Assembly (NCBI GenBank): GCA_900489925.1
Contig: UEHQ01000008.1
Coordinates: 186,001 to 250,000 of the forward strand
Reading direction: 5' to 3'
DNA length: 64,000 nucleotides
DNA from: Hyphomicrobiales bacterium
GTDB lineage: Bacteria > Pseudomonadota > Alphaproteobacteria > Rhizobiales > Rhizobiaceae
Shown: positions 1-64,000 of the stretch, in pieces
How the letters are laid out: each line of letters opens with the position of its first letter
How positions within the stretch are numbered: the first letter of the stretch is position 1
Made by a program: the position numbers and the translations under genes
The notes under the pieces: generated by a model
Database searches by the model: none
What the model saw: the letters and a program-made list of their open reading frames with translations, nothing else
What the model was told of the DNA's origin: nothing

Positions 1-153
1 GAAATAGGGATTGGGGATGAGCTTGGCGGCATGGAGCGCCGAATGCACGTCGCCGGGTAGCGTGATCGGCGCGGTGATTTCACCATCCGTGGAGGTGAGC
101 TTCCACGAGCCTGAGAGGTCGAGGTTGAACCCGTTGGTGGGCAAGGATGTCAT
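1..153 (-). CDS. Beta-mannosidase (GH2 family), N-terminal fragment cut by window edge
   Basis: The reading frame starts at ATG 153 and runs off the window start, so only about 51 residues are visible. The N-terminus reads like the sugar-binding domain that opens GH2 beta-mannosidases, with LSGSWKLTS and then the hallmark LPGDVHSAL. The family releases beta-mannose from mannosides in the cytoplasm. It follows the sugar ABC transporter in the same direction, which suggests that imported beta-mannosides are its substrate. The catalytic glutamates lie outside the window, so the assignment rests on the N-terminus and the context. Confidence 0.6.
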   Translation of the reverse strand, partial: MTSLPTNGFNLDLSGSWKLTSTDGEITAPITLPGDVHSALHAAKLIPNPYF

Positions 154-267
154 AGCACTGTCCGATCAGGCCGCTCTTGGGAGAACCCGTCACCGGGCTG
201 CGACCGAATGTGGTATTGGAAGAACGGGCGGAACCGCTTGGGACGGCCCCGCCCGCAGCGTAGTCGT

Positions 268-1353
268 CTAAAGGCGTAGTTCCGTCTCGGCGTCGAAGAT
301 CGACGCCAGCGACATGTCGAAGCCGAGCTTGACGGCGGAGCCCGGATTGAAGCGGCGGGCGCCGTTGATGCGCACCGACATGGTGTGTCCGGCATGTTTC
401 AGCCAGAGCAGGTTGTCGGCGCCCATTGGTTCCTCGATATCGACGGTGGCGTCGTGGACCTCGGCGCCGAGGTTCTCGTTGACCTTGATATGCTCCGGCC
501 GCACGCCGAGCGTCACCTTGCGGCCCGCCTGCAGCGGCCCGTTCGCCTCATAGGCATCGACGTTGAAGTCGACGCCATTGGCGGTGAACACGGTGGCATC
601 GCCCCGCTTGGCGATCTCGCCGCGCAGGAAGTTCATCGACGGCGAGCCGATGAAGCCGGCGACGAAGAGATTGCGCGGCTTGTTGTAGATCGTCGTTGGA
701 TCGGCGAGCTGCTGGATGATGCCGTTCTTCATGATCGCGATGCGGTCAGCAAGCGTCAGCGCCTCGATCTGGTCGTGGGTGACGTAGATCATCGTGTTCT
801 TCAGCGACTGGTGCAGCCGCTTGATCTCGACGCGCAGCTCCGAGCGCAGCTTGGCGTCGAGGTTGGAAAGCGGCTCGTCGAACAGGAACACGTCGACATC
901 ACGCACCAGCGCACGGCCGATCGCCACGCGCTGCCGCTGGCCGCCCGAAAGCTCGGCCGGCTTGCGCTTCAGGAGCGGCTGGATCTGCAGTATCTCCGAG
1001 GCGCGGGCCACGCGCTTGTCGATCTCCTGTTGCGGGATCTTGGCGACCTGCAGGCCGAAGGACAGGTTCTTCTCGACCGTCATCTGCGGATAGAGCGCGT
1101 AGGACTGGAACACCATGCCGATGCCGCGGTCCTTGGGCTCTTCCCAGGTGACGTTCTTGCCCTTGATGTGAATCTGACCTTCGCTGATGTCCAGCAGGCC
1201 AGCGATGCAGTTAAGCAGAGTCGACTTGCCGCACCCGGACGAGCCGAGCAGCACCAGGAACTCGCCGTCATTGATCTCGAGATTGAGATCCTTGAGGACG
1301 CTGACAGCACCGAAGTTCAGCGAAAGGTCTTTGATGGAAACGCTCGAATTCAT
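268..1353 (-). CDS. Sugar ABC transporter ATP-binding protein (CUT1, MsmK/UgpC type)
   Basis: This 361-aa cytoplasmic ATPase would energise the two permeases encoded just upstream. It shows Walker A (GSSGCGKST), the ABC signature LSGGQRQRVAIGRAL, Walker B (VFLFDEP) followed by SNLDAKLR, and a switch histidine in THDQIEALTL. The C-terminal third (from about residue 240) has the OB-fold regulatory domain of CUT1 ATPases, including GVRPEHI. Length is normal for the family. It begins 3 nt after the MalG-type permease stop, so the genes are one operon. The substrate cannot be read from the ATPase. Confidence 0.93.
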   Translation of the reverse strand: MNSSVSIKDLSLNFGAVSVLKDLNLEINDGEFLVLLGSSGCGKSTLLNCIAGLLDISEGQIHIKGKNVTWEEPKDRGIGMVFQSYALYPQMTVEKNLSFGLQVAKIPQQEIDKRVARASEILQIQPLLKRKPAELSGGQRQRVAIGRALVRDVDVFLFDEPLSNLDAKLRSELRVEIKRLHQSLKNTMIYVTHDQIEALTLADRIAIMKNGIIQQLADPTTIYNKPRNLFVAGFIGSPSMNFLRGEIAKRGDATVFTANGVDFNVDAYEANGPLQAGRKVTLGVRPEHIKVNENLGAEVHDATVDIEEPMGADNLLWLKHAGHTMSVRINGARRFNPGSAVKLGFDMSLASIFDAETELRL

Positions 1354-1356
1354 GGA

Positions 1357-2289
1357 TCAGCCTTTCACTGCGCCGGCGGCGATGCCACGGACGAACAGAC
1401 GTCCCGAGACGAAGTAGACAACGAGCGGCACCAGACCCGTCAGGATCGTTGCGGCCATGTTGACGTTGTATTCCTTCACGCCCTGGACGGAATTGACGAT
1501 GTTGTTGAGCTGCACGGTCATCGGATAGTATTCCGGCCGGGTGAAGACGACGCCGAACAGGAAGTCGTTCCAGATGCCGGTGACCTGCAGGATCATGGCG
1601 ACGACGAAGATCGGCAGCGACATGGGCACCATGATCTTCAGGAAGATCTGCCAGAACCCTGCCCCGTCGATACGCGCAGCCTTGAACAGCTCCTGCGGCA
1701 GCGATGCGAAGTAATTGCGGAAGAGCAGCGTCAGGATCGGCATGCCGAAGATCGAGTGCACGATGATCAGCCCGGTCAGCGTCCCGTAGATGCCGATCTC
1801 GCGCAGCACGATGACGATCGGATAGATCATCACCTGGTAGGGAATGAACGCCCCGATCACGAGGATCGAGAAGAACAGTTCCGAGCCCTTGAAGCGCCAG
1901 TTGGCCAGCGCATAGCCGTTGACCGAGGCAATGGCGATCGACGCGAGGACCGATGGCACGGTGATGCGCACGGAATTCCAGAACCCACGCGAAAGACCGT
2001 CGCAGTTGAGCCCCGTGCAGGCCGTCGCCCAGGCCTTCACCCAGGGCTCGAAGGTGATCTCGACCGGCGGCGAGAAGATGTTGCCGAGACGGATCTCGGG
2101 CATGCCCTTCAGCGACGTGACGATCATCACGTAGAGCGGCAGCAGGTAATAGGCGGCCGCGACGAACAGCGTGCCGTAGAGCATGATGTTGCGCGGAGAA
2201 ATGACCCGCTTCGGCTTCGGTCCGCTTGGACCCGAGAACGACTTGCCGGACGTACCGTCGGCGGTTTTGAGAGCAATGGCATCAGGCAC
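1357..2289 (-). CDS. Sugar ABC transporter permease, MalG type
   Basis: Inner-membrane permease with about six hydrophobic segments and the EAA-type loop that contacts the ATPase (ELFKAARIDGAGFWQIF). The periplasmic loop with CTGLNCDG resembles glucose/mannose permeases of the GtsC group, from general recall of that family. I chose GTG 2289: GGAGGG lies 8 nt upstream and the start overlaps the stop of the preceding permease by 8 nt. An upstream ATG at 2340 would extend deep into that gene and is less likely. Its partners are the MalF-type permease and the ATPase. Confidence 0.88.
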   Translation of the reverse strand: MPDAIALKTADGTSGKSFSGPSGPKPKRVISPRNIMLYGTLFVAAAYYLLPLYVMIVTSLKGMPEIRLGNIFSPPVEITFEPWVKAWATACTGLNCDGLSRGFWNSVRITVPSVLASIAIASVNGYALANWRFKGSELFFSILVIGAFIPYQVMIYPIVIVLREIGIYGTLTGLIIVHSIFGMPILTLLFRNYFASLPQELFKAARIDGAGFWQIFLKIMVPMSLPIFVVAMILQVTGIWNDFLFGVVFTRPEYYPMTVQLNNIVNSVQGVKEYNVNMAATILTGLVPLVVYFVSGRLFVRGIAAGAVKG

Positions 2290-3184
2290 GTTTACGCCCT
2301 CCGAATTCCAGATAGGCCCAGGGGATGATGATGATCGCAACCGTGACCAGCATCATGGTCGAGGCGGCGAAGCCCTGCCCCAGATTCTGAGCCTGGAACA
2401 TGTAGTCGTAGACGTATTTTGCCGGCACTTCCGAGGCGATGCCCGGACCGCCCGATGTCTGCGCCACCACGAGGTCGTAGACCTTGACGATGCCGCTTGC
2501 GATGATGACCAGCGTCGTGATGAACACCGGGCGCATCATCGGAATGACGATGAAGAGATAGGTCTTCCACATCGGGATGCCGTCGACACGCGCGGCCTTC
2601 CAGATGTCTTCGTCGATACCGCGCAGGCCGGCGAGCATCAGGCACATGACAAGCCCCGTGCCCTGCCAGAGTGCGGCGATCAGGATGCCGTAGATGACGA
2701 TCTCGGGCGTATAGAGCGGATCGAAGGTGAAGTTCGTCCAGCCAAGCGACCGCACCACCGATTGAACGCCGAACTCGGGATTGAGGATCCATTGCCAGAC
2801 AAGGCCCGTCACGATGAACGACAGGGCAAAGGGGTAAAGGAAGATCGTGCGGAACGTGTTCTCGAACCGGATCTTCTGGTCCATCAGCGCCGCCAGCATG
2901 AAGCCGATGACGAGGCTGAAGATGAGCGAGAGAACGCCGTAGACGGCAAGATTCTCGATGGAAACGATCCAGCGTGGTGCAGCCCAGAGGCGCTTATACT
3001 GGTCGAAACCGACGAAGCTCAACCGCGGAAGGAGCTTCGAGTTGGTGAATGAGTAGAACACCGTCCAGACCGTGCCGCCGAGAAAGATGACCACGGCGGT
3101 CAGGATCATGGGGATGGACGCAATCTTCGAGTTCAGATTGCGCAGTAACTGGTTTGGCCGGCCTGCTTTCGCTTGACCCGTCAT
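2282..3184 (-). CDS. Sugar ABC transporter permease, MalF type
   Basis: 300-aa inner-membrane permease with six predicted hydrophobic segments and an EAA loop (DEDIWKAARVDGIPMWKTY). It forms the heteromeric channel with the MalG-type protein downstream. The ATG at 3184 is preceded by AGGAGT, a good ribosome site. It lies 209 nt after the binding-protein gene, and that gap contains a strong hairpin. This is the usual layout where the binding protein is made in excess over the membrane subunits. Confidence 0.9.
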   Translation of the reverse strand: MTGQAKAGRPNQLLRNLNSKIASIPMILTAVVIFLGGTVWTVFYSFTNSKLLPRLSFVGFDQYKRLWAAPRWIVSIENLAVYGVLSLIFSLVIGFMLAALMDQKIRFENTFRTIFLYPFALSFIVTGLVWQWILNPEFGVQSVVRSLGWTNFTFDPLYTPEIVIYGILIAALWQGTGLVMCLMLAGLRGIDEDIWKAARVDGIPMWKTYLFIVIPMMRPVFITTLVIIASGIVKVYDLVVAQTSGGPGIASEVPAKYVYDYMFQAQNLGQGFAASTMMLVTVAIIIIPWAYLEFGGRKRA

Positions 3185-3343
3185 TGTGACTCCTCCTGAA
3201 TCGCAAGTCCTATGTGATCCAGAGCGCGGACCGTCTCCGGTCAGCTCCTCTTTTCACTCCCGTCTGGAGACTGAATGCCCTCATCGGCCCATTTCAGTCT
3301 CGATCACTGCCGCAGCCGGGTCACTCGGAGAGTTCCGGGAAAT

Positions 3344-3367
3344 CCGGCTCCGTCGAAACGGAGCCGG
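3344..3367 (-). terminator. Perfect 10-bp hairpin between binding protein and permease genes
   Basis: CCGGCTCCGT and its exact complement enclose a 4-nt loop, which reads TTCG on the transcribed (minus) strand. It lies between the binding-protein stop and the permease start. No long U-run follows, so it is more likely a partial terminator or an mRNA-stabilising 3' structure than a complete terminator. Confidence 0.6.
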
Positions 3368-3393
3368 ACCGCAACAGTATCGGAATGCGACGA

Positions 3394-4629
3394 TCAGTCG
3401 GCAGAGCCGATGATTTCAGCGAAGCGCTTCTGGGCAGCTTCAGGCGTCATCGACGGATTGGCGAAGAACTCCGAGAAGAGGTCTTCCTTCTGCTTCTGGC
3501 TGTCGGCCGAAAGCAACTGGTCGGTGCCTTCGATCACGTTGCCCTTCTTCAGGATCTCGAGACCCTTCTTCATGCAGTCGTTGGCGGCTGCGAGGTCAAC
3601 GTCGCCGCGAACCGGCAGCGAGCCCTTCTTCAGGTTGAAGGCAACCTGGGTCGTGGGGTCGAGCAGCGTCTTGGCGAGAACGTCCTGCGCCTTCGACTTT
3701 GCTTCATCCTTGAGCTTCGGGAAGTAGAAGGCATCACCACCGGTGGAGATGATTTCGTTCACGCCGAGGCCCGGAAGGCAGGTGTAGTCGGTACCAGCCT
3801 TCTGGCCGGCCAGCGCGAATTCACCCTGTGCCCAGTCACCCATGATCTGGCCGCCGGCCTTGCCGGTGATGACCAGATTGGTTGCCTGGTTCCAATCCTG
3901 GACATTGCTGCCCTTCGACATCTTGCGGGCGTCGTCTGCAGCCTTGAAGACCTTGGCGATCTCAGGACCAGCAGCTACGTCGACATCCTTGTCCTTGAAC
4001 ACCTTGTAGAAGGTATCCTTGCCGGCGATTGCGACCAAGAGCACGTCGAACGCGCCGGTTGCCTGCCACGGCTGACCACCGACGGCGAGCGGCACGATGC
4101 CGGCCTTTTCGAGCGCCGGTGCGGCAGCGACGAATTCGTCCCAGTTCTTCGGCACTTCGACGCCAGCCTTCTTGAAGGCCGCGTTCGAGAGCCACAGCCA
4201 CTGCCAGGAGTGGATGTTCACGGGAGCGCAATAGATCTTGCCGTCGATCGTGCAGCTGTCGAGCAGGCTTGCCGGACGAATGATGTCCTTCCAGTGCTCG
4301 GCGGTCGCGACATCGGTCAGGTCGCGCATCAGGCCGGCCTGAACAAGTTCTTCAGCCTGACGGCCGTGGTTGAACTGCGTAGCGCCCATCGGGTCGCCGC
4401 CGGTGATACGGCTGACCATGATCGGACGCGCGGTGCCGCCGGAACCGGCGATAGCACCATCGACCCAGTGGTTGCCGGTCGCATCGAATGCCTTGGCAAG
4501 TTCAGCCACGGCAGCAGCTTCGCCGCCAGACGTCCACCAATGCGTGACTTCAAGATCGGTCGCGTTCGCCGCACCGAGCGGCAGCACGACGGAAGCGGCG
4601 AGCGCAGCCGCCATCAAACGAAAATTCAT
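3394..4629 (-). CDS. Sugar ABC transporter substrate-binding protein (CUT1 family)
   Basis: 411-aa periplasmic binding protein, first gene of the uptake operon. It has a Sec signal peptide (hydrophobic AAALAASVVLPLGAANA, then cleavage) and a type-1 extracellular solute-binding fold starting with LEVTHWWTSGGE. That opening and the stretch around GGTARPIMVSRI resemble the glucose/mannose binding proteins of the GtsA group. GGGAGGAG sits 6 nt before ATG 4629. The neighbouring beta-mannosidase suggests a mannose-containing oligosaccharide, but the ligand is inference. Confidence 0.9.
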   Translation of the reverse strand: MNFRLMAAALAASVVLPLGAANATDLEVTHWWTSGGEAAAVAELAKAFDATGNHWVDGAIAGSGGTARPIMVSRITGGDPMGATQFNHGRQAEELVQAGLMRDLTDVATAEHWKDIIRPASLLDSCTIDGKIYCAPVNIHSWQWLWLSNAAFKKAGVEVPKNWDEFVAAAPALEKAGIVPLAVGGQPWQATGAFDVLLVAIAGKDTFYKVFKDKDVDVAAGPEIAKVFKAADDARKMSKGSNVQDWNQATNLVITGKAGGQIMGDWAQGEFALAGQKAGTDYTCLPGLGVNEIISTGGDAFYFPKLKDEAKSKAQDVLAKTLLDPTTQVAFNLKKGSLPVRGDVDLAAANDCMKKGLEILKKGNVIEGTDQLLSADSQKQKEDLFSEFFANPSMTPEAAQKRFAEIIGSAD

Positions 4630-5082
4630 GAGTTCTCCTCCCTCACTGAAACGTTGCCGGAAAAACTTAGTTCAATCGATATTGGGGCGCAACAGCCACC
4701 CTCGAAAATTTTCTCAATGACTGTGCTTTGCTACCAATGCCTGTCGAAAAGCACTCATTTTGAACAGGTCGCCTCAGGTGTAAGCAGCCGACTGAGCAAA
4801 CGCACAAGCAATATAAAATGCTGATTTAAAATGGTATTTTTCGAAAAACATCGACATATGCTGCGAATTCCCGTTAGCAAGCGCAAAAAATCCGAGCAAA
4901 AACGACAATTTCAACCATTGAGAGCATTCATTTTACCAACGAGAAAAAACCGCTCGACATTTCTACTGTATCGTTACAGATTTTGCGTCTTGAGGGAGGA
5001 GCCGCTTTTGCGTTCTTTGGGCTTACAGCGCTTTCAAAAGACACTATAAGCGGGACCAAATCGCGCAGGACGGCCTAGAGGC
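4630..5082. promoter_or_regulatory. Divergent control region between sugar operon and LacI regulator
   Basis: A 453-bp AT-rich stretch with no convincing gene, between two divergent transcription units. Near the regulator, at 5025-5036, ACAGCGCTTTCA contains the AGCGCT core typical of LacI-family operators with partly symmetric flanks. It is the best operator candidate. Promoter boxes could not be assigned with confidence. Confidence 0.4.
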
Positions 5083-6123
5083 ATGGAAAACAAAGCAAAT
5101 TTTGGAGGAACGACCTCCGAGGTCACTCGGGAACGGCCGACACTGAAAACGATTGCCTTCATGACCGGGCTCGGCGTGACGACGGTCTCCCGCGCCTTGA
5201 AGGATGCCCCCGATATCGGCGCGGAGACCAAGGAACGCGTGCGGATGGTCGCCCGCCAGCTCGGCTACCAGCCGAACCGTGCCGGCGTGCGCCTTCGCAC
5301 CGGCAAGACGAATGTCATCGCCCTCGTCCTCAGCATCGACGAAGAGATCATGGGCTTCAGCAGCCAGATGGTGTTCGGCATCTCGGAAGTGCTGACCGGC
5401 ACGCCTTACCACATCGTCGTGACGCCGCATTCCCACAGCAAGGATCCGATGCTGCCGGTCCGCTACATCCTCGAAACGGGATCGGCCGACGGGGTCATCA
5501 TCTCACGCATCGAGCCCGACGACCCGCGCGTCCGCCTGCTGGCCGAACACAACATGCCCTTTGCCACGCACGGGCGCACTGATGCCGGCCTCACCCACCC
5601 CTTCCACGATTTCGACAACGAGGCTTTCGCCCATCAGGCGGTCGAGAAGCTGGTCGGGCGCGGACGCAAGCGCATCGCCCTCCTCCAGCCCCCGAGCAAG
5701 CTGACCTACTACACGCATATGCGCATCGGCTTTCAGACAGGACTGCATGACTACGGCGCCGAAGAAGTGCCGCTGCGCGTCACGATCGACAATACGCTCG
5801 AAGAAATCCGCAACGCCGTCGAAGTAATGATGCGTGCGCCAAATGCGCCTGACGGTATCGTCTGCTCTGCCGGCAGCGCGGCCATCGCCGTCAATGCCGG
5901 CATCGAGGCAGCTGGAAAACATCTGGGGCGCGATGTCGACATGGTCTCCAAGGAGTCGGCGCCGATCCTCAACTGGATCCGCCCCGAGATCATCACGGCC
6001 TACGAAGATGTCCGGCACGCCGGCCGCGAAATGGCGAAGGCCGTCATCGCCCGCATCGACGGTATCGAACCGGAACTGCTGCAGAGCATCAGCCAACCCG
6101 TCTGGTCGCGGAAAGGCCAGTGA
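5083..6123 (+). CDS. LacI-family transcriptional regulator of the sugar operon
   Basis: 346-aa DNA-binding repressor. The N-terminal helix-turn-helix (about residues 21-70) has the LacI signature, with [15 protein letters not shown] and then the hinge helix [11 protein letters not shown]. The remainder is a periplasmic-binding-type ligand domain. It is divergent from the sugar transporter genes, which makes it their likely local regulator. It resembles AglR-type regulators of alpha-glucoside operons by recall, but the effector is unknown. ATG 5083 is the most upstream start that keeps the HTH intact; its ribosome site is weak. Confidence 0.88.
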
Positions 6124-6182
6124 AACCAACGGTCAGTTCACCGTGCAGTGATTTGAGCGACCAAAGTGGAAAATACGGGATC

Positions 6183-6740
6183 ATGACAAAAGCGTTGCTG
6201 ATCATAGACGTACAGAATGCCATTCTGTCGGGAAAAGGCTCGCCTGATCGCCAGCCCATCATCGATGCAGCACTTGATGAAACGGTTTCCCGACTGCAAT
6301 CCCTTCGCGCTGACGCCCGCCGCAACGGAGTGCCGGTACTGCTCGTTCAGCACGATGGCACTGCCGATCATCGGCTTGCAGTTGGTACGGAGGGTTGGGC
6401 GATCCGGCCAGAGCTCTCCCCAACCGATGGCGACACCGTCGTTCACAAGAAAAGCTCGGATTCGTTCTTTGAAACAGACCTTGCGGACAGGCTTGCCGAG
6501 AAAGGCGTGACGCATCTGGTGGTCGGCGGCTGCATGACGCAATTCTGCGTCGACACGACTGTCAGACGTGCCGTCTCACTCGGATATGATGTCACGCTGG
6601 TTGCCGATGGCCATACCACGGCCGATTCCGGAAAGCTTGATTTCGCGGACATCGTCGCACACCACAATGAAACGCTCGACGATTTCGACGCTGGCAACGC
6701 CAGGATCCTCGTCCGCCTGGCAGCCGACATTCAATTCTGA
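6183..6740 (+). CDS. Cysteine hydrolase of the isochorismatase family
   Basis: 185-aa cytoplasmic hydrolase. The catalytic triad of the family is visible: Asp in LLIIDVQN, Lys in VVHKKSSDSFF, and the nucleophilic Cys in VVGGCMTQFCVDTT. Members cleave small amides or isochorismate; the substrate here is unknown. I used ATG 6183, where the conserved opening MTKALLIIDVQ begins, rather than an in-frame ATG 63 nt earlier with no family-like residues. It lies 59 nt after the LacI regulator on the same strand, so co-transcription is possible. Confidence 0.85.
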   Translation: MTKALLIIDVQNAILSGKGSPDRQPIIDAALDETVSRLQSLRADARRNGVPVLLVQHDGTADHRLAVGTEGWAIRPELSPTDGDTVVHKKSSDSFFETDLADRLAEKGVTHLVVGGCMTQFCVDTTVRRAVSLGYDVTLVADGHTTADSGKLDFADIVAHHNETLDDFDAGNARILVRLAADIQF

Positions 6741-6774
6741 ACGCCGGCGAGTAAGACACTCACCGCAGACAAAT

Positions 6775-6798
6775 AAGCCGGACCCAAGGGCCCGGCTT
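6775..6798. terminator. Bidirectional terminator hairpin between convergent genes
   Basis: AAGCCGG and CCGGCTT flank a short CCC/GGG inner stem, forming a hairpin between the isochorismatase-type gene (plus) and gnd (minus). T-rich bases follow on both sides, which suits a terminator shared by the convergent genes. Confidence 0.65.
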
Positions 6799-6823
6799 AG
6801 TTAGTTCGTTAAAGGCGCCAACC

Positions 6824-8254
6824 TTAGAAGGTCGCCGCACCGCTGCCCCATGGGCCGTGGTGGAAGTCCTTGCCGTCGAGGCGGTCGAAGCCGTGCGCGC
6901 CGAAGAAGTCGCGCTGCGCCTGGATCAGGTTGGCAGTGCCACGGCCCTGGCGGTAGGCGTCGAAGTACGTCAGCGCCGAGGTGAGCGCCGGAACCGGCAG
7001 ACCCGCCTGCAGTGCGGCGCCGACCACGCGACGCAGCGCCGGCAGCGATTCCTTGACCATCTCGGAGAAAGCAGGCGTCACGATCAGGTTCGCAACGTCA
7101 GGCGCCTTCGTGAAGGCCGAGGTGATCTCGTCGAGGAACTGCGAACGGATGATGCAGCCGTCGCGCCAGATCTTGGCAATCGTCGGCATCGGGAGCGACC
7201 AGTTGAACTCGCGCGAGGCTTCCGCCATCACCGCAAAGCCCTGCGCGTAAGCGCCGATCTTGGCGGCGAACAGAGCCAGCTCCAAGTCCTTGACCAGCTC
7301 GGGACCGTAAGCGATCGGGAACTTGTATTCCGGCTTGCCGAAGATCTTTTCGGCGGCTTCGCGCTCGGTCTTCATCGACGACAGGCTGCGGGCGGCAACC
7401 GCCGCTTCGATCGCCGTTGCCGGAATGCCCATGTTCTGCGCTTCGATCGCCGACCACTTGCCGGTGCCCTTCTGGCCGGCCTTGTCGAGGATCATGTCGA
7501 CCATCGCACCGCCGGAGATCGGATCGGTGGCAGCCAGTACCTTCTCGGAGATCTCGATCAGGTAGGAGTTCAGGCGACCCTTGTTCCAGTCGCCGAAGAT
7601 GCCGGAGATGTCCTTGGCGCTCTTGCCGAGGCCGTCGCGGAGGATGCCGTAGATTTCGGCGATCATCTGCATGTCGGCATATTCGATGCCGTTGTGGATC
7701 GTCTTGACGAAGTGGCCGGCGCCGTCATTGCCGAGCCAGGCAACGCAAGGATCGCCCTTGTACTTGGCGGCAATCGAGGTCAGCACCGGCTCGACGCGCT
7801 TCCAGCTGTCTTCGGTGCCGCCGACCATGATCGACGGGCCGTGACGCGCACCTTCCTCGCCGCCGGATACGCCCATGCCGATGAAGGTGAGTTCGGTGTT
7901 CTTCAGCCGGTCGAAGCGGGCGATCGTGTCGCGGAAGTTGGCGTTGCCTGCATCGATCATGATGTCGCCCTTGGACAGGTAAGGACGCAGGAGCTCCATC
8001 TGCTGATCGACGGCTTCACCGGCCTTGATCATGATGATGATCGGGCGCGGCGGGCGGATTGCCTCGACGAACTCCTCGATCGTCTTGCAGGGAATGATCT
8101 GCTTCTTCAGATCACCGGCGCTTTCGTAGAATTCATCCGTCTTTTCGGGAGTACGGTTGAACACCGCAATCTTGTTGCCTTTTTCCGCGATGTTGAGCGC
8201 CAGGTTGGAACCCATGACGGCAAGGCCGATAAGCCCGATTTCTGCCTTTTCCAC
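6824..8254 (-). CDS. gnd: 6-phosphogluconate dehydrogenase (decarboxylating)
   Basis: 476-aa cytoplasmic enzyme that converts 6-phosphogluconate to ribulose-5-phosphate with reduction of NADP+ (pentose phosphate pathway). The N-terminal Rossmann fold has GLAVMGSNLALNIAEKG. The substrate region shows GVSGGEEGARHGPSIMVGG, and catalytic residues lie in FVKTIHNGIEY. The C-terminus ends in the conserved FHHGPWG. GTG 8254 is chosen because GGAGGT sits 5 nt upstream and the length then matches the family; in-frame ATGs further up have no such support. Confidence 0.95.
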   Translation of the reverse strand: MEKAEIGLIGLAVMGSNLALNIAEKGNKIAVFNRTPEKTDEFYESAGDLKKQIIPCKTIEEFVEAIRPPRPIIIMIKAGEAVDQQMELLRPYLSKGDIMIDAGNANFRDTIARFDRLKNTELTFIGMGVSGGEEGARHGPSIMVGGTEDSWKRVEPVLTSIAAKYKGDPCVAWLGNDGAGHFVKTIHNGIEYADMQMIAEIYGILRDGLGKSAKDISGIFGDWNKGRLNSYLIEISEKVLAATDPISGGAMVDMILDKAGQKGTGKWSAIEAQNMGIPATAIEAAVAARSLSSMKTEREAAEKIFGKPEYKFPIAYGPELVKDLELALFAAKIGAYAQGFAVMAEASREFNWSLPMPTIAKIWRDGCIIRSQFLDEITSAFTKAPDVANLIVTPAFSEMVKESLPALRRVVGAALQAGLPVPALTSALTYFDAYRQGRGTANLIQAQRDFFGAHGFDRLDGKDFHHGPWGSGAATF

Positions 8255-8399
8255 GATACACCTCCGATGAGTCATTTTGGACCGGTGTTGTGGCACTGTC
8301 TGGCTCAAACGGCAAGTTCGATTCGGCTTCGAATTGGCCTCGTATTGCGAGCAAAGCAAACTGAACCATATCCTTGCAAAAGCCCAATGGGAGGGGTTG

Positions 8400-9197
8400 A
8401 TGGCAAGCCAGAAAAGACAAGCGCCCGCAACGCTTGCAACGCGCGCGGGCAGCTACCGCGAGCTGCCGCCGAAGCGTGGGCTGGCCCGCCATTTCCATTG
8501 TCTCTGGTCGCATAGCGTAACCTCCAGTGGCAGGATTGCGATTGTGCCCGACGGCTATTGCGACCTTGTCTGGATCGGCGGCCGCGTCGTGGTCGCCGGC
8601 CCCGATCGAACAAGCGCGTTCCCTGCCATGGCGACCGGTGCGGACGTCGTTGGAGCCCGCTTTGCGCCGGGGTCTGCCGCGGAATGGCTGGGGCTCCCGC
8701 TGTCCGAGATCGTCGGGCAGTCCTTTCCGCTCGAGGATTTTTGGGGAACGAAGGCGCGTACATTTGGGCAACAGCTCTCCGATTGCGGTGACAACCAGGA
8801 GAGGCTCCGGCTACTGCAACTGGTGTTGGAAAAGGAAGCAGGCGAACATTCCCCGCCGCCGGATGACATCCGCCATGCCTTCGGCATCGCGACCGCACAT
8901 TCAACCGACGACCTCACGGATCGCCTCCTGGCGGACATCAGCATTGGAGAACGACAGCTCCGGCGTCGCTGCCATCACTATTTCGGCTACGGCGCGAAGA
9001 CCTTGTCGCGCATCAGACGGTTCCAGCGACTGCTCTCTCTGCTGCGGTCGTCGCCATCGGCATCGCTCGCCGAGGCTGCCTTTACAGTTGGCTACAGCGA
9101 CCAGGCGCACATGAGCCGCGAAGTTTTGGAATTATCAAGCCTGACGCCGTTGGAGCTGCAGCGTCAGGCCGCGCTTTCGAACGCACCGGCGCCATGA
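8400..9197 (+). CDS. AraC-family transcriptional regulator
   Basis: 265-aa regulator. The first half resembles the N-terminal domain common in AraC proteins of the DUF6597 type (RHFHCLWSH, then PDGYCDLVW). The C-terminal two-helix AraC DNA-binding domain includes GYGAKTLSRIRRFQRLL and AFTVGYSDQAHMSRE, where the second HTH lies. GGGAGG 5 nt before ATG 8400 fixes the start. It is divergent from gnd. The two small genes after it may be its targets, by position only. Confidence 0.85.
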   Translation: MASQKRQAPATLATRAGSYRELPPKRGLARHFHCLWSHSVTSSGRIAIVPDGYCDLVWIGGRVVVAGPDRTSAFPAMATGADVVGARFAPGSAAEWLGLPLSEIVGQSFPLEDFWGTKARTFGQQLSDCGDNQERLRLLQLVLEKEAGEHSPPPDDIRHAFGIATAHSTDDLTDRLLADISIGERQLRRRCHHYFGYGAKTLSRIRRFQRLLSLLRSSPSASLAEAAFTVGYSDQAHMSREVLELSSLTPLELQRQAALSNAPAP

Positions 9198-9261
9198 CCG
9201 TTTTCTTCAATACCGGGTGAGCGAGCAGCGTTATGATCCGTCAATCCATGCGAGAACGACA

Positions 9262-9660
9262 ATGACCACAATGCCCGTCAGAATTATCCACCAATCCATC
9301 GACCGCAACTGGCAGGACGTCTACGCCTTCGCCAGCGAGCCCGTGAACATGCCGCTTTGGGCGTCGGGCCTCGCATCGGGCCTGGAACCCGATGGCGACG
9401 ACTGGATCGCCGAAGGCGTTCTCGGTACGGCGCGAGTCAGCTTCGTGCCGAAGAATGCCTTCGGCGTGATCGACCACACTGTCATCATCGAAAGCGGCCT
9501 GCGGGTCTACAACGCCCTGCGCGTCGTCCCGAACGGCGATGGCTGTGTCGTCATGTTCACGCTGCTACGCGTTCCCGGCATGACCGACGAACAATTCGAA
9601 GCGGACGCGGCTCATGTGGCGCGCGATCTGGAAACGCTGAAAATACTGATGGAGCAATAG
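9262..9660 (+). CDS. SRPBCC-type (START-like) small protein
   Basis: 132-aa protein with the pattern of polyketide-cyclase/START-like folds: a helix-opening segment RNWQDVYAFASEPVNMPLWASG and a later hydrophobic pocket strand set ending with a long C-terminal helix (EADAAHVARDLETLKILM). These folds bind small hydrophobic ligands, but no catalytic role can be read here. ATG 9262 is preceded by a GAGAACGAC-like site. It is followed 3 nt later by a VOC-family gene, so the two are probably co-translated. Confidence 0.65.
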   Translation: MTTMPVRIIHQSIDRNWQDVYAFASEPVNMPLWASGLASGLEPDGDDWIAEGVLGTARVSFVPKNAFGVIDHTVIIESGLRVYNALRVVPNGDGCVVMFTLLRVPGMTDEQFEADAAHVARDLETLKILMEQ

Positions 9661-9663
9661 GCA

Positions 9664-10017
9664 ATGACGACATCAAACAACGATCTCAGGATCGACTATG
9701 TCGAGTTCAATGTCAGCAGCATCGAGGCCGCCAGGGCCTTCTACGGCAGCGCGTTCGGCTGGAGCTTCACCGATTACGGCCCCAATTACTGCGAATTCGA
9801 CGATGGGCGGCTGAAGGGCGGCTTTACCAACCTGGCGGCTCCCCGTCCCGGTGGACCACTGGTGATCCTCTACGCGGATGATCTGGAGGCCGCGCAGCAG
9901 GGCGTCGAAAAGGCCGGCGGCAGTATTGTCCAGCCGATTACGGCTTTCCCAGGCGGGCGTCGCTTCCACTTCAGCGACCCCGACGGCTATGAACTGGCTG
10001 TCTGGACAAAGGCCTGA
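9664..10017 (+). CDS. VOC-family (glyoxalase/bleomycin-resistance fold) protein
   Basis: 117-aa protein with the two beta-alpha-beta-beta-beta units of the vicinal-oxygen-chelate fold: DYVEFNVSSIEAARAFYGSA at the start and FHFSDPDGYELAVW at the end, the latter carrying the usual C-terminal metal-ligand position. The role could be a lyase, dioxygenase-like enzyme or small-molecule binder. It is tightly coupled to the SRPBCC gene and converges with the PAS gene, ending on the base before that gene's stop. Confidence 0.8.
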   Translation: MTTSNNDLRIDYVEFNVSSIEAARAFYGSAFGWSFTDYGPNYCEFDDGRLKGGFTNLAAPRPGGPLVILYADDLEAAQQGVEKAGGSIVQPITAFPGGRRFHFSDPDGYELAVWTKA

Positions 10018-10845
10018 TCAGGCCGCGAGCGTCGCCTGGCGTGTCCCGATATCTTCCAACATGATCAGGGCACCGAAAACGCTTCCGGAGGCGTCGCGCA
10101 ATGGCGACATCCGGCAGCGGACCTGACGGACGGTTGCCCCATCGTTGCGATCATAGGAATAGGCGACTGACTGGCCTGCAAAGCAATCGTCCAACCGGGC
10201 CTTCGCACCGTCGGTAAAGCGCGCTTCCCCGATAAACTCGATAATGTGACGACCGATCATCTCGATCGGCTTCTTGCCGAGATATGCCGAATTCGCCGTG
10301 TTCGAATAGAGGTAGCGATAGTCCTTCGTCAGCACCGCCACGCGATCCGGCAGACCTTCAAGGATCGCCGCGTTGAGAAAATTGCCGTTGTCCGTATTCG
10401 GCACGTAGCCATCAGGCTGCGCGGCCGGCTGCCCATCGCGCGCAGGCATCTGCCAGCGCGGCACCGGGCTTGCGAAGTACTGCTCCATCAGATTCGAGAG
10501 CAGCGTGACGTATTCGCGGACCGTGTCGCTATCGTCGGCATACTGATCGATAAGGCAGCTTACAAATTGTAGCTGCATGTGAACTTCAAGCGGATCGTTT
10601 GCCTTGTAGGCGACGATGGCATCGATAAGCATGACAATCGAGTAATCGAGGCGATTGACGCGGGCGTCGTCACCGCGTCTGATTGCTTCATCGATCTGTG
10701 CGCATCGTAGCGAAAACGCCTGAAAAAGCCCCAGCAAAATGCCCCCAATGCCATTTCCGCCAGGAAATGCTTTCGAGTTCAGCCGAGGCCGCGCAAAACG
10801 CAAAGCGAAATCGCGTGCACTCGCCTTGATGGAAAGGGCTAACAT
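10018..10845 (-). CDS. PAS-domain protein without an obvious output domain
   Basis: 275-aa protein. Residues about 1-145 are mostly helical with no family I recognise. Residues about 155-270 form a PAS sensor domain (ILEGLPDRVAVLTKDYRYLY, YLGKKPIEMIGRHI, then a PAC-like end with GALIMLEDI). No kinase, GGDEF or DNA-binding domain follows, so it probably signals by protein contact. It lies 66 nt downstream of lpxXL on the same strand and may be the last gene of that unit. Confidence 0.75.
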   Translation of the reverse strand: MLALSIKASARDFALRFARPRLNSKAFPGGNGIGGILLGLFQAFSLRCAQIDEAIRRGDDARVNRLDYSIVMLIDAIVAYKANDPLEVHMQLQFVSCLIDQYADDSDTVREYVTLLSNLMEQYFASPVPRWQMPARDGQPAAQPDGYVPNTDNGNFLNAAILEGLPDRVAVLTKDYRYLYSNTANSAYLGKKPIEMIGRHIIEFIGEARFTDGAKARLDDCFAGQSVAYSYDRNDGATVRQVRCRMSPLRDASGSVFGALIMLEDIGTRQATLAA

Positions 10846-10911
10846 GATGCACCTTCATATTCAATGAAGAACGCACGGGAATTTTTCAATGACAAGATGT
10901 AAGCGTGAGAC

Positions 10912-11847
10912 TTACTTCAAGACCTGCCTCTTGATCTTCCAGCGGTCATGATACCAGAGCCATTGTTCTGGATATTCTCGCACCCAACTCTCAACCTTGT
11001 CGTTCAATAGCTGGGCGGTTGCTGTCAGATCCAGGTTGCCGTTTTCGAGGCGCGGCATTTCGAGCTTTGGCTCGATCTCGAGACGATAGCGGTTTCCAGG
11101 CAGCCGAATGCAGCGGGCCGGATAGACGTCGCAATTGAACTGGCGCACCAGCTTGCCAAGAAGCGGATTGGTCTTGACCGGCCGGCCGAAGAACTTCGTC
11201 TTCAGCCCCTTGCCGAACTTCTGGTCGACCAGCACGCCGACGCCCTGCCCGGCTTCAAGCTGGCGGGCCAGCGCGAAGGAGGAGCCGGCATGCGACGGCA
11301 CCAGCTTGCCCATGCGCGCGCTGCGGAAATCGAACACCTTCTTCGCCACGTAGGGATTGTTCGGCGGGCGAAAAAGCACGGTTACAAACAGGCCAAAGGC
11401 AGCGCCAGCTACCGGCAGCAGCTCGAAATTGCCGGTATGGCCGGTAAAGACGATAAAGGGGCGCCGATTTTCAAGCAGGTCCATGAAGATCGGGATGCCC
11501 GATACTTCCACCCTGCCCGGCTCTGTCTGCGCTGGATCGAAGTCGAACAAACGGTCAAGGAAAACATACTCCGCTGCAAGCCGGCCCATGTGGCCCCAAC
11601 TCGCGACGGCGATGTCCTCGATTTCCTTATCGGTCTTCTCCGGGAAAGCGTTTCGAAGGTTCACCAGCATCAGCTTGTGACGTGCAAACCGGGGACCGAT
11701 CTTGCGCATCAGCCAATCGATGAAACGGATCGAGCCATCGGCGGGAAAGAGCTTGAGGAAGCTCAGAAAGCCGAACATCCCCTGTGCAATCAGCCACTGG
11801 CGGAAATGCATAAGGTTGAGGACGATCCGGGTGATGAAGAGCTTCAA
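10912..11847 (-). CDS. lpxXL: Lipid A very-long-chain acyltransferase LpxXL
   Basis: 311-aa inner-membrane acyltransferase of the HtrB/LpxL family. The catalytic HX4E motif is seen as FTGHTGNFELLP. The family transfers an acyl chain from ACP to lipid A; the rhizobial LpxXL uses the 27-hydroxyoctacosanoyl chain carried on AcpXL. Context settles which member this is, because it ends the acpXL-fabZXL-fabF2XL-fabF1XL-adh2XL series. It starts 4 nt after the adh2XL stop. Confidence 0.92.
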   Translation of the reverse strand: MKLFITRIVLNLMHFRQWLIAQGMFGFLSFLKLFPADGSIRFIDWLMRKIGPRFARHKLMLVNLRNAFPEKTDKEIEDIAVASWGHMGRLAAEYVFLDRLFDFDPAQTEPGRVEVSGIPIFMDLLENRRPFIVFTGHTGNFELLPVAGAAFGLFVTVLFRPPNNPYVAKKVFDFRSARMGKLVPSHAGSSFALARQLEAGQGVGVLVDQKFGKGLKTKFFGRPVKTNPLLGKLVRQFNCDVYPARCIRLPGNRYRLEIEPKLEMPRLENGNLDLTATAQLLNDKVESWVREYPEQWLWYHDRWKIKRQVLK

Positions 11848-11851
11848 CGGC

Positions 11852-12880
11852 TCAATCCATCTTCAGGATGATCTTGCCGAAGATCTGGCGCGATTCCATC
11901 CTCTCCAGAGCCTTGTCAATCTCGTTGAAGCCGACTTCCGTGTCGATCACAGGATGGACAAGGCCACGCGCCATCTTCTGCATGGCATCCGCCATGTTCT
12001 CCATGCGGCAGCCGAACGAGCCAAGCAGCTTCAGCTGCTGCTGGAACAGCATCATCAGGTTCATCTCGGTCGACACGCCCGACGTTGAACCACAGGTCAC
12101 AAGCCGGCCGCCACGCTTCAGGCAGAACATCGATGCCGCCCAGGTATCCTTGCCGACGTGCTCGAAAACGACGTCGACGCCCTTCTTCTTGGTCAGCTTG
12201 CGCACGACGCCTTCGAAGCGGTCGGTACGGTAGTTGATGACGTGATCGGCACCAAGTGCCTTGGCTTTCTCGATCTTGTCGTCGGAACCGACAGTTGTGA
12301 TAACGGTGCAGCCGATCTTCTTGGCAAGCTGGATTGCCGCCGAACCAATCCCGGAGCCGCCGGCATGAATGAGAATGGTCTCGCCCGGCTCAAGCTTGGC
12401 GTTGTCGAACAGCATGTGCTCGACCGTGCCGAAGGTCACGGGTGCCACGGCCGCGGCAACCGCATCGACACCGGGAGGCGCCGGTACCAGCAGGCGGGCC
12501 GGCAGATTGACCTTCTCCTGCGCAAAGCCATCCAGATGGAAGCCATGAACACCGCCAACATGTTCGCACAGATTGTCGCGACCTTCGCGGCAAGGGCGGC
12601 AGAGACCGCAGGTGCGCGCGCCGTAGATCGAAACGAGCTGGCCCGGCAGCACATTGGCAACGCCCGGTCCGATGGACTCGACCACGCCCGACGCTTCAGC
12701 GCCGATCACCAAAGGCATCTTGCGCTTGGCAAAGGCCATGCCGCGCCAGCCCCAAACGTCGATGTGGTTCAGCGCGACCGCCTTGACCCGCAACGTCACC
12801 TCGCCGGCGCCCGGTGCTTCCGGTTCCGGCAGATCGGTGATTTCCAGCTTGCGATCATCAATCAGTTGCAAAGCGCGCAT
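11852..12880 (-). CDS. adh2XL: Zinc-type alcohol dehydrogenase/quinone reductase of the VLCFA cluster
   Basis: 342-aa medium-chain dehydrogenase. The GroES-like N-terminus has GAEASGVVESIG, and the structural-zinc cysteine cluster follows in TCGLCRPCREGRDNLC. The Rossmann nucleotide-binding site is HAGGSGIGSAAIQLAKK. In this cluster it is thought to take part in elongation or reduction of the very-long-chain fatty acid; the exact step is not established from sequence. It is read with lpxXL downstream and fabF1XL upstream, with 131 nt between it and fabF1XL. Confidence 0.88.
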   Translation of the reverse strand: MRALQLIDDRKLEITDLPEPEAPGAGEVTLRVKAVALNHIDVWGWRGMAFAKRKMPLVIGAEASGVVESIGPGVANVLPGQLVSIYGARTCGLCRPCREGRDNLCEHVGGVHGFHLDGFAQEKVNLPARLLVPAPPGVDAVAAAVAPVTFGTVEHMLFDNAKLEPGETILIHAGGSGIGSAAIQLAKKIGCTVITTVGSDDKIEKAKALGADHVINYRTDRFEGVVRKLTKKKGVDVVFEHVGKDTWAASMFCLKRGGRLVTCGSTSGVSTEMNLMMLFQQQLKLLGSFGCRMENMADAMQKMARGLVHPVIDTEVGFNEIDKALERMESRQIFGKIILKMD

Positions 12881-13011
12881 GGCAAAATCCTTCGCGGGCG
12901 CACCGGCGTCATGGCCTATGCGCAGTTTATGAATGTCACCGCGTCCTGCACACCCTGTCGGGGTGCGGACGCAGCAATCGGGTTATCGTCTCGAATATTT
13001 GTCGGAACCGA

Positions 13012-14298
13012 TTAAGCCGGTTCCACCGCCATGACAAGACTGGCGTTCTGGCCGCCGAAGCCAAAGGAGTTCGAAAGAACGGCATCAACCCGTCCATCGC
13101 GCTTCTTGTTCGGCACGACATCAAGAACAATCGTCGGGTCCGGGTTGTTGTAGTTGATCGTCGGCGGCAGCGTGCCGGTCAGCATCGTCTGCAGCGAGAA
13201 CACCGCCTCGACCGCACCGGCTGCCGTCAAGGTGTGGCCGATCATCGACTTGTTCGACGACAACGGGATGGAGGCCAGCCGGTCACCGAATACCGACAGC
13301 ATGGAGCTATATTCCATCTTGTCGTTTTCAGGCGTCGAGGTGCCGTGAGCATTGATGTAGCCGATACCGCTCTCATCCATGCCGGCATCCGCCAGAGCCG
13401 CGCGGATCGTTGCGATCGCAGGACCACCATCCGGCGACGAACGCGTGCGGTGGAAGGAGTCGGCCTTTTCGCCAGCACCCTTCATGATACCCAGCACCTT
13501 GGCGCCACGAGCGATCGCAGATTCCAGAGATTCCAGCACGAGGGTTGCAGCACCTTCGGCGATGACGAAGCCGTCACGATCCTTGCTGAAAGGCTTCGAT
13601 GCCTTGGTCGGCGGATCGTTCTGTGTGGACAGTGCGGAAAGCAGCGAGAAGCGGATCAGCGCTTCGGCGCCAACCGATCCATCCGTGGCAACTGCCAGCG
13701 CGCGGTTGGCGCGCCCCTGGCGAATAGCCTCGATACCGAGCTGGATCGCCGTGGCACCCGACGCACAAGCCGTCGACAGCGTCACCGGCAAACCACGCGT
13801 TCCGAAACGATCCGCAAGGCGCTCGGAAATCGCACCGAACAGTGCCGCTTCGTGGAACACCGCGTCCGGGCGCTGGCGCATGGCGGCAAGGAAACGCTCA
13901 TAGGCGTCGCCGGGATGGTCAGCCGGCGGCGAACGATCCGCGAGTTCGAAGCGTGCGCTCCATTCCGGCTCGATCGGCGGGGCCGCCAGGAACAGCGGGC
14001 CGTTGAAATCGCCGGAAATATCGGCGTCAGCAAGCGCTTCGATCGTGGTTTCGCGCGCAAACGCATAGGATCGTTCGACGGCGTTGGGTGTCGGAATATC
14101 GATGAAATCGACCGTGCCGGCGATGCGCGTCGACAGACCGTCCGTCGGAAAGCGGTTGATCTCGTGGATCCCCGACTTGCCTGACGTCAGCGCCGCCCAG
14201 TTATCCTTCAGCCCCTGGCCGAGCGAGGTGATGATGCCGACACCCGTCACTGCGACGATGGGGCGGCCGAGATGATCCTTGTAAGCCGAATCCGTCAT
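13012..14298 (-). CDS. fabF1XL: Beta-ketoacyl-ACP synthase (active partner) of VLCFA synthesis
   Basis: 428-aa thiolase-fold condensing enzyme. All three catalytic residues are present: Cys178 in STACASGATAIQ, His318 in NAHGTSTPE and His355 in SMIGHTLTAAGA. It would elongate acyl-AcpXL toward C28. ATG 14298 is chosen, with AGGAT/TAGG shortly upstream. A GTG at 14313 that overlaps the fabF2XL stop by 4 nt is a credible alternative. It follows fabF2XL directly, and the two probably act as a pair. Confidence 0.9.
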   Translation of the reverse strand: MTDSAYKDHLGRPIVAVTGVGIITSLGQGLKDNWAALTSGKSGIHEINRFPTDGLSTRIAGTVDFIDIPTPNAVERSYAFARETTIEALADADISGDFNGPLFLAAPPIEPEWSARFELADRSPPADHPGDAYERFLAAMRQRPDAVFHEAALFGAISERLADRFGTRGLPVTLSTACASGATAIQLGIEAIRQGRANRALAVATDGSVGAEALIRFSLLSALSTQNDPPTKASKPFSKDRDGFVIAEGAATLVLESLESAIARGAKVLGIMKGAGEKADSFHRTRSSPDGGPAIATIRAALADAGMDESGIGYINAHGTSTPENDKMEYSSMLSVFGDRLASIPLSSNKSMIGHTLTAAGAVEAVFSLQTMLTGTLPPTINYNNPDPTIVLDVVPNKKRDGRVDAVLSNSFGFGGQNASLVMAVEPA

Positions 14299-14309
14299 TT
14301 GCCTAATCC

Positions 14310-15506
14310 TCACGCTTCCGCGGACAGAACCGCGACGCCCTCGCCGCGCTGGTGGCCGACCGTGGTCACGATCGCCGCCGTTGTACCTGATGTCATAGCC
14401 TTTTCATGAGCCGCATCGAAAGGCGGAACCTTGGCCTTGCTATCGACGGCAAGAGCCGCCAGCGCCAGGCCGAGCGTGAAATGCGCTTCCAGCCCGTGGC
14501 CTGTTACGCCGCCGAAGCCGCGAACGGCAGCGCCGGGAAACTGACGCTCCAGCACGGCTTTCTCGCGTTGCGCCAAGTCCGGCATGCCGGTCGATCCGGA
14601 GAAGATCGCCATGCTCGCAGGCGCCAGTCCGTCGGCCGGCTGAAGAAGGCGCTCCAGGCGCTTTTCAAAGTTGCCGGCATTGCGGTTGCCGCGATCGCCT
14701 TCGATCGAGGAAACCGTTGCGTAAACGTGCGCACCCCGGGCCTCGGCATGTGCGCGCGATTCCAGTACGAGGAAAGCGCCCAGCGAACCGGAAACGATAC
14801 CACCCTCGTCACGCGACCAGAGCGGCTGCCATTCGCCACGCGAATGCGCATTGATTGCCTCGAATAGCAGCACCATGTCGAGCCGCTCGGCCGAAAAGGC
14901 GCCACCGACCAGCGCATGCGAGGATTCGCCGGACTTGATACGGTAGAAAGCAGTCTCGACGGCGGAAATGCCGGCCGCCTCTTCGCCCATGAAGGTACGG
15001 GAAGAACCGGTCACCTTGTGGACAATGGAAATGTTGCCGGCAAGCAGGTTCGAAAGCTGCGCCAGGAACAGGGTCGGGCGCAGTTCGGTCGTCAGCTTTT
15101 CGTTCAGCAGAACCTCACGATCGTTGCGCTTCAAACCCTCGTCGACGATCAGGGTATCGACGTTGATGTCGCGCTCGCCACCGCCGGCGGCCACGATCAT
15201 ATCCATCGTCCCGCAAGCGTCCGCATCGTCCTTGAGACCCGCGTCGTCGAGCGCCAGGCCGGCCGCAAAGACGCCGATGCGCTGCCAGTTTTCCATTTGG
15301 CGCTGGTCACCGCGCTTGGCGATCTGTAGCGACCAGTCGACCTCCGGCAGCGGATGCACCGGATACGGCTTGAATTTCTCTGTCTCGACGATTGGCGCAG
15401 GCGCCTCGGCAGCGTTGAGCAGCGCAATATGCGGCTCCTTGCCGACGCCCTGGCACGTTACGATGCCGATGCCGGTGATCACGACATCATTCTGAGCCTT
15501 GCTCAT
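14310..15506 (-). CDS. fabF2XL: Ketosynthase-like protein lacking the catalytic Cys
   Basis: 398-aa KAS-II-fold protein of the acpXL cluster. Counting back from the conserved GESSHALVGG strand, the nucleophile position is Glu176 in TFMGEEAAG instead of Cys. The first catalytic His is also missing, with FSGSTGMPD in place of the AHGT motif. A GH remains at GVTGHGLEAH. This pattern recalls the chain-length-factor subunit of type II polyketide synthases, so a structural partner for FabF1XL is likely. Its ATG overlaps the fabZXL stop by 4 nt. Confidence 0.88.
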   Translation of the reverse strand: MSKAQNDVVITGIGIVTCQGVGKEPHIALLNAAEAPAPIVETEKFKPYPVHPLPEVDWSLQIAKRGDQRQMENWQRIGVFAAGLALDDAGLKDDADACGTMDMIVAAGGGERDINVDTLIVDEGLKRNDREVLLNEKLTTELRPTLFLAQLSNLLAGNISIVHKVTGSSRTFMGEEAAGISAVETAFYRIKSGESSHALVGGAFSAERLDMVLLFEAINAHSRGEWQPLWSRDEGGIVSGSLGAFLVLESRAHAEARGAHVYATVSSIEGDRGNRNAGNFEKRLERLLQPADGLAPASMAIFSGSTGMPDLAQREKAVLERQFPGAAVRGFGGVTGHGLEAHFTLGLALAALAVDSKAKVPPFDAAHEKAMTSGTTAAIVTTVGHQRGEGVAVLSAEA

Positions 15507-15985
15507 CCATTCACTCCTTGCGCAGCGATCGCATCCATCAGCCCTACCTCACCGGCGCGCTTCTTCACGATATCTCCCAGCGGCACTTCGCTGAACGGCA
15601 TGGTGCGCAGTTTCAATTGCGCATCGCAGACCTTCTTGCCATCGCTGGTGATCTTGGCCTTGGTAACCGCAAATCCCGAGCCGTCGTGCTCCAGAAACGC
15701 CTCGATATCGAGAACCGCCTCGGGTTCGACAAACGTGCGCATCTTGGCGCCATCGACCGACATCAGGAACGGCATCGCGGCGAAATTCGTTGCCGCGAGC
15801 ACCAGCATGCCTGACGCCTGGGCCATGGTTTCGATCAGGAGCACGCCGGGAACCAGCGGCATACCGGGAAAATGACCTTCGAATACCGGACTCTTCGCCG
15901 GCACGACGGAACGCGCCTTGAGCGTTCCTTTCTGAAGGTCGACCGCCTCGATGCGGTCAATCATCTGGAAGTATTCCAGGAGCAT
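15503..15985 (-). CDS. fabZXL: 3-hydroxyacyl-ACP dehydratase of VLCFA synthesis
   Basis: 160-aa hotdog-fold dehydratase. The catalytic His and acidic residue are in EGHFPGMPLVPGVLLIETMA. It removes water from 3-hydroxyacyl-AcpXL in each elongation round. GGAGG 5 nt before ATG 15985 decides the start. It sits between acpXL, from which it is separated by a terminator-like hairpin, and fabF2XL, which it overlaps by 4 nt. Confidence 0.9.
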   Translation of the reverse strand: MLLEYFQMIDRIEAVDLQKGTLKARSVVPAKSPVFEGHFPGMPLVPGVLLIETMAQASGMLVLAATNFAAMPFLMSVDGAKMRTFVEPEAVLDIEAFLEHDGSGFAVTKAKITSDGKKVCDAQLKLRTMPFSEVPLGDIVKKRAGEVGLMDAIAAQGVNG

Positions 15986-16043
15986 CGGATCCTCCGGCCG
16001 GATAGGCAAAACGCCAGTCGGCTAGGCCTACTTAGGAACAAAA

Positions 16044-16078
16044 CCGCCCGGCCGCCATGGGTAATGGCAGCAGGGCGG
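16044..16078 (-). terminator. Terminator-like hairpin between acpXL and fabZXL
   Basis: On the minus strand CCGCCC pairs with GGGCGG around an inner GCCAT/ATGGC stem, and TTTTGTT follows, giving a good intrinsic terminator shape. It lies just after acpXL. Partial read-through would let the carrier protein be made in excess of the enzymes. Confidence 0.65.
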
Positions 16079-16099
16079 AGAAAAAGATGGCTATACCGA

Positions 16100-16378
16100 T
16101 CAGGCCTTGGCGGCGCGCAGCTCGTCAATCTTGGCACAGAGGTTCTTCAGCACGAAATATTCTTCCGTGGAAACCTTGCCTTCATTGACTTCTTGCGTCC
16201 ACTTTTCGAGCGGGATCTTGATGCCGAATTCCTTATCGATCGCGAATACGATATCGAGGAAGTCGAGGCTGTCGATACCGAGGTCGTCGATCGTATGGCT
16301 TTCCGGCGTGATTGTGTCGCGATCAATCTCGCTCGTCTCTGCAATGATGTCGGCAACTTTATCGAATGTAGCGGTCAC
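16100..16378 (-). CDS. acpXL: Acyl carrier protein AcpXL for very-long-chain hydroxy fatty acid
   Basis: 92-aa acidic carrier protein. The phosphopantetheine serine is in [16 protein letters not shown]. It carries the growing 27-hydroxyoctacosanoate chain for lipid A. At 92 aa it is longer than the roughly 78-aa housekeeping AcpP, as expected for AcpXL. The start is GTG 16378, with AGAGGT 7 nt upstream. It is first in the operon and is followed by a hairpin. Confidence 0.95.
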
Positions 16379-16557
16379 GCCTGTACCTCTTGAGATGATA
16401 TTTAATCCCCCTCATAGGCAAATCCATTTCAAAAGCCAATGCCTTCGTCTCTTTGGACGCATAATTTGCAACATCAGTGTTGCTGAAACAGCATGGACAC
16501 CAAGCGTTGCAGGCAACCATCCCGTTAGCCGGATTGGGATGCAGCCGGGGTGTGGCT

Positions 16558-17538
16558 CTAAAGCAGGAAAACGAAGAGAGCGAGCATCAGCCCCGTCAAC
16601 ACGGAGCAACTCGCGTAAAAGACAGCAACCGCATCCTCGATATCCTCAGCGGTCGCTGTCTCCCGCCCCGAGCCGTTGATCATCGGCTCCATGACAACGA
16701 CGCCGGAATAGACGCGTGGCCCGGCCAACTGGACATTGAGTGCGCCCGCCATAGCCGCCTCGGGTCGCCCTGAGTTGGGCGAGCGATGCAGCCCCCCATC
16801 GCGAATGGCTATGCGAAACGCTTCGCGGCAGGCAGCGCCCCCACGTCGCAACCAGGCACCGGCCGCAATAAGCGCAATCGACAATCGTGCGGCCGGCCAG
16901 TTTGCCAGGTCATCGAGGCGGGCCGAAGCCCATCCGAAGTCGACATATTTCTCCGACTTGTGGCCGATCATCGAGTCGGCCGTGTTCAGCATCTTGTAGG
17001 CCAGCAGTCCCGGCAGTCCGAAGATGGCATACCATAGTGCCGGCGCGACAACGCCATCCGAGAAGTTCTCCGCAAGACTTTCGATCGCAGCACGGCAGAC
17101 GGCCGGTTCGTCCAGCGTTTCGGGGTCACGCCCGACGATCATGGAGACGGCGGCTCTGCCACCGCGAATGCCGCCGGTCTTCAGTCCGCCAGCGACCGCT
17201 TCCACATGATCCGCCAAGCTCTTCTGCGCCAGGAAAATCGTCACGCAGACGACTTCGAGGAGAATGCCGGCAAGGCCGAACAAGGCAAAGAACCAGTGCA
17301 GTATCAAGCCGGCGACAACACTGAGGGCAAGGAGAGCGGCGATCGCCCACGCACCGTTTCTGCGGCGCTTGTGCTTCATCATATCGGCGCGGTTGAACAG
17401 TGCATCCAAGGCGGAGATCGCTCGACCGAAAAGCACGACAGGGTGCGGCAGGCGTGCCCATAGAAGCTGCGGATCCCCGACGATCCGATCGAGCAGGAGG
17501 GCAAGCACCATCACGAGAAAGTTCAGTTCGATCGTCAT
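16558..17538 (-). CDS. cobD: Adenosylcobinamide-phosphate synthase CobD (CbiB)
   Basis: 326-aa inner-membrane protein that attaches the aminopropanol arm to adenosylcobyric acid. It opens with FLVMVLALLLDRIVGDP and contains the family blocks LAQKSLADHVEAVAGGL and LNTADSMIGHKSEKY. ATG 17538 overlaps the cobC stop by 4 nt, which decides the start over a longer frame. It is the last gene of the cobA-B-C-D unit. Confidence 0.93.
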   Translation of the reverse strand: MTIELNFLVMVLALLLDRIVGDPQLLWARLPHPVVLFGRAISALDALFNRADMMKHKRRRNGAWAIAALLALSVVAGLILHWFFALFGLAGILLEVVCVTIFLAQKSLADHVEAVAGGLKTGGIRGGRAAVSMIVGRDPETLDEPAVCRAAIESLAENFSDGVVAPALWYAIFGLPGLLAYKMLNTADSMIGHKSEKYVDFGWASARLDDLANWPAARLSIALIAAGAWLRRGGAACREAFRIAIRDGGLHRSPNSGRPEAAMAGALNVQLAGPRVYSGVVVMEPMINGSGRETATAEDIEDAVAVFYASCSVLTGLMLALFVFLL

Positions 17539-18536
17539 CCGTTGAAACTCTGAAGGGCCTCGCCAAGCCGGCCGTCGCTCGCAACATCGGGAGCAACCCC
17601 GAACCGCAGCCACCGGGGCGCATAGTCGAACTTGCGGACCAGAATTCGATGTCGGCACAGATGCGCATGCAGCGCATCGGCCTCAGCATGATCCACCAGC
17701 GAAAACAAGGCAGTTCCGCCGCAGATACGAAGATCGCTTGCTTCGAGCACAGCGCGGAGCGCCGCACCCCTTTCCTCGATCGCACGGCGGATCGGCGCGG
17801 TGTCCGCCCGCAGCAGCGATGTAGCAATGGTAAGCGCCGGGCCGGAGACGGCCCACGGCCCCAGCCAGTTCTCGAACTGATCGAGGATCCGGCGAGATGC
17901 CACCACAAAGCCCAAGCGCAGCCCGGCGAGGCCGAAGAATTTTCCGAAGGAGCGGAAGACGATTAGGTTCGGCAAACGCGACACCTGCGGCACGATGCTG
18001 ATATCAGGTACGGTGTCGCCGAAGGCCTCGTCGACGACGAGGATCCCGCCCCTCGCCGCCATGCGCTCGCTGAGCGCAACCAGGGCTTCAGCAGGGACGA
18101 TCCGGCCATCCGGATTATTGGGATTGACGACGATCACGAGGGCATGACGATCGTCAATCCTGCCGATGTCCTCGAGAATGTCGACAGGATAGCCACCCGA
18201 CCTGAAAGCGCGTTCGTACTCTCCATAGGTCGGCCCAAGGATTGCAATGCGCACCTCGCCGTTCAGCAAGCGCGGCAACAGTTGGATCGCCGACTGTGTG
18301 CCGGGAACGGGAAGCGGCTGGATATCGCCACTGCGATAATAGTCCCGAGCAGCGTTGCGGGCTTCATCGACCAGATGCGCATCCGGAAGCCGATGCCATG
18401 CGCGCGCCGGAATGTCCGGCAACGCGGCCAGATGAGGGCTGATGCCGGTCGATAGGTCCAGCCAATCCTGCGGGCGACCGCCGTAGAGCGCCGCCGCGGC
18501 GGTGATGCCGCCGCCATGAATTATCGGCGCATTCAC
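17535..18536 (-). CDS. cobC: L-threonine-O-3-phosphate decarboxylase CobC
   Basis: 333-aa PLP-dependent fold-type I enzyme that makes the aminopropanol phosphate side-chain precursor. It begins with the family block HGGGITAAAALYGG followed by LDLSTGISP. Nearer the middle are VVNPNNPDGRIV and the PLP-lysine region FRSFGKFFGLAGLRLGF. The start is GTG 18536, whose last bases form the cobB stop (4-nt overlap). It sits between cobB and cobD in a tightly coupled operon. Confidence 0.93.
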   Translation of the reverse strand: MNAPIIHGGGITAAAALYGGRPQDWLDLSTGISPHLAALPDIPARAWHRLPDAHLVDEARNAARDYYRSGDIQPLPVPGTQSAIQLLPRLLNGEVRIAILGPTYGEYERAFRSGGYPVDILEDIGRIDDRHALVIVVNPNNPDGRIVPAEALVALSERMAARGGILVVDEAFGDTVPDISIVPQVSRLPNLIVFRSFGKFFGLAGLRLGFVVASRRILDQFENWLGPWAVSGPALTIATSLLRADTAPIRRAIEERGAALRAVLEASDLRICGGTALFSLVDHAEADALHAHLCRHRILVRKFDYAPRWLRFGVAPDVASDGRLGEALQSFNG

Positions 18537-19840
18537 GCAACGTCCCCCGCGAGGTCAATCAGATGCATGTAGGATCCCGCCACCTGGGCGCGCTGCATCC
18601 CGGCCGCGCCGAGATCATTGTTCAGCGCATCTGTCACCTGGAACAGCCGATCGGCATCGCCTTCGGAAACGACGGTCGAATAGTGAAATTCATGCGCGGT
18701 CATTGGCCTCTCGAAGAAGGAGCCGTTCAGCGGCGACACGCGGCGATAACCAAGATGACGCTTGCGATCTTCATAACTCGTGACCAGCGGCAGCAATCCA
18801 AGCATTGGATGTCTTTCCCCGACGCCGTCGATCAGACCATCACCCAGAACCATATAGCCACCGCATTCGCCATAGATGCGCACGCCGCTTTCCGCGGCCT
18901 GGCGCATCGCCGCACGAAACGTCTGAGCCCCGGCAATCTTGCCGGCATGCAGCTCTGGATATCCACCCGGAAGATAGATGGCATCCGCAGTCCTGTCGGG
19001 CGCCTCGTCCGCCAACGGCGAAAAGAACACGATATCGGCGCCGCGACGGCGCCAGCCGAGCAGCATATGCTCGTAGGAAAAGGCAAACGCTATGTCGCGA
19101 GCAACAGCAATCCGGCTGCCAAGCGGAGGCAACCTCGCGATATTGGCCGTCGACGGCCTGTTGAGACCTTGCCGCGCGACCCGCAACAGGAATTCGAAAT
19201 TGCACTCTTCAGAGACCGCGTCCGCCGCATGCTCGATGAAATTTTCCAGCGTTTGATGCTCACCGGCCTGCACGAGGCCGAGATGGCGTTCGGGCAAAGC
19301 AATCTCGTTGTCGCGACGGACAACCGCGATGATCGGCATTCGGATGGCATCCAGCGCCTGGCGAAGCATCATTTCATGACGTTCGCCGCCTACCTTGTTG
19401 AGAATGACGCCGGCGATCCGGACATCGGCGCGAAAGCCAGCAAATCCCGCCACCAGCGCGGCAACAGACTGCGACATATGCGAGGCATCGACGACGAGGA
19501 TGACCGAAAGGCCCAGCATCGCCGCAAGATCCGCGGCGGTCCCCTTTCCATCGGCGGCGCCGTCGAAAAGGCCCATCATGGCCTCGATCACCAGCAACCG
19601 GTCGCCGGAGCGATGCAGCGTCGCATTCGCCGTGATCAGTTCGGGACGCATCGCCCAGGGATCGAAGTTGAGGCACGCGACGCCGCTCGCCGCCGCATGA
19701 AAGGCAGGGTCGATATAGTCCGGCCCGGCTTTGCCCGGCGCGATCTCCACGCCCCGCCGTCGCAACGCCCGTAGAAGCCCAAGGGTAACCGTCGTCTTGC
19801 CTGATCCGGAGGACGGGGCCGCAATCAACAGACCGCTCAT
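18533..19840 (-). CDS. cobB: Hydrogenobyrinic acid a,c-diamide synthase CobB
   Basis: 435-aa glutamine-dependent amidotransferase. The N-terminal ATP-binding domain opens with LLIAAPSSGSGKTTVTLGLL, then GPDYIDPAFH. The C-terminal class I glutaminase domain has its Cys in IYGECGGYMVLG and its His near TAHEFHYS. ATG 19840 overlaps the cobA stop by 4 nt and has AGGAGA just upstream, so the longer frame is rejected. It amidates the a and c side chains of hydrogenobyrinic acid in the aerobic pathway. Confidence 0.94.
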   Translation of the reverse strand: MSGLLIAAPSSGSGKTTVTLGLLRALRRRGVEIAPGKAGPDYIDPAFHAAASGVACLNFDPWAMRPELITANATLHRSGDRLLVIEAMMGLFDGAADGKGTAADLAAMLGLSVILVVDASHMSQSVAALVAGFAGFRADVRIAGVILNKVGGERHEMMLRQALDAIRMPIIAVVRRDNEIALPERHLGLVQAGEHQTLENFIEHAADAVSEECNFEFLLRVARQGLNRPSTANIARLPPLGSRIAVARDIAFAFSYEHMLLGWRRRGADIVFFSPLADEAPDRTADAIYLPGGYPELHAGKIAGAQTFRAAMRQAAESGVRIYGECGGYMVLGDGLIDGVGERHPMLGLLPLVTSYEDRKRHLGYRRVSPLNGSFFERPMTAHEFHYSTVVSEGDADRLFQVTDALNNDLGAAGMQRAQVAGSYMHLIDLAGDVA

Positions 19841-20679
19841 GCTGTCTCCTTGCTGCTCGAATGCCGAAATGGATCGGGACGCAGGCGACGCCCTGCGAGC
19901 GCGCCCAACCAATCAAGAGACTCCCTCAGCCGGACCACCTCGCCGACAACCACGATCGCCGGAGGTTCCAGGCCCGACTCGAGTGCCGCCACCGGCGCCT
20001 CGCCGAGCGTGGTCTCCAGAACCTTTTGACCGCGCGTCGTTGCGTTGCAGACGAAGGCGACCGGCTCGGATGGCGACCGACCGCCGGCAATCAGCTTCGC
20101 GCTGATCTCCCTGATATGCTTCATCGCCATATACATGACGATCACGGGCGACCCTTTGGCGATCGCGTCCCAGTTTATGGCATCGGGAACCAGACCGGAA
20201 GAGCTATGGCCCGTCAGAAATGTCACGGCATGATTGAGGTCCCGATGGGTCACGGGGATGCCGGCATAGGCCAGCCCACCAATCCCTGCGCTGACCCCGG
20301 GAACAATGCGAAACGGGATATTGTGTTCGACAAGCGTCAACGCCTCTTCACCGCCGCGGCCGAACACGAAGGGATCGCCCCCTTTGAGGCGTAGCACACG
20401 CTTCCCCGACTGCGCCAGTTCGACGAGACGGAGCGAAATATCGCGCTGCTTGGCCGAAGGCTTGCCCCCGCGCTTGCCGGCATATTCCAGGGTGGCCCCT
20501 TCCCGCGCCAGCTTGAGAGAGTCCGCATCCACCAATGCGTCGTGAACGACGACATCTGCTTCCATCAGCCCCCGGACGGCGAGAAGCGTCAGCAACCCGG
20601 CCTCGCCCGGGCCAGCGCCGACAAGCCAGACACTGCCCGGCTCAAGCGCCGGAAGATGGGAAAACACAGCTTCAATCAT
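19837..20679 (-). CDS. cobA: Uroporphyrinogen-III C-methyltransferase CobA
   Basis: 280-aa SAM-dependent methyltransferase making precorrin-2, the entry step to cobalamin. Family motifs are VWLVGAGPGEAGLLTL near the start and LRLKGGDPFVFGRGGEE in the middle. No CysG-type dehydrogenase domain is fused, so it is the single-function form. It is first gene of the cobA-B-C-D unit; the ribosome site is weak and no cobalamin riboswitch is visible directly upstream. Confidence 0.93.
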   Translation of the reverse strand: MIEAVFSHLPALEPGSVWLVGAGPGEAGLLTLLAVRGLMEADVVVHDALVDADSLKLAREGATLEYAGKRGGKPSAKQRDISLRLVELAQSGKRVLRLKGGDPFVFGRGGEEALTLVEHNIPFRIVPGVSAGIGGLAYAGIPVTHRDLNHAVTFLTGHSSSGLVPDAINWDAIAKGSPVIVMYMAMKHIREISAKLIAGGRSPSEPVAFVCNATTRGQKVLETTLGEAPVAALESGLEPPAIVVVGEVVRLRESLDWLGALAGRRLRPDPFRHSSSKETA

Positions 20680-20858
20680 GGAGATGATCTATGCCCGGAG
20701 GGTGGCTAGGTCAACGCTGCGAGACGCGATGAATCCGATCTGTCGCTGTCGCAGCGAATCGACATCGAAACAACCGGATTCAAGACATGAAGATCTTGGC
20801 GCAAACGACTGAACAGACTCGCCAATACCTTTGCGCCTACCTTCCGTTGCTGCGGCGA

Positions 20859-21809
20859 TCAGGCCCTGAGCAGCGTGTCACCGATGAGATCGATGACCTG
20901 CTGCGAGCTGATACCCGTGCAGACGATCTGGCTCGGCAAGCCGTCCCAATCGCCTGGCGGGAAGTGACGACCGTCCGGCTTTACGATTGTCTGGCCGTCG
21001 GCAATGCCTCCGCACACCACGCGAACCGCGCCGCCGATCGAGGTGAACAGTTCCGGCGCAACGACATAAACGCAGGCACAGCTGTCATGAACCATCATGC
21101 CATCGTCAACGGCATGCTTGTAGAAATCGATATAGAACTGCGACAGGTCGTTCAGCAGCTTCACCGCCTTGTCGCCCCTAGCTGCTATATCGCCAAGATA
21201 TCCGCGGCTCATCGTCGTGATCGCGGTCACGTCGAGACCGATGACGACGACTTTCCATGGCGCCGTCATGACGATATCGGCGGCTTCCGGATCGCCGTGA
21301 ATATTGGCTTCAGCCACCGGCGTGACGTTGCCCGGCACATAGAAGTTGCCACCCATGATGACCACGCTCTTCACGAGCCCGGCAATCTCGGGGTCTTCCT
21401 TCAAAGCCAGGGCAAGATTGGTCATGCGACCGACCGCAACCAGCGTCACCTCACCCGGGTTCGCACGAACCGTCTCGATGATGAACTTGTAGGCCGGGCG
21501 CGGATCGAGCGGCACATCGACCGTTTCCGGTACGTCGATATTGCCGAGACCATCGTCGCCATGCACGAAGGTTGGCCAGGCGCCTTCCTTGCGCGAAGGG
21601 TTGATGGTCACGCTCGCACCCTTGGCAACAGGTGCCGAAATATTCCATTCACGCTTCAGGAACAGCGCATTGCGCGTGGTCGTCTCGATCGAGGCATTGC
21701 CGAAGACGGTCGTTATGCCGATCAGATCGATCTCTGGGTGCCGGTGCAGGAAGAGAAGTGCCATTGCATCGTCGACGCCCGGATCCGTGTCATAAATGAC
21801 CTTGTGCAT
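20859..21809 (-). CDS. Inosine-uridine-preferring nucleoside hydrolase
   Basis: 316-aa hydrolase that cleaves the N-glycosidic bond of nucleosides. The calcium-binding aspartate cluster is seen as YDTDPGVDDAMAL. Other family blocks are VAVGRMTNLALAL and IMGGNFYVPGNVTPVAEAN, and the active-site histidine is probably in MMVHDSCAC. It lies 68 nt downstream of cobE on the same strand. Adjacency to cob genes may be incidental, since rhizobial nucleoside hydrolases often occur alone. Confidence 0.9.
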   Translation of the reverse strand: MHKVIYDTDPGVDDAMALLFLHRHPEIDLIGITTVFGNASIETTTRNALFLKREWNISAPVAKGASVTINPSRKEGAWPTFVHGDDGLGNIDVPETVDVPLDPRPAYKFIIETVRANPGEVTLVAVGRMTNLALALKEDPEIAGLVKSVVIMGGNFYVPGNVTPVAEANIHGDPEAADIVMTAPWKVVVIGLDVTAITTMSRGYLGDIAARGDKAVKLLNDLSQFYIDFYKHAVDDGMMVHDSCACVYVVAPELFTSIGGAVRVVCGGIADGQTIVKPDGRHFPPGDWDGLPSQIVCTGISSQQVIDLIGDTLLRA

Positions 21810-21877
21810 GAATGTTCCTTTTCGTTATTGCCGCAGGCAGCCGGACGGCGCCGCGAAAGGCGCCACCATAGCGTCCG

Positions 21878-22297
21878 CTATTGTTTCTGCAACGGCATCT
21901 GCGCGATCGCGACGGTGGCTCGGCGGGATTTTGTTTTCGGAAGCAACAGTTCGCCAAGCGAGCCAATCGCCGCAAGTGCTGCCGATTCGGCAACGCCATG
22001 GCAGCCGACGCGGGCAAAGACGATATCGGAGGGGTTCTTGATCCGCGGCGTCTCAGCTTCGAGCGCCTCCGCCCGGAAAAACAGCACCGGCACCGAAAAG
22101 CGTTCCGCCACAGCCAGGATCGCAGGCTCCTCAGCGCGCGTATCGATCGAAGCGACCACAGCCAGTTCCTCAGCGGCAACGCCGGCCTCTGCCAACGCGG
22201 CCGCGACAAGCTCATGCACCTCGTCCACCGATGCCGCCCGTTCACAACCGATCCCGACCGCGTATCTGCGCCTGTTGTCGAATTCAATCTTACTCAT
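21878..22297 (-). CDS. cobE: Cobalamin biosynthesis protein CobE (CbiG C-terminal-like)
   Basis: 139-aa protein matching the CobE/CbiG C-terminal fold: YAVGIGCERAASVDEV near the start, then VVASIDTRAEEPAILAVAE, and RVGCHGVAESAALAA in the second half. CobE is needed for cobalamin formation in Pseudomonas denitrificans, but its precise step is unclear. ATG 22297 is taken because family similarity begins there. It is divergent from the TSUP transporter gene and is followed by the nucleoside hydrolase. Confidence 0.88.
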   Translation of the reverse strand: MSKIEFDNRRRYAVGIGCERAASVDEVHELVAAALAEAGVAAEELAVVASIDTRAEEPAILAVAERFSVPVLFFRAEALEAETPRIKNPSDIVFARVGCHGVAESAALAAIGSLGELLLPKTKSRRATVAIAQMPLQKQ

Positions 22298-22395
22298 AGG
22301 CGATGCGATTGCCGGCTCCTGTGTCGCACAAGCCATTGCAGCCCCGAAAGGGAAATGCAACATGCGCCGCAAACGCGCATCCCAGAGTACCCGCC

Positions 22396-23181
22396 TTGTC
22401 AGACCTTGCCCCCCATCTGCTTTTCCTCCTCGCCGCCGCCGGTTTCCTCGCCGGTTTTGTCGATTCCATCGCCGGCGGGGGCGGCCTGATCACCGTTCCG
22501 GCCATGCTTATTGCCGGCATCCCGCCGCTGCAAACGCTCGGCACCAACAAGGTACAAGCCGTATTCGGCTCGGCATCGGCCACGGTCGCCTATGCTCGCA
22601 AGGGCCACGTCAAATTGCGCGAGCAGCTGCCGATGGCCTTCATGGCCGTCGCGGGCGGAGCGCTTGGCGCTGCGCTGGCAACGATCGTTCCTGGAGATGT
22701 TCTGCGCGCAATCATGCCGGTGCTGCTGGTCGCGATTGCGCTCTACTTCGCCCTCAAGCCGAACCTCAATGACGTCGACAAGCACCGCCGCATGAGCCCG
22801 CTCGTCTTCGGCGCCACGCTCGTTCCCGCGATTGGCTTCTACGACGGCGTATTCGGCCCCGGCACCGGCTCGTTCTTCATGCTCTCCTTCGTGTCGCTGG
22901 CCGGCTTCGGCATGCTGAAGGCGACCGCGCATACGAAGATGCTGAACTTTGGCTCCAACATCGGCGCGCTTATCGTCTTCGTATCGTTCGGCGCAACGCT
23001 GTGGAAGATCGGGCTGATCATGGGCGTTTGCCAGTTTCTCGGCGCACAGCTTGGCTCTCGGCTGGCCATGCGAACCGGCGCCCGCCTGATCAAGCCGCTC
23101 CTTGTGATTGTTTGCGTGGCTTTCGCGATCAAGCTGATGGCCGATCCGCTGAACCCGCTGCGGGTCTGGCTGGGCGTCTGA
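22396..23181 (+). CDS. TSUP (TauE/SafE) family membrane transporter
   Basis: Membrane protein of about 260 aa with about eight hydrophobic segments. It shows the TSUP signature GFVDSIAGGGGLITVPAML and a second half-repeat with GFYDGVFGPGTGSFFML. Family members export sulfite, sulfonates or similar anions; the substrate here is unknown. The start is uncertain. TTG 22396 matches where family proteins usually begin, while ATG 22303 adds 31 unlike residues. Position opposite cobE does not show a role in cobalamin synthesis. Confidence 0.8.
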   Translation: MSDLAPHLLFLLAAAGFLAGFVDSIAGGGGLITVPAMLIAGIPPLQTLGTNKVQAVFGSASATVAYARKGHVKLREQLPMAFMAVAGGALGAALATIVPGDVLRAIMPVLLVAIALYFALKPNLNDVDKHRRMSPLVFGATLVPAIGFYDGVFGPGTGSFFMLSFVSLAGFGMLKATAHTKMLNFGSNIGALIVFVSFGATLWKIGLIMGVCQFLGAQLGSRLAMRTGARLIKPLLVIVCVAFAIKLMADPLNPLRVWLGV

Positions 23182-23184
23182 GGG

Positions 23185-23610
23185 TCAAAACAGCGCGAGA
23201 AGCAGAGCACCTCCGGCGATCAGGCTAACGCCGAGCCAGTTCATCATGTTAAGCTTCTCGCCGAGGAAGACGACGCCGAAGATGGCGACGAGGACGATCG
23301 ACAGCTTGTCGATCGGCGCGACGCGGGCGGCATCGCCGATCTTCAGGGCGCGGAAATAGGCAAGCCAAGACGCGCCGGTCGCAGCTCCTGAAAGGCACAG
23401 AAACAGCCAGGTCTTAGAAGAAATGCTGGAGAACGGCTGCCACTGCCCGCTCGCCAGCACGATGGCGCTGATGATGACAAGAATGACAACGGTGCGGATC
23501 AGCGTCGCGAAATCCGAATTGACACCGGCCACGCCGATCTTTGCGAAGATCGCAGTCAGCGCCGCAAAAGAGGCAGACAAGACCGCCCAGAAAACCCAGC
23601 TTTGCGTCAT
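23185..23610 (-). CDS. EamA-domain small membrane transporter
   Basis: 141-aa protein with about five hydrophobic segments forming one EamA/DMT repeat (FAALTAIFAKIGVAGVNSDF at the start, EKLNMMNWLGVSLIAGGALL at the end). Single-repeat members are thought to work as dimers, and the substrate is unknown. Its ATG overlaps the cobO stop by one base (TGATG), so it is translated with the cobP-W-N-O unit. That raises the possibility of a transport role linked to cobalamin. Confidence 0.8.
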   Translation of the reverse strand: MTQSWVFWAVLSASFAALTAIFAKIGVAGVNSDFATLIRTVVILVIISAIVLASGQWQPFSSISSKTWLFLCLSGAATGASWLAYFRALKIGDAARVAPIDKLSIVLVAIFGVVFLGEKLNMMNWLGVSLIAGGALLLALF

Positions 23611-24254
23611 CAGAACTCCACGCCCGCCTGTCCCTTGATGCCCGAGCGAAACGGATGCTTGATCAGCTCCATCTCGGTCACCAGATCGGCGATCTCGATC
23701 AGCTCATCCTTGGCATTGCGCCCGGTGAGAACGACGTGAGTCATATAGGGCTTTTCCGTCTTCAGGAACTCCACGACCTCGTTGATATCGATGTAATCGT
23801 AGCGCAGCGCGATGTTGATCTCGTCGAGCAACACCATCGAATTGCGCTCGTCGCGGATCAGCTCCTTGGCTTTTTCCCAGGCAGCCCCGGCTGCTGCCAC
23901 GTCACGGGCGCGATCCTGCGTCTCCCAGGTAAAACCCTCGCCCATCGTGTGGAACTGGCAGACATCGGAGAAATGCTTCTCGATCAGGTCGCGCTCGCCC
24001 GTCCACATCGCGCCCTTGATGAACTGCACGACGGCGGATGGCTTGCCATGCGCGATATGGCGGAAAATCATCCCGAAAGCCGAGGACGACTTGCCCTTGC
24101 CCTTGCCCGTGTGGACGATGATCAGGCCCTTCTCGCCCGTCTTCGTCGCCATGATCTTGTCGCGCGCGGCCTTCTTCTTGGCCATCTTCTCGCTGTGGCG
24201 GGCGTCGTCGTGGCCAGTGGCCTCCGTCGTGGTCTCGGTGGTTTCCTCAGTCAT
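23610..24254 (-). CDS. cobO: Cob(I)yrinic acid a,c-diamide adenosyltransferase CobO
   Basis: 214-aa ATP:corrinoid adenosyltransferase of the CobA/CobO/BtuR type. The modified P-loop is VHTGKGKGKSSSAFGM, and the C-terminal half contains ALRYDYIDINEVVEFL and LTGRNAKDELIEIADLVTEM. It adds the adenosyl group to the reduced cobalt. ATG 24254 sits one base after the cobN stop with GGGGAAG upstream, which fixes the start; the length agrees with known CobO proteins. Confidence 0.95.
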   Translation of the reverse strand: MTEETTETTTEATGHDDARHSEKMAKKKAARDKIMATKTGEKGLIIVHTGKGKGKSSSAFGMIFRHIAHGKPSAVVQFIKGAMWTGERDLIEKHFSDVCQFHTMGEGFTWETQDRARDVAAAGAAWEKAKELIRDERNSMVLLDEINIALRYDYIDINEVVEFLKTEKPYMTHVVLTGRNAKDELIEIADLVTEMELIKHPFRSGIKGQAGVEF

Positions 24255-24255
24255 G

Positions 24256-27200
24256 TCAAACTTCCCCGGATGCAATCTTCAATCGGTCGGCGGTGTCGGC
24301 ACCGCCTGATCTGTCGTGTGTGTTGTCTGTGGCAGCGAGATCGAACTGCGCCGAATTGCTGCGCGGCGTCCACAGCCGCCGCTCGATCGCCTCCAGCAGT
24401 CGCTGCTTCATCTCCTCGTAGGCCGCAGGGTTCTTCTCGATCATGAAATCGCGCACGCGCTGATCGGCGACGAAGGCCTGATAGACCGCCTCGAAATGAT
24501 GGTTGCCGACAGCGCCTGTCGTCGCAGCAAATGCGAAGAGATAATCGACCGTCGCAGCGATCTCGAACGCGCCCTTGTAGCCATGGCGCATGACGCCATC
24601 GATCCACTTCGGATTGACGACGCGGCCGCGCACCACGCGAGCGATCTCTTCTTCCAGCGACCGGATGACCGGCTTTTCCGGCATGGAGTGATCATTGTGA
24701 TAGATCGACGGCCTGTTGCCGCCGAGCGTTTCCGCTGCCGCAGCCATACCGCCTTCGAACTGGTAGTAGTCGTCGCTGTCGAGCAGGTCGTGCTCGCGAT
24801 TGTCCTGGTTCTGCACGACAGCCTGGATGGAGCGCAGCCGCTCCTCGAACACGCCGCGCTCGGCCCGGCCCTCTTCGCCGGCTCCGTAGGCATAGCTGCC
24901 CCAGACCAGATAGGCCTCCGCCAGATCGGCACGCCGCTCCCAGCCCTTCTCGTCGATCAGCGCCTGCAGCCCGGCGCCGTAAGCCCCAGGCTTCGACCCG
25001 AAAATCCGATACCCCGCCCGCCTCTTCGCCTGCGACGCGTCGAGTCCCGCCTCCTCAAGCCGCGCCGCCTCGCCCCGCATACGTGCCGCGATCGGATTGT
25101 CTTCAACGTCCTCATCCAGCGCCCCGACGGCCCGGATCGCCTTGTCGAACAGCGCGATCTGCTCCGGAAAAGCATCCCGGAAGAAGCCTGAAATGCGCAA
25201 CGTAACATCCACGCGCGGCCGCCTCAGCAGAGCCTGCGGAATGATCTCGTAGCCGGTGACCCGCCGCGATGTCATATCCCAGACCGGCTTGACGCCGATC
25301 AGCGCCAGCGCCTGGGCGATATCGTCGCCGCCGGTGCGCATGTTCGACGTGCCCCAGGCCGTCAGCCCGAAGGACACCGGCCATTCGCCATGATCCTGCA
25401 CATAACGCCGCACCAGAAGCTCCGCCGATTTCTTGCCCAGCTCATAGGCAGCCGGCGTCGGCACCGCGCGGCTGTCCACCGAATAAAAGTTCCGCCCCGT
25501 CGGCAAGACATCCGGCCGCCCGCGCGTCGGTGCGCCTGAGGGACCGGGTGGCACGAAGCGGCCGTCGAGGCCCCGGAGCAAGCCTTCGATCTCTGCGTCG
25601 CCGCAGGCAAGGATGGCGGGTTTCAGGCGGGTTTCGATGTCGTGGAGGACGGCTCTGGTTTGGGACCAGAGGGCTGGGCATGGCAGTTCACCGGACACGA
25701 ATTTGGCGGCCAGCAGTTCGATGCGCTCGACGGTGTCGCCCTGGGTGCGCCACGGGTCGGCCGAGACGTCCGCCAGTATCTCGGGGCGTGGCCCGGTCCA
25801 AGGAGCGGCCATGTCGCAGTCGAGAGGGTCGAAGGCTGCGTTGGTGGGTGCGTTACCCCCCTCTGCCCTGCCGGGCATCGCCCCCACAGGTGGGGAGATT
25901 GGCTGGGGTTGCCCGCTCGCTCCACGTTCATTGTTTGGTTTGGGAGAAGGCCACGAGTCGATCTCCCCCCTTGTGGGGGAGATGTCCGGCAGGACAGAGG
26001 GGGGTATCCCACCCACCACATCACCACCACTCCCAAAAACATCCCAAGCAATCGCCCGCTGCAAGCTCCGGTCACCACCCTCACCCAGCCCGCGCGGCAC
26101 CCGCGCCAACGCAACCGTCAGATCCGTCAGCAACCGCCCTGCCGGCGACACCCCAAACACATGCAACCCATCGCGGATCTGCATCTCCTTGAGATCGCAC
26201 AAATAGGCATCGAGCTTCTTCAGCGCCTCGCTCTCGCTTTCCCCCTTGGCTATCCCCGCATCCTGATCCAGCCCGATATCCGCAACCAGTTCGAGGATCT
26301 GCTTCCCCAACAGCCGGATACGCCGAGGATCGCCGCCCGATGCCTCGTAATATTCGTCGACCAGCGCCTCCAGATCCTTCAGCGGCCCGTAGCTCTCGGC
26401 GCGCGTCAAAGGCGGTGTCAGATGGTCGATGATCACGGCGGCGGTGCGGCGCTTGGCCTGCGTTCCCTCGCCGGGATCGTTAACGATGAAGGGATAGAGA
26501 TGCGGCAACGGCCCGAGGATCGCCTCGGGATAGCAGCTTTCAGACAGCGCCAAGGCCTTGCCCGGCAGCCACTCGAGATTGCCGTGCTTGCCCATGTGGA
26601 TCACCGCATGCGCATCGAATTCCTGGCGCAGGAACGCATAGAAGGCGAGATAGCCATGCGGCGGCACCAGATCCGGCGAGTGATAGCTTTCCTTCGGATC
26701 GATATTATAGCCACGCGCCGGCTGGATACCGACGAGCACATCGCCTAAGCGCGTGAACGGCAGCGCAAATACCCCGTCCACGACATAGGGATCAGCCTCC
26801 GGCGCACCCCAGCGCGCACCGATCTCTTCTTGAATCTTTTTCGGAAGAGTTGCTAGGAAATCCCTGTAACGACTCATGGAAAGCGTCTCGCGAATAACCT
26901 TCCCGTCGCGCCCGGAATTGGTCGGCCCATCCATGATATGACGCATCAGCGCATCGCCATCCGCGGGAATGTCAGCGACCGGATAACCGGCCCTGCGCAT
27001 AGCCTGTAGCACCTCGATCGTACCCGCAGGCGTATCGAGACCAACGCCGTTCCCCAACCGTCCATCGCGGTTCGGATAGTTCGCCATCACAAGCGCCACG
27101 CGCCGCCCAGCCGGCTTCGCATGCCGCAACCGCGCCCAGTTGGCGGCAAGCCGCGCGGTGTAAGCCATGCGTCCGGCATCCGGCTCGCTGGCAACGATAT

Positions 27201-28455
27201 TGGCCTCGACCAGCGCATCATAGCGTGCCGCCGACTTGAAAGAGACGGCGCGAGAGAGAACCCGGCCGTCGACCTCGGGCAATGCCACGTTCATGCCGAG
27301 ATCGCGCGCCGAAAGCCCTTGCGAGGAGTTTTCCCAGGCCTCCTTCGAGGATGCGGAAAAGATCGCCTGCAGCACGACGGCATCGCTGGCCTCAAGCACG
27401 GTCGGCTGCCGCTCCGCACTGGGCGCCGAGACGGCGAAGCCTGTCGTGTTGATGACGACATCGGGCTTGGTGGCCGCGAAGACACTTTCGAGGATGCCCT
27501 TGGAGACGGGATCCTTGAGGCTGTAGGCGAAGATCGGCAGCGGCCGGATGCCCTCGGCGATCAACGCCTCGATCAGCGCTTCGACGGGTCGCGTTTCGCC
27601 GCTCTGCACGAGGGCGCGGTAGAATGAGATGGCGATGGTGGGGCGGTCTGTGACAGCTGGCGTCTCGCCTGTGGAGTTCCCCTCTGCCCTGCCCGGCAGC
27701 TCCTCCACAGTTGGGGAGATTGGCTGGGCTTGCCCGCTCGCTCCAATGTCAACCGTCTGGCGAGGCGACAACGAGGAGTCGATCTCCCCCCTTGTTGCGG
27801 GGTCCGAAGGACGGGGCGAGACCGTTGGGTCGCCCCTTCGATCCGGCAGGATAGAGGGGGGTAACCCACCCGCCGACAACAACCGCCACTCCTCAACCCC
27901 AACAACACCCCGCCCCGGCCACCAGATCCCGCCCTTCATCAACGGCGCCGCCGCCTCCGGCTTCTCACCGCCCGACAGCATCGCCTCGGCATAATCGAGA
28001 AACGCATGCGTATTCGCATCGCCCCCCTCGATCAGATAGGCCCAGAGCGCATTCAGATCCTCAAGCGGCACATTCGAAAACGGCGTCAACCCCGCATCCG
28101 GCTTCGAATCGCCCGGCAGCACCGCGATCAGCGCCCCATGCCGCGCGGCAGCCGCATGCAGCGCCTCCAGCGCGTAGTGGAAATAGCTGGCGCCGCCCAG
28201 CGCCCTCACGATGATCAACTTCGCATGCCGCGCCGTACGCTCCACATAGGCATCGACGGACATAGGATGCTTGAGGCTCATAAGGCTGGCGATGCGCAGC
28301 GACCGTGCATCCGCGCGCCGGCCATGCGCGACAGCCACCGCCGCCAGTTCGGTGTCGGCGGCGGAGAGAAACAGGATGTCGCCTGGAGACTGACCAAGAT
28401 CGATCGCCTCCTCGCCATCGCTGATCGTTCCCTGCTGGGCTAGAAGGAGGTGCAT
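24256..28455 (-). CDS. cobN: Cobaltochelatase subunit CobN with two in-frame repeat insertions
   Basis: 1399-aa large subunit of the aerobic cobalt chelatase that inserts Co2+ into hydrogenobyrinic acid a,c-diamide with CobS and CobT. Recognisable blocks include HMGKHGNLEWLPGKALALSE, LVWGSYAYGAG and YHNDHSMPEKPVIRSLEEE. The usual length is near 1275 aa. Two proline- and glycine-rich stretches, about residues 198-260 and 817-868, coincide with two RIME-like DNA repeats read in the same frame. Subtracting them gives nearly the usual length. Both fall in linker positions, so function is probably kept. Confidence 0.95.
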   Translation of the reverse strand: MHLLLAQQGTISDGEEAIDLGQSPGDILFLSAADTELAAVAVAHGRRADARSLRIASLMSLKHPMSVDAYVERTARHAKLIIVRALGGASYFHYALEALHAAAARHGALIAVLPGDSKPDAGLTPFSNVPLEDLNALWAYLIEGGDANTHAFLDYAEAMLSGGEKPEAAAPLMKGGIWWPGRGVVGVEEWRLLSAGGLPPSILPDRRGDPTVSPRPSDPATRGEIDSSLSPRQTVDIGASGQAQPISPTVEELPGRAEGNSTGETPAVTDRPTIAISFYRALVQSGETRPVEALIEALIAEGIRPLPIFAYSLKDPVSKGILESVFAATKPDVVINTTGFAVSAPSAERQPTVLEASDAVVLQAIFSASSKEAWENSSQGLSARDLGMNVALPEVDGRVLSRAVSFKSAARYDALVEANIVASEPDAGRMAYTARLAANWARLRHAKPAGRRVALVMANYPNRDGRLGNGVGLDTPAGTIEVLQAMRRAGYPVADIPADGDALMRHIMDGPTNSGRDGKVIRETLSMSRYRDFLATLPKKIQEEIGARWGAPEADPYVVDGVFALPFTRLGDVLVGIQPARGYNIDPKESYHSPDLVPPHGYLAFYAFLRQEFDAHAVIHMGKHGNLEWLPGKALALSESCYPEAILGPLPHLYPFIVNDPGEGTQAKRRTAAVIIDHLTPPLTRAESYGPLKDLEALVDEYYEASGGDPRRIRLLGKQILELVADIGLDQDAGIAKGESESEALKKLDAYLCDLKEMQIRDGLHVFGVSPAGRLLTDLTVALARVPRGLGEGGDRSLQRAIAWDVFGSGGDVVGGIPPSVLPDISPTRGEIDSWPSPKPNNERGASGQPQPISPPVGAMPGRAEGGNAPTNAAFDPLDCDMAAPWTGPRPEILADVSADPWRTQGDTVERIELLAAKFVSGELPCPALWSQTRAVLHDIETRLKPAILACGDAEIEGLLRGLDGRFVPPGPSGAPTRGRPDVLPTGRNFYSVDSRAVPTPAAYELGKKSAELLVRRYVQDHGEWPVSFGLTAWGTSNMRTGGDDIAQALALIGVKPVWDMTSRRVTGYEIIPQALLRRPRVDVTLRISGFFRDAFPEQIALFDKAIRAVGALDEDVEDNPIAARMRGEAARLEEAGLDASQAKRRAGYRIFGSKPGAYGAGLQALIDEKGWERRADLAEAYLVWGSYAYGAGEEGRAERGVFEERLRSIQAVVQNQDNREHDLLDSDDYYQFEGGMAAAAETLGGNRPSIYHNDHSMPEKPVIRSLEEEIARVVRGRVVNPKWIDGVMRHGYKGAFEIAATVDYLFAFAATTGAVGNHHFEAVYQAFVADQRVRDFMIEKNPAAYEEMKQRLLEAIERRLWTPRSNSAQFDLAATDNTHDRSGGADTADRLKIASGEV
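25854..26006. repeat. RIME-like palindromic repeat, copy A, inside cobN
   Basis: A 153-bp element bounded by 21-bp inverted arms that match at all but one base (TACCCCCCTCTG at the left end). An inner palindrome contains GGGGGAGAT-type arms. Its length is exactly 51 codons, and it encodes a stretch containing GGIPPSVLPDISP and GASGQPQPISPPV in CobN. It shares arms and core with the repeat at 27677-27863. Confidence 0.85.
27677..27863. repeat. RIME-like palindromic repeat, copy B, inside cobN
   Basis: About 187 bp, homologous to copy A. It has the same CCCTCTGCCCTGCC-type left arm, the GGGGAGATTGGCTGGG core and the CCGGCAGGATAGAGGGGGG right arm. It carries roughly 33 extra bases near the right end. 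In CobN it encodes GGLPPSILPD and GASGQAQPISPTV, aligned with copy A in the same frame and orientation. Confidence 0.82.
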
Positions 28456-28501
28456 GTCGGTGTGTCTTTGCGGGAAATGTTAATTGCAAGGGTGGAGTGC
28501 G

Positions 28502-28631
28502 TGGCCCCCTCATCCGCCTGCCGGCACCTTCTCTCCGTCGGGGAGAAGAGACTGGGGGTTGGCCGCTCGCGCCGACCTTCCCTTCTCCCCCACGGGGAGA
28601 AGGTGGCCCGAAGGGTCGGATGAGGGGGCCA
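28502..28631. repeat. RIME1-like intergenic palindromic repeat
   Basis: 130 bp between cobW and cobN. Perfect 15-bp inverted ends (TGGCCCCCTCATCCG) enclose a second GGAGAAG/CTTCTCC palindrome. It matches the general form of rhizobial RIME elements and differs in sequence from the two copies inside cobN. It can fold as a large hairpin in the cobW-cobN transcript. Confidence 0.8.
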
Positions 28632-28687
28632 CAGGGCACCACTCAAGCAATCTTCAAAATCGCACGCGCCCATTCCAACCATCAACC

Positions 28688-29734
28688 TTAAACCAGCGCC
28701 TCGATCGCCTTGTGCACCGCACCCTCGTCCATCTCATGCAGCCCGATCACCACCAGCCGCGTGCCACGCGCCTCGCCGGCGGCCCAGGCGCGGTCGAAAT
28801 AGTGGTCGATACGGCTTCCCACGGCCTGCAGCTGCAGCCGCATCGGCTTGCCGGGAACATCGACGAAGCCCTTGAGACGCAGAACGTCGTGCTCGGCGAT
28901 GATGCCCTTCAGGCTCTCGACGAAGGCCGAGGGATCGGCGATCGGCCCGAGCTCGACGACGAAGCTGTCGAACTCGTCGTGATCGTGCGTGCCGTCCTCA
29001 TGTTCAAGCTCGTGATGGGACTTGCGGTTGCCGATATCCTCCTCGGTGCCGATGCCAAGGCCGAGCAGCACGCTTGCCGGCACGTCGCCGTTTTTCGCCT
29101 CGATCATCGCGGGCTTGCGCGCCGTGCGCGAAGCAACCTCGTCGCGGACACGGGCAAGGCCGGCGCCGTCGATGAGGTCGGTCTTATTGAGCACGATCAG
29201 GTCGGCGCAGGTGAGCTGGTCCTCGAACAGCTCCTCGATCGGGCTCTCGTGGTCGAGCGTCTCGTCCTCGACACGGCGGGCATCGACGGCATCATGATCG
29301 TCGGCGAAGCGGCCGGCGGCGACGGCAGCGCTGTCGACCACGGTGATCACGCCATCGACGGTCACCTGCGTGCGGATGTCAGGCCAGTTGAAGGCGGCGA
29401 CCAACGGCTGCGGCAGGGCGAGGCCCGAGGTTTCGATGACGATATGGTCAGGCCGGTTCTCGCGTTCCAGAAGCTTGCTCATCGTCGGAATGAAGTCGTC
29501 GGCCACCGTGCAGCAGATGCAGCCATTGGTGAGCTCGATGATATCGTCCTCGGTGCAGTTTTCCGCGCCGCAGCCCTTCAGCACCTCGCCATCGACGCCG
29601 AGGTCGCCGAACTCGTTGATGATGAGCGCGATCTTCTTGCCGCCCGCATTGGTCAACAGGTTGCGGATCATCGTCGTCTTGCCGGCGCCGAGGAAGCCGG
29701 TAATGACGGTGGCGGGGATCTTCTGCTGGTTCAT
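28688..29734 (-). CDS. cobW: GTPase/metallochaperone CobW
   Basis: 348-aa G3E GTPase. Walker A is TGFLGAGKTTMIRNLL, the metal-binding CXCC motif is NGCICCTVADDF, and the guanine-specificity motif is NKTD. A histidine- and acid-rich linker (HHELEHEDGTHDHDEFD) precedes the C-terminal CobW_C domain. It probably delivers cobalt to the CobNST chelatase. ATG 29734 is used. The gene lies 4 nt after cobP, under the riboswitch, and is separated from cobN by a palindromic repeat. Confidence 0.93.
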   Translation of the reverse strand: MNQQKIPATVITGFLGAGKTTMIRNLLTNAGGKKIALIINEFGDLGVDGEVLKGCGAENCTEDDIIELTNGCICCTVADDFIPTMSKLLERENRPDHIVIETSGLALPQPLVAAFNWPDIRTQVTVDGVITVVDSAAVAAGRFADDHDAVDARRVEDETLDHESPIEELFEDQLTCADLIVLNKTDLIDGAGLARVRDEVASRTARKPAMIEAKNGDVPASVLLGLGIGTEEDIGNRKSHHELEHEDGTHDHDEFDSFVVELGPIADPSAFVESLKGIIAEHDVLRLKGFVDVPGKPMRLQLQAVGSRIDHYFDRAWAAGEARGTRLVVIGLHEMDEGAVHKAIEALV

Positions 29735-29738
29735 CAAT

Positions 29739-30257
29739 TCAACCCTTCATTTTCAGCGGCAGTCCCGCCGCGATAAAATACACATCCACGGCGACCGCCG
29801 CGATCATCTGGTGCAGCCGTCCGGCATAGTCGCGAAATTCGCGCGCCATGCGGTTCTCCGGCACGATGCCGAGGCCGACTTCATTGGAAACGATGACGAG
29901 GTGCGCCTTCACCTTCGGCAGAAAGCCGGCCAGTGCCGCGAATTCCGCCGCCATGTCGCGCTCCTCCATCATCAGATTGGTCACCCACAGCGTCAGGCAA
30001 TCGACAAGCACCGCCCGCCCCTCGCCATCGATCGCAGCAAGCCGGCCGACGAGCTCGAGCGGTTCCTCATACGTGGTCCAAAGATCACCGCGATCGGCCT
30101 TGTGCTGATCAATCCGCGCGCGCATCTCCTCGTCCCAGGCGCGGCCGGTGGCGATGTAATGGCGCTCAAGGCCGCTGTCGATGACGAGCTGTTCGGCAAA
30201 GCGCGACTTTCCGGAGCGGGCGCCGCCGAGAACAAGCGTAGAGGATGCGGTCGTCAT
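29739..30257 (-). CDS. cobP: Adenosylcobinamide kinase/guanylyltransferase CobP
   Basis: 172-aa bifunctional enzyme that phosphorylates adenosylcobinamide and transfers GMP to it. The P-loop is [15 protein letters not shown], followed by [13 protein letters not shown] with the guanylylated-histidine region near [23 protein letters not shown] and [13 protein letters not shown] are further family blocks. Its ATG overlaps the stop of a 22-codon ORF by 4 nt. It is the first enzyme gene after the cobalamin riboswitch. Confidence 0.95.
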
Positions 30258-30322
30258 GCGTGGACGACTTCATAGGAGTGCGTCCGGCCTGACGCCGACG
30301 CCATAATCTCATTGTCTGCCAT
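30254..30322 (-). CDS. 22-aa ORF between cobalamin riboswitch and cobP
   Basis: It encodes [20 protein letters not shown] plus His-Ala. GGAGG lies 5 nt before its ATG, a better ribosome site than most genes here, and its stop overlaps the cobP ATG as ATGA. It therefore looks translated and coupled to cobP. No family is recognised. It could be a leader peptide that passes riboswitch control of translation to cobP, or a conserved microprotein. Confidence 0.55.
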
Positions 30323-30379
30323 GACAACCTCCGTGCTGGCATTGGGCACACTTGCCCAGGGGTGGGCTTTGCGCCCGGC

Positions 30380-30720
30380 ACGATTGGCAGGTCTCCTGGC
30401 TCGCGGGTGCAGGCGACGATCGGGATAGCCACGCAGGCCATCGCGATAGTGCCATCGGTTCTTCCTCGCCTTCCCGGCTGCAATCATGAAAAGGCGGACG
30501 ATTCGTAGATTTGGAGGCGTCCAACCCCGGTTGATCATGGCTTGCATTGCCAGTGGCTTTTCCGCCGCCTTCAGCCTCTTGCCCGCCTGCACCACGCAGG
30601 CAGCCGACAAGGTACGTCCGACGCCGGATGGAAGACCCTGACCGCTCTACAGTCGCGGGGTCGGCTGCGATGAAGGCGCCCTGGTTGGGTCCACCCCGTC
30701 ACATTCCCTTTTCATCCGCA
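30380..30720 (-). promoter_or_regulatory. Cobalamin riboswitch controlling cobP-cobW-cobN-cobO
   Basis: Read on the minus strand from about 30715, the conserved aptamer pieces come in order: AAAGGGAATGTGACGGGGTG, then GCAGCCGACCCCGCGACTGT, then AAAGCCACTGG, then CGGGAAGGC, and last the B12 box AGCCAGGAGACCTGCC at 30386-30402. The spacing between the CCCCGCGACTGT and GCCACTGG blocks is long, so there is a large peripheral insertion. It lies about 60 nt before the 22-codon ORF, so adenosylcobalamin would reduce expression of the operon. Confidence 0.92.
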
Positions 30721-31007
30721 CCGCTTTTGGCGATCCGGAACCATCCGTTATCGGATTCATGGTTAGGCAAGGCCGGGTATGAAGTCAATCGACTTGGGCC
30801 CGGCCATGGCAGAACACTATTGAGTTCAACACGCCTTATAGACGACATACCCTACCATATTTATCGTCTTTTATCAGTCACTTACGTCATAAATAATTGT
30901 TGTATCCGCCGGCCTTTTGCCGCATTTGCATCGCAAGCGCATCCCCAAGCCACGTCGGCACCCTTCACGGCCCTTGACCGGACCTTTACCCGCCTAGTTT
31001 CCTTGTC
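30721..31007. promoter_or_regulatory. Divergent promoter region of the cobP unit and the ClC gene
   Basis: 287 bp without a gene. The stretch near 30840-30905 is AT-rich (for example ATAAATAATTGTTGTAT) and is the likeliest site of the start signals for both directions. No operator or specific box could be assigned. Confidence 0.35.
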
Positions 31008-32798
31008 ATGCTTCTGAAAATAGATACCCGCCGGCTCGGCCCACTTCACACCCTGTTGGATGTGGGACGCATGCGTGCCCTCCTCAGACGCAGCGAAATG
31101 GGCATGGTGCTCGCAGGCGCGATTGTCGGCGTCACGTCGGGCCTTGCCGTCACGGCGATGAGCTTGATCTCCAAAGAGATGCACAGCCTCATCTTCGGCA
31201 TCAGCGAGGTCGAGCGGCTGAGTTCGTCGCAGATCGAGAACAAGTTTCTTCTGCTGGCCGCGCCCGTCGTCGGCGGCATTCTGCTCGGCCTGCTGATGTT
31301 CATTTTGGCGAAGACGCGCAAGAAGCCGATGGTCGACCCGATCGAGGCAAATGCCTTGCATGGCGGTCGCCTGTCGCTGACCGATAGTATCCTGGTTGCG
31401 GTGCAAAACCTGATTTCAAACGGCTTCGGCGCCTCCGTTGGACTGGAGGCCGGCTATACACAGCTGGCATCCGGTATCGCGTCGAAGCTCGGGCTGAAGC
31501 TTCAGCTGCGTCGGTCCGATTTGCGGGTGCTCGTCGGCTGCGGCGCCGCCGGCGCCATCGCAGCCGCTTTCAATGCACCGCTGACGGGCGCGTTCTACGC
31601 ATTCGAGCTCATCATCGGCACCTACACCATCGTCTCGCTGACGCCGGTGGTCGTGTCCGCGATCGTCTCCACCACGCTGGCTCGATTTCTCGCCGGCAGT
31701 GATTTCCTCATTGACGTCGGTCAGTTCGGCACGGTCATGCCGGCCGATTATGTTCCGGCGGTGCTGCTCGGCGCCTTCTGCGCCGGCGTCGGCATCCTGA
31801 TCATGCAGGGCGTCGCCTTCATCGAGGAGACGGCGCGCAGGAGCTCCATCGCCCCTCCTTTACGCCCGGCGCTCGGCGGCATTGTCGTCGGCCTTCTCGC
31901 GCTGGTTACGCCGCAGGTCCTCTCGGCCGGCCATGGGGCACTGCATCTCAACCTTGGCAGGGACGTCGCCATTCCGGTGCTGATCGGCCTGTTTCTACTG
32001 AAATCCTTTGCCTCCGCGATCTCAATCGGCTCGGGCTTCAGAGGTGGCTTGTTCTTCGCGTCGCTCTTCATGGGGGCTCTGCTCGGAAAGCTGTTTGCCT
32101 ACTCGGCCCCCTACTTCGCCCATGCGACGCTCACGCCGGTGATCTACGCGGTTGTCGGCATGAGCTCGCTTGCCGTCGCAGTCATTGGCGGCCCGCTGAC
32201 CATGACGTTTCTCGCACTGGAAATAACCGGCGACTTTCCGATCACGGTTCTCGTCCTCGCCGCCGTCATTACGTCTTCGCTGGTCGTGCGCAGCACCTTC
32301 GGCTACTCGTTCGCTACGTGGCGCTTCCATCTTCGCGGCGAAAGCATCCGCAGTGCTCATGACGTCGGCTGGATCCGCAATCTTACGGTCGACAGGCTCA
32401 TGCGTGCCGACGTCAAGACCGCGAAGCCCGGCATCTCGGTCGAAGAGTTCCGCAGCCTCTTCCCCATCGGCTCCGCGCAGCGCGTGGTTCTTGTCGATGA
32501 CAACGGAAAATACGCAGGCCTTGTTCTGGTGCCGGAGATCTACGCCAACCTCACCGACACGGATGACGAGAGCAAGGGTCTGGACGAGTTCATTCGATAC
32601 AAAAACGACTTCCTGCAGCCGCAGATGAACGCCAAGCAGGCGGCCGCCATTTTCGACAAGACGGAAAGCGAAGCGCTTGCCGTCGTCAACAATCTGGTCG
32701 AGCGAAAAGTCGTGGGGCAGCTCAGCGAAGCCCACACGCTGCGTCGCTACAGTGAAGAACTCGATCGCCGCCGCCGGGAGATCTCGGGCGAGATCTAG
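31008..32798 (+). CDS. ClC-family chloride channel/antiporter with C-terminal CBS-like region
   Basis: 596-aa membrane protein with ten or more hydrophobic helices of the ClC fold, followed from about residue 460 by a cytoplasmic CBS-like region (MRADVKTAKPGISVEEF and on). The usual GREGP filter motif appears as GLEAGYTQ. The gating glutamate is kept, but the following GP is changed. The usual GxFAP segment reads GLFFASLF. This is a divergent ClC subgroup, so ion selectivity cannot be assumed. The 3' end overlaps the convergent cobQ stop by 4 nt. Confidence 0.88.
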   Translation: MLLKIDTRRLGPLHTLLDVGRMRALLRRSEMGMVLAGAIVGVTSGLAVTAMSLISKEMHSLIFGISEVERLSSSQIENKFLLLAAPVVGGILLGLLMFILAKTRKKPMVDPIEANALHGGRLSLTDSILVAVQNLISNGFGASVGLEAGYTQLASGIASKLGLKLQLRRSDLRVLVGCGAAGAIAAAFNAPLTGAFYAFELIIGTYTIVSLTPVVVSAIVSTTLARFLAGSDFLIDVGQFGTVMPADYVPAVLLGAFCAGVGILIMQGVAFIEETARRSSIAPPLRPALGGIVVGLLALVTPQVLSAGHGALHLNLGRDVAIPVLIGLFLLKSFASAISIGSGFRGGLFFASLFMGALLGKLFAYSAPYFAHATLTPVIYAVVGMSSLAVAVIGGPLTMTFLALEITGDFPITVLVLAAVITSSLVVRSTFGYSFATWRFHLRGESIRSAHDVGWIRNLTVDRLMRADVKTAKPGISVEEFRSLFPIGSAQRVVLVDDNGKYAGLVLVPEIYANLTDTDDESKGLDEFIRYKNDFLQPQMNAKQAAAIFDKTESEALAVVNNLVERKVVGQLSEAHTLRRYSEELDRRRREISGEI

Positions 32799-34249
32799 CC
32801 GAGCAATTCGCCGAGCCAGCGGGCATCGAGATGGGTTTCGAGCTCGGCGGCAATCTCGTCCAGCGCAAGCTCGACACCGGCGCGGTAATTGCGCATCTCG
32901 CCCTTGAGGCCGAAGCTCTGCAACAGCCGCGAGCGATAGGCGTCGCTCGCGAAGAGCCCGTGCAGATAGGTCCCCATGATCCGGCCGTCTCCCGACATCG
33001 CGCCATCAGGCATCCCGTCAACGATCGCAAAGGGCCGGTTGCAGTCCACGCCCCGGGTGACGCCGAGATGAATCTGATAGCCTGAAAGCGGATCCCCATG
33101 TTCGACGGATGACGCAACACTGTTGCGAACCGTCTTCTCCGGTGCCATCACCGTTTCGATGTCGAGCAATGCCAGGCCATCGGTCTCGACGGCGCTGCCC
33201 TCGATCCCCTCGGGGTCATGCACCTTGCGGCCAAGCATCTGGTAGCCGCCGCAAACGCCGATGACACGACCGCCGCGCCTGACATGAGCTGCCAGATCGG
33301 CATCCCACCCGGCCGACCTCAGGTCAGCGAGATCAGCCACCGTCGACTTGGACCCCGGAAGAATGATCAGCTGGGCATCGGCCGGTATCCGCTCGCCTTG
33401 CCGCACGAAGACCAGCTCGACATCAGGCTCCGCCTTGAGTGGATCGAGATCATCGAAGTTGGCAATCCTCGAGAGAACGGGCACTGCAATCCTGAGCGCC
33501 CCGGCCTCGCCGCGAGCGAGACGCTCCAGCGCAACCGAATCTTCTGCGGGCAGACGTGACGCCGCCTTGAGCCATGGCACCACGCCGAAGCAGGGCCAGC
33601 CGGTGAAGCGATCGACCGCCGCAATCCCGTCGTCGAAAAGCGAGACGTCGCCCCGGAACTTGTTGATGATATATCCCGAGATCGCGGCGCGATCATCCTC
33701 ACCGAGGATGGCGTGCGTGCCGACCAGCGATGCAATCACGCCACCACGGTCGATGTCACCGACGAGAACGACCGGAACTCCGGCGCGCGTCGCAAAGCCC
33801 ATGTTGGCGATATCTCCGGCGCGCAGATTGATTTCGGCCGGCGATCCCGCCCCTTCGACGACAACCAGGTCAGCCCCTGTCGAAACCTGCGAAAAGCTCT
33901 CCAGCACGTAGTCCAGCAGCTGTGGCTTCAGCCTTTGATAATCACGCGCCTTTGCCTGCCCCCATACCTTTCCCTGGACGATGATCTGGCTGCCGTTCTC
34001 CGACTGCGGCTTCAGCAGAATGGGGTTCATGTGCACGGAGGAAGGGACGCGCGCCGCCATCGATTGCAGCCACTGCGCCCGGCCGATCTCGCCGCCATCG
34101 TCCGCAACGGCGGCATTGTTCGACATGTTCTGCGGCTTGAAGGGACGCACCGAAAGACCGCGGTTGGCCGCCAGCCGGCAAAGTCCCGCCACCAGCACTG
34201 TCTTTCCGACATCGGAGCCGGTTCCTTGCAGCATGATGGCTTTGGTCAT
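32795..34249 (-). CDS. cobQ: Cobyric acid synthase CobQ
   Basis: 484-aa glutamine-dependent amidotransferase that amidates positions b, d, e and g of adenosyl-cobyrinic acid a,c-diamide. The N-terminal dethiobiotin-synthase-like P-loop is MLQGTGSDVGKTVLVAGLC, followed by KPQNMSNNA. The glutaminase domain has VIGVCGGYQMLG (Cys) and GTYLHGLF (His). Length is normal. It stands alone here, convergent with the ClC gene. Confidence 0.95.
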   Translation of the reverse strand: MTKAIMLQGTGSDVGKTVLVAGLCRLAANRGLSVRPFKPQNMSNNAAVADDGGEIGRAQWLQSMAARVPSSVHMNPILLKPQSENGSQIIVQGKVWGQAKARDYQRLKPQLLDYVLESFSQVSTGADLVVVEGAGSPAEINLRAGDIANMGFATRAGVPVVLVGDIDRGGVIASLVGTHAILGEDDRAAISGYIINKFRGDVSLFDDGIAAVDRFTGWPCFGVVPWLKAASRLPAEDSVALERLARGEAGALRIAVPVLSRIANFDDLDPLKAEPDVELVFVRQGERIPADAQLIILPGSKSTVADLADLRSAGWDADLAAHVRRGGRVIGVCGGYQMLGRKVHDPEGIEGSAVETDGLALLDIETVMAPEKTVRNSVASSVEHGDPLSGYQIHLGVTRGVDCNRPFAIVDGMPDGAMSGDGRIMGTYLHGLFASDAYRSRLLQSFGLKGEMRNYRAGVELALDEIAAELETHLDARWLGELLG

Positions 34250-34722
34250 TGTCGTGAAGCTCCGGCACCCGTCGCTACGGCCTACAAGCGGCGTTCGCCA
34301 AGGTCAATCACGGCCGCCCAAAATGCGAAAGCCGCGCTGGCCATCTGTGGCCGCGCGGCTTGCCGAAATACGCTGGCGCTTGCGTCCATACACGACGAAG
34401 CTCACGTTCTCCGGGACGCATTACCTGATCCGGAGAAGCAGCGGTTGTCCCCCGCCACGCAACGATTGATAGCGCCACATTCTTACCGGAGAGTTAGTGA
34501 GCCATTAAGCAAAGATGAATTTCGGCACTTTTTTGGTTTTTTGTCTCCTTGCGAGGCCGAGGAGACCTGGGGGAGCCGTGGCCGACTGTCGAGTGCGCAG
34601 TCATTAACTATTTTAAATCAGCCGCTTAGATTCGACGTCCGCCCACGATAAGACCGTTGATTTCCCGGGCCGAACGCGTAGGCTTCATTTCAAGGCGTCA
34701 GGATCGGCGCCAGGGGAAAGCC
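34250..34722. promoter_or_regulatory. Leader region of cobQ and upstream region of the amine-binding-protein gene
   Basis: 473 bp without a convincing protein gene. At 34329-34361 AAGCCGCGC pairs with GCGCGGCTT around a further TGGCC/GGCC stem, and on the minus strand TTTCGCATTTT follows, like an intrinsic terminator ahead of cobQ. At 34407-34437 TTCTCCGG and CCGGAGAA form a second inverted repeat. No B12 box was found. The 34600-34700 stretch probably holds the plus-strand promoter. Confidence 0.4.
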
Positions 34723-34800
34723 ATGAACGAACGCGGTGCATCTGCTATCTGCAGATGCGGCCCGGGTCGATGGCAACGCCAAAATGGGAACGTAAGATGA
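34723..34800 (+). CDS. 25-aa ORF overlapping the start of the amine-binding-protein gene
   Basis: AGGGGAAAG precedes ATG 34723. The peptide contains ICRCGPGRWQRQNG and ends with a stop that overlaps the ATG of the next gene as ATGA. This arrangement suggests translational coupling. The peptide matches nothing I know, and chance cannot be excluded because it is so short. Confidence 0.3.
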   Translation: MNERGASAICRCGPGRWQRQNGNVR

Positions 34801-35795
34801 GATTTCTGTGCACGTCGATCGTGCTTGCTGCAGGACTGTTTGCGACAGCCGGAACGGCCGCCGCCGACGAATGCGGCAATGTCTCGATCGCCGAGATGAA
34901 ATGGGCGTCGGCCGGCATCGCAGCCAATTTCGACAAGATCATTCTTGAGGCAGGCTACGGCTGCACGGTGACGATCGTTCCCGGCGCCACGATGCCGACC
35001 TTCGTTTCGATGGATCAACAGGGCACGCCGGACATTGCCTCGGAATTCTGGGTCAACGCGGTCCGGACCGAACTCGACAACGCCATCAAGGCGAATCGGC
35101 TCGTCCAGGCGGCGGAGATTCTGTCGGAAGGCGCGGTCGAGGGTTGGTGGATCCCGAAATTTATCGCCGATGCCAACCCCGACATCCGCAGTGTCCAGGA
35201 TGCCCTCAAGCGCCCCGACTTGTTTCCGGCGCCCGGCAACCCACAGCAAGGTGGCGTCTACAATTGCCCGACGGGCTGGAACTGCCAGATATCGACATCC
35301 AATCTGTTTCGCGCGCTCGCGGCCGACAAGGACGGCTTCACGCTGATCGACACCGGCAGCCCGCAGGGTCTTGATGATTCCATAGCGGCGGCGTTCCAGA
35401 AGAAGGTTGGCTGGCTCGGCTACTACTGGGCGCCGACGGCCATCCTCGGGAAGTACGACATGACACGGCTGAGCTTCGGCGTCAGCCACGACAAGGCCGA
35501 ATGGGACCGCTGCACCGCCGTCCCCGGCTGCGCCCGCCCACAGGTCAATTCCTATCCGCTATCGCGCGCCTTCACCATCACGACCAAGGCGTTCGCCGAT
35601 CGGGCCGGACCGGCAGCCGATTATCTGAAGAAGCGCTCCTGGGACAACAGCACGATCAACGATGTGCTGGCCTGGCAGGACGAACACCACGAAAGCACGA
35701 GAGAGGCGGCGCTTTACTTCCTGCGCAACTACTCAGACCTGTGGACCCAATGGGTGCCGGCGGATGTCGCGGCGAAGGTCAAGGGAACGCTCTAG
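34797..35795 (+). CDS. Periplasmic glycine betaine/proline-type substrate-binding protein
   Basis: 332-aa secreted protein. The signal peptide is hydrophobic (LCTSIVLAAGLFATAGTAAA), and the mature part is an OpuAC/ProX-type domain (VSIAEMKWASAGIAANFDKI at the start, IASEFWVN and LGYYWAPTAILGKYDM later, with aromatic residues that often cage quaternary amines). GGGAACG before ATG 34797 fits the start. No permease or ATPase is adjacent, so it is an orphan binding protein that may serve a transporter encoded elsewhere or act in sensing. Confidence 0.85.
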   Translation: MRFLCTSIVLAAGLFATAGTAAADECGNVSIAEMKWASAGIAANFDKIILEAGYGCTVTIVPGATMPTFVSMDQQGTPDIASEFWVNAVRTELDNAIKANRLVQAAEILSEGAVEGWWIPKFIADANPDIRSVQDALKRPDLFPAPGNPQQGGVYNCPTGWNCQISTSNLFRALAADKDGFTLIDTGSPQGLDDSIAAAFQKKVGWLGYYWAPTAILGKYDMTRLSFGVSHDKAEWDRCTAVPGCARPQVNSYPLSRAFTITTKAFADRAGPAADYLKKRSWDNSTINDVLAWQDEHHESTREAALYFLRNYSDLWTQWVPADVAAKVKGTL

Positions 35796-35938
35796 CTGCT
35801 GTCTGCAAGTTGGCATTCAGTCGTGGAGGCAGACGACGACGCGGACACATATAGTTTTCTCAATCCGTCGCATCGCCTATAAGCGCGCAACGCGAGACGA
35901 CTCGCACCCGAGGCTCGCCCGACGACATGGAGATTTCG

Positions 35939-36286
35939 ATGACTTCCGCCCCGTTTCCCGATCGTGAGACGATCGCAGCAAAGTTCACCGCATTTGGCGA
36001 GCAGGACAAAGCCTACATCACCCTGCTGCTCGAGAACGTGGCCCAGGACGACAATCTCATCGATGGCTTGCACCGCTATCTCGACAACGCTGCCGGGGCT
36101 TCGTTCCTGAACTCGCTGAAGCTGGAAAACCTCGGACAGTGGATCGGCGATGTGGCGCCTGCCCGTCTGCAGATCCGTCTGATGGAGGCTGCCAAATCAA
36201 GCCAGCATCCGGCCTATGGCGCATTTCGCACAGGTTTGACTCGGTCCGGCGGACTGGAACGGGCCTATCCGCCGGCACAGATCTGA
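35939..36286 (+). CDS. Hypothetical protein, small and mostly helical
   Basis: 115-aa protein with no family recognised and no signal peptide or membrane segment. It looks helical throughout (ETIAAKFTAFGEQDKAYITL, LDNAAGASFLNSLKLENLG). ATG 35939 has GGAG 6 nt upstream; an in-frame ATG 12 nt earlier is less well placed. It follows the amine-binding protein by 143 nt and converges with the entericidin gene 4 nt beyond its end. Confidence 0.65.
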   Translation: MTSAPFPDRETIAAKFTAFGEQDKAYITLLLENVAQDDNLIDGLHRYLDNAAGASFLNSLKLENLGQWIGDVAPARLQIRLMEAAKSSQHPAYGAFRTGLTRSGGLERAYPPAQI

Positions 36287-36290
36287 CGCC

Positions 36291-36446
36291 TTACCTTTTG
36301 GCGGCGTGATTGACCGAGCGACCGGCGTCCTGTGTCGCGTTCACGGCGTTCGCCGTATCACGTCCAACGCCGCGAATGGTGTTGGCACAGGATGTGAGCG
36401 CCAGAAGAAGCATGATGGCAGCACCAATTCTAACGGTGGTGGTCAT
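36291..36446 (-). CDS. Entericidin A/B-type lipoprotein
   Basis: 51-aa lipoprotein. A short hydrophobic signal is followed by the lipobox LTSC, and the mature peptide reads ANTIRGVGRDTANAVNATQD, typical of entericidin-family proteins. It would be anchored in the envelope. Its function in rhizobia is not established; in E. coli the family is linked to stationary phase. AAGGA lies 8 nt before ATG 36446. Confidence 0.85.
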   Translation of the reverse strand: MTTTVRIGAAIMLLLALTSCANTIRGVGRDTANAVNATQDAGRSVNHAAKR

Positions 36447-36545
36447 TGCGGAAATCCTTTTCTGAAATGGCGTCCATAACTCGCAGCATATGCTGCGCGC
36501 GATAAACGCGCGCGCAAGCAAAAGGTTGCAGCGATCAGTGATTTG

Positions 36546-37445
36546 TCAGGCGGCGATCGCCTTTGCCTTTTCCGCGAAGGCAAAGCGGATGCTGTCGGCG
36601 ACAGCCTGCATCGGCGTTGTCATCTGCGACACGGTCAGCATTCGGATATCAAAGGATGCAAGCTCGGGAAGCCCCTCCTGCGCACCAAGTATCACCATGC
36701 CCTCGCCGACGTAGGACCGCGGCAGCGGCGCGATCGCCAGATCGGAAAGCACCGCCGCTCTCTGCGCCATGGTGTGGCCGCTGAGGAACGCAACACGATA
36801 GTCGCGCTTCATGCGCTCAAGCTGCGATAGCGCTTCAGAGCGCCAGATGCAGCCGTCCTCCCATATCGAGATCGGCAGCGGATCGCGCCGATGGGCCGTG
36901 CCGCACTTCGCCCCGACCCAAACGAGCCTTTCGCGAAAGACGACTTCACCGGTGACAGGCAACGGTCGTGTCGCGCAGTTGATGAGCGCGATATCAAGCC
37001 GCTGCTCGTCCATACGCTTTCTGAGCCCGATGCTCATGTCGATGGTCACATCGACCATGATGCCGGGGAAGGTCTCGGCAAAACTCTTCAGAATACTAGG
37101 CAGAAGCCGCTCACCGATGTCTTCGGGGGCACCAAGCCGAACCACACCGCTCAGCTCCGGCATGATGAACCGCGACACCGCTTCGTTCGAGAGCGCGAGG
37201 ATATTGCGCGCGTAGGACAACAGGAGTTCGCCGTGCTGGGTCAGCGAGACCGACCGCGCATCGCGCAGGAAAAGCGTCGCGCCGAGCTGCTCTTCCAGCT
37301 TCTTGATCTGCATGGAAACCGCTGACGGCGTGCGAAAGACAGCCTCCGCAGCCGTGGAAAAATTGCCAGTCTCGGCGATGGCAACGAACGTGCGCAACAC
37401 GTCGTTATCCAGCAAGGGAATGGGACGGCGAAGAGGAATGGTCAT
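36546..37445 (-). CDS. LysR-family transcriptional regulator
   Basis: 299-aa regulator. The winged HTH at about residues 10-70 reads LRTFVAIAETGNFSTAAEAV and then SAVSMQIKKLEEQLGATLF. The effector domain from about residue 90 has VRLGAPEDIGERLLPSIL. The subgroup resembles LrhA-type regulators by the order IPLLDNDVLRTFV, from recall. ATG 37445 keeps the conserved start. It is divergent from a DUF1127-like gene 110 nt away, a common arrangement for a regulator and its target. Confidence 0.88.
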   Translation of the reverse strand: MTIPLRRPIPLLDNDVLRTFVAIAETGNFSTAAEAVFRTPSAVSMQIKKLEEQLGATLFLRDARSVSLTQHGELLLSYARNILALSNEAVSRFIMPELSGVVRLGAPEDIGERLLPSILKSFAETFPGIMVDVTIDMSIGLRKRMDEQRLDIALINCATRPLPVTGEVVFRERLVWVGAKCGTAHRRDPLPISIWEDGCIWRSEALSQLERMKRDYRVAFLSGHTMAQRAAVLSDLAIAPLPRSYVGEGMVILGAQEGLPELASFDIRMLTVSQMTTPMQAVADSIRFAFAEKAKAIAA

Positions 37446-37555
37446 CGTCTCATCTTTCAATTTTTCTGAATGATAACAGCATATCATTTTGTTTGTTTGA
37501 AAGTCAACCGCTGGCTAAATTACAAGGAAATCAACAACGATGAAGGGAGATGGCG

Positions 37556-37726
37556 ATGAGCAGCACTCTTCGCTCGTTCTTTGCGACACTGAACCGGTTC
37601 AAGTCTCACCAGCTGAGAAACATGGCTGCGCGGAGCACCAGACGCCAATTGGCACGCCTGCCCTCGCACCTGATCGATGACCTGGATCTGCGATCGCTGA
37701 TCGGTCCGCGCTCGGCATTCCGCTAA
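37556..37726 (+). CDS. DUF1127-like small basic protein
   Basis: 56-aa protein: residues about 1-25 are basic and amphipathic, then RRQLARLPSHLIDDLDLRSL matches the DUF1127 (YjiS-like) pattern. GGGAG sits 7 nt before ATG 37556. DUF1127 proteins in alphaproteobacteria are linked to phosphate and RNA-based regulation. This one sits divergently from a LysR regulator, which may control it. The gene is short but codes cleanly, and no competing frame on the other strand is convincing. Confidence 0.7.
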   Translation: MSSTLRSFFATLNRFKSHQLRNMAARSTRRQLARLPSHLIDDLDLRSLIGPRSAFR

Positions 37727-37972
37727 GAACTTTTGCGACGCGTCGGCGGATAGCTCGGGTCCGCCGACCGAGCGGCAGGAAACACCGAGCCTCGTCGTCA
37801 CCGTCGCTGAGGCGACCTAGAAATAGCGGGTGTCACGCCTATCCACGAGCCGGCGAAACAACATTGGCCTTAGGCCCCAGGCGCGGATGACCGCTATCGG
37901 TCCGAGGCGTCATGGCACAGTGAGATCACCGGACGCAGTTGTACCAAGCCGCCATCCCTCCCATGCCGGTGA

Positions 37973-39082
37973 TTAGATTACGAATTCCTCCTCGTAGGTC
38001 TGTGGCTCGGAAACGACGGTAACCTCAACCGGAACGATCCAATTGGCCGCGTAACTCTCGCTGTCGGAACGCGGCAGGTCGGGCTGCACGCGCCCCGCCC
38101 CATCGCTCGCGCGACATCGCAGTGCATATCGCCCCACTTCTTCAGGGGTCCAGATGTACTCCCAGAAGCGCCATGCAAAGGGACGCTCGGTTTCGAGGAG
38201 CCTTCCCTCGCGCCAGCCCCTGCCATCTCCCGTGCAGACCTGCACCTGCCGGATGGCAGCCTCTCCGCTCCAGGCGGCTCCGAAAATCCGACACGGTTGC
38301 CCCACGATGAGACGCGCCCCCTGCACGGGACGCGCGATCTGCGCTTTGACCTCCATTTCCGCAAGCGGCACGAGCGTGGGTTGTCCGAAGCCGCGCTCCC
38401 AACGGAAATAGTCGCGCGCCTGCCAGTAGCCAAGGAACGGTTGTTCCACGACCGTGATATGCGTGATCCACTTGACCCAAGCCATGCCGAACCAGCCACC
38501 CACGACCGCGCGGAGCGGGTAACCGTGATCGCGCGTCAGCGGCTCCTCGTTCATCGAGTAGGCAAGGATGGTGCTGTCGGCGATGGCCTTCTCAAGTGGC
38601 AAACTGCGCGCAAAAGCGATGGGACCGGGAGAAGCCGTTTTCTTGCTTGTGTCTACGACGCCGCTGTCGGCGCCTACGAGCAGGACCTCACGTGCGGTTG
38701 GCTTAACGCCCGCCATTTCCAAGATCTCGCGCAGAAGAACACCTGTCCACCGGGCATTGCCGACAGCTCCGTTCTGCCACTGCAACCCTTCCTTTGGCGG
38801 CACGTAGTTGACGCGCCCGTTGCCTGCGCACTCGACCACGGCGGTGAGGGTCGTGCTCGCCATCGCCCTGATGCTGTCGAGGTAAAGTTCGATCGGCCGC
38901 TCCACCGCCCCGTCAACGCGCAATCTCCAGTCTCGCGCATCGAGATCCGGCGACGGGAAATGGTTTCGTACGAAGAACAGATCGGATGGAATCAGCCAGT
39001 CGGAGAGCAACGCAAACGGAAACTCGATGTTCGGTGGCGATTTCTGTCGGACTATCAGACTGGGTTGCTCTGGTGTCGGCAT
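37973..39082 (-). CDS. Sulfite-oxidase-fold molybdopterin enzyme
   Basis: 369-aa protein. The N-terminal oxidoreductase molybdopterin-binding domain contains the Mo-coordinating Cys85 in AVVECAGNGR and the pterin-contact block RDHGYPLRAVVGGWFGMAWV. The C-terminal Ig-like dimerisation domain begins near VKAQIARPVQGARLIVGQPC. No haem or transmembrane domain is present, and no Tat signal is visible, so it could be cytoplasmic. Family members oxidise sulfite or reduce sulfoxides. GGAG lies 8 nt before ATG 39082. It may act alone, because no cytochrome gene is adjacent. Confidence 0.88.
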   Translation of the reverse strand: MPTPEQPSLIVRQKSPPNIEFPFALLSDWLIPSDLFFVRNHFPSPDLDARDWRLRVDGAVERPIELYLDSIRAMASTTLTAVVECAGNGRVNYVPPKEGLQWQNGAVGNARWTGVLLREILEMAGVKPTAREVLLVGADSGVVDTSKKTASPGPIAFARSLPLEKAIADSTILAYSMNEEPLTRDHGYPLRAVVGGWFGMAWVKWITHITVVEQPFLGYWQARDYFRWERGFGQPTLVPLAEMEVKAQIARPVQGARLIVGQPCRIFGAAWSGEAAIRQVQVCTGDGRGWREGRLLETERPFAWRFWEYIWTPEEVGRYALRCRASDGAGRVQPDLPRSDSESYAANWIVPVEVTVVSEPQTYEEEFVI

Positions 39083-39188
39083 CGTCTCGTCTCCATTCCG
39101 AGAGCACAACGTTGGCACGCGGTCGCGCGAATTCCGGTTCGATCACACCGCCCCTTGAATGTCTTCAGGTCTCTGGGACGATTGTCCT

Positions 39189-39860
39189 TCAGGCACTACC
39201 TCTAGAGAAGACCAGCAACATATTGTTGGCAGGCATCTCGATTGTCTCGCGGAGATTGAGCCCAGCGGCCGCACCCACTTGTTCAAGGTCAACGATATCA
39301 CGCACACCCCAGGATGCGTTGCGCTCCTTCAGAGCGGCGTCGAATGCGGCGTTCGACGGGGCGTTGTGTGTGCCGCCGCGCATGAATGGGCCATAGAGCA
39401 CAAGAAGCCCGCCGGCGTGCAGCAAACGGCCAGCTCCTGCGAACAATCCTAGGCTTGCCGCCCAAGGCGCTATATGGATCATATTGATCGACACGATAGC
39501 GTCAAAACGCCCCGTTTGTTCGACGCCCCATTGCCCTGAGCACACATCAATATTCTGCGGTGCCAGCACATTCTTCAGCCCTGCAAATTTGATCCAGCCG
39601 GACGTGCTGGTGCGAGCGTCGGCATCCGGATCGCTCGGCTGCCATGTGAGGTTGGGCATTGCTCCTGCAAAACACACGGCGTGCTCGCCAGTCCCCGAAG
39701 CAATCTCCAGCACGACGCCATGTGTTGGAAGGACACGTTTTAGCACCGCGAGGATCGGCGCTGAATTTCGGGAAACGGAAGGCGAGAACATGCGCTGGTC
39801 GGCGCTTACCTCGCGCTGTTCCAGCGCAACAGGCAAACGGTCCTCCTTCTCTGGGAGCAT
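39189..39860 (-). CDS. DUF938 SAM-dependent methyltransferase-like protein
   Basis: About 223 aa. The DUF938 opening MFSPSVSRNSAPILAVLKRV is followed by motif I LEIASGTGEHAVCFA and a VSINMIHIAPWAA block. The family is annotated as methyltransferase-like with unknown substrate. I used ATG 39860 (MLPEKEDR). Starts at 39962 and 39791 are possible, since the family-conserved region begins only at residue 24 of this version. It lies 106 nt from the sulfite-oxidase-type gene on the same strand. Confidence 0.78.
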   Translation of the reverse strand: MLPEKEDRLPVALEQREVSADQRMFSPSVSRNSAPILAVLKRVLPTHGVVLEIASGTGEHAVCFAGAMPNLTWQPSDPDADARTSTSGWIKFAGLKNVLAPQNIDVCSGQWGVEQTGRFDAIVSINMIHIAPWAASLGLFAGAGRLLHAGGLLVLYGPFMRGGTHNAPSNAAFDAALKERNASWGVRDIVDLEQVGAAAGLNLRETIEMPANNMLLVFSRGSA

Positions 39861-40020
39861 TGGCCTTGGATCCCCGTTGGGCGATGTCCTCCACCTTATA
39901 GCCGAAATGATGGGATCGATAGCACGGATTTCGGACTTTCGAAGGGGCGTCGGCGCGTGCATTCGGCCGAGGCGCGATCGCGCACATTCTCCGGGTCCCG
40001 TGCCTCACTGAAAGCCTCAT

Positions 40021-40608
40021 CTACTCTCTGGCGCCGACGATCCGCATGGCCGTCGTCTTCCCAACCGAAAAGGCGGCCAATGTAGCGTGGATCGCACCAT
40101 GAAAAACGGTTCGCCCATCGTCTACGACCAGTTCCATTTTACTCTCTGGGGGTACGGGGGCGGCGTCCACGGGTGTCAAATCCAATGGCGGCGGAACAAT
40201 GTCCCTGCTTGCCGCCGTAACCAGCCTGTCACGGGTTTCGCAGCCGGGAAGGCACGACTCGAAGCCTGTCGGCGGTTTCGGCCGATTCATTGGCGTTGGA
40301 ATTCTATCTCGCAGTTTCTCCGGGTGGGCCGCGGCGATCTTTAGGGCCACTGGAATCGGCAATGTCATGGCATTCACTGCGATATCTGACGCCTGGACCA
40401 CTGGGGTGAATGGCAATTGGCTGATGACGTCGTCCTTTTGCGGCCTGGAGTCGGCGCCACTCGCGCTGCTGACAAGCTCCTGACCAGGGATGACGCGATG
40501 GGACTGAATCGGTTGACTTCCTGCGAGCCAGCTAACCAGCAGTCCGCCCGCAGCGACGATTGCATACATGGCCTTGCCCTGCACGAAGTTCGAAATTCCT
40601 GAAGTCAT
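40021..40608 (-). CDS. Hypothetical protein with N-terminal membrane anchor
   Basis: 195-aa protein with no family recognised. Residues about 14-30 (YAIVAAGGLLVSWLAG) form one hydrophobic anchor or uncleaved signal. The remainder is proline-rich and probably extracytoplasmic, with one CX3C pair (ESCLPGCETRD). AGGATGAG precedes ATG 40608. It may be a periplasmic protein tethered to the inner membrane; no context clarifies its role. Confidence 0.55.
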   Translation of the reverse strand: MTSGISNFVQGKAMYAIVAAGGLLVSWLAGSQPIQSHRVIPGQELVSSASGADSRPQKDDVISQLPFTPVVQASDIAVNAMTLPIPVALKIAAAHPEKLRDRIPTPMNRPKPPTGFESCLPGCETRDRLVTAASRDIVPPPLDLTPVDAAPVPPESKMELVVDDGRTVFHGAIHATLAAFSVGKTTAMRIVGARE

Positions 40609-40841
40609 CTCGATCTCATCCTTCTGTCACAAAAACTATGCGAAGAAGAACGCCAGATCGTGGCGCAATTTTCGCGGCTTCAAGGCCGGAAAACGGCGGT
40701 TTGTAAGGAAATGTGCGCACCGCAGGATTGCCTAGAAAAACATTACCCACAGGATGGGAGATCCTGCCAGAATCGCCTCGCCCCGAGGCATCTGGTCGTA
40801 GCCCGTTGAAGCGCGACCGTTTCGATCCCATCTGACCGAGT

Positions 40842-41483
40842 ATGCCCAAAACGAAGACGAAAACGAAAGACAGCGACGATCCCGAGTTGATCAAGGAGTG
40901 GCCGCTTCCGGTGGAGGCGACGCTGGGATCCGCTGTTCGGGTCAAAGGAATTCTACAAGAAGTCCGTTCCCGGCTGCCGCCCATTGTCAAAAAGTCCCTG
41001 GACATGCAGTCGGGCGCACTGATCCTCATCATGCCGGAGAATGCCAAGACGGTGTTCCGCGCGACCTCCTCCGCCGTCTCGAAAGCGCTGGAGGACATCG
41101 CGGACCTTCCCGTCATCCCTCGCGAGATCGAAGACATCCTCACGATTACCGCTTCAGAGAGGAAGCGTTGGCTAGAGGACGGCCGCCTGCCAAGTGCTGG
41201 AATACGAACAGTCAGATTGCAGGGAAGAGCGAGGAAGATCACGTTCCATGTATTCGACCCCCGCGTTGTCGAGGAGCTGCTTGACCGCGGCGCCGTCGAT
41301 GAGTGGCGGGAGCATGACGCCGCCGCGAAAGCAGAAAACCGGAGGCGCGCTGCGTACCAGGCAAAGCTGACGCGGACACTGAAGAAGAAAGAGAAAACCA
41401 AACGAACGGAACCGGACCCTGACGAACCTATGACCGCGTTGAGCGGATGGGACGAATTCGATAGCGACGGCCTTCTACGCTGA
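40842..41483 (+). CDS. Hypothetical protein with lysine-rich C-terminus
   Basis: 213-aa protein with no recognised family. The middle part (about residues 100-150) contains EIEDILTITASERKRWLEDG followed by basic strands, which could be a small DNA-binding module, but I cannot assign one. A strongly charged coiled C-terminal tail (AENRRRAAYQAKLTRTLKKK) follows. The opposite strand has a long serine-rich frame that looks like a shadow. It is the last gene before the transposition operon. Confidence 0.6.
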   Translation: MPKTKTKTKDSDDPELIKEWPLPVEATLGSAVRVKGILQEVRSRLPPIVKKSLDMQSGALILIMPENAKTVFRATSSAVSKALEDIADLPVIPREIEDILTITASERKRWLEDGRLPSAGIRTVRLQGRARKITFHVFDPRVVEELLDRGAVDEWREHDAAAKAENRRRAAYQAKLTRTLKKKEKTKRTEPDPDEPMTALSGWDEFDSDGLLR

Positions 41484-41648
41484 AACGCCTTAGCCGCCGG
41501 ATCGGCAATCGGCAAATTGCCCTTGGTGGAAGGTTCTCGCCATCATCCCCGTGATAGCTATAGGGCCAGTTCAAATTGACTCAGCCCGAACGTTGTTTTT
41601 ATTGAGATTCTAAATTTTTTGATTCAGGATTTTTTGAAAAATTTGATT
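41484..41648. other. AT-rich tail beyond the second TniQ gene with GATTC motifs
   Basis: 165 bp. GATTC occurs at 41606, 41621 and 41645 in a strongly AT-rich stretch, and TGTTTTTATTGAGATTCT starts at 41594. TGT-ended termini with short spaced repeats are typical for Tn7-like transposons, so this is a candidate end. No matching terminus or target duplication was proven. Confidence 0.3.
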
Positions 41649-43442
41649 CTATAGACCTGATGTCGTTGGAAGCTCAGCAGCGAACTGCTCCAGCCAGCGG
41701 TCAACGTCCTCCCTATTTCTATCAGTGGTGATATCGTCAGAAAGACGGGCTCCCGCCTCATTCAGGAGATGAATTATCTTCGCCTGAGATCGTGGGCGGT
41801 TCCTCATCACCAGTATATTTTCGACTTCTCGAATTGTGGTACGTTGCTTACGAAAATGGTGCATGCGCTTCATCGTCGTCACGTTGGCCGCTCGAAGAGC
41901 AGGACTCCACCTGTCCAGGGTGAACAACTTTATATCAAGGTGAAATGCGATCTCGTCGAATCCGGCAGGATAGTCCGGGATGTTGGCAGAAGTCGGAATA
42001 CTCTGGCAGAAGGCCCGCCAAGGAAGAAAATCTTCGACTTGGAACTGATCGAGCCACACGGAGGCTTCCGTTTTTATGAATGGCAACTTTCCCTCTTTCA
42101 GAGCTTCGAAAACAAACGGCCATGGGCTTATCTCGCCGTTAAAGAGCACCGAAACCGTCGCCCTGATCGGCAGACAGTACGAATGGCGGCTGGGCTCTGG
42201 TTGTACACATTCGACAAAACTGTTGACCTCAGCGTTTGAACCGAGAGCTGTTGCGAGTTCAATGTCGGGGCAAGGAAGGCTGAGATTGAGAAAGCTTTCA
42301 AACAGAACTCCGCGAGGAATCCCCGTTTCCTTGCTCATTTTGCGCACGGCTTTGGATTGCATCGCGAACGCGTGCAGCTTTAAGAGCGAAGAGTGGGAAG
42401 AGACCTCCAGATGTTTTGGGAGCGCGACCGGAGCATGCGCGTGAGGTAACAACCTAGCTTTCCGTACCGTGGCCACGGTATCCAACGGGAAAATTTTCGT
42501 CTGTTTCAACAAGGTTTCGAAGCGATTTTCCCTTGTGTTCATTCTGGTGGGTAAGACTGCAGCCTCTCTTATCCGGTCATCCAAGTGGGCGAACCCGTGC
42601 GGCCATTTCAGTAATGCTCGAGCTGCCACAGCAAGGTTTTCGGGAGAGGCAGTCGACGCCGTAAAAAACCTTTTGCCGATTGTGGGAGTGGTATCGTCGT
42701 CGAGTGCTACAGCGATGAGAACACACAGCATGAAGAGCTCGCCACGACTTATGCAGGTCAGCTCGTCATGCAACCCCGAGACTCTGTTCTCCATCTCAGG
42801 GTCGATAAGACCCGTGAAGAAGCGAAGGGCCTCTGGATCGCTGCATTCAATTGTGGGCTGCACGAAATCGCGGAAATCCATCTCGGGGCCGCATTCTGCG
42901 CAACTTGACACGCTTCCCGCAGGATACCAGAACGTTAGGAGATTCCCGCATCCCGGGCATCGCTCGAGGAGCCGTTCATGGGTGCTAGGGTCAAAAGACA
43001 CTGCGCGGATGTGCCACATTGCCTTCGAGTGATTTGATTTTCGAAGCGACGCAGGCGCCACGCGACGATGGTCGAGTAACTGGCGTCGCGGAATGGCGGT
43101 ACCGAAGAACTCGCACAACCCATGCTTCCCACATTCCGACGCCACGGTGCGGTATACCAACGGCAAAAGGTCAGCTTTCCCATGCGGGCATCCAAGAAAG
43201 TCGGCGACAGGTCCTAGATCGAACGAGGCATTCGCCAATCGATAGTGTGTTACAGGGTAACGAATCTTTCGAATGAATCTATTTGTGGTTTTCAATCCGT
43301 TCAACGCGCCAGAACGCAAGAGGATATCTGCGAGTCCTTCTCCGCTCAGCGGCGCAACCGGAATCGGCAGCCTCGTGCCGACAAGATCAATCAACCGCGA
43401 CGCAATCTCCGGCGTTATACGAATGTTTGAATCCCCGTACAT
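41649..43442 (-). CDS. tniQ: TniQ-family target-selection protein, second copy
   Basis: 597-aa protein of the TniQ/TnsD family. A TniQ domain is followed by a zinc ribbon with Cys162, 165, 181 and 184 (RCPGCGNLL and SSCAECG) after LRKSNHSKAMWHIRAVSFDP. The rest (about 400 aa) is TnsD-like in size and may hold DNA-recognition helices. It differs widely from the TniQ encoded just before it but shares the block leading to SFDP and the zinc ribbon. A 172-nt gap separates the two genes, so this one may have its own control. Confidence 0.85.
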   Translation of the reverse strand: MYGDSNIRITPEIASRLIDLVGTRLPIPVAPLSGEGLADILLRSGALNGLKTTNRFIRKIRYPVTHYRLANASFDLGPVADFLGCPHGKADLLPLVYRTVASECGKHGLCEFFGTAIPRRQLLDHRRVAPASLRKSNHSKAMWHIRAVSFDPSTHERLLERCPGCGNLLTFWYPAGSVSSCAECGPEMDFRDFVQPTIECSDPEALRFFTGLIDPEMENRVSGLHDELTCISRGELFMLCVLIAVALDDDTTPTIGKRFFTASTASPENLAVAARALLKWPHGFAHLDDRIREAAVLPTRMNTRENRFETLLKQTKIFPLDTVATVRKARLLPHAHAPVALPKHLEVSSHSSLLKLHAFAMQSKAVRKMSKETGIPRGVLFESFLNLSLPCPDIELATALGSNAEVNSFVECVQPEPSRHSYCLPIRATVSVLFNGEISPWPFVFEALKEGKLPFIKTEASVWLDQFQVEDFLPWRAFCQSIPTSANIPDYPAGFDEIAFHLDIKLFTLDRWSPALRAANVTTMKRMHHFRKQRTTIREVENILVMRNRPRSQAKIIHLLNEAGARLSDDITTDRNREDVDRWLEQFAAELPTTSGL

Positions 43443-43614
43443 TCACGACTCTCTTTCGATCATTTTCAGTTTGAATTTTTGGGCGTTCGGATTTCGCCGC
43501 CTCGCCTGGTCGCGAGCGGGTTACGGCACGTCGATGTCCATCACGGAACATCGAACGGTGTTCCGTGTCCTCATTTCCGAAAAGCGGAATTCTCCGTCCT
43601 GCTGTTATTCGATT

Positions 43615-45489
43615 TCAATCGACCGACAGACCGCACTCCAACAAAGCCGGGACGCGGTCCCATAGGAAGATCCCACCCACTCCAATTCTTTGGACATTTG
43701 TACGATGCAGATTGGGGATACGCTGGGGGGACCCCACGCCACGTATTTCGAGTAAGTTCTGCAGCTCGAACGTCAATGCCCATGAACGTCGAAGATCTCT
43801 AACACGCTCGAGTGTCAGGTCCTTTTGAACGTTTGTCGCCTCTACAAAGCGAACAGCTGTCGATCTCGACCTTCCCATTATCATCCCGAGCTCAACCTGC
43901 GTCATCACGACCCTTCCCCCGATGGACTTAGGTGGCTCAGTTGGAACGACATCTTGAATCTCTCGGGGGTCGACCAGGTAAAGATCGCTCACGAGGCCGC
44001 GACCAGACGGTGGCCCTCGCGAGATTTGGATCTTCCCATCGAAGATGGCCCAAAAAATCTTGGACCATGACACCTCCAAGCCGACGTCCAGCGCGAACCG
44101 AGCAGAGGCAAGGGAAAGCCCGCACTTCCCCGTGCTGAGCTTGGGCAAGAACGCGAAAAGGTCGGCGGACGCTTTCTCATCGGGTGTGGCGAACCCGTAC
44201 CGCGTAAGAGTGGGAACTAGATGCGGCAGGAGCCCGGCAAAATATAGCTCGTGCACGTCGATAATGGGCAATCCCAGAATGTTTGACGCCCTCTGAGCCT
44301 CAGGAATTGCCCGGAGGATCTTAACGGCCGTATCTACACAATCATGGGATTGATCCGGCGTCTCATGCCTTGATCGGATCAGTTTCAGCAACTCTACCCG
44401 GGGACGTCGCAATGGCGCACCGCTTTGCTTCACCCAGCTGCTTTTACTTGCTGAGCGATTCGAGTCGCCATTCGCGGCAGATGCCCGAGCGTTGCGAACC
44501 AGAGTTAGAGCGCGCAGAGTGCGAACAGTCCCCCGCAAGCTTCTGGATAGGGTTCCGTCGTTCTGCAGTTGCCAAAGCGACACAGCTCTCGCGTCACCTG
44601 GAACTGAGGTTGCTTCTCCTGCTAGCAAGATGAATGCTTCTGGCCATCCTAAAAGCGCCCTCGCCGCTTGTGTCAAGAATTTGGGCTCGATTGCGGCGCG
44701 TCGGGGCGCCGCGTTGATGTTAAGCTGGGAGAGTGCAGCTATCCGTACCGCAAACTGAAACAAATCGCTGCGCGACGAACCAGATATCGGAAGTCTCCAC
44801 TTCGCGAAATCCGCATCTGATACTTCCGGGTTCACGAGATCTGTGAAAAAATTGAGTGCCTCGTCGTCATTTGTAACCACCAAAGGCTGCGGAAAATCCC
44901 GCAAATCGACGCTTCGAAATGGGCATTGCTCACAGAAGTTTATTCCGACTGTCTTACTCCAGCCCAGCGCGTTTGAGCAGGAGGGGCACTCTGACAAAAG
45001 AGTTTCGCGCGTGCCAGGGTCAAAGCTCAATGGGCGCAATGACCAGATTGCGCGCTGATAGTTCTTCTCCGAGAGTGCGCGAGGTGACACCCGCCGGACA
45101 TTGCTGATGTGCGCTCGTTGGATCCGATGCCCAAAGAAGGATACATGTTCTCTTCCTCGCGCTTGTGTCTGCTTCAAAATTTCTTCGAGTTGAACTGAAT
45201 TGGGTCGAATTCCCAGCACATCCACGATGCGCCCCACTTCTCCGGAATCGGACAGGGACGTGAACGCTGACAGACCTCTAAACGTGCGCGGCTGTATAAG
45301 CTTTATCACGTGGCGCGTGTCAGGTAGGCCATTCTCGACGGCGGCCCGCAACACCGTGTCACGGAAAAACTCGCCGACCGCGAGCTGAGCAGGTACGGCT
45401 AAGACCTTGCCCAGCAGGGGGTACCTACGCAGCCAGTAGGTAGCGTCGGCGGAAGTGGTTGCAGCATCTTGATCGTTATTTTGCGGCAT
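43615..45489 (-). CDS. tniQ: TniQ-family target-selection protein, first copy
   Basis: 624-aa TniQ/TnsD-type protein. Zinc ribbon cysteines are 168, 171, 186 and 189 (SECPSCSNALG and NFCEQCPF), preceded by LSEKNYQRAIWSLRPLSFDP. The central and C-terminal regions are long, as in TnsD, and include an HTH-like GMIMGRSRSTAVRFVEAT near residue 560. It overlaps the tnsC stop by 14 nt, so the two are translated together, which fits the need of TniQ to contact TnsC at the target. Confidence 0.85.
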   Translation of the reverse strand: MPQNNDQDAATTSADATYWLRRYPLLGKVLAVPAQLAVGEFFRDTVLRAAVENGLPDTRHVIKLIQPRTFRGLSAFTSLSDSGEVGRIVDVLGIRPNSVQLEEILKQTQARGREHVSFFGHRIQRAHISNVRRVSPRALSEKNYQRAIWSLRPLSFDPGTRETLLSECPSCSNALGWSKTVGINFCEQCPFRSVDLRDFPQPLVVTNDDEALNFFTDLVNPEVSDADFAKWRLPISGSSRSDLFQFAVRIAALSQLNINAAPRRAAIEPKFLTQAARALLGWPEAFILLAGEATSVPGDARAVSLWQLQNDGTLSRSLRGTVRTLRALTLVRNARASAANGDSNRSASKSSWVKQSGAPLRRPRVELLKLIRSRHETPDQSHDCVDTAVKILRAIPEAQRASNILGLPIIDVHELYFAGLLPHLVPTLTRYGFATPDEKASADLFAFLPKLSTGKCGLSLASARFALDVGLEVSWSKIFWAIFDGKIQISRGPPSGRGLVSDLYLVDPREIQDVVPTEPPKSIGGRVVMTQVELGMIMGRSRSTAVRFVEATNVQKDLTLERVRDLRRSWALTFELQNLLEIRGVGSPQRIPNLHRTNVQRIGVGGIFLWDRVPALLECGLSVD

Positions 45490-46525
45490 CGAAATACTTC
45501 ATCCACTTGTCTCCAAACCCCTTTTCGTCCACAGCGACCCTTACTTTGCAGTCCCGCTCGATCTCCTCATCGTTCAATTTCAGAAAGGGGTTGTACAAGC
45601 ACATCTCGATATCCAACGCATATTCGTCGATGGACTGAACCAAGTCTGGGACCTCGATGCGAGAGGATTTTCTCTCGGATGCGAGGATCGCAGCATCACG
45701 GACAATATTCGAGAGTACGCCAAGGCGCCCCTGTGAGGCGTAGTACAAGCGAAGAAGTGCATAATCCTCGGCAAGCCCACTTTCCTCGTCGAGAATTCCG
45801 GTTTCCAGCATAAGGAGCTCCAGACCAACCAAGAATTTTCGGAACTCGTCGCGGTCCCTATCAAGCCGCAACGGCATGATATCCAGGCTTTTCGCTCGGT
45901 TTTTGAGCTGCATATTCTTGAGGATTGCGTTTCTTGCGTAGTACAGGCCCGTGAACACGATCGGCAAGCCGTGTTCCATCATCGATTTCACCGTATCTTG
46001 GATGTCGGTAGCCTGTTTCTGGCTCTCAGCGTCCGCCTTTTTAGTCAGCTGATCGAAATTATCGAGTACCAACAGTTCGGTGCCAGCGCTCTGCATGACC
46101 TGCTCAGCGCGACGTATCCTGTCGAGAACATTCTCGCCTTTTATCTGAGGAGTTCCATCGTCCAAAGCTACCAGGAGCTTCGTGCCAAAATCCCCGAGTG
46201 TCGCTTTCGGTGGAACCTTGACGTACAGGTATTTCTTCTGAAGCCTCTTCACTTGATCGTCTGGAACACTTTCTGGGAATTCGCCGCTTCTCCGAAGCTC
46301 CGGCAGAATGTGGTGCGAAAAGTACATTTTATTTACGATGTGTGACTTTCCGCAGTGACTTGCCGAGAGCAGATGTGCCCCGAGTGCCTCAGTGTCCCAA
46401 CGGGATGCGCGCTTCGCGGACCGGAGCTTATCCATGTACTTCATCGCCTTTTCGGCTTTGGAATGCACTACGATCCATTCCTTGAAGAGAGACATGATCT
46501 GGCCACTTTCAATACGTCCTGTCAT
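45476..46525 (-). CDS. tnsC: TnsC/TniB-type AAA+ ATPase of the transposon
   Basis: 349-aa AAA+ regulator that links target selector to transposase. Walker A is seen as SASHCGKSHIV (Lys60), and the Walker B is LLVLDNFDQL (Asp155), where Asn replaces the usual catalytic Glu. Sensor and lid helices follow (PIVFTGLYYARNAIL, then ASQGRLGVLSNIVRDAA). Its ATG overlaps the stop of a 67-aa ORF by 4 nt. Confidence 0.87.
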   Translation of the reverse strand: MTGRIESGQIMSLFKEWIVVHSKAEKAMKYMDKLRSAKRASRWDTEALGAHLLSASHCGKSHIVNKMYFSHHILPELRRSGEFPESVPDDQVKRLQKKYLYVKVPPKATLGDFGTKLLVALDDGTPQIKGENVLDRIRRAEQVMQSAGTELLVLDNFDQLTKKADAESQKQATDIQDTVKSMMEHGLPIVFTGLYYARNAILKNMQLKNRAKSLDIMPLRLDRDRDEFRKFLVGLELLMLETGILDEESGLAEDYALLRLYYASQGRLGVLSNIVRDAAILASERKSSRIEVPDLVQSIDEYALDIEMCLYNPFLKLNDEEIERDCKVRVAVDEKGFGDKWMKYFDAAK

Positions 46526-46725
46526 TTGCGGCCCCGGTCGCTGTTGCTGGAGGAAACCTGACCGAAGCTTCGCCCGCGTTCCGCTAAGCGCTCACTGAGA
46601 ACGGAAAGCGCGACAGACCCGACTGTGGGGATCTGCGGCAAGATTTCGCTGCAGACCAAATCATTTGTTGTAAGGTAATCTGCTACACTGACGATCTCGT
46701 CGTCATCATACGCTTTGTTCGCCAA
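46522..46725 (-). CDS. 67-aa protein encoded between tnsB and tnsC
   Basis: Acidic N-terminus (ANKAYDDDEIVSVADYL) and a basic end (SSSNSDRGRK). The start would be TTG 46725, with GGAG 8 nt upstream, and the stop overlaps the tnsC ATG. No family is recognised. Its position in the operon suggests a small partner of TnsB or TnsC. It could be an adaptor like those between transposase and ATPase in related elements. Confidence 0.55.
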   Translation of the reverse strand: MANKAYDDDEIVSVADYLTTNDLVCSEILPQIPTVGSVALSVLSERLAERGRSFGQVSSSNSDRGRK

Positions 46726-46752
46726 GCTCTTTTCTCCATCTTAAGTTGCGTG

Positions 46753-49143
46753 TCAGCTGCGAGAAATTTTGACCTCACCTCTCATTTGCTCAAGGATACT
46801 GCGGCCATCGCTTATTGGAGGCCGCGGCGCGGGTGCCAGCGCTGCCACGTTCGCGGCAGCTTCGACAGGATCCGGCGACAGAGCAGCATTTGGTGTCGCC
46901 CTGAGATCGATGATAGGTGTCCGATCAACCGCAACCCTTGGCGCGTCGACCTGGGGAGCAGCCTTTGGAGATCGGGCCTTGCGTCTACTTTTGCCGGTTC
47001 TTTGGATAACAACTTGATCGCGTTTGTGCGCGGCCATCTCACGCGAGGAGCTGCGGCCGTCATTTCCGCTCGACGCCGCCCTGCTGAGGTCAACCGCAAC
47101 GGACAGATCTACGATCGGCAGCGGCTTGTCCGTAAGTCGCGCCGCGATTGCCGCCTTGTTAATATCGAGGTCGTTGCGCCCGTAGAACTCTTCGATCTGT
47201 TGATTTTTCTGTGCACGCTCTATGACCCGGTGGTCGTAAGTTCCCTGGCGAGTGGCATCGACGTTGGGCATCCTGTAGTATTGTCCGCGCTTCGGATGAT
47301 AGATCGAGATCGCGGTCACATCGCTCAACTCAGTGACATCGATCTTCAACTTGCGAGTGTTGTTCTTCTTTTTTGTACCTCGGGGTCTCGACGTATGTTC
47401 ACAAAGCTCATCCATGAACAATGTCACGATGATAGGGTCACAAAAGAATTCGTTCCGATACTCGATGCCGGAAGTGGTCATGGTCCGAGTCTCGCTCCGA
47501 CCAAAAGCGTTTTCGATGACGTTCATGTCATCAGCCATCGGCCTGTTGTATGTCTCGAACGAGCTTTTCCATACTAGCGCGGGTGGGAGTTCCAGCTCAG
47601 AGTGTACGTCCAAGTGATAGACGGTTGCTATCCAGTCCCAAAGGAGGCGCTGAGCCTGGGGTAGCGTGAACCGAGCGGTCTTTCGCGGATCTACTTTTGA
47701 AACGCCAGGCTTCTCGGGAACTCCGCCATCAGCTTCGTGCCAGAGGCTCGTGTTTAACGTCTGGAAAAACCGTTCGACGATTGCCTTGTACTGCGGAGTC
47801 CGGACGGGCGCGAAAGACACGTTCAACCCGATTGCGGAAGCAGACGATCGCATCGACCGGCCGACGTTCGACAGATCGTTGTCGACCAACATCCGCTTGA
47901 AAAGTCCCCACCCGTCTATTGCCCAGTGGAAAGCCGGATCAGTATTGAGGTAAGCGAGGAAATCTTTCGGCTTTAAGGTCTGCTTCAGCCCGGCATTTAG
48001 CGTCTCCAGAGACGGGCCATCGATTGAAAGCGTCGCGGCCAGAACCATGCGCGAGAAGACGTCGATAACGACGATCAGGTACGGGCGAAACGTTTCCCCG
48101 ACAATTTTACCATTTGCGTCAAGAACGATCGTGTGGAGGTCGATCTGAGTAAAGTCCATCACCACACACTCGAGCGGTCTCAGTGCCGAGACGTGCGGAT
48201 GAACACCTTCGATCTGTCTGTTGGCGACCTGACGGCCCTCTCGTCTCGCAATATTTTCGAGAGTTGCTTGTCGATCGATCCAATTCTGGATCGTCTGATC
48301 TGTCGGTGCGGCGAAGCTTCCCGTCTCATCTTTACCTGTGAGGAGAAGATGTTCAACCGTTGGAACAAATTCCGAAGGCGGCACAATTGCCGTCGGGCCA
48401 GTCTGAGGCGAAGACAGCTGGCGCATTTCATCCCCGAGGAGATCGCCAGCGGAAAGTGCCAATCGACGCTTGCGCTCTCTTGCGATTTCTCCGTTAAACC
48501 ACCTTTTGACCGCTTGGGGGGTGGGCTTATGAGGGCTCCAGTACCATTGTTCCGCTGCGCGTTTGTGGGCTAGGACAAAGTCAATCCACAAACCTGACCG
48601 TCTGTCTCCACCGCTACCGTTCAGAAATACATTGAAAGGCCGAAAGTGCTTTTCTCCGCACTCCCTGGCCAGACGGATTAGCGTACTAGTGCCAGGCGCT
48701 TTTGCGTTCTCTCCGAAATTTCTCTCGTGGATTTCTTTATGATTATCGATGAATTCGTTTATCTTGTCGTGCGAGGCCGAGATGGAGTACTCGTCCATGC
48801 ACCGCACATAGTAATGTTGTATAGTTGCTTTGAGATACTTCTTTTTTCGAGCTTTTACATGCTTCGAATCGCTCGGCAACTCAGGCTCGAATGCGGCGGG
48901 CTCGACGGCAAAGTCCTCTGATGGCTGCGCCGTCTCGTCGGACCGTTTGATCGCGAGGCCCTTGACCCGCATGAACAAGTAGTCTTTTCGGCCGATATAG
49001 TAACGTCCACTTCGGTCAACGCGGTCGAAAACCAGGTCGCCGTTCGGTTTCGCCTTGACGAAGATCGCGGTAAAGCTCTCTGACCCTCTTCTCTCCTTGA
49101 AGTAGATCTTGTCGCCGGGGCTGGCGTCTACTGGGTTTAGCAT
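46753..49143 (-). CDS. tnsB: TnsB-type DDE transposase
   Basis: 796-aa Mu/TnsB-family transposase. The DDE triad is at Asp330 (ECVVMDFTQIDLHT), Asp421 (FKRMLVDNDLSNVG) and Glu457 (YKAIVERFFQTLNTS). The first 130 residues are an N-terminal domain seen again in the gene just upstream. The C-terminal tail beyond about residue 690 is basic and disordered (GKSRRKARSPKAAPQ), which in TnsB contacts TnsC. It cleaves and joins the 3' ends while TnsA cuts the 5' strands. Confidence 0.92.
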   Translation of the reverse strand: MLNPVDASPGDKIYFKERRGSESFTAIFVKAKPNGDLVFDRVDRSGRYYIGRKDYLFMRVKGLAIKRSDETAQPSEDFAVEPAAFEPELPSDSKHVKARKKKYLKATIQHYYVRCMDEYSISASHDKINEFIDNHKEIHERNFGENAKAPGTSTLIRLARECGEKHFRPFNVFLNGSGGDRRSGLWIDFVLAHKRAAEQWYWSPHKPTPQAVKRWFNGEIARERKRRLALSAGDLLGDEMRQLSSPQTGPTAIVPPSEFVPTVEHLLLTGKDETGSFAAPTDQTIQNWIDRQATLENIARREGRQVANRQIEGVHPHVSALRPLECVVMDFTQIDLHTIVLDANGKIVGETFRPYLIVVIDVFSRMVLAATLSIDGPSLETLNAGLKQTLKPKDFLAYLNTDPAFHWAIDGWGLFKRMLVDNDLSNVGRSMRSSASAIGLNVSFAPVRTPQYKAIVERFFQTLNTSLWHEADGGVPEKPGVSKVDPRKTARFTLPQAQRLLWDWIATVYHLDVHSELELPPALVWKSSFETYNRPMADDMNVIENAFGRSETRTMTTSGIEYRNEFFCDPIIVTLFMDELCEHTSRPRGTKKKNNTRKLKIDVTELSDVTAISIYHPKRGQYYRMPNVDATRQGTYDHRVIERAQKNQQIEEFYGRNDLDINKAAIAARLTDKPLPIVDLSVAVDLSRAASSGNDGRSSSREMAAHKRDQVVIQRTGKSRRKARSPKAAPQVDAPRVAVDRTPIIDLRATPNAALSPDPVEAAANVAALAPAPRPPISDGRSILEQMRGEVKISRS

Positions 49144-49565
49144 TGTGAGCCATTCCCATTATCAGGTCTGCTGCCACCGGAACTCGACTTCTCGTTGGAG
49201 GCCGAGACTGAATACGCATCCATGCACATTAGGTGGTAAAGCTGTATGATTGCTTTGAGATACTTCTTCCGAGCTTTTAGTTGACTTAAATCGCTCGTCA
49301 GTTCTGGTTCGAACGTGTCGGCTTCGACCGCAAAACTCTCTGACGGCAGCACCCCGTCGTTTGGCAGCTTTATCGCAAAACCATCAGCCCGCATGAGCAA
49401 GAATTGTTCCCGGCCGACATAGTAACGTCCACTTCTGTCAACGCGGTCGAAAATCAGGAAGCCACTTGGTTTTTCCCTAACAAAAGTCGCGGTGAAGCGT
49501 TCTGGCCCTTGTCCCTGCATTAAGTGAAATTTGTCGCCGGGGCTGACGTCCAGTGGGGTAAGCAT
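49137..49565 (-). CDS. Stand-alone copy of the TnsB N-terminal domain
   Basis: 142-aa protein. Residues 1-125 parallel TnsB residues 1-125 throughout: VSPGDKFHLMQGQG against ASPGDKIYFKERRG, FDRVDRSGRYYVGR against FDRVDRSGRYYIGR, and FEPELTSDLSQLKARKKYLK in both forms. Divergence is substantial, so it is not a fresh duplication. It ends in unrelated residues and stops inside the start of tnsB (7-nt overlap). It could be a tandem-duplication remnant or a domain protein that modulates TnsB. Confidence 0.65.
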   Translation of the reverse strand: MLTPLDVSPGDKFHLMQGQGPERFTATFVREKPSGFLIFDRVDRSGRYYVGREQFLLMRADGFAIKLPNDGVLPSESFAVEADTFEPELTSDLSQLKARKKYLKAIIQLYHLMCMDAYSVSASNEKSSSGGSRPDNGNGSQC

Positions 49566-49692
49566 TCCTACACATTCCCTTCTGCTGGTTTGCAGCCACC
49601 GGATCTCGGATATAGGAGATCTGAGCGGCCCTAAGAACGATCGTCCGTCGAGATGGCCCGTTCGGGCCCTCAATTTCCGTGGTGCTGGTTAG

Positions 49693-50199
49693 CTATTGAG
49701 GAAACGCTTTGAAGCGCTCATCGCGAGGCCTATGGATCTCGTGATATTCATCGATCCAACCGGCAATCTTGGAGAGAGCTGTTTCGCCGTCGGGAATAGG
49801 TGTGGTGCTTATGTAGTCCCGCGTCAGAGTGCTCACGAAAGCCTCCACCACACCCTTCGATAGCGGGCTGGCCACGGGCATGAAGCGTGGCACCAGCCCG
49901 GTAGTCATGAACTCGTCGCCACCACCGCTCTCAAAAAAATGTTCGATGGGTTGAAGTTCGCTGGTTGCGCCGAAGCGCTTTTCGATGGCCTCCAACATCA
50001 TTTCTTGGGTGTCGGAGTCTGATATCTCGGCATTGGCGATGGCTGACCAAGATATGATTCTTCCGCCGGACTCGTCGATGATAAATGCGATACAAACCAC
50101 ATCGCCATTCCAGCAGAAGAACTTGAGATGATCGGCGCACCAACGAAAGTTCGGCCGTATCAAGGTATGATCGGAGAAGATAAACGCAACGTTCAGCAT
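49693..50199 (-). CDS. Truncated IS3-type DDE core with altered active site
   Basis: 168-aa protein matching the C-terminal integrase core of IS3-family OrfB (IS2-like group). RWCADHLKFFCWNGDVVCIA parallels the usual WCSD and CWNG opening, and EAFVSTLTRDYI parallels the third catalytic block. The second catalytic block, normally WLSDNGS, reads FFESGGG, with Glu in place of Asp and several residues missing after it. AGGAGG lies 5 nt before ATG 50199 and only 8 nt separate it from tnsA. Probably inactive as a transposase, but it looks translated in this operon. Confidence 0.7.
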   Translation of the reverse strand: MLNVAFIFSDHTLIRPNFRWCADHLKFFCWNGDVVCIAFIIDESGGRIISWSAIANAEISDSDTQEMMLEAIEKRFGATSELQPIEHFFESGGGDEFMTTGLVPRFMPVASPLSKGVVEAFVSTLTRDYISTTPIPDGETALSKIAGWIDEYHEIHRPRDERFKAFPQ

Positions 50200-50207
50200 T
50201 GTGCCTC

Positions 50208-51122
50208 CTACTGCAACGTCATCGTTGCGAGAGCCTGATGTCTGCGGCCAAGGATGGGCGGCATCGCTACCTTGGTGAACTGATGGGGTTTCTCGAAGAA
50301 ATCGATCCATATATGGCCCCGGATGTGCAAGGCGTTCGCGAACTCTCGCCCGTCTGGGCCGCCTCCAAGCGCGTCGATCATTTGTCCATAAGTGGTGATA
50401 CCGTCACAATTACCCAGGAAGCGCCATGCGCGCTCGGTCATCGCACGCGACACTTTGGCTGTGTCGTCCATGAGAATTGAAGGAAGATGGAGGAGATTGA
50501 ACGGCCGCAAATCCGCCACCTCTTCGACGACATGAAAGTAATAGCCGTTCTTGAGGTAGATCTCCTTCGCGCACTTCAGTTTGGCTTTGTAATCGGCCTC
50601 TTCAGCAGCTTTCTCGGCTGCCCGCTTCGCAGCCCTTGCCAGTTCCAAAGGGTCACGGCCTTCGTAAGGCTTGAGCGTCGCGTGCTTCGAGGCACCTTTG
50701 ACCTCGATAATTAGCGCGACGAGGTCCTCGGCGGCTGCGCGAAGTTGGGGCATCTTGAGGGCAGCGATTACAAAGGGCACCCCGTTTTCAAGCTGTCGTA
50801 CGAACCATCGCGGGACGACCACTTCAAGGTCAGGGGTGTATTGCCATCTTCCGGCTCCTCCTTTCTTGGGAAATATAAGTGTATGGGGCTGCGACATGTA
50901 CGTGAGTGCACTTGTCGAGAGGTCCAGGAGCGACATGACCAGCAATTCCGCGTCGGACTCGGCGGGCAAGATATGGTTCTTCACCTTTGTCGAGTTGTAA
51001 ATGTGGGTGGTGTTTAGCTTACGACCCGTGACTCCAAACCTGATTGGTCCTCCGTCAGCGGCACGGTACATCCATTGCGACGGGCCCACGCTGACGCGGG
51101 TTCTCTCTAATCTCGTGTCCAT
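50208..51122 (-). CDS. tnsA: TnsA-type endonuclease of the transposon
   Basis: 304-aa restriction-endonuclease-fold protein. The nuclease residues are in ESDAELLV (Glu55/Glu59), YTPDLEV (Asp98) and LIIEVKGASK (Glu140, Lys142), which is the TnsA D-EVK pattern. The C-terminal half (after about residue 180) has a winged-helix-like part with KCAKEIYLKNGYYFHVV, as in TnsA. It is the first gene of the operon, read away from the 51.2 kb side. ATG 51122 has GAGGTGACATG, a good site. Confidence 0.88.
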   Translation of the reverse strand: MDTRLERTRVSVGPSQWMYRAADGGPIRFGVTGRKLNTTHIYNSTKVKNHILPAESDAELLVMSLLDLSTSALTYMSQPHTLIFPKKGGAGRWQYTPDLEVVVPRWFVRQLENGVPFVIAALKMPQLRAAAEDLVALIIEVKGASKHATLKPYEGRDPLELARAAKRAAEKAAEEADYKAKLKCAKEIYLKNGYYFHVVEEVADLRPFNLLHLPSILMDDTAKVSRAMTERAWRFLGNCDGITTYGQMIDALGGGPDGREFANALHIRGHIWIDFFEKPHQFTKVAMPPILGRRHQALATMTLQ

Positions 51123-51264
51123 GTCACCTCCTCAACGAGGCCTCGACTGGCGCCGAGGCTCAAATGTTGTAAACTAGAGCTGTCAGGGTGATTTATCGGA
51201 ACGACTCACATCCTGTTAGGAAATGGTAGGATGAATGAGGGCGAGAGTCCAATACGGTGGAGAA

Positions 51265-51786
51265 ATGAGAAACTCAGCGGCGGTCGAGAGCCAGCTCCTC
51301 GACGAAAGTGCGATCGGAAAAAGCGACAATGAGCTACTAACTCTCAACGACTCTGATTTTGACGAGGCACTGCAAAAAGCCATCCGCATCAACGACGCGA
51401 AACGCGAGCAGCTCCGAACCAAAGTAAGGGAGATGCAAGCGGCGCTGAATAAGGCGGACACCATGGACGAGCATCTGAAGCGTTTGGCAGCCATCAGGCA
51501 GCAGCAAAACGACGACACCGTATTAGTTCCGGAAACGCTAGGAACTAGGCAGCGTAAGCGCCGCACCAGCATGGCCTTTAAAGTGAGGCAGGAAGTCTAC
51601 CTGATACTGAAGCGCGTTAACCGCCCTCTCAATCGAACCGAGCTTTTACGTGAGCTAACCGGCGCGGGCGTAGAGCTCCCAGCGCAAAATCCACTGGCTG
51701 CGATCACCAAGATCATGTGGAATACCGCAGAGTTTGAATCGACGGGCGGCGGCTACTGGCTGGCCGGAGAGCCCCTTCCAAATTAA
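51265..51786 (+). CDS. Coiled-coil and winged-helix-like protein next to tnsA
   Basis: 173-aa protein. A helical coiled-coil region (about residues 25-75, ALQKAIRINDAKREQLRTKV) and a basic link (GTRQRKRRTSMA) precede a C-terminal winged-helix-like domain (ILKRVNRPLNRTELLRELTG, then AITKIMWNT and GGGYWLAG). GGTGGAG before ATG 51265 sets the start. It is divergent from tnsA, 142 nt away. It could be a cargo or control gene of the element, or a chromosomal neighbour. Confidence 0.6.
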   Translation: MRNSAAVESQLLDESAIGKSDNELLTLNDSDFDEALQKAIRINDAKREQLRTKVREMQAALNKADTMDEHLKRLAAIRQQQNDDTVLVPETLGTRQRKRRTSMAFKVRQEVYLILKRVNRPLNRTELLRELTGAGVELPAQNPLAAITKIMWNTAEFESTGGGYWLAGEPLPN

Positions 51787-52351
51787 AAACATTTCCATCG
51801 CATTCTGAACGAACAAATGGCGCAGCGCGTCACGGCATTCCATTTCAGCGCAATTCTAAAGGATTTACATTCCAATATGAAGGATTGAATCCTTGCAAAA
51901 CGGAATAAGAAGCATTCCACGACGCGAGTATTACATGCATTGAATCCTTGCCCAAGGAACATTGACTTGCGGTCCCAACGACCGACATAGGCCCGGATTT
52001 CCGCCATCGGAAACGGCTACACCCTCTTCGACGACATGGCATACGCGTGTCCAAAACGTCGGATTGCGGCACTCAAAAACGAAGCGGGAAATTGTAACGA
52101 ACGTGAGATAACACCAACGAGTTAGCCCATCACACGGAGGCTATGAGGATGGTTGCAGCCACTAGCCGAATGACAGATCGGTATGGTCGACAGCACTCCG
52201 CAGCAGTTATTACAGCAAACATTGAAGGCCAGGAAAGCAAGCAGCTTTGGAGCTGCGCGAACCAACGCGGAACGCCTTCAGACACGGAGAGCTCCTAGTT
52301 CCTCATGAACTACTCGGTAAAGGGTCCTCATAGTCCATTCGTCACGCCTTG
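51787..52351. other. Gene-free region with repeated ATTCC/GAATCC motifs
   Basis: 565 bp without a supported gene. From 51789 to 51960 the pentamer ATTCC or its near relatives recurs on both strands, including the perfect inverted repeat AAGGATTGAATCCTT at 51880-51894 and the direct repeat TTGAATCCTTGC (twice). Such spaced short repeats could be transposase-binding sites at an element end. I see nothing definite in 51961-52351. Confidence 0.35.
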
Positions 52352-52650
52352 AGATCCTCACCGAGCCTCGTCGGAGATCTTCGGAACGCCAGGGGCTTTA
52401 ATGGACCACCCCGGTTACTTTGACAACTGCGAGATCGTTGGTCTCATCGATCCGGGGGGTCGGTGGTATCACCCCGTCCCTTCACCTCGATCCTCCCGCA
52501 AGCTTGAAAGACGTGGGCATTTGTGAGGATCCAGCCGTCCGCGGTAACGGCAAATCCAGTTCCTGACGAGCTCGGCCCTGCGGCAAAGCATTGCGAAGCG
52601 ATGACCACTGACAGGCCAACAGTAACAAACAAGCGATATGTGACTAACAT
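52352..52650 (-). pseudogene. Truncated, frameshifted copy of the serine-protease gene at 56.8-58.1 kb
   Basis: The first 45 residues (MLVTYRLFVTVGLSVVIASQ, then SGTGFAVTADGWILTNAHVF) nearly equal the intact protein. A change in a C-run near 52455 shifts the frame, so translation ends at TDPPDR. DNA similarity continues to about 52352, through the region of the catalytic Asp, then stops. The promoter side is also similar. It is a partial duplication that lacks the Ser region, so it cannot be an active protease. Confidence 0.8.
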
Positions 52651-52802
52651 TGTAATTCCCCAGGCGCCCGAAACTAAGTCCCCTGCGGCAATCGGTTCGG
52701 AGGTCGCAAGCAGCTCGCTTGCCCTCAGCAACCTCCACCTCTTTTAGACGTTATCGATATGCGGCGTGCCTTCAGGCTGCGCCCTGTGTCGTGGAGGATA
52801 CA

Positions 52803-53039
52803 ATGAAAAGCATCACCGAATGGCTAGACGAGAATGTGAATGACGATGCCTCCGTCGAACAACATGCTGATTTCCTGAGAGCCGAGGCCGAGGCGGCCGG
52901 GTATTCGGCTGATGACCTGAACCGAGCTTGTGGTGGCGACATCGCCGAGTTTCTCAGGAGTCGGCGGACCGACGCTGCCGACGGGAAGATGGCGGGCGAT
53001 CTCTCTCCGATCCTCACGCCCGGCTTCAACCAGCAGTGA
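52803..53039 (+). CDS. Small acidic hypothetical protein (DUF768-like)
   Basis: 78-aa protein: ITEWLDENVNDDASVEQHAD, then AEAAGYSADDLNRACGGDIA. This pattern recalls small DUF768-type proteins of rhizobia, by recall only. GGAGG lies 5 nt before ATG 52803. A strong hairpin terminator follows. It has no signal peptide, membrane segment or known function, and codes cleanly as a single-gene unit. Confidence 0.65.
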   Translation: MKSITEWLDENVNDDASVEQHADFLRAEAEAAGYSADDLNRACGGDIAEFLRSRRTDAADGKMAGDLSPILTPGFNQQ

Positions 53040-53058
53040 GCGACAATTGAAGACACAA

Positions 53059-53091
53059 AGGGCGCTCGACCGCATCATGCGGGAGCGCCCT
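53059..53091 (+). terminator. Intrinsic-terminator-like hairpin after the small acidic gene
   Basis: AGGGCGCTC and GAGCGCCCT pair over 9 bp, with an inner CCGCA/TGCGG stem around a 3-nt loop. It lies 20 nt past the stop at 53039. The T-run is short, so efficiency is uncertain. Confidence 0.7.
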
Positions 53092-53244
53092 CGTCACCCA
53101 GGCGAAGGCATCCTGCGGCAATCATGCCGCGGACATCGACGAATGTTTGGGTGGTGAGCAAGAGATGGTGACTATCAGCCTCTTCTTCAAGGTCGGTCCA
53201 CGGTCCACCTTGACGAGCTGCATTCTGCCTCCATTCTTCAAAGA

Positions 53245-53484
53245 ATGCCCAACCGAACTCCTCCTCACGAAGCGCATCCCGATCTTTTTCTGCACTGCCA
53301 GGAGCAGATGGAGACGGCGTTCACGGCCATGGTGGAAGCAGCCGTGCTATCCGGATGGCACCCGGAGGAAGTCGCAGCTGCGCTGGTCGAATTAGCCGAC
53401 AATCATATGCTGGCGGTCCTTGCGAATCGCGATCTGGGGAGAGCCCTTGCCCTCGACGGAACAGGAGATAGCAATGTGCGCTAG
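53245..53484 (+). CDS. Small rhizobial hypothetical protein
   Basis: 79-aa protein, mostly helical, with HEAHPDLFLHCQEQMETAFT near the start and GWHPEEVAAALVELADNHML later. Similar short proteins are common as orphans in Rhizobium genomes, from general recall. The ribosome site is weak (AAAGA before ATG 53245). It may belong with the next short gene on the same strand, which starts 70 nt later. Confidence 0.5.
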   Translation: MPNRTPPHEAHPDLFLHCQEQMETAFTAMVEAAVLSGWHPEEVAAALVELADNHMLAVLANRDLGRALALDGTGDSNVR

Positions 53485-53553
53485 GTCCGCGACCGCATTC
53501 GAGCTGGAGAATGAGCAGCAGCGACAGTTACCACAAACCTCATCGTCGAGTGC

Positions 53554-53829
53554 GTGCGTGCAGCGAACTGCCTCCCAACTCTTCCTAAGGCCGAGCGGCG
53601 CCGCCTGCTGGAAAGCGGTGTCACCGCCTCGGGCGTCCTGCGGGGACTTCTTATCCGCACAGGAAAGGTAGCGCCATTCGACAAGGCTGCGGAGCAAGTA
53701 ATCGGCGACATCGCCCGAAACGTTGAAATGATGCCGGACGAGGCAGTCTCGAAAGCACTCCTCGCACTAGCGGCTCAGATCAGAACGCTTCGGATACTTA
53801 ACCGGGAACCAGCGGCTTCGCGCGGATAG
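53554..53829 (+). CDS. Small helical protein of a rhizobial orphan family, start unclear
   Basis: 91 aa from GTG 53554. RAANCLPTLPKAERRRLLES and EVMMPDEAVSKALLALAA-type helices are seen. Family-like residues continue upstream of the GTG (TTNLIVECV is encoded just before), yet no ATG lies between there and the in-frame stop at 53512. The true start may be non-standard or the 5' end damaged. It looks related to the gene at 54800-55117 by length and helix pattern. Confidence 0.45.
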   Translation: MRAANCLPTLPKAERRRLLESGVTASGVLRGLLIRTGKVAPFDKAAEQVIGDIARNVEMMPDEAVSKALLALAAQIRTLRILNREPAASRG

Positions 53830-53851
53830 TGCTGCCGTGCCATGCTTCCCC

Positions 53852-54697
53852 TTACATTCCCTGAATGGGGAGCGTCGACCGAGCGGTTAGGAAGTCCGCA
53901 AACCGCAACAGAATGGAATTGAACTCGTTCGCTTTCTCTCGATGGACGCCGTGGCCCGCATCCGCAATGCGAATGGGCTCGGCCTCCCAGACGTTCTCGA
54001 AAACGAGGCTGTCTATGTAGTCGAGATTGATGACTAGGTCGTTCTCTCCGTTCACGATCGCCAAGGGAACCGAGGTGCTCTCGGCGACCTTCCTCTGGTC
54101 ACTGCCCTGCCCGGCAGCCGCGGCCTCCAACATGTACTGGCGCGCCAGGCCGTCGGTCCGGCGCACAGCCTCGTGGAAAAAGGGTTCGCGGGTAGCTTCC
54201 TTGCCCAAAGCAAGCTCAACGACCATCCCGATCTGTTCCCCTGTCAGCTCCGCATTTCCGGTGTATGCCATTTCCGGGCTTGGCTTGAAGCCCGCCTGCA
54301 GTCCCTCAATGCTGTTCGTGACGGGAGGCGTTCCAAAGATCAGGGCGCCTTCGACATTCGCGTTTCTAGCGATCATCTCCAATGCGACGTGTCCGCCTAG
54401 CGAGTGCCCGACGACGACAAATCGCTCCACGCCGAGTGCCGACAGTGCCTCGAGGAGCGCGTCGGCATATCCGTGCATGCTGTAGGAGCGACGGGGATCA
54501 ATGGCGTTTCCGGAGGCGCCGTGCCCAGGAAGATCGAACGCGATAGCGCGCCTCACACCTTCAAGCGCATGGATCTGGGGAGCGAACGACTCCTTGCAGA
54601 CCGAGTTCGCATGGACCATGACGACCGGAATGCCAGGCCCCTTGGTGTCGATGAAGGCGAGCTTACCGTGACTGGTTTCGATGAATCCTTCGGACAT
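53852..54697 (-). CDS. Alpha/beta-hydrolase
   Basis: 281-aa hydrolase. The nucleophile elbow is GHSLGGHVALE. The oxyanion region reads VVMVHANSVCKESF, the acid is probably in AIVNGENDLVI, and the histidine is in DAGHGVHREKANEF. Substrates of such enzymes vary (esters, epoxides, haloalkanes) and cannot be read here. ATG 54697 fits with AGGGA upstream; in-frame starts up to 54748 add residues without family similarity. It faces away from the small gene at 54800 with about 100 nt between. Confidence 0.82.
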   Translation of the reverse strand: MSEGFIETSHGKLAFIDTKGPGIPVVMVHANSVCKESFAPQIHALEGVRRAIAFDLPGHGASGNAIDPRRSYSMHGYADALLEALSALGVERFVVVGHSLGGHVALEMIARNANVEGALIFGTPPVTNSIEGLQAGFKPSPEMAYTGNAELTGEQIGMVVELALGKEATREPFFHEAVRRTDGLARQYMLEAAAAGQGSDQRKVAESTSVPLAIVNGENDLVINLDYIDSLVFENVWEAEPIRIADAGHGVHREKANEFNSILLRFADFLTARSTLPIQGM

Positions 54698-54799
54698 TTC
54701 AGTCAGTTCCCTATGAGTCTTCGGGTTCGAACTCATCAGGGTCATCACCTAACGTCAAGGCATAGGACGGCGCGAGATCCGAGCTGATTAAAAAGGGGC

Positions 54800-55117
54800 C
54801 TAGCCTGGCGTCAGGACAATCCGAGTATTGCTGTCGAAGACGATCCAGAGCGTCCGGACCATATCGGCCGCGTCCAGCAATGCAGACGCTCGTTCGGCAA
54901 CGCCCAGTGATGCCACGCTATCTGCAGTTTCCTCAAGATCGACGATGGCGTCGTGTGCGGTACCACTGCCGGGTATACCAACCTGCTCCCTGAGATCGTT
55001 CACGGTGGTGATCGCTCGGTACAGCAGGTTTTGGTATTCGGGCACCCCAAGGCGTTCGACTTCATTCGCGGCACGCACAAGTTCGGAAACAAACGCTGGG
55101 GTGCTACTCGAATCCAC
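54800..55117 (-). CDS. Small helical rhizobial protein, GTG start
   Basis: 105-aa protein rich in helices: FVSELVRAANEVERLGVPEY, YRAITTVNDLREQVG, AERASALLDAADMVRTLW. No known domain. The start is probably GTG 55117, which falls 2 nt after the stop of the preceding small gene (55122-55120), so the two form a pair. The same general pattern occurs in the 53554-53829 product. Confidence 0.5.
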   Translation of the reverse strand: MDSSSTPAFVSELVRAANEVERLGVPEYQNLLYRAITTVNDLREQVGIPGSGTAHDAIVDLEETADSVASLGVAERASALLDAADMVRTLWIVFDSNTRIVLTPG

Positions 55118-55119
55118 GC

Positions 55120-55320
55120 TTACTCGAATTCCTTTCCTGGGCGCCAGCATCGGGTAAAGCCCTTGCTCATGCAAGCCTTGGCGATTGCAAGCTGTCCTTG
55201 AAGGCGGACCCTATCCTGCAGAAGAGCCTCTATCGTGGCTCGGGCATCGTTCCCGTGCCATGCCATCGCAGAATCCACGGGATCTGCCTCGGTTGTAGGA
55301 AGGTTACGTTCAGCAAGCAT
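55120..55320 (-). CDS. 66-aa rhizobial orphan protein
   Basis: Short protein with DPVDSAMAWHGNDARATIEA and then VRLQGQLAIAKACMSKGFTR, ending in GWRP-like WRPGKEFE. This pattern recurs in small Rhizobium proteins by recall, with unknown function. GAGGA lies 7 nt before ATG 55320. It is co-directional with the 105-aa gene, which starts 2 nt downstream of its stop. Confidence 0.5.
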   Translation of the reverse strand: MLAERNLPTTEADPVDSAMAWHGNDARATIEALLQDRVRLQGQLAIAKACMSKGFTRCWRPGKEFE

Positions 55321-55513
55321 GATGGTTCCTCGTCTATTCGGGAGAAACATGCCCCAAAATGATCGCTGAGCGCGTAGGAGGCTCATTGCGAAGGCGCGCG
55401 ACGGCGGGGGCACCGGAACGGTAGTAGCGCAAACGATTCGCGGCAACCGACCACCTCAGGAACAAGCGAGTTTGTGTCCCTGAGAGCGCCCCGCATGAAG
55501 GGCGGAGCCAATC

Positions 55514-55957
55514 TTAAGGACGCAGGTCAAGCAGTGCCCGTCCGCTGCCGTCCATGGCAAACGGCACGGATGCGTGCTGGTGGGCCACGAGCCACCGCCC
55601 GTTGCGCTTCACGATGCCAAGTGTCTGACGGAACCAGAGATCGACCTTCGTTCCGTCGGTCTTGGTTCCGGTCATGTTTACGAGGCCGGACCAGAACGCT
55701 ACGTTATCGCCGATCGTCAGCTTAGCGTCTTGGACCTCGCCTCCAATCGGGCCATCCCAAGTGTCGAACCACTCCTGCAGGCCTCCTTCATCTTTGCCGT
55801 GATAAACGAGCGGTGGCGCCAATGAGAACTCCACGGAATCCTCTGAATCATACGACAGCGCGTCCCTGGCGTTCTTTTCGCCGATCGCCGTCGCGCGCAT
55901 AATCAACATGGCGATGATTGCTTCCTCGTCGGTGGTGTGAGCGTGTCCATTGGTCAT
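55514..55957 (-). CDS. NTF2-like (SnoaL-type) protein
   Basis: 147-aa protein with a cone-shaped NTF2-like fold signature: a long first helix AIIAMLIMRATAIGEKNARD followed by SLAPPLVYHG, then strands with LWFRQTLGIVKRNGRWLVAH. Related SgcJ/EcaC proteins bind small molecules or act as isomerases, so the role here is open. GGAGGATGA precedes ATG 55957. It is alone in its direction in this stretch. Confidence 0.75.
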   Translation of the reverse strand: MTNGHAHTTDEEAIIAMLIMRATAIGEKNARDALSYDSEDSVEFSLAPPLVYHGKDEGGLQEWFDTWDGPIGGEVQDAKLTIGDNVAFWSGLVNMTGTKTDGTKVDLWFRQTLGIVKRNGRWLVAHQHASVPFAMDGSGRALLDLRP

Positions 55958-56151
55958 TGTTCATCCTCCGGTTTCTCATCAAGGACGGGCGAGCGACGGC
56001 AAATCCGACAACAGCCATCAAGAACTTCAGTAAACCGTTGGCTAACCATAATCGCTGTGGGAAAGCCGACGGTGGAATGACTGGCGGGATGTTGGGTTGA
56101 CAAGTCGCCTCAAAATGGAACAAATAGAGAACAGGATCGAAGGAGGCAACT

Positions 56152-56352
56152 ATGAGGGACATCGAACGTCAGACGCTTACACGCGCGCCTACCCTCATTG
56201 CGCGAAAGTGCGGATGTGGGGACTGGGCTGGCTTCGGGTTCACCAAAGGCGACCGCGATGACTGGTGGTGCTGGAAGCACTATCCCTATAAGACTTCGGC
56301 GCGCCTCGAGGCCGCCGAGATTGCCGCGACACTCGACAGCCGGGCCGCCTAG
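56152..56352 (+). CDS. 66-aa protein with possible zinc-binding cysteines
   Basis: Short protein with LIARKCGCGDWAGFGF and later WWCWKHYPYK. CXC and CX2H spaced by about 20 residues could bind a metal, but this is speculative. GGAGG lies 5 nt before ATG 56152. No family is recognised and the role is unknown. Confidence 0.5.
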   Translation: MRDIERQTLTRAPTLIARKCGCGDWAGFGFTKGDRDDWWCWKHYPYKTSARLEAAEIAATLDSRAA

Positions 56353-56405
56353 GTTTCCCCGACAGTGCATCCAGCATCACCGAAGCGTCGAAGCCCTCAG
56401 GAGGT

Positions 56406-56780
56406 TTATTTCCGGAGATAACTCTTCTTTCCGCTGTCGGACATGCAGTAACGCCCGCCTCTTGGGCCTGTGCAATACGAACCGGATCGGCAGGAACATT
56501 CGCCGCTCACCGTGGGCGCCATCTCCGGGTCGGCCACGCCGAGGAGGCCAACGGCGCCGCCCATGTAGGCCGAGCACGACTTCTTGCTCGCTGAGACCGA
56601 CCCATCATTGCAGATGAACGTCTCGCCCTGGCAACTGGCGACGCCGCCTTTGCGCCCGCTGCACGGAGTGTTTGTTGCAGCCGCGCCAGTGATCCCAAAT
56701 GCGATGACTGCGACGGCACCGAGGACGACCCGCCAGCTACAAGCCCTGTTCAATCCTCTCACCCCATAGCGAATTTCCAT
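56406..56780 (-). CDS. Cysteine-rich secreted protein of unknown function
   Basis: 124-aa protein. Hydrophobic N-terminal signal (VVLGAVAVIAFGITGAAA), then a Cys-rich mature part: TPCSGRKGGVASCQGETFIC, SCSAYMGG, CSCRSGSYCTGPRGGRYC. The cysteines probably form disulfides in the periplasm. Its ATG lies 5 nt after the stop of the serine-protease gene, so the two are one operon. Similar modules occur in rhizobial exported proteins by recall; function is unknown. Confidence 0.6.
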   Translation of the reverse strand: MEIRYGVRGLNRACSWRVVLGAVAVIAFGITGAAATNTPCSGRKGGVASCQGETFICNDGSVSASKKSCSAYMGGAVGLLGVADPEMAPTVSGECSCRSGSYCTGPRGGRYCMSDSGKKSYLRK

Positions 56781-56785
56781 TGCCG

Positions 56786-58072
56786 TCAGTCGCAGCACAC
56801 TTTGCGGACATATGTGTTTCCGAACGTAACCATGGCATCCTTCGCGATCAGACCGTGCGCCTTGAGCGCGTTCGAAAGGTCCTTGGCGTCTTGCTCTCCG
56901 TAAACATCACGTAGTGTGACTGCGATCCAACCATTCGCCGCGAGATGCCCAGCCAATGGAACAGAGGAGCCTTTAATGAATGAGCGAGCTTCGTCCAGCT
57001 GCCGGAAGGATCTCACCTGCACGAAGCGTCCGTCGCCAGCGGGTTCTTCGAACTGGCTTACCCGTACCCAGGAATAGTGCATGTAGCCACTCGCGCCCCC
57101 GGCCGTGACCCGATACCAATCCCCGATCAGCTCGGTAACAGCGACAGGAGTGCCGTTGGGTGCCTCACCTATGGTTCTGGCGTCACCGTTCGCCGCCGAC
57201 TTGATTGGCGCGACGCCTTTGGGATGCCGCACAAAGCCACTCTTGGCCAACGGAACTTCCAGTGATGGTTCCTCCCGGGCAGCACTTTCCGTCGGTAGGT
57301 TTACCGAACTTGCACCAGGCGGCGTTTGCTCTACGTATGAAGACGTGGGCACCGAAGCTATCGTTGCCTCGGCTTTCGGATAGCAGAGGATCTGGAAGAC
57401 TGATGGCGTGACGCGATCAGCCAGGTCAGCTGTCGACAATGGCGTCTCGCTCTCAGGGATCTCAGCACTTTGGTTCACGAGGCTCTGGGATTGCATGAAC
57501 AGTTCGGCGACCGATGCACGGATCGCGAAGTTGACGTTCTGAGCAGTAATCCCGATCTCGTCGGCCGCCTTCTTCGAGAGGGTCGCCGTCGTGATACCGA
57601 GGAGGTAGCCATTCCGATCAACCACGGGACCGCCGGAATTGCCCGGCTGGATCGGCGTCGAAATCTGCAGATACCGGGTGTCGTTTCGGATCCCCGCTAG
57701 AGCGTTCACATTGCCCGTGGTTATCTTGACTGAATCAGCGAGCAGTGTGGCCAGCGGATATCCCACTGCGACAATATCCTCACCGAGCCTGGTCGAGGAC
57801 TTTCGGAACGACAACGGTTTCAGCGGTTCACTTGCTGCGACTTTGACTACTGCGAGGTCATTGATTTCATCGATCCGGGGATCTGCCGCGTCGCCCCTGC
57901 CCTTTACCTCGATCCGTCCACAGTCCTGCACCACGTGAGCGTTCGTCAGGACCCAGCCGTCCGCGGTCACGGCAAATCCCGTACCCGATGAACTCGGCTC
58001 CACGGCAAAGCATTGCGAGGCGATGGCCATGGATAGACCAGCAGCAATGAACAAACGATATGTGACTAACAT
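56786..58072 (-). CDS. Periplasmic trypsin-like serine protease with SH3 and SPOR-like domains
   Basis: 428-aa exported protease. After a signal peptide, the triad is His46 (TNAHVVQ), Asp72 (INDLAVVKV) and Ser146 (GNSGGPVV). No PDZ domain follows. Instead a bacterial SH3-type domain (about residues 290-350, GEAPNGTPVAVTELIGDWYR) and a SPOR-like end (VQVRSFRQLDEARSF) are present. This suggests attachment to peptidoglycan. GGGGAA 7 nt upstream supports ATG 58072. A truncated copy lies at 52352-52650. Confidence 0.82.
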   Translation of the reverse strand: MLVTYRLFIAAGLSMAIASQCFAVEPSSSGTGFAVTADGWVLTNAHVVQDCGRIEVKGRGDAADPRIDEINDLAVVKVAASEPLKPLSFRKSSTRLGEDIVAVGYPLATLLADSVKITTGNVNALAGIRNDTRYLQISTPIQPGNSGGPVVDRNGYLLGITTATLSKKAADEIGITAQNVNFAIRASVAELFMQSQSLVNQSAEIPESETPLSTADLADRVTPSVFQILCYPKAEATIASVPTSSYVEQTPPGASSVNLPTESAAREEPSLEVPLAKSGFVRHPKGVAPIKSAANGDARTIGEAPNGTPVAVTELIGDWYRVTAGGASGYMHYSWVRVSQFEEPAGDGRFVQVRSFRQLDEARSFIKGSSVPLAGHLAANGWIAVTLRDVYGEQDAKDLSNALKAHGLIAKDAMVTFGNTYVRKVCCD

Positions 58073-58366
58073 TGTAATTCCCCAGGCGCTCGACACTAGA
58101 ACCGCAGGGGCAATTGCTTCAACCGAATATTGCAAGTTTGCTTAATTGTCGTCGAGCGCGTAACCACAAGACGACACTTTGAAACATCACGACGATGTGT
58201 GGTCGCGTGGGTCCTTTCCGCTCAACAGCTCCACCTCTGCCAAGCGCCATGTGCGTGAGGAGGACATCCAACCGCGGAGCTCAATTAAGCCTGTGGCGAC
58301 GAATATCGCTGAACATGTCAAAGATCGACCGTCCTGCCGCCTCGAGACAGAACCCGCGAGTTCGCC

Positions 58367-60091
58367 TCAGGACTTCAGCCAAGTCGCCTCTTCATTCGCT
58401 GACAGCTTTGGCGGTCTCTCTGGCGGATCCATGATCACTGGAAGTGGCATGATTGAGTTCGTCCCGATAATGATGGCCTCGCCGTCCCTGAGGTTCGGCA
58501 GGAACGCTGCTGTCGACACATCCAAAGCTCCGCTTGCGTTTACAACGACAGCTTGGTCTCGCTCATTAATGAGGCGATGGACTAAAAACATGCCGACCTG
58601 TGACAGCACGTCCTCCGGAATGTCGCGTGGTCGCTGGGTTGCCAGTACACATGTCAGCCCGTATTTGCGGCCCTCTTTAGCGATAAGGCCGAACGCATCG
58701 AGGTACACTCGGTTGTTCTCGTCTCCGACGGATTTAGCGAGAAATTGGTGGGCTTCATCAAGAACAACGACGAGCGGTGTCTTCTGATAATGGTCATCTC
58801 GAGCGCTGGCCAGGAGGAAACGCCCGACTGCATTCACGACGAGCTCGCGCGTGTTGTTCTCGAACGACAGATTTTCCATCGAGACCCGCAAGATGCGCTT
58901 GGCGGGATCGTCCGTGAAGGTCTTTATGACCGTTGTCAGATCTTCCATATAATCTGACGGATTGAAAATGGCGCTCAGCGTCGACGCTTTGACACTGCTT
59001 GTCACGCGCATGAACAACGTCACGCAGTTGGAGTGTGACGTCTCATGCACTTTGCCCCAGCGCTTTGGATCCGGTCTTCTGCTTTGTTGATCGTAGGCGT
59101 TCGGTTCTACGCACTCCTTCAAAATTTGCTGATTGAGCTTCTTGACGTTGAAGGGTGCCGACGCGGCGTGGATTTCTGCGTCATGATCGACAAACGCCTG
59201 GAGGATCGGTTTTTTGAGCTGCAGCTCTTTGGTGAGGCAGCCATTCTCGTCAGCCAGATCGTCGCGTAGATGCAAAAGTTTCAAACTGGCTATTGCATCC
59301 CTCAACTTGGGAACCTGAACGCCAGGGCTGGGCTGCAGAATGGCAAACAAGTCGATCTCGCTGAGATGGTGGTGCGGGAACGAAACGAACCGCCTCTTGT
59401 CCCCCTCACCTTTACGGCTCCCTCCGAGAAACACGTGTTCTGCGTGCTCCCCGAGCGTCTGATATTCACCCGTAGGATCAATCACAATCGCTTTGCCATT
59501 GCACACAGCAATGGCTTCGATGAGCTTCATCGTTGACCAGCTCTTGCCGCCACCAGTCGACCCCAAAACAGCGCAATGACGTCCAAAAAAAGCTGCGGGC
59601 GGTAAGGCAACGCGTGATTCCGGGGCGCCGCTGAGATGACCGAGTGCAATAGTGTCCTTGCTCGCCTTCGCAGCGACAATAGCTAGCCTGATGAAGTCAG
59701 GGTGTGCCAAGTAGACATAATCACCGATCCGCGGGACATCAGAAATGCCTCGGCTTGATTGGACCGATTGCAGGTCTACAGAGCCCAGGAGCCGGATTAC
59801 ACCGATTGGGTTCGCCTGCGCCTCGCTCTCATCCCGTTCCGGCTCGACGGACAGACGATCGCGTTCAGGGAGACGGATCTCAGTGATCCTTCCGATAATC
59901 GCTACGCTCGTGAAGGTCTCGATGACCACAAACTCACCCACCTGCCCCCTAGTGACGCGATTCCCTGCATACTGAGCCGGGGCGGCTTCTGTCGCGAAGG
60001 GAAGATTCACCTGCACTCCCAGTGGGCTGACGCGGGATACCGTACCTAGGTATCTGGCGTTTTCGAACGGGTAGACCGTGGCCTCAGACAT
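58367..60091 (-). CDS. herA: HerA-type ATPase, partner of SIR2 protein
   Basis: 574-aa FtsK/HerA-family hexameric ATPase. A HAS-barrel-like start (GTVSRVSPLGVQVNLPF, VGEFVVIE) precedes Walker A GSTGGGKSWST (Lys183). Walker B is LVVVLDEAHQFL, and the arginine-rich sensor region contains LATQRPRDIPEDVLSQVG. ATG 60091 overlaps the SIR2 stop by 8 nt, which decides it over a longer frame. SIR2-HerA pairs defend against phage by NAD depletion and nucleic-acid attack; the operon structure here fits that system. Confidence 0.87.
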   Translation of the reverse strand: MSEATVYPFENARYLGTVSRVSPLGVQVNLPFATEAAPAQYAGNRVTRGQVGEFVVIETFTSVAIIGRITEIRLPERDRLSVEPERDESEAQANPIGVIRLLGSVDLQSVQSSRGISDVPRIGDYVYLAHPDFIRLAIVAAKASKDTIALGHLSGAPESRVALPPAAFFGRHCAVLGSTGGGKSWSTMKLIEAIAVCNGKAIVIDPTGEYQTLGEHAEHVFLGGSRKGEGDKRRFVSFPHHHLSEIDLFAILQPSPGVQVPKLRDAIASLKLLHLRDDLADENGCLTKELQLKKPILQAFVDHDAEIHAASAPFNVKKLNQQILKECVEPNAYDQQSRRPDPKRWGKVHETSHSNCVTLFMRVTSSVKASTLSAIFNPSDYMEDLTTVIKTFTDDPAKRILRVSMENLSFENNTRELVVNAVGRFLLASARDDHYQKTPLVVVLDEAHQFLAKSVGDENNRVYLDAFGLIAKEGRKYGLTCVLATQRPRDIPEDVLSQVGMFLVHRLINERDQAVVVNASGALDVSTAAFLPNLRDGEAIIIGTNSIMPLPVIMDPPERPPKLSANEEATWLKS

Positions 60092-61283
60092 GTGTTTTCC
60101 CGAGATTGCGGAGGCGCTGGTTGTGACGCTCCAATTCGGTTTCGCTGACGACGTCCGGAATGAAGCGGACGATCTCCTCGAATTTCGCTGCGACAAGCGC
60201 GATGCGGCCGTCTCCTCCGTCGGCGAGCTGGAGTAACTCGTGAAGATAAGGGTTCTCTGCCTCTGTTGCAGTTTTCTCGAGATCCGGGCTGATGACGACA
60301 ATGTCTAGGCCAAGGTTTCCACGGATTGCCGCCAGGATCGGCTCGGCGATGTGTTTGTCGTTGAAGCCAAACCCAATCACGAGAAGCGTCGTGCTTGGAA
60401 CGCGAATGAAGGATTGGAACACGCCCATCATTTCGATGTAAGGCTGGCTAAAAGCCAGCTCGTATTTGTCCGACCGAGGGTAAATCAGCAAAGGCGTAAG
60501 CGTGCCGGGCTTCTTCGAGATGAATGAACTGCCCTCCAACCTTTCCCAGTCCACCGAGCCGTGGAGCTTATGAAGATGGAACAGGTTCTCGATATAGTCT
60601 GACCGCTCCTCGCTGACGGATCTCCGAACTACATCGTACCCGAACTGCGCCGAGTCGAAGCGAGCGTCGTTTCCGAAGGCGAACCCATCGATCACAACAA
60701 AACCGGAGCGGCGTGCGGCCATCTCGAAGCATAAGTCGTAATTGGTCGTGAACAGCTTGGTTCGGGAACGCCGCGCGGACCGTCGGGCCACCCGGCGCAA
60801 AAAGGACTCATGCACCTTCAGTTCAACATCGTCTCCCATGAAATCGACCGCGCGCCGGATAACGCCCTCGGCTTCGGTGAGATAGGTCTTTATCCTCTTC
60901 GCCTCTGCCTCCGCGAGAAAGCCCGCTGCAATCGTGGCACGGGACATGATGTACTCGAGGTCCTTGCATTCAGGCGGCAGGTTCGCGAGCTTCTCGAAGT
61001 CTGCCCAGTGATGGCCCTTAGGCTTGGTCTCTTTTTGGTCTATCTCCGAAAAGCGCTCCTTCGCCTTCTCTAGGAGGTCCGGCATCGTGGGAGCGAGCCT
61101 GTCCGTTCCCCTGTAGACGCAAAGCGATGTCCCGAGTCCGGCAAGGATTGCGAGATGCTGCGATCGCACCGCACCTGCAAGAACCCTCCGTGCATCAACA
61201 ACGCCAGGGTCTGGCGTCGATCGATCCGCGTCTTCGTTGATCTCGATCCAATCACCACTCGTTTGCATCGACCTGATCTTCAT
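60084..61283 (-). CDS. SIR2-like NADase candidate of a SIR2-HerA system
   Basis: 399-aa protein. NAD-binding motifs are LAILAGLGTSLCV, FTTNYDLCFE and LHKLHGSVDW, with the catalytic His probably in the last; VIGFGFNDKHI is another SIR2 block. Helical insertions occupy about residues 50-150. These features suit SIR2_2-type antiphage enzymes rather than deacetylases. AGAGGA lies 6 nt before ATG 61283. It is followed by herA with overlap, the layout of the SIR2-HerA (Nezha) system. Confidence 0.85.
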   Translation of the reverse strand: MKIRSMQTSGDWIEINEDADRSTPDPGVVDARRVLAGAVRSQHLAILAGLGTSLCVYRGTDRLAPTMPDLLEKAKERFSEIDQKETKPKGHHWADFEKLANLPPECKDLEYIMSRATIAAGFLAEAEAKRIKTYLTEAEGVIRRAVDFMGDDVELKVHESFLRRVARRSARRSRTKLFTTNYDLCFEMAARRSGFVVIDGFAFGNDARFDSAQFGYDVVRRSVSEERSDYIENLFHLHKLHGSVDWERLEGSSFISKKPGTLTPLLIYPRSDKYELAFSQPYIEMMGVFQSFIRVPSTTLLVIGFGFNDKHIAEPILAAIRGNLGLDIVVISPDLEKTATEAENPYLHELLQLADGGDGRIALVAAKFEEIVRFIPDVVSETELERHNQRLRNLGKTHV

Positions 61284-61589
61284 GCGCATTCCTCTTCGCT
61301 ACACATAGGCGTCGATGTTTCCCACGATTCTGTCAACTCTAACGGGAAATGCGCCCCGCCAAAACGCATACTGACGCGGGCCCGAACTGCGGCATGTTGG
61401 GTGAGATTGACTTGCTGCGTTTCGTATTGATCTGCGCTTTGCTGCGATATCCACAATCTCGGTTAGCTGCGGCGCTCGTTGAGCTTACCTGCGCTTGCGA
61501 AATTCTTCGTTTGTAGGGACAAATTTGACAGTGTTCATCGCGTGCGAGCGATTCGAACCCGCAGACCCCCTAGAACCGAGGAGTTAGGA
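61284..61589. promoter_or_regulatory. Divergent region upstream of sir2-herA and the SLATT gene
   Basis: 306 bp with no clear gene. It should hold the promoters for both directions. At 61549-61560 the text CGATTCGAACCCG resembles a reversed tRNA T-loop, but the flanks do not pair. I see no operator or other recognisable element. Confidence 0.35.
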
Positions 61590-61742
61590 ATGGAGCCATC
61601 AACATGGCAGGCGTCAAAGGACGGAAGACCAACACCACCCCCTCCGCCCCGTCCCGCTCCGACGCCAAGCAGAGAACAGGGCGGGCAGAAGAGCGACACG
61701 AACTTCGCACCTCCGCCGCCGCCACCGGCTCGATCGAAGTAG
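61590..61742 (+). CDS. 50-aa proline-rich ORF overlapping the SLATT frame
   Basis: GAGGAG lies 7 nt before ATG 61590, the best ribosome site here. The peptide is low in complexity (RPTPPPPPRPAPTP, APPPPPPARSK) and stops inside the SLATT frame. It could be a real disordered peptide, an upstream coupled ORF, or part of a SLATT N-terminus separated by a frameshift. Sequence alone cannot decide. Confidence 0.35.
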   Translation: MEPSTWQASKDGRPTPPPPPRPAPTPSREQGGQKSDTNFAPPPPPPARSK

Positions 61743-62257
61743 ACCGACATAATCTGCAGTTCAGCCTGCGAGAGCAAATTGCCTATCACTCGATGAGAGA
61801 GCAGGCGCTTGCGCGCCTGTCCCGTTTCCTGACGGGGCTTCAGGTATTCCTGGGCACCAGCGCTATTGCGTCGATCTCCGACCTAATTCCGCTCGATCCG
61901 GCGCATGTGGTGATCGTATCTGCGTTGGCTGGCGTGATTCAGCTTGTCGTGGATCCATCAGGCGGTGCGCGCGATCACCGAGCTCTTCGTGTCAGGTATC
62001 ACAATGTACTCGCTGACTATGAGGAGAGCACCAAAGACGCCACCGAACTCAGGGCACTCAAAGGAAAGATGCAGCGCGTATTCGCGGACGCGCCGCCAGC
62101 CTATCGCGTTGTGCAGGCCATCGCCTACAACACAGCCGTAAATTCCACGTACCCGGAGGAAACGGCAGTGGCGTATCGGTATCGCATCGGGTTCTGGAGA
62201 CGGATCTCCGCCAACTGGTTCCCGATGAGAGGTTATAGATTCACGAAGGAACAGTGA
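61604..62257 (+). CDS. SLATT-type two-helix membrane effector
   Basis: 217-aa protein. Residues about 50-215 resemble SLATT domains: a helix SLREQIAYHSMREQALARLS, two membrane helices (FLTGLQVFLGTSAIASISDL and HVVIVSALAGVIQLVVD), then a long helical hairpin with YHNVLADYEESTKD. SLATT proteins are predicted pore-type effectors, often in nucleotide-signalling defence systems; none of the usual partner enzymes is adjacent here. The start is uncertain: ATG 61604 is used, while a 50-aa proline-rich frame overlaps its first 46 codons. Confidence 0.65.
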   Translation: MAGVKGRKTNTTPSAPSRSDAKQRTGRAEERHELRTSAAATGSIEVDRHNLQFSLREQIAYHSMREQALARLSRFLTGLQVFLGTSAIASISDLIPLDPAHVVIVSALAGVIQLVVDPSGGARDHRALRVRYHNVLADYEESTKDATELRALKGKMQRVFADAPPAYRVVQAIAYNTAVNSTYPEETAVAYRYRIGFWRRISANWFPMRGYRFTKEQ

Positions 62258-62423
62258 GCCCTTACCCATCAGTGGTGGCGCACCCGTATTTTGATAGCGG
62301 CAAGCGTAATGATGAACTTCGTGTTGGCAAAGACCGCCGGCGTCGCGCGGCTGTAAATCAACGACCACAGTCTGATGTCCGCACGCCAAATGAAAACTAC
62401 ACACCCGACCGAAAGGCCTTGAG

Positions 62424-63101
62424 ATGGGAACGATCCCCGCCATCGAGGAAGACGACGAGCAGGTCTACATTCCAGAGGAACTCTTCAAGCATTTGCTCCC
62501 GGAGCATCTTGAGGCCATCGAGGCGCAAATGCAGGCAGCGAGAGAGGCGTTGCAAGTTGCAGATAAGGACATTCAAAGCCTCACTCGGTTGGCCAAGGCC
62601 ATCCCGACGACATCAAGTCTAAGCTACATCTACCATCGTCTTCGAACGATGAAGTTCGAAGCAACTTCCGAAACCTTGATGGAGCATGATGTACTGACTA
62701 CCGCATTCATCGTGAACTATTCCCGGCTATTCGTCAGTGGCAACGGCGGCAGCGGTGTGTCACGGGACCAGATCCCCGCTCACCTGAAATCGGTGCATGA
62801 CGATATAATCGAGCTCCGGAACAAGCGCTACGCACACAACGCGGGCCATGACACGGTCGATAGCGGCATCCAGATCGGCTTTGACGGTACGCGGTTTCGC
62901 CTCAACCTTGAGCTTAGTTTAGGCTTCCATTTCGGAGGCAGAGACGAGTGGGAGGAACTCGTTACCTTCCTCGACGCGCATATGCACGAGCGCGTGGCGA
63001 AGATCCTGAGTCGATTAAAGGAAAAGACCGGATACGAATGGGTCTTCCCCGCCGGGTCACCGCCAGACTGGGTTGGAAAGTATGGTGAAGCCGACGGATG
63101 A
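62424..63101 (+). CDS. Helical protein with HEPN-type RNxxxxH motif
   Basis: 225-aa protein of mostly helical character. Arg132-Asn133 through His138 (ELRNKRYAHNAG) form the RNxxxxH signature of HEPN RNases and nucleotidyl-transfer partners, and the flanking helices (SVHDDIIELRN) fit. The first 60 residues are a charged coiled region. No MNT-type partner is adjacent. The gene lies 166 nt after the SLATT gene on the same strand and next to SIR2-HerA, so a defence role is plausible but not shown. Confidence 0.6.
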   Translation: MGTIPAIEEDDEQVYIPEELFKHLLPEHLEAIEAQMQAAREALQVADKDIQSLTRLAKAIPTTSSLSYIYHRLRTMKFEATSETLMEHDVLTTAFIVNYSRLFVSGNGGSGVSRDQIPAHLKSVHDDIIELRNKRYAHNAGHDTVDSGIQIGFDGTRFRLNLELSLGFHFGGRDEWEELVTFLDAHMHERVAKILSRLKEKTGYEWVFPAGSPPDWVGKYGEADG

Positions 63102-63251
63102 ACTCGTCTGCCGCCATACCTAGGTAGCGGCATCCGTAAGTCAGCGCACCTGTTCATCGCCGCTTCGGCTCGAAACTAAGCGCGGCCGCGATGGCGATGA
63201 TCGAAACCGTCGCCAACGACTAGCAGCCACTGCACGCAAAGAAGGCGATGA

Positions 63252-63749
63252 TTACACGTCACCCTTGGCGGTTGACGCCTCCCAGGCAATGCGAGCCGTA
63301 GCACCGATCGATCGCAGAGGATCGGATGGAATCCATGTCGGCTTTGAGTTTTTCATGATGAACCTCAAGCCTTCACTGTCTTTCCCAGAGACGAGGTCTG
63401 CCATGTAGTAACCCATATATGTCCCCTTCACGACGCCGACACCATTCCTCCTCGGGTCGCGCAAGCTGCCGGGCTCGCTCTCTTCGCGGCAATCCGCAAT
63501 ATGCAGATCGATTGGGAGACGCTGCTGTGGCCAAACGAGCCGAGAGCGCGGGTCTCCGTTGAGGCGCCGTCGCTGGATACAATTTCGGACGGTCTGCAAG
63601 CTCAATCGCCCCTCGCCTCGGAATGCAGCTGATGGATAAAGGCTAACCGTCGGCGGAGACCGTCTCAAGCCCAAAGTTTTCCAGGCGGCTGGTTGAGGAC
63701 CGACCGGATCCGTCGCTCGGGGAACGCGGAAGGGAATGTTGTGGCCCAC
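63252..63749 (-). CDS. Doubtful hypothetical protein
   Basis: 165-aa frame. The C-terminal third (GTYMGYYMADLVSGKDSEGL, then KNSKPTWIPSDPLRSIGA) reads like a folded protein, whereas the first 100 residues are rich in Arg and Pro and look like chance coding. It may be the 3' remnant of a degraded gene. No family recognised and no convincing ribosome site. Confidence 0.3.
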   Translation of the reverse strand: MGHNIPFRVPRATDPVGPQPAAWKTLGLRRSPPTVSLYPSAAFRGEGRLSLQTVRNCIQRRRLNGDPRSRLVWPQQRLPIDLHIADCREESEPGSLRDPRRNGVGVVKGTYMGYYMADLVSGKDSEGLRFIMKNSKPTWIPSDPLRSIGATARIAWEASTAKGDV

Positions 63750-63846
63750 TCGAGCGCAACCCTTACCGCCGGGCGTTCGCGCGCGAATGATTCCTTATAT
63801 TCCCTGTTTTCGAGGTCGGGGTTAAACCGGTGATTCAACCGGTTTA

Positions 63847-64000
63847 TTAGAGACTCTCGAAGTCGAAGTCCCCTAACTTTCGAACGAAGTCCCCTAAGAT
63901 TCGCACGATTTCGCCTTTCGGGATGCCGAACAAAATTCGACGAGCGTCGTCGATTGTGCGAATCTCCCGAACAGTCAGTGATGCTTGCAGAGAGGAAGTC
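63847..64000 (-). CDS. 3' end of a gene running beyond the window
   Basis: An open frame enters from the right edge and ends at TAA 63847. About 50 residues are visible: LTVREIRTIDDARRILFGIP, then EIVRILGDFVRKLGDFDFESL-type repeats of LGDF. The DNA of the last part contains two near-identical GAAGTCCCCTAA segments. No family recognised. Because only the end is seen, both reality and function are uncertain. Confidence 0.4.
   Translation of the reverse strand, partial: TSSLQASLTVREIRTIDDARRILFGIPKGEIVRILGDFVRKLGDFDFESL

Follow-up and report, generated by a model that had tools for sequence, protein, structure and literature searches.

The transposition operon of the window (the whole stretch of 64,000 nucleotides analysed here) very probably forms the left portion of a large Tn7-like transposon in Rhizobium, one that is site-specific and homes near a noncoding sequence block, as judged from comparison of related genomes.

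Survey of related elements and the attachment site

Of 148 Rhizobium genomes, 21 carry related elements, 23 in all: 18 elements with two TniQ proteins (dual-TniQ), 3 with a single TniQ and 2 that are incomplete. Two of the 23 are located on plasmids, away from the block described below. One element (G160b) adjoins another element, and one genome carries a tandem pair at the block spot. Some relatives are damaged, with a gene in pieces: tnsC in G060, and tnsB in G163, G179, G027 and the G016 plasmid copy.

From the terminal repeats and target duplications of the first few elements, we derived an attachment block, TTCAA.A....TGATG.TA.CCATAA..TCTATTCGTTTGATTGATG, which is noncoding and precedes a gene of 66 aa near a LysR-type regulator; this block, and not the glmS 3' end, is the attachment site. 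It is single-copy in 144 of the 148 genomes (reversed control pattern: 0). The block was then used to predict where the right end should lie in 11 more elements, including that of the window, the 11 expected duplications being listed before the fetched spots were read; all predictions were correct (11/11), each with an exact duplication. A twelfth element (G204) fits after a post hoc shift of its left end by 2 bp. In total, 17/17 elements lie 65-72 bp from the block in one orientation, with the right end towards the block and with exact target duplications (5 bp, or 6 bp in two of the 17), while mismatched pairs of ends give a match in 4/272 cases. For six elements, among them that of the window, the two ends are on different contigs and were paired only by the exact duplication (G000, G011, G043, G065, G180 and G204); by their ends alone, G016 and G156 score no better than mismatched pairs. 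The ends of G151, G163 and G179 did not resolve. Clean empty sites were retrieved from G015 and G022, with 91-97% identity and a similarity that ends at +306/+311/+318.

The left landmark of the site in the window is a host LysR-type regulator (36546-37487, minus strand), found in each of the 59 other genomes from this genus in one set and in 11/11 of another. Next to it lies a small host DUF1127-like gene (37550-37723, plus strand; Pfam PF06568, E=0.0017, below cut-off), which forms the left flank of eight elements. We rejected this gene as the recognised target, since the left flank varies (a DAHP synthase gene in G180, a gene that is marC-like by eye in G011 and G160) and the right spacing is constant. 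A small-RNA gene at the site was likewise rejected: Rfam searches found nothing credible for the empty site, and over window positions 36000-64000 no hit reached the gathering score.

The distance from the LysR gene to the block is also variable in chromosomes without these elements: in 46 of 51 genomes with such a chromosome it is below 400 bp in 20 cases and reaches 54 kb in the longest, a tally made without G001 (landmarks ~1.05 Mb apart), G024 and G035 (landmarks on different contigs), and G003 and G025 (no block). This variability is what one would expect of a generic hotspot for genomic islands, into which other recombinases cut the DNA and where the Tn7-like genes merely ride along. We regard such a hotspot as very improbable, because 17 elements show hallmarks of Tn7-type transposition, namely 5-bp duplications, repeat-bearing termini beside tniQB, and a fixed spacing and orientation.

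Transposition genes of the window

The sequence-only reading had described an operon of tnsA, tnsB, tnsC and two tniQ genes (tniQA and tniQB); the operon is real, and all five genes lie on the minus strand at the positions it gave. The putative TnsA endonuclease (50208-51122, minus strand) is suggested by its position and its invariant residues, E59, D98, E140 and K142 being retained in 15/15 aligned sequences (15 of 21 TnsA taken); its Pfam score is weak (0.057), and a PDB profile search with TnsA returned no relevant match. The TnsB DDE transposase (46753-49143, minus strand) matches PseTnsAB with an E-value of 6e-26 as a single sequence and 1.5e-42 as a profile, and its residues D330, D421 and E457 are conserved in 8/8 sequences (8 aligned of 20 TnsB). 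The TnsC AAA+ ATPase (45476-46525, minus strand) matches Pfam TniB (3e-11) and, with the family profile, VchTnsC (1e-25). Its Walker A motif is retained in 19/19 sequences; in the window type the Glu of Walker B is replaced by Asn, so that the motif reads LDN, not LDE. TniQ, TnsA and HTH proteins were without match in NCBIfam.

Two stretches had been missed by the sequence-only reading. Between tnsA and tnsB (49137-50310), we found a truncated duplicate of the TnsB N-terminus (49137-49673, minus strand) and an rve-type transposase remnant, probably IS3-like (49693-50310, minus strand; Pfam rve and rve_3, below cut-off). Beyond tnsA, a divergent gene (51235-51786, plus strand) encodes a protein with a coiled coil and a winged helix (HARE-HTH-like); in 20/23 elements a homologue lies next to tnsA. 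Guessing from its position and fold, the protein probably represses the shared tnsA promoter.

Extent and ends of the element

The sequence-only reading did not notice that the element is more than the 9.5-kb operon: the operon makes up just the left portion of a far bigger Tn7-like transposon, which extends well past the window. It has its left terminus at window position 41559, occupies 41559-64000 of the window, continues over the rest of contig C48 and finishes at base 58789 of contig C35, amounting to 89 kb if C48 and C35 abut. The termini read TATAGG... on the left and ...CCTATA on the right, and they are bordered by the target-site duplication ATAGC, which has its left copy at 41554-41558; the right one is on C35, at a distance of 70 bp from the block. 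The left end (41559-41651) carries GAATC-type repeats and includes the tniQB stop codon, its last repeat (GAGTC) starting 24 bp from the terminus. A further repeat cluster past the HTH gene (51787-52010) is internal; we rejected it as the right end (window ~52010) because no target duplication fits there and the true right end is the one on C35.

Tn7-like transposons usually, though not by definition, have 5'-TGT...ACA-3' termini. These are absent from the window element, which has TAT...ATA instead; ACA ends occur in several relatives, mixed ends in G065, and TCA/GCA ends in the single-TniQ elements.

The element would be excised by TnsA and TnsB through cut-and-paste, with TnsC relaying the target signal. 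A TniQ/TnsD-type protein would bind the block via its C-terminal part and recruit TnsC. For the role of block binder we have a slight preference for TniQ-A, and TniQ-B would then either select targets of another type or act as a partner in the same complex.

The two TniQ proteins

TniQ-A (43615-45489, minus strand, 624 aa) and TniQ-B (41649-43442, minus strand, 597 aa) are both TnsD-type proteins, and each has the CX2C-CX2C zinc ribbon that had been read from the sequence. Both match the PADLOC TniQ_IF profile (TniQ-B, 1.4e-5; TniQ-A, 1e-3). With Pfam TniQ, TniQ-A gave an E-value of 0.1, below cut-off, and TniQ-B no match. A PF06527 search of their own genome retrieves neither protein, so surveys based on Pfam may overlook this TniQ family. 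A joint profile of TniQ-A and TniQ-B matches the PDB TniQ 7u5d (1.5e-6), and the AlphaFold model of TniQ-B resembles TniQ structures, with a Z-score reaching 14.1 over 273 residues.

We built a tree of the TniQ proteins, in which clade A (support 100/99) and clade B (support 93/88) are separate, leaving out 3 of 43 reading frames: G156 (332 aa) and two fragments of G163 (252 aa and 401 aa), the latter named TniQ-B from position alone. That the two proteins are different was thus borne out, the tree making them anciently diverged paralogues of ~600 aa each. A recent duplication with one copy inactivated was rejected, since the tree rules out the duplication and both window frames are intact.

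The gap between the two genes (43443-43614, minus strand) has the length reported earlier, 172 nt, ahead of tniQB; it contains one weak sigma-70-like match (43618-43589; 1 found vs 0.2 expected). In line with the separate control that had been suggested, tniQB is a genetic unit of its own: in 6 of the 18 dual-TniQ elements it is located 20-231 kb from tniQA.

Neither conservation nor profile scores proved decisive for naming the site-binding TniQ. Profiles run on the 3 single TniQ proteins, without the partial proteins of G151, G156-A and G180-B, favour A in the C-terminal parts (3/3) and B in the cores (3/3), and conservation of the C-terminal part relative to the core comes to 0.66 for TniQ-A and 0.65 for TniQ-B (G156, G163 and G180 of the 18 dual elements being left out).

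The sequence-only reading had proposed a split between chromosomal-site and mobile-element targeting. That split was not recovered: we found no separate target for the second TniQ, and the single-TniQ relatives G060 and G192 occupy the same chromosomal site, so the second TniQ is dispensable for homing and, as far as element positions tell, one TniQ suffices. A CRISPR-free division of labour, in which one TniQ is responsible for chromosomal homing and its paralogue for insertion into plasmids or other mobile DNA, retains somewhat less than an even chance in our view. It is in line with the maintenance of A and B together in 18/23 elements as old paralogues, with the existence of plasmid copies (Rhizobium sp. 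BG4, NZ_CP044126; Sinorhizobium sp. B11, CP091033) and with the two-route life of Tn7 relatives described in the available excerpt of PMC11406308. However, the BG4 plasmid copy has one TniQ (and its tnsB in three pieces), so the second TniQ seems unneeded for plasmid entry; the B11 copy, which has TniQ-B only but lacks tnsA and has a broken tnsB, tells little; and a target specific to A or to B was not found. It is rather unlikely that TniQ-A and TniQ-B act as a heteromer at one site, neither having a target of its own. The 15 dual elements with identical site and spacing would fit a heteromer, but tniQB is apart from tniQA in six relatives and the single-TniQ relatives manage without a partner.

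CRISPR genes and cargo

The claim that no Cas gene is present was upheld for the genes sought in the whole genome, where no Cas1, Csy3 (Cas7f) or DevR was found, and a simple exact-repeat scan of contig C48 and of the C35 part of the element found no CRISPR-like array. For these genes and stretches we rejected a nearby CRISPR locus, and what defines a CAST (Cas effector genes together with a CRISPR array) was not found as regards Cas1, Csy3, DevR and the scanned stretches. The cargo within the window includes a SIR2-HerA type defence pair, composed of HerA (58367-60301, minus strand) and its SIR2 partner (60084-61289, minus strand). A comparison of window DNA 52010-56300 against 100 relatives gave scattered partial matches only. 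We also considered dnaE2/imuB as the host flank of the window island and rejected it, as the matching stretch of G049 lies within an element.

Relation to known Tn7-like elements

The available excerpt of PMC10293859 describes a Tn7017-centred branch of Tn7-like elements with dual tniQ-tnsD, 'mostly lacking Cascade I-F', and states that the second TniQ of known pairs is usually much smaller; going by this excerpt, dual-TniQ elements without CRISPR are already known. By gene content, the window element resembles that branch as described there (tnsABC and two TniQ/TnsD, with no Cas genes found here), and differs from it in that both TniQ are ~600 aa, tniQB is fixed at the left end and the attachment site is another one. 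The type I-F3 CASTs (Tn6677, PseCAST), of which those with two TniQ attach at parE according to the excerpt of PMC11406308, have the closest solved TnsB, TnsC and TniQ. Unlike in these, Cas7f (Csy3) was not found in the window genome nor an array on the scanned stretches, and the TniQ of the window family bears a long additional stretch at the C-terminus. With Tn7 of E. coli, the family shares a putative TnsA, TnsB, TnsC, a TnsD-type protein, a 5-bp duplication, a single orientation and an attachment sequence beyond the right end; it differs in its target, which is the noncoding block in front of a small gene instead of the 3' coding end of glmS, and in having another TniQ as its second selector. 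The window element further differs in its TAT...ATA ends and in carrying the tns genes near the left end.

The attachment site, the TAT...ATA ends and the fixation of tniQB at the left end appear to be new features. We lean slightly towards regarding these elements as one Tn7-like lineage whose homing target is a noncoding control region (the promoter/operator of the small gene close to a LysR regulator) rather than a gene end or a tRNA. Such a lineage would use two full-length TnsD-type selectors without CRISPR, hold one of the selector genes in place at the left terminus with cargo on either side, have non-canonical TAT...ATA ends, be able to stack in tandem and range from ~34 to 242 kb. The finding provides a CRISPR-free, protein-guided relative of Tn7 in plant-associated Rhizobium whose site, ends and empty sites are defined, and in which the role of the second TnsD-type selector is now directly testable. 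It explains the islands seen at a single variable position of the Rhizobium chromosome, where very large Tn7-like elements carry defence and DNA-repair genes, and the placement of large cargo at one safe site could be of interest for rhizobial engineering.

Operon genes and relatives of the element

Profile, structure and motif comparisons upheld the five operon genes at the places and with the assignments proposed by the sequence-only reading, TnsA being the weakest by profile. The two TniQ/TnsD-type proteins, TniQ-A and TniQ-B, are clear homologues. Using an AlphaFold model of TniQ-B (mean pLDDT 75.7, 10 sequences) as a Foldseek query, we found TniQ structures ranking first and TnsD within the top ten; realignment again gave TniQ (Z 14.1, rmsd 5.8, 273 residues), and the long C-terminal part had no clear match in this structure comparison. 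TnsC (window 45476-46525; loci compared including L026, L027 and L035) has the Walker B motif LDN in the window type (own genome G000, G049 and G011) and LDR in G027, against DE in the remaining 15 of the 19 TnsC sequences aligned; judging from this motif, ATP hydrolysis by LDN-type TnsC may be altered. Between tnsA and tnsB (window 49137-50310) lie a truncated duplicate of the TnsB N-terminus, a similar piece of which occurs in G049, and a transposase remnant.

Searching with TniQ-A, we obtained matches in 14 of 150 genomes with an E-value threshold of 1e-5 and, within the genus Rhizobium, in 21 of 148 with a threshold of 1e-20 (own genome counted in both); we read 23 elements at the matching loci. 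Both TniQ proteins are encoded by 18 of these, including G156 (TniQ-A frameshifted), G163 (TniQ-B in fragments) and G180 (the two on different contigs). Three (G060, G192 and the G016 plasmid copy) have only one TniQ, which belongs to a third clade, C, the G027 plasmid element has TniQ-B only and lacks tnsA, and the G151 element is cut by a contig end. Element-bearing genomes include Rhizobium ruizarguesonis UPM1133 (G011), R. leguminosarum bv. viciae USDA 2370 (G160), Rhizobium sp. BK313 (G048) and Rhizobium sp. 2MFCol3.1 (G065). Two plasmid copies (L040 and L035 loci) lie away from the attachment block described below: a single-TniQ element with a broken tnsB in Rhizobium sp. BG4 (G016; NZ_CP044126) and a TniQ-B-only remnant in Sinorhizobium sp. 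B11 (G027; CP091033).

Of the 43 TniQ reading frames, 40 were placed in a tree, which separated clades A (19 rows, 100/99), B (18 rows, 93/88) and C (3 rows, 100/100), so TniQ-A and TniQ-B are old paralogues and, as had been proposed, different proteins rather than a recent duplication. None of the Cas families searched was found.

The gene order is a divergent HARE-HTH-like gene, tnsA, tnsB, tnsC and tniQA, with tniQB directly following in the window type and 20-231 kb away in six elements (G016, G048, G050, G156, the second element of G160, and G163). The divergent gene was found in 20 of 23 elements and not in G032 or G027; in the remaining one, G204, the sequence available does not reach this stretch. 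Pfam HARE-HTH matched 4 of 18 of its proteins (best E-value 0.006); the protein model has a winged-helix C-terminus and gave no Foldseek match below an E-value of 0.001.

Ends, duplications and the shared attachment site

To locate the ends, we searched 18 elements for pairs of matching termini whose 5-base flanks are reverse complements of each other. This yielded strong solutions for G050, G160b (one of two elements of G160), G180 and G048 (scores 39, 39, 35 and 34), weaker ones for G016 and G156 (30 and 29), and, up to 4 kb from the HTH gene, none above chance for the remaining 12. Among 306 mismatched pairs the top scores, 34 and 33, both fell inside the near-identical G050/G160b/G180 group and came without a matching duplication, all others scoring up to 30.

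In five of the six solved elements, those not stacked on another, the right end lies about 70 bp from a common sequence, the attachment block. Allowing up to 3 mismatches, 144 of the 148 Rhizobium genomes contain this block, once each; a reversed control pattern occurs in none of the 148. The expected duplications for 11 further elements were written down before the spots were read, and the predicted 5 bases were exact in all 11 (G000, G049, G011, G007, G032, G065, G043, G157, G160a, G060 and G192), with the duplication being 6 bp in G032 and G043. G204, outside the prediction list, was a misfit with the first left end and exact after a post hoc 2-bp shift; G163 and G151 have an end-like sequence at the predicted spot, their left ends being absent from the comparison. 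By a single common measure, 17 of 17 elements match at 65-72 bp vs 4 of 272 mismatched pairs, and in all 17 the right end faces the block and the left end the LysR-type regulator gene. The ends lie on different contigs in six (G000, G011, G043, G065, G180 and G204) and the other 11 are contiguous. Where seen, the left terminus is 58-167 bp from the stop codon of tniQB or of the single TniQ gene, with the exception of G060, where extra DNA is present (854 bp). G160 carries two elements in tandem (joint ACTATAGG, duplications ACTAT and ATAGG), of which the block-side one would be the newer.

Comparing 17 filled with 6 empty sites gave the block consensus atc.TTCAA.A....TgATG.tA.CcATAA..TCTATTCGTTTGatTGATG, after which come a conserved cCATAT and the start of a 66-aa gene whose product has no Pfam match. 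The block is presumably the promoter/operator of this gene and may be linked to the LysR-type regulator nearby, whose top-scoring NCBIfam model, LrhA, falls far short of its cut-off. On one contig of G001 (C1) the LysR gene and the block are about 1.05 Mb apart in changed relative orientation, unlike in the other genomes tallied.

Related strains were compared for empty sites, as the sequence-only reading had suggested, and clean ones were found in G015 and G022, which share 91-97% identity with three occupied genomes. Measured from the LysR landmark, similarity is lost at +306 (G043), +311 (G065) and +318 (G032). The opposite flank of this empty site was recovered past the right end of the elements in G016, G050, G179, G032, G157 and G007; for G043 and G065 it is on other contigs. 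These alignments support the insertion site independently.

The element of the window

The left terminus is at window 41559 (5'-TATAGGGCC), preceded by the duplication (41554-41558), and the right terminus is at base 58789 of another contig of the genome, C35, ending in GAGCCTATA followed by ATAGC, 70 bp from the block. On this reading everything within the window to the right of 41559 is transposon. The operon originally described is real, and the element is larger and more specific than described. Its parts measure 39,925 bp on the window's contig and 49,401 bp on C35, which would make 89.3 kb for abutting contigs; in G049, where the element is contiguous, it spans 89,729 bp. Nothing near the LysR gene of the 17 relatives compared matches the left flank (37.8-41.5 kb). 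This flank, from the LysR/DUF1127 pair to the left end (window 37800-41550), holds a molybdopterin oxidoreductase, a DUF938 and two unknown genes.

Cargo includes a SIR2-HerA type defence pair (window 58367-61289), with dnaE2, imuB-like and dinB-like genes outside the window. Across the 14 right ends compared, single-TniQ elements included, a module recurs that consists of an XRE-like HTH (in 12), a DUF6634 protein (in 10) and an FtsH-like AAA+/M41 protease (in 11); in the own genome it is at L208:1677-4283 (C35); the ATPase part of the FtsH-like protein resembles PADLOC IetA (2.6e-22).

Roles of the two TniQ proteins and relation to known elements

The sequences show the site, its spacing, the orientation, the duplication, one tandem pair and two paralogues that have been retained, with none of the searched Cas families found. 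A mechanism can be proposed in which TnsA/TnsB would move the element by cut-and-paste, the C-terminal part of a TniQ would recognise the site and TnsC would act as go-between. One TniQ suffices, since G060 and G192, with a single TniQ each, also sit at this site. The core of the single-TniQ proteins scores higher with the B profile and their C-terminal part with the A profile, from which we lean weakly towards TniQ-A as the site-binding protein. TniQ-A is more conserved than TniQ-B in both core and C-terminal part, with an equal C-terminal/core ratio, so that conservation favours neither as the site binder.

PMC10293859 counts 998 dual tniQ-tnsD loci, a common arrangement, and describes a branch with such loci mostly without Cascade; PMC11406308 gives glmS, tRNA or parE as attachment sites of two-TniQ CASTs, with the attachment side differing from element to element. 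According to PMC8649781, elements have median lengths of 14-29 kb and the longest reaches 140 kb, a length that G048 and G192 would surpass with end positions about 242 kb and 154 kb apart, nested elements within them being possible. In G048 (C1, ~844948-1086841) the ends are flanked by an exact duplication, CCGAA; this is possibly the largest Tn7-like element, its length perhaps inflated by nested elements. Literature searches, with subscription journals mostly beyond reach, found nothing on DUF1127 with Tn7 and, also among work on Tn7-like elements, Rhizobium and TnsD, no description of this attachment site. The locus is real and of a kind already known, and its attachment site is unusually well pinned.
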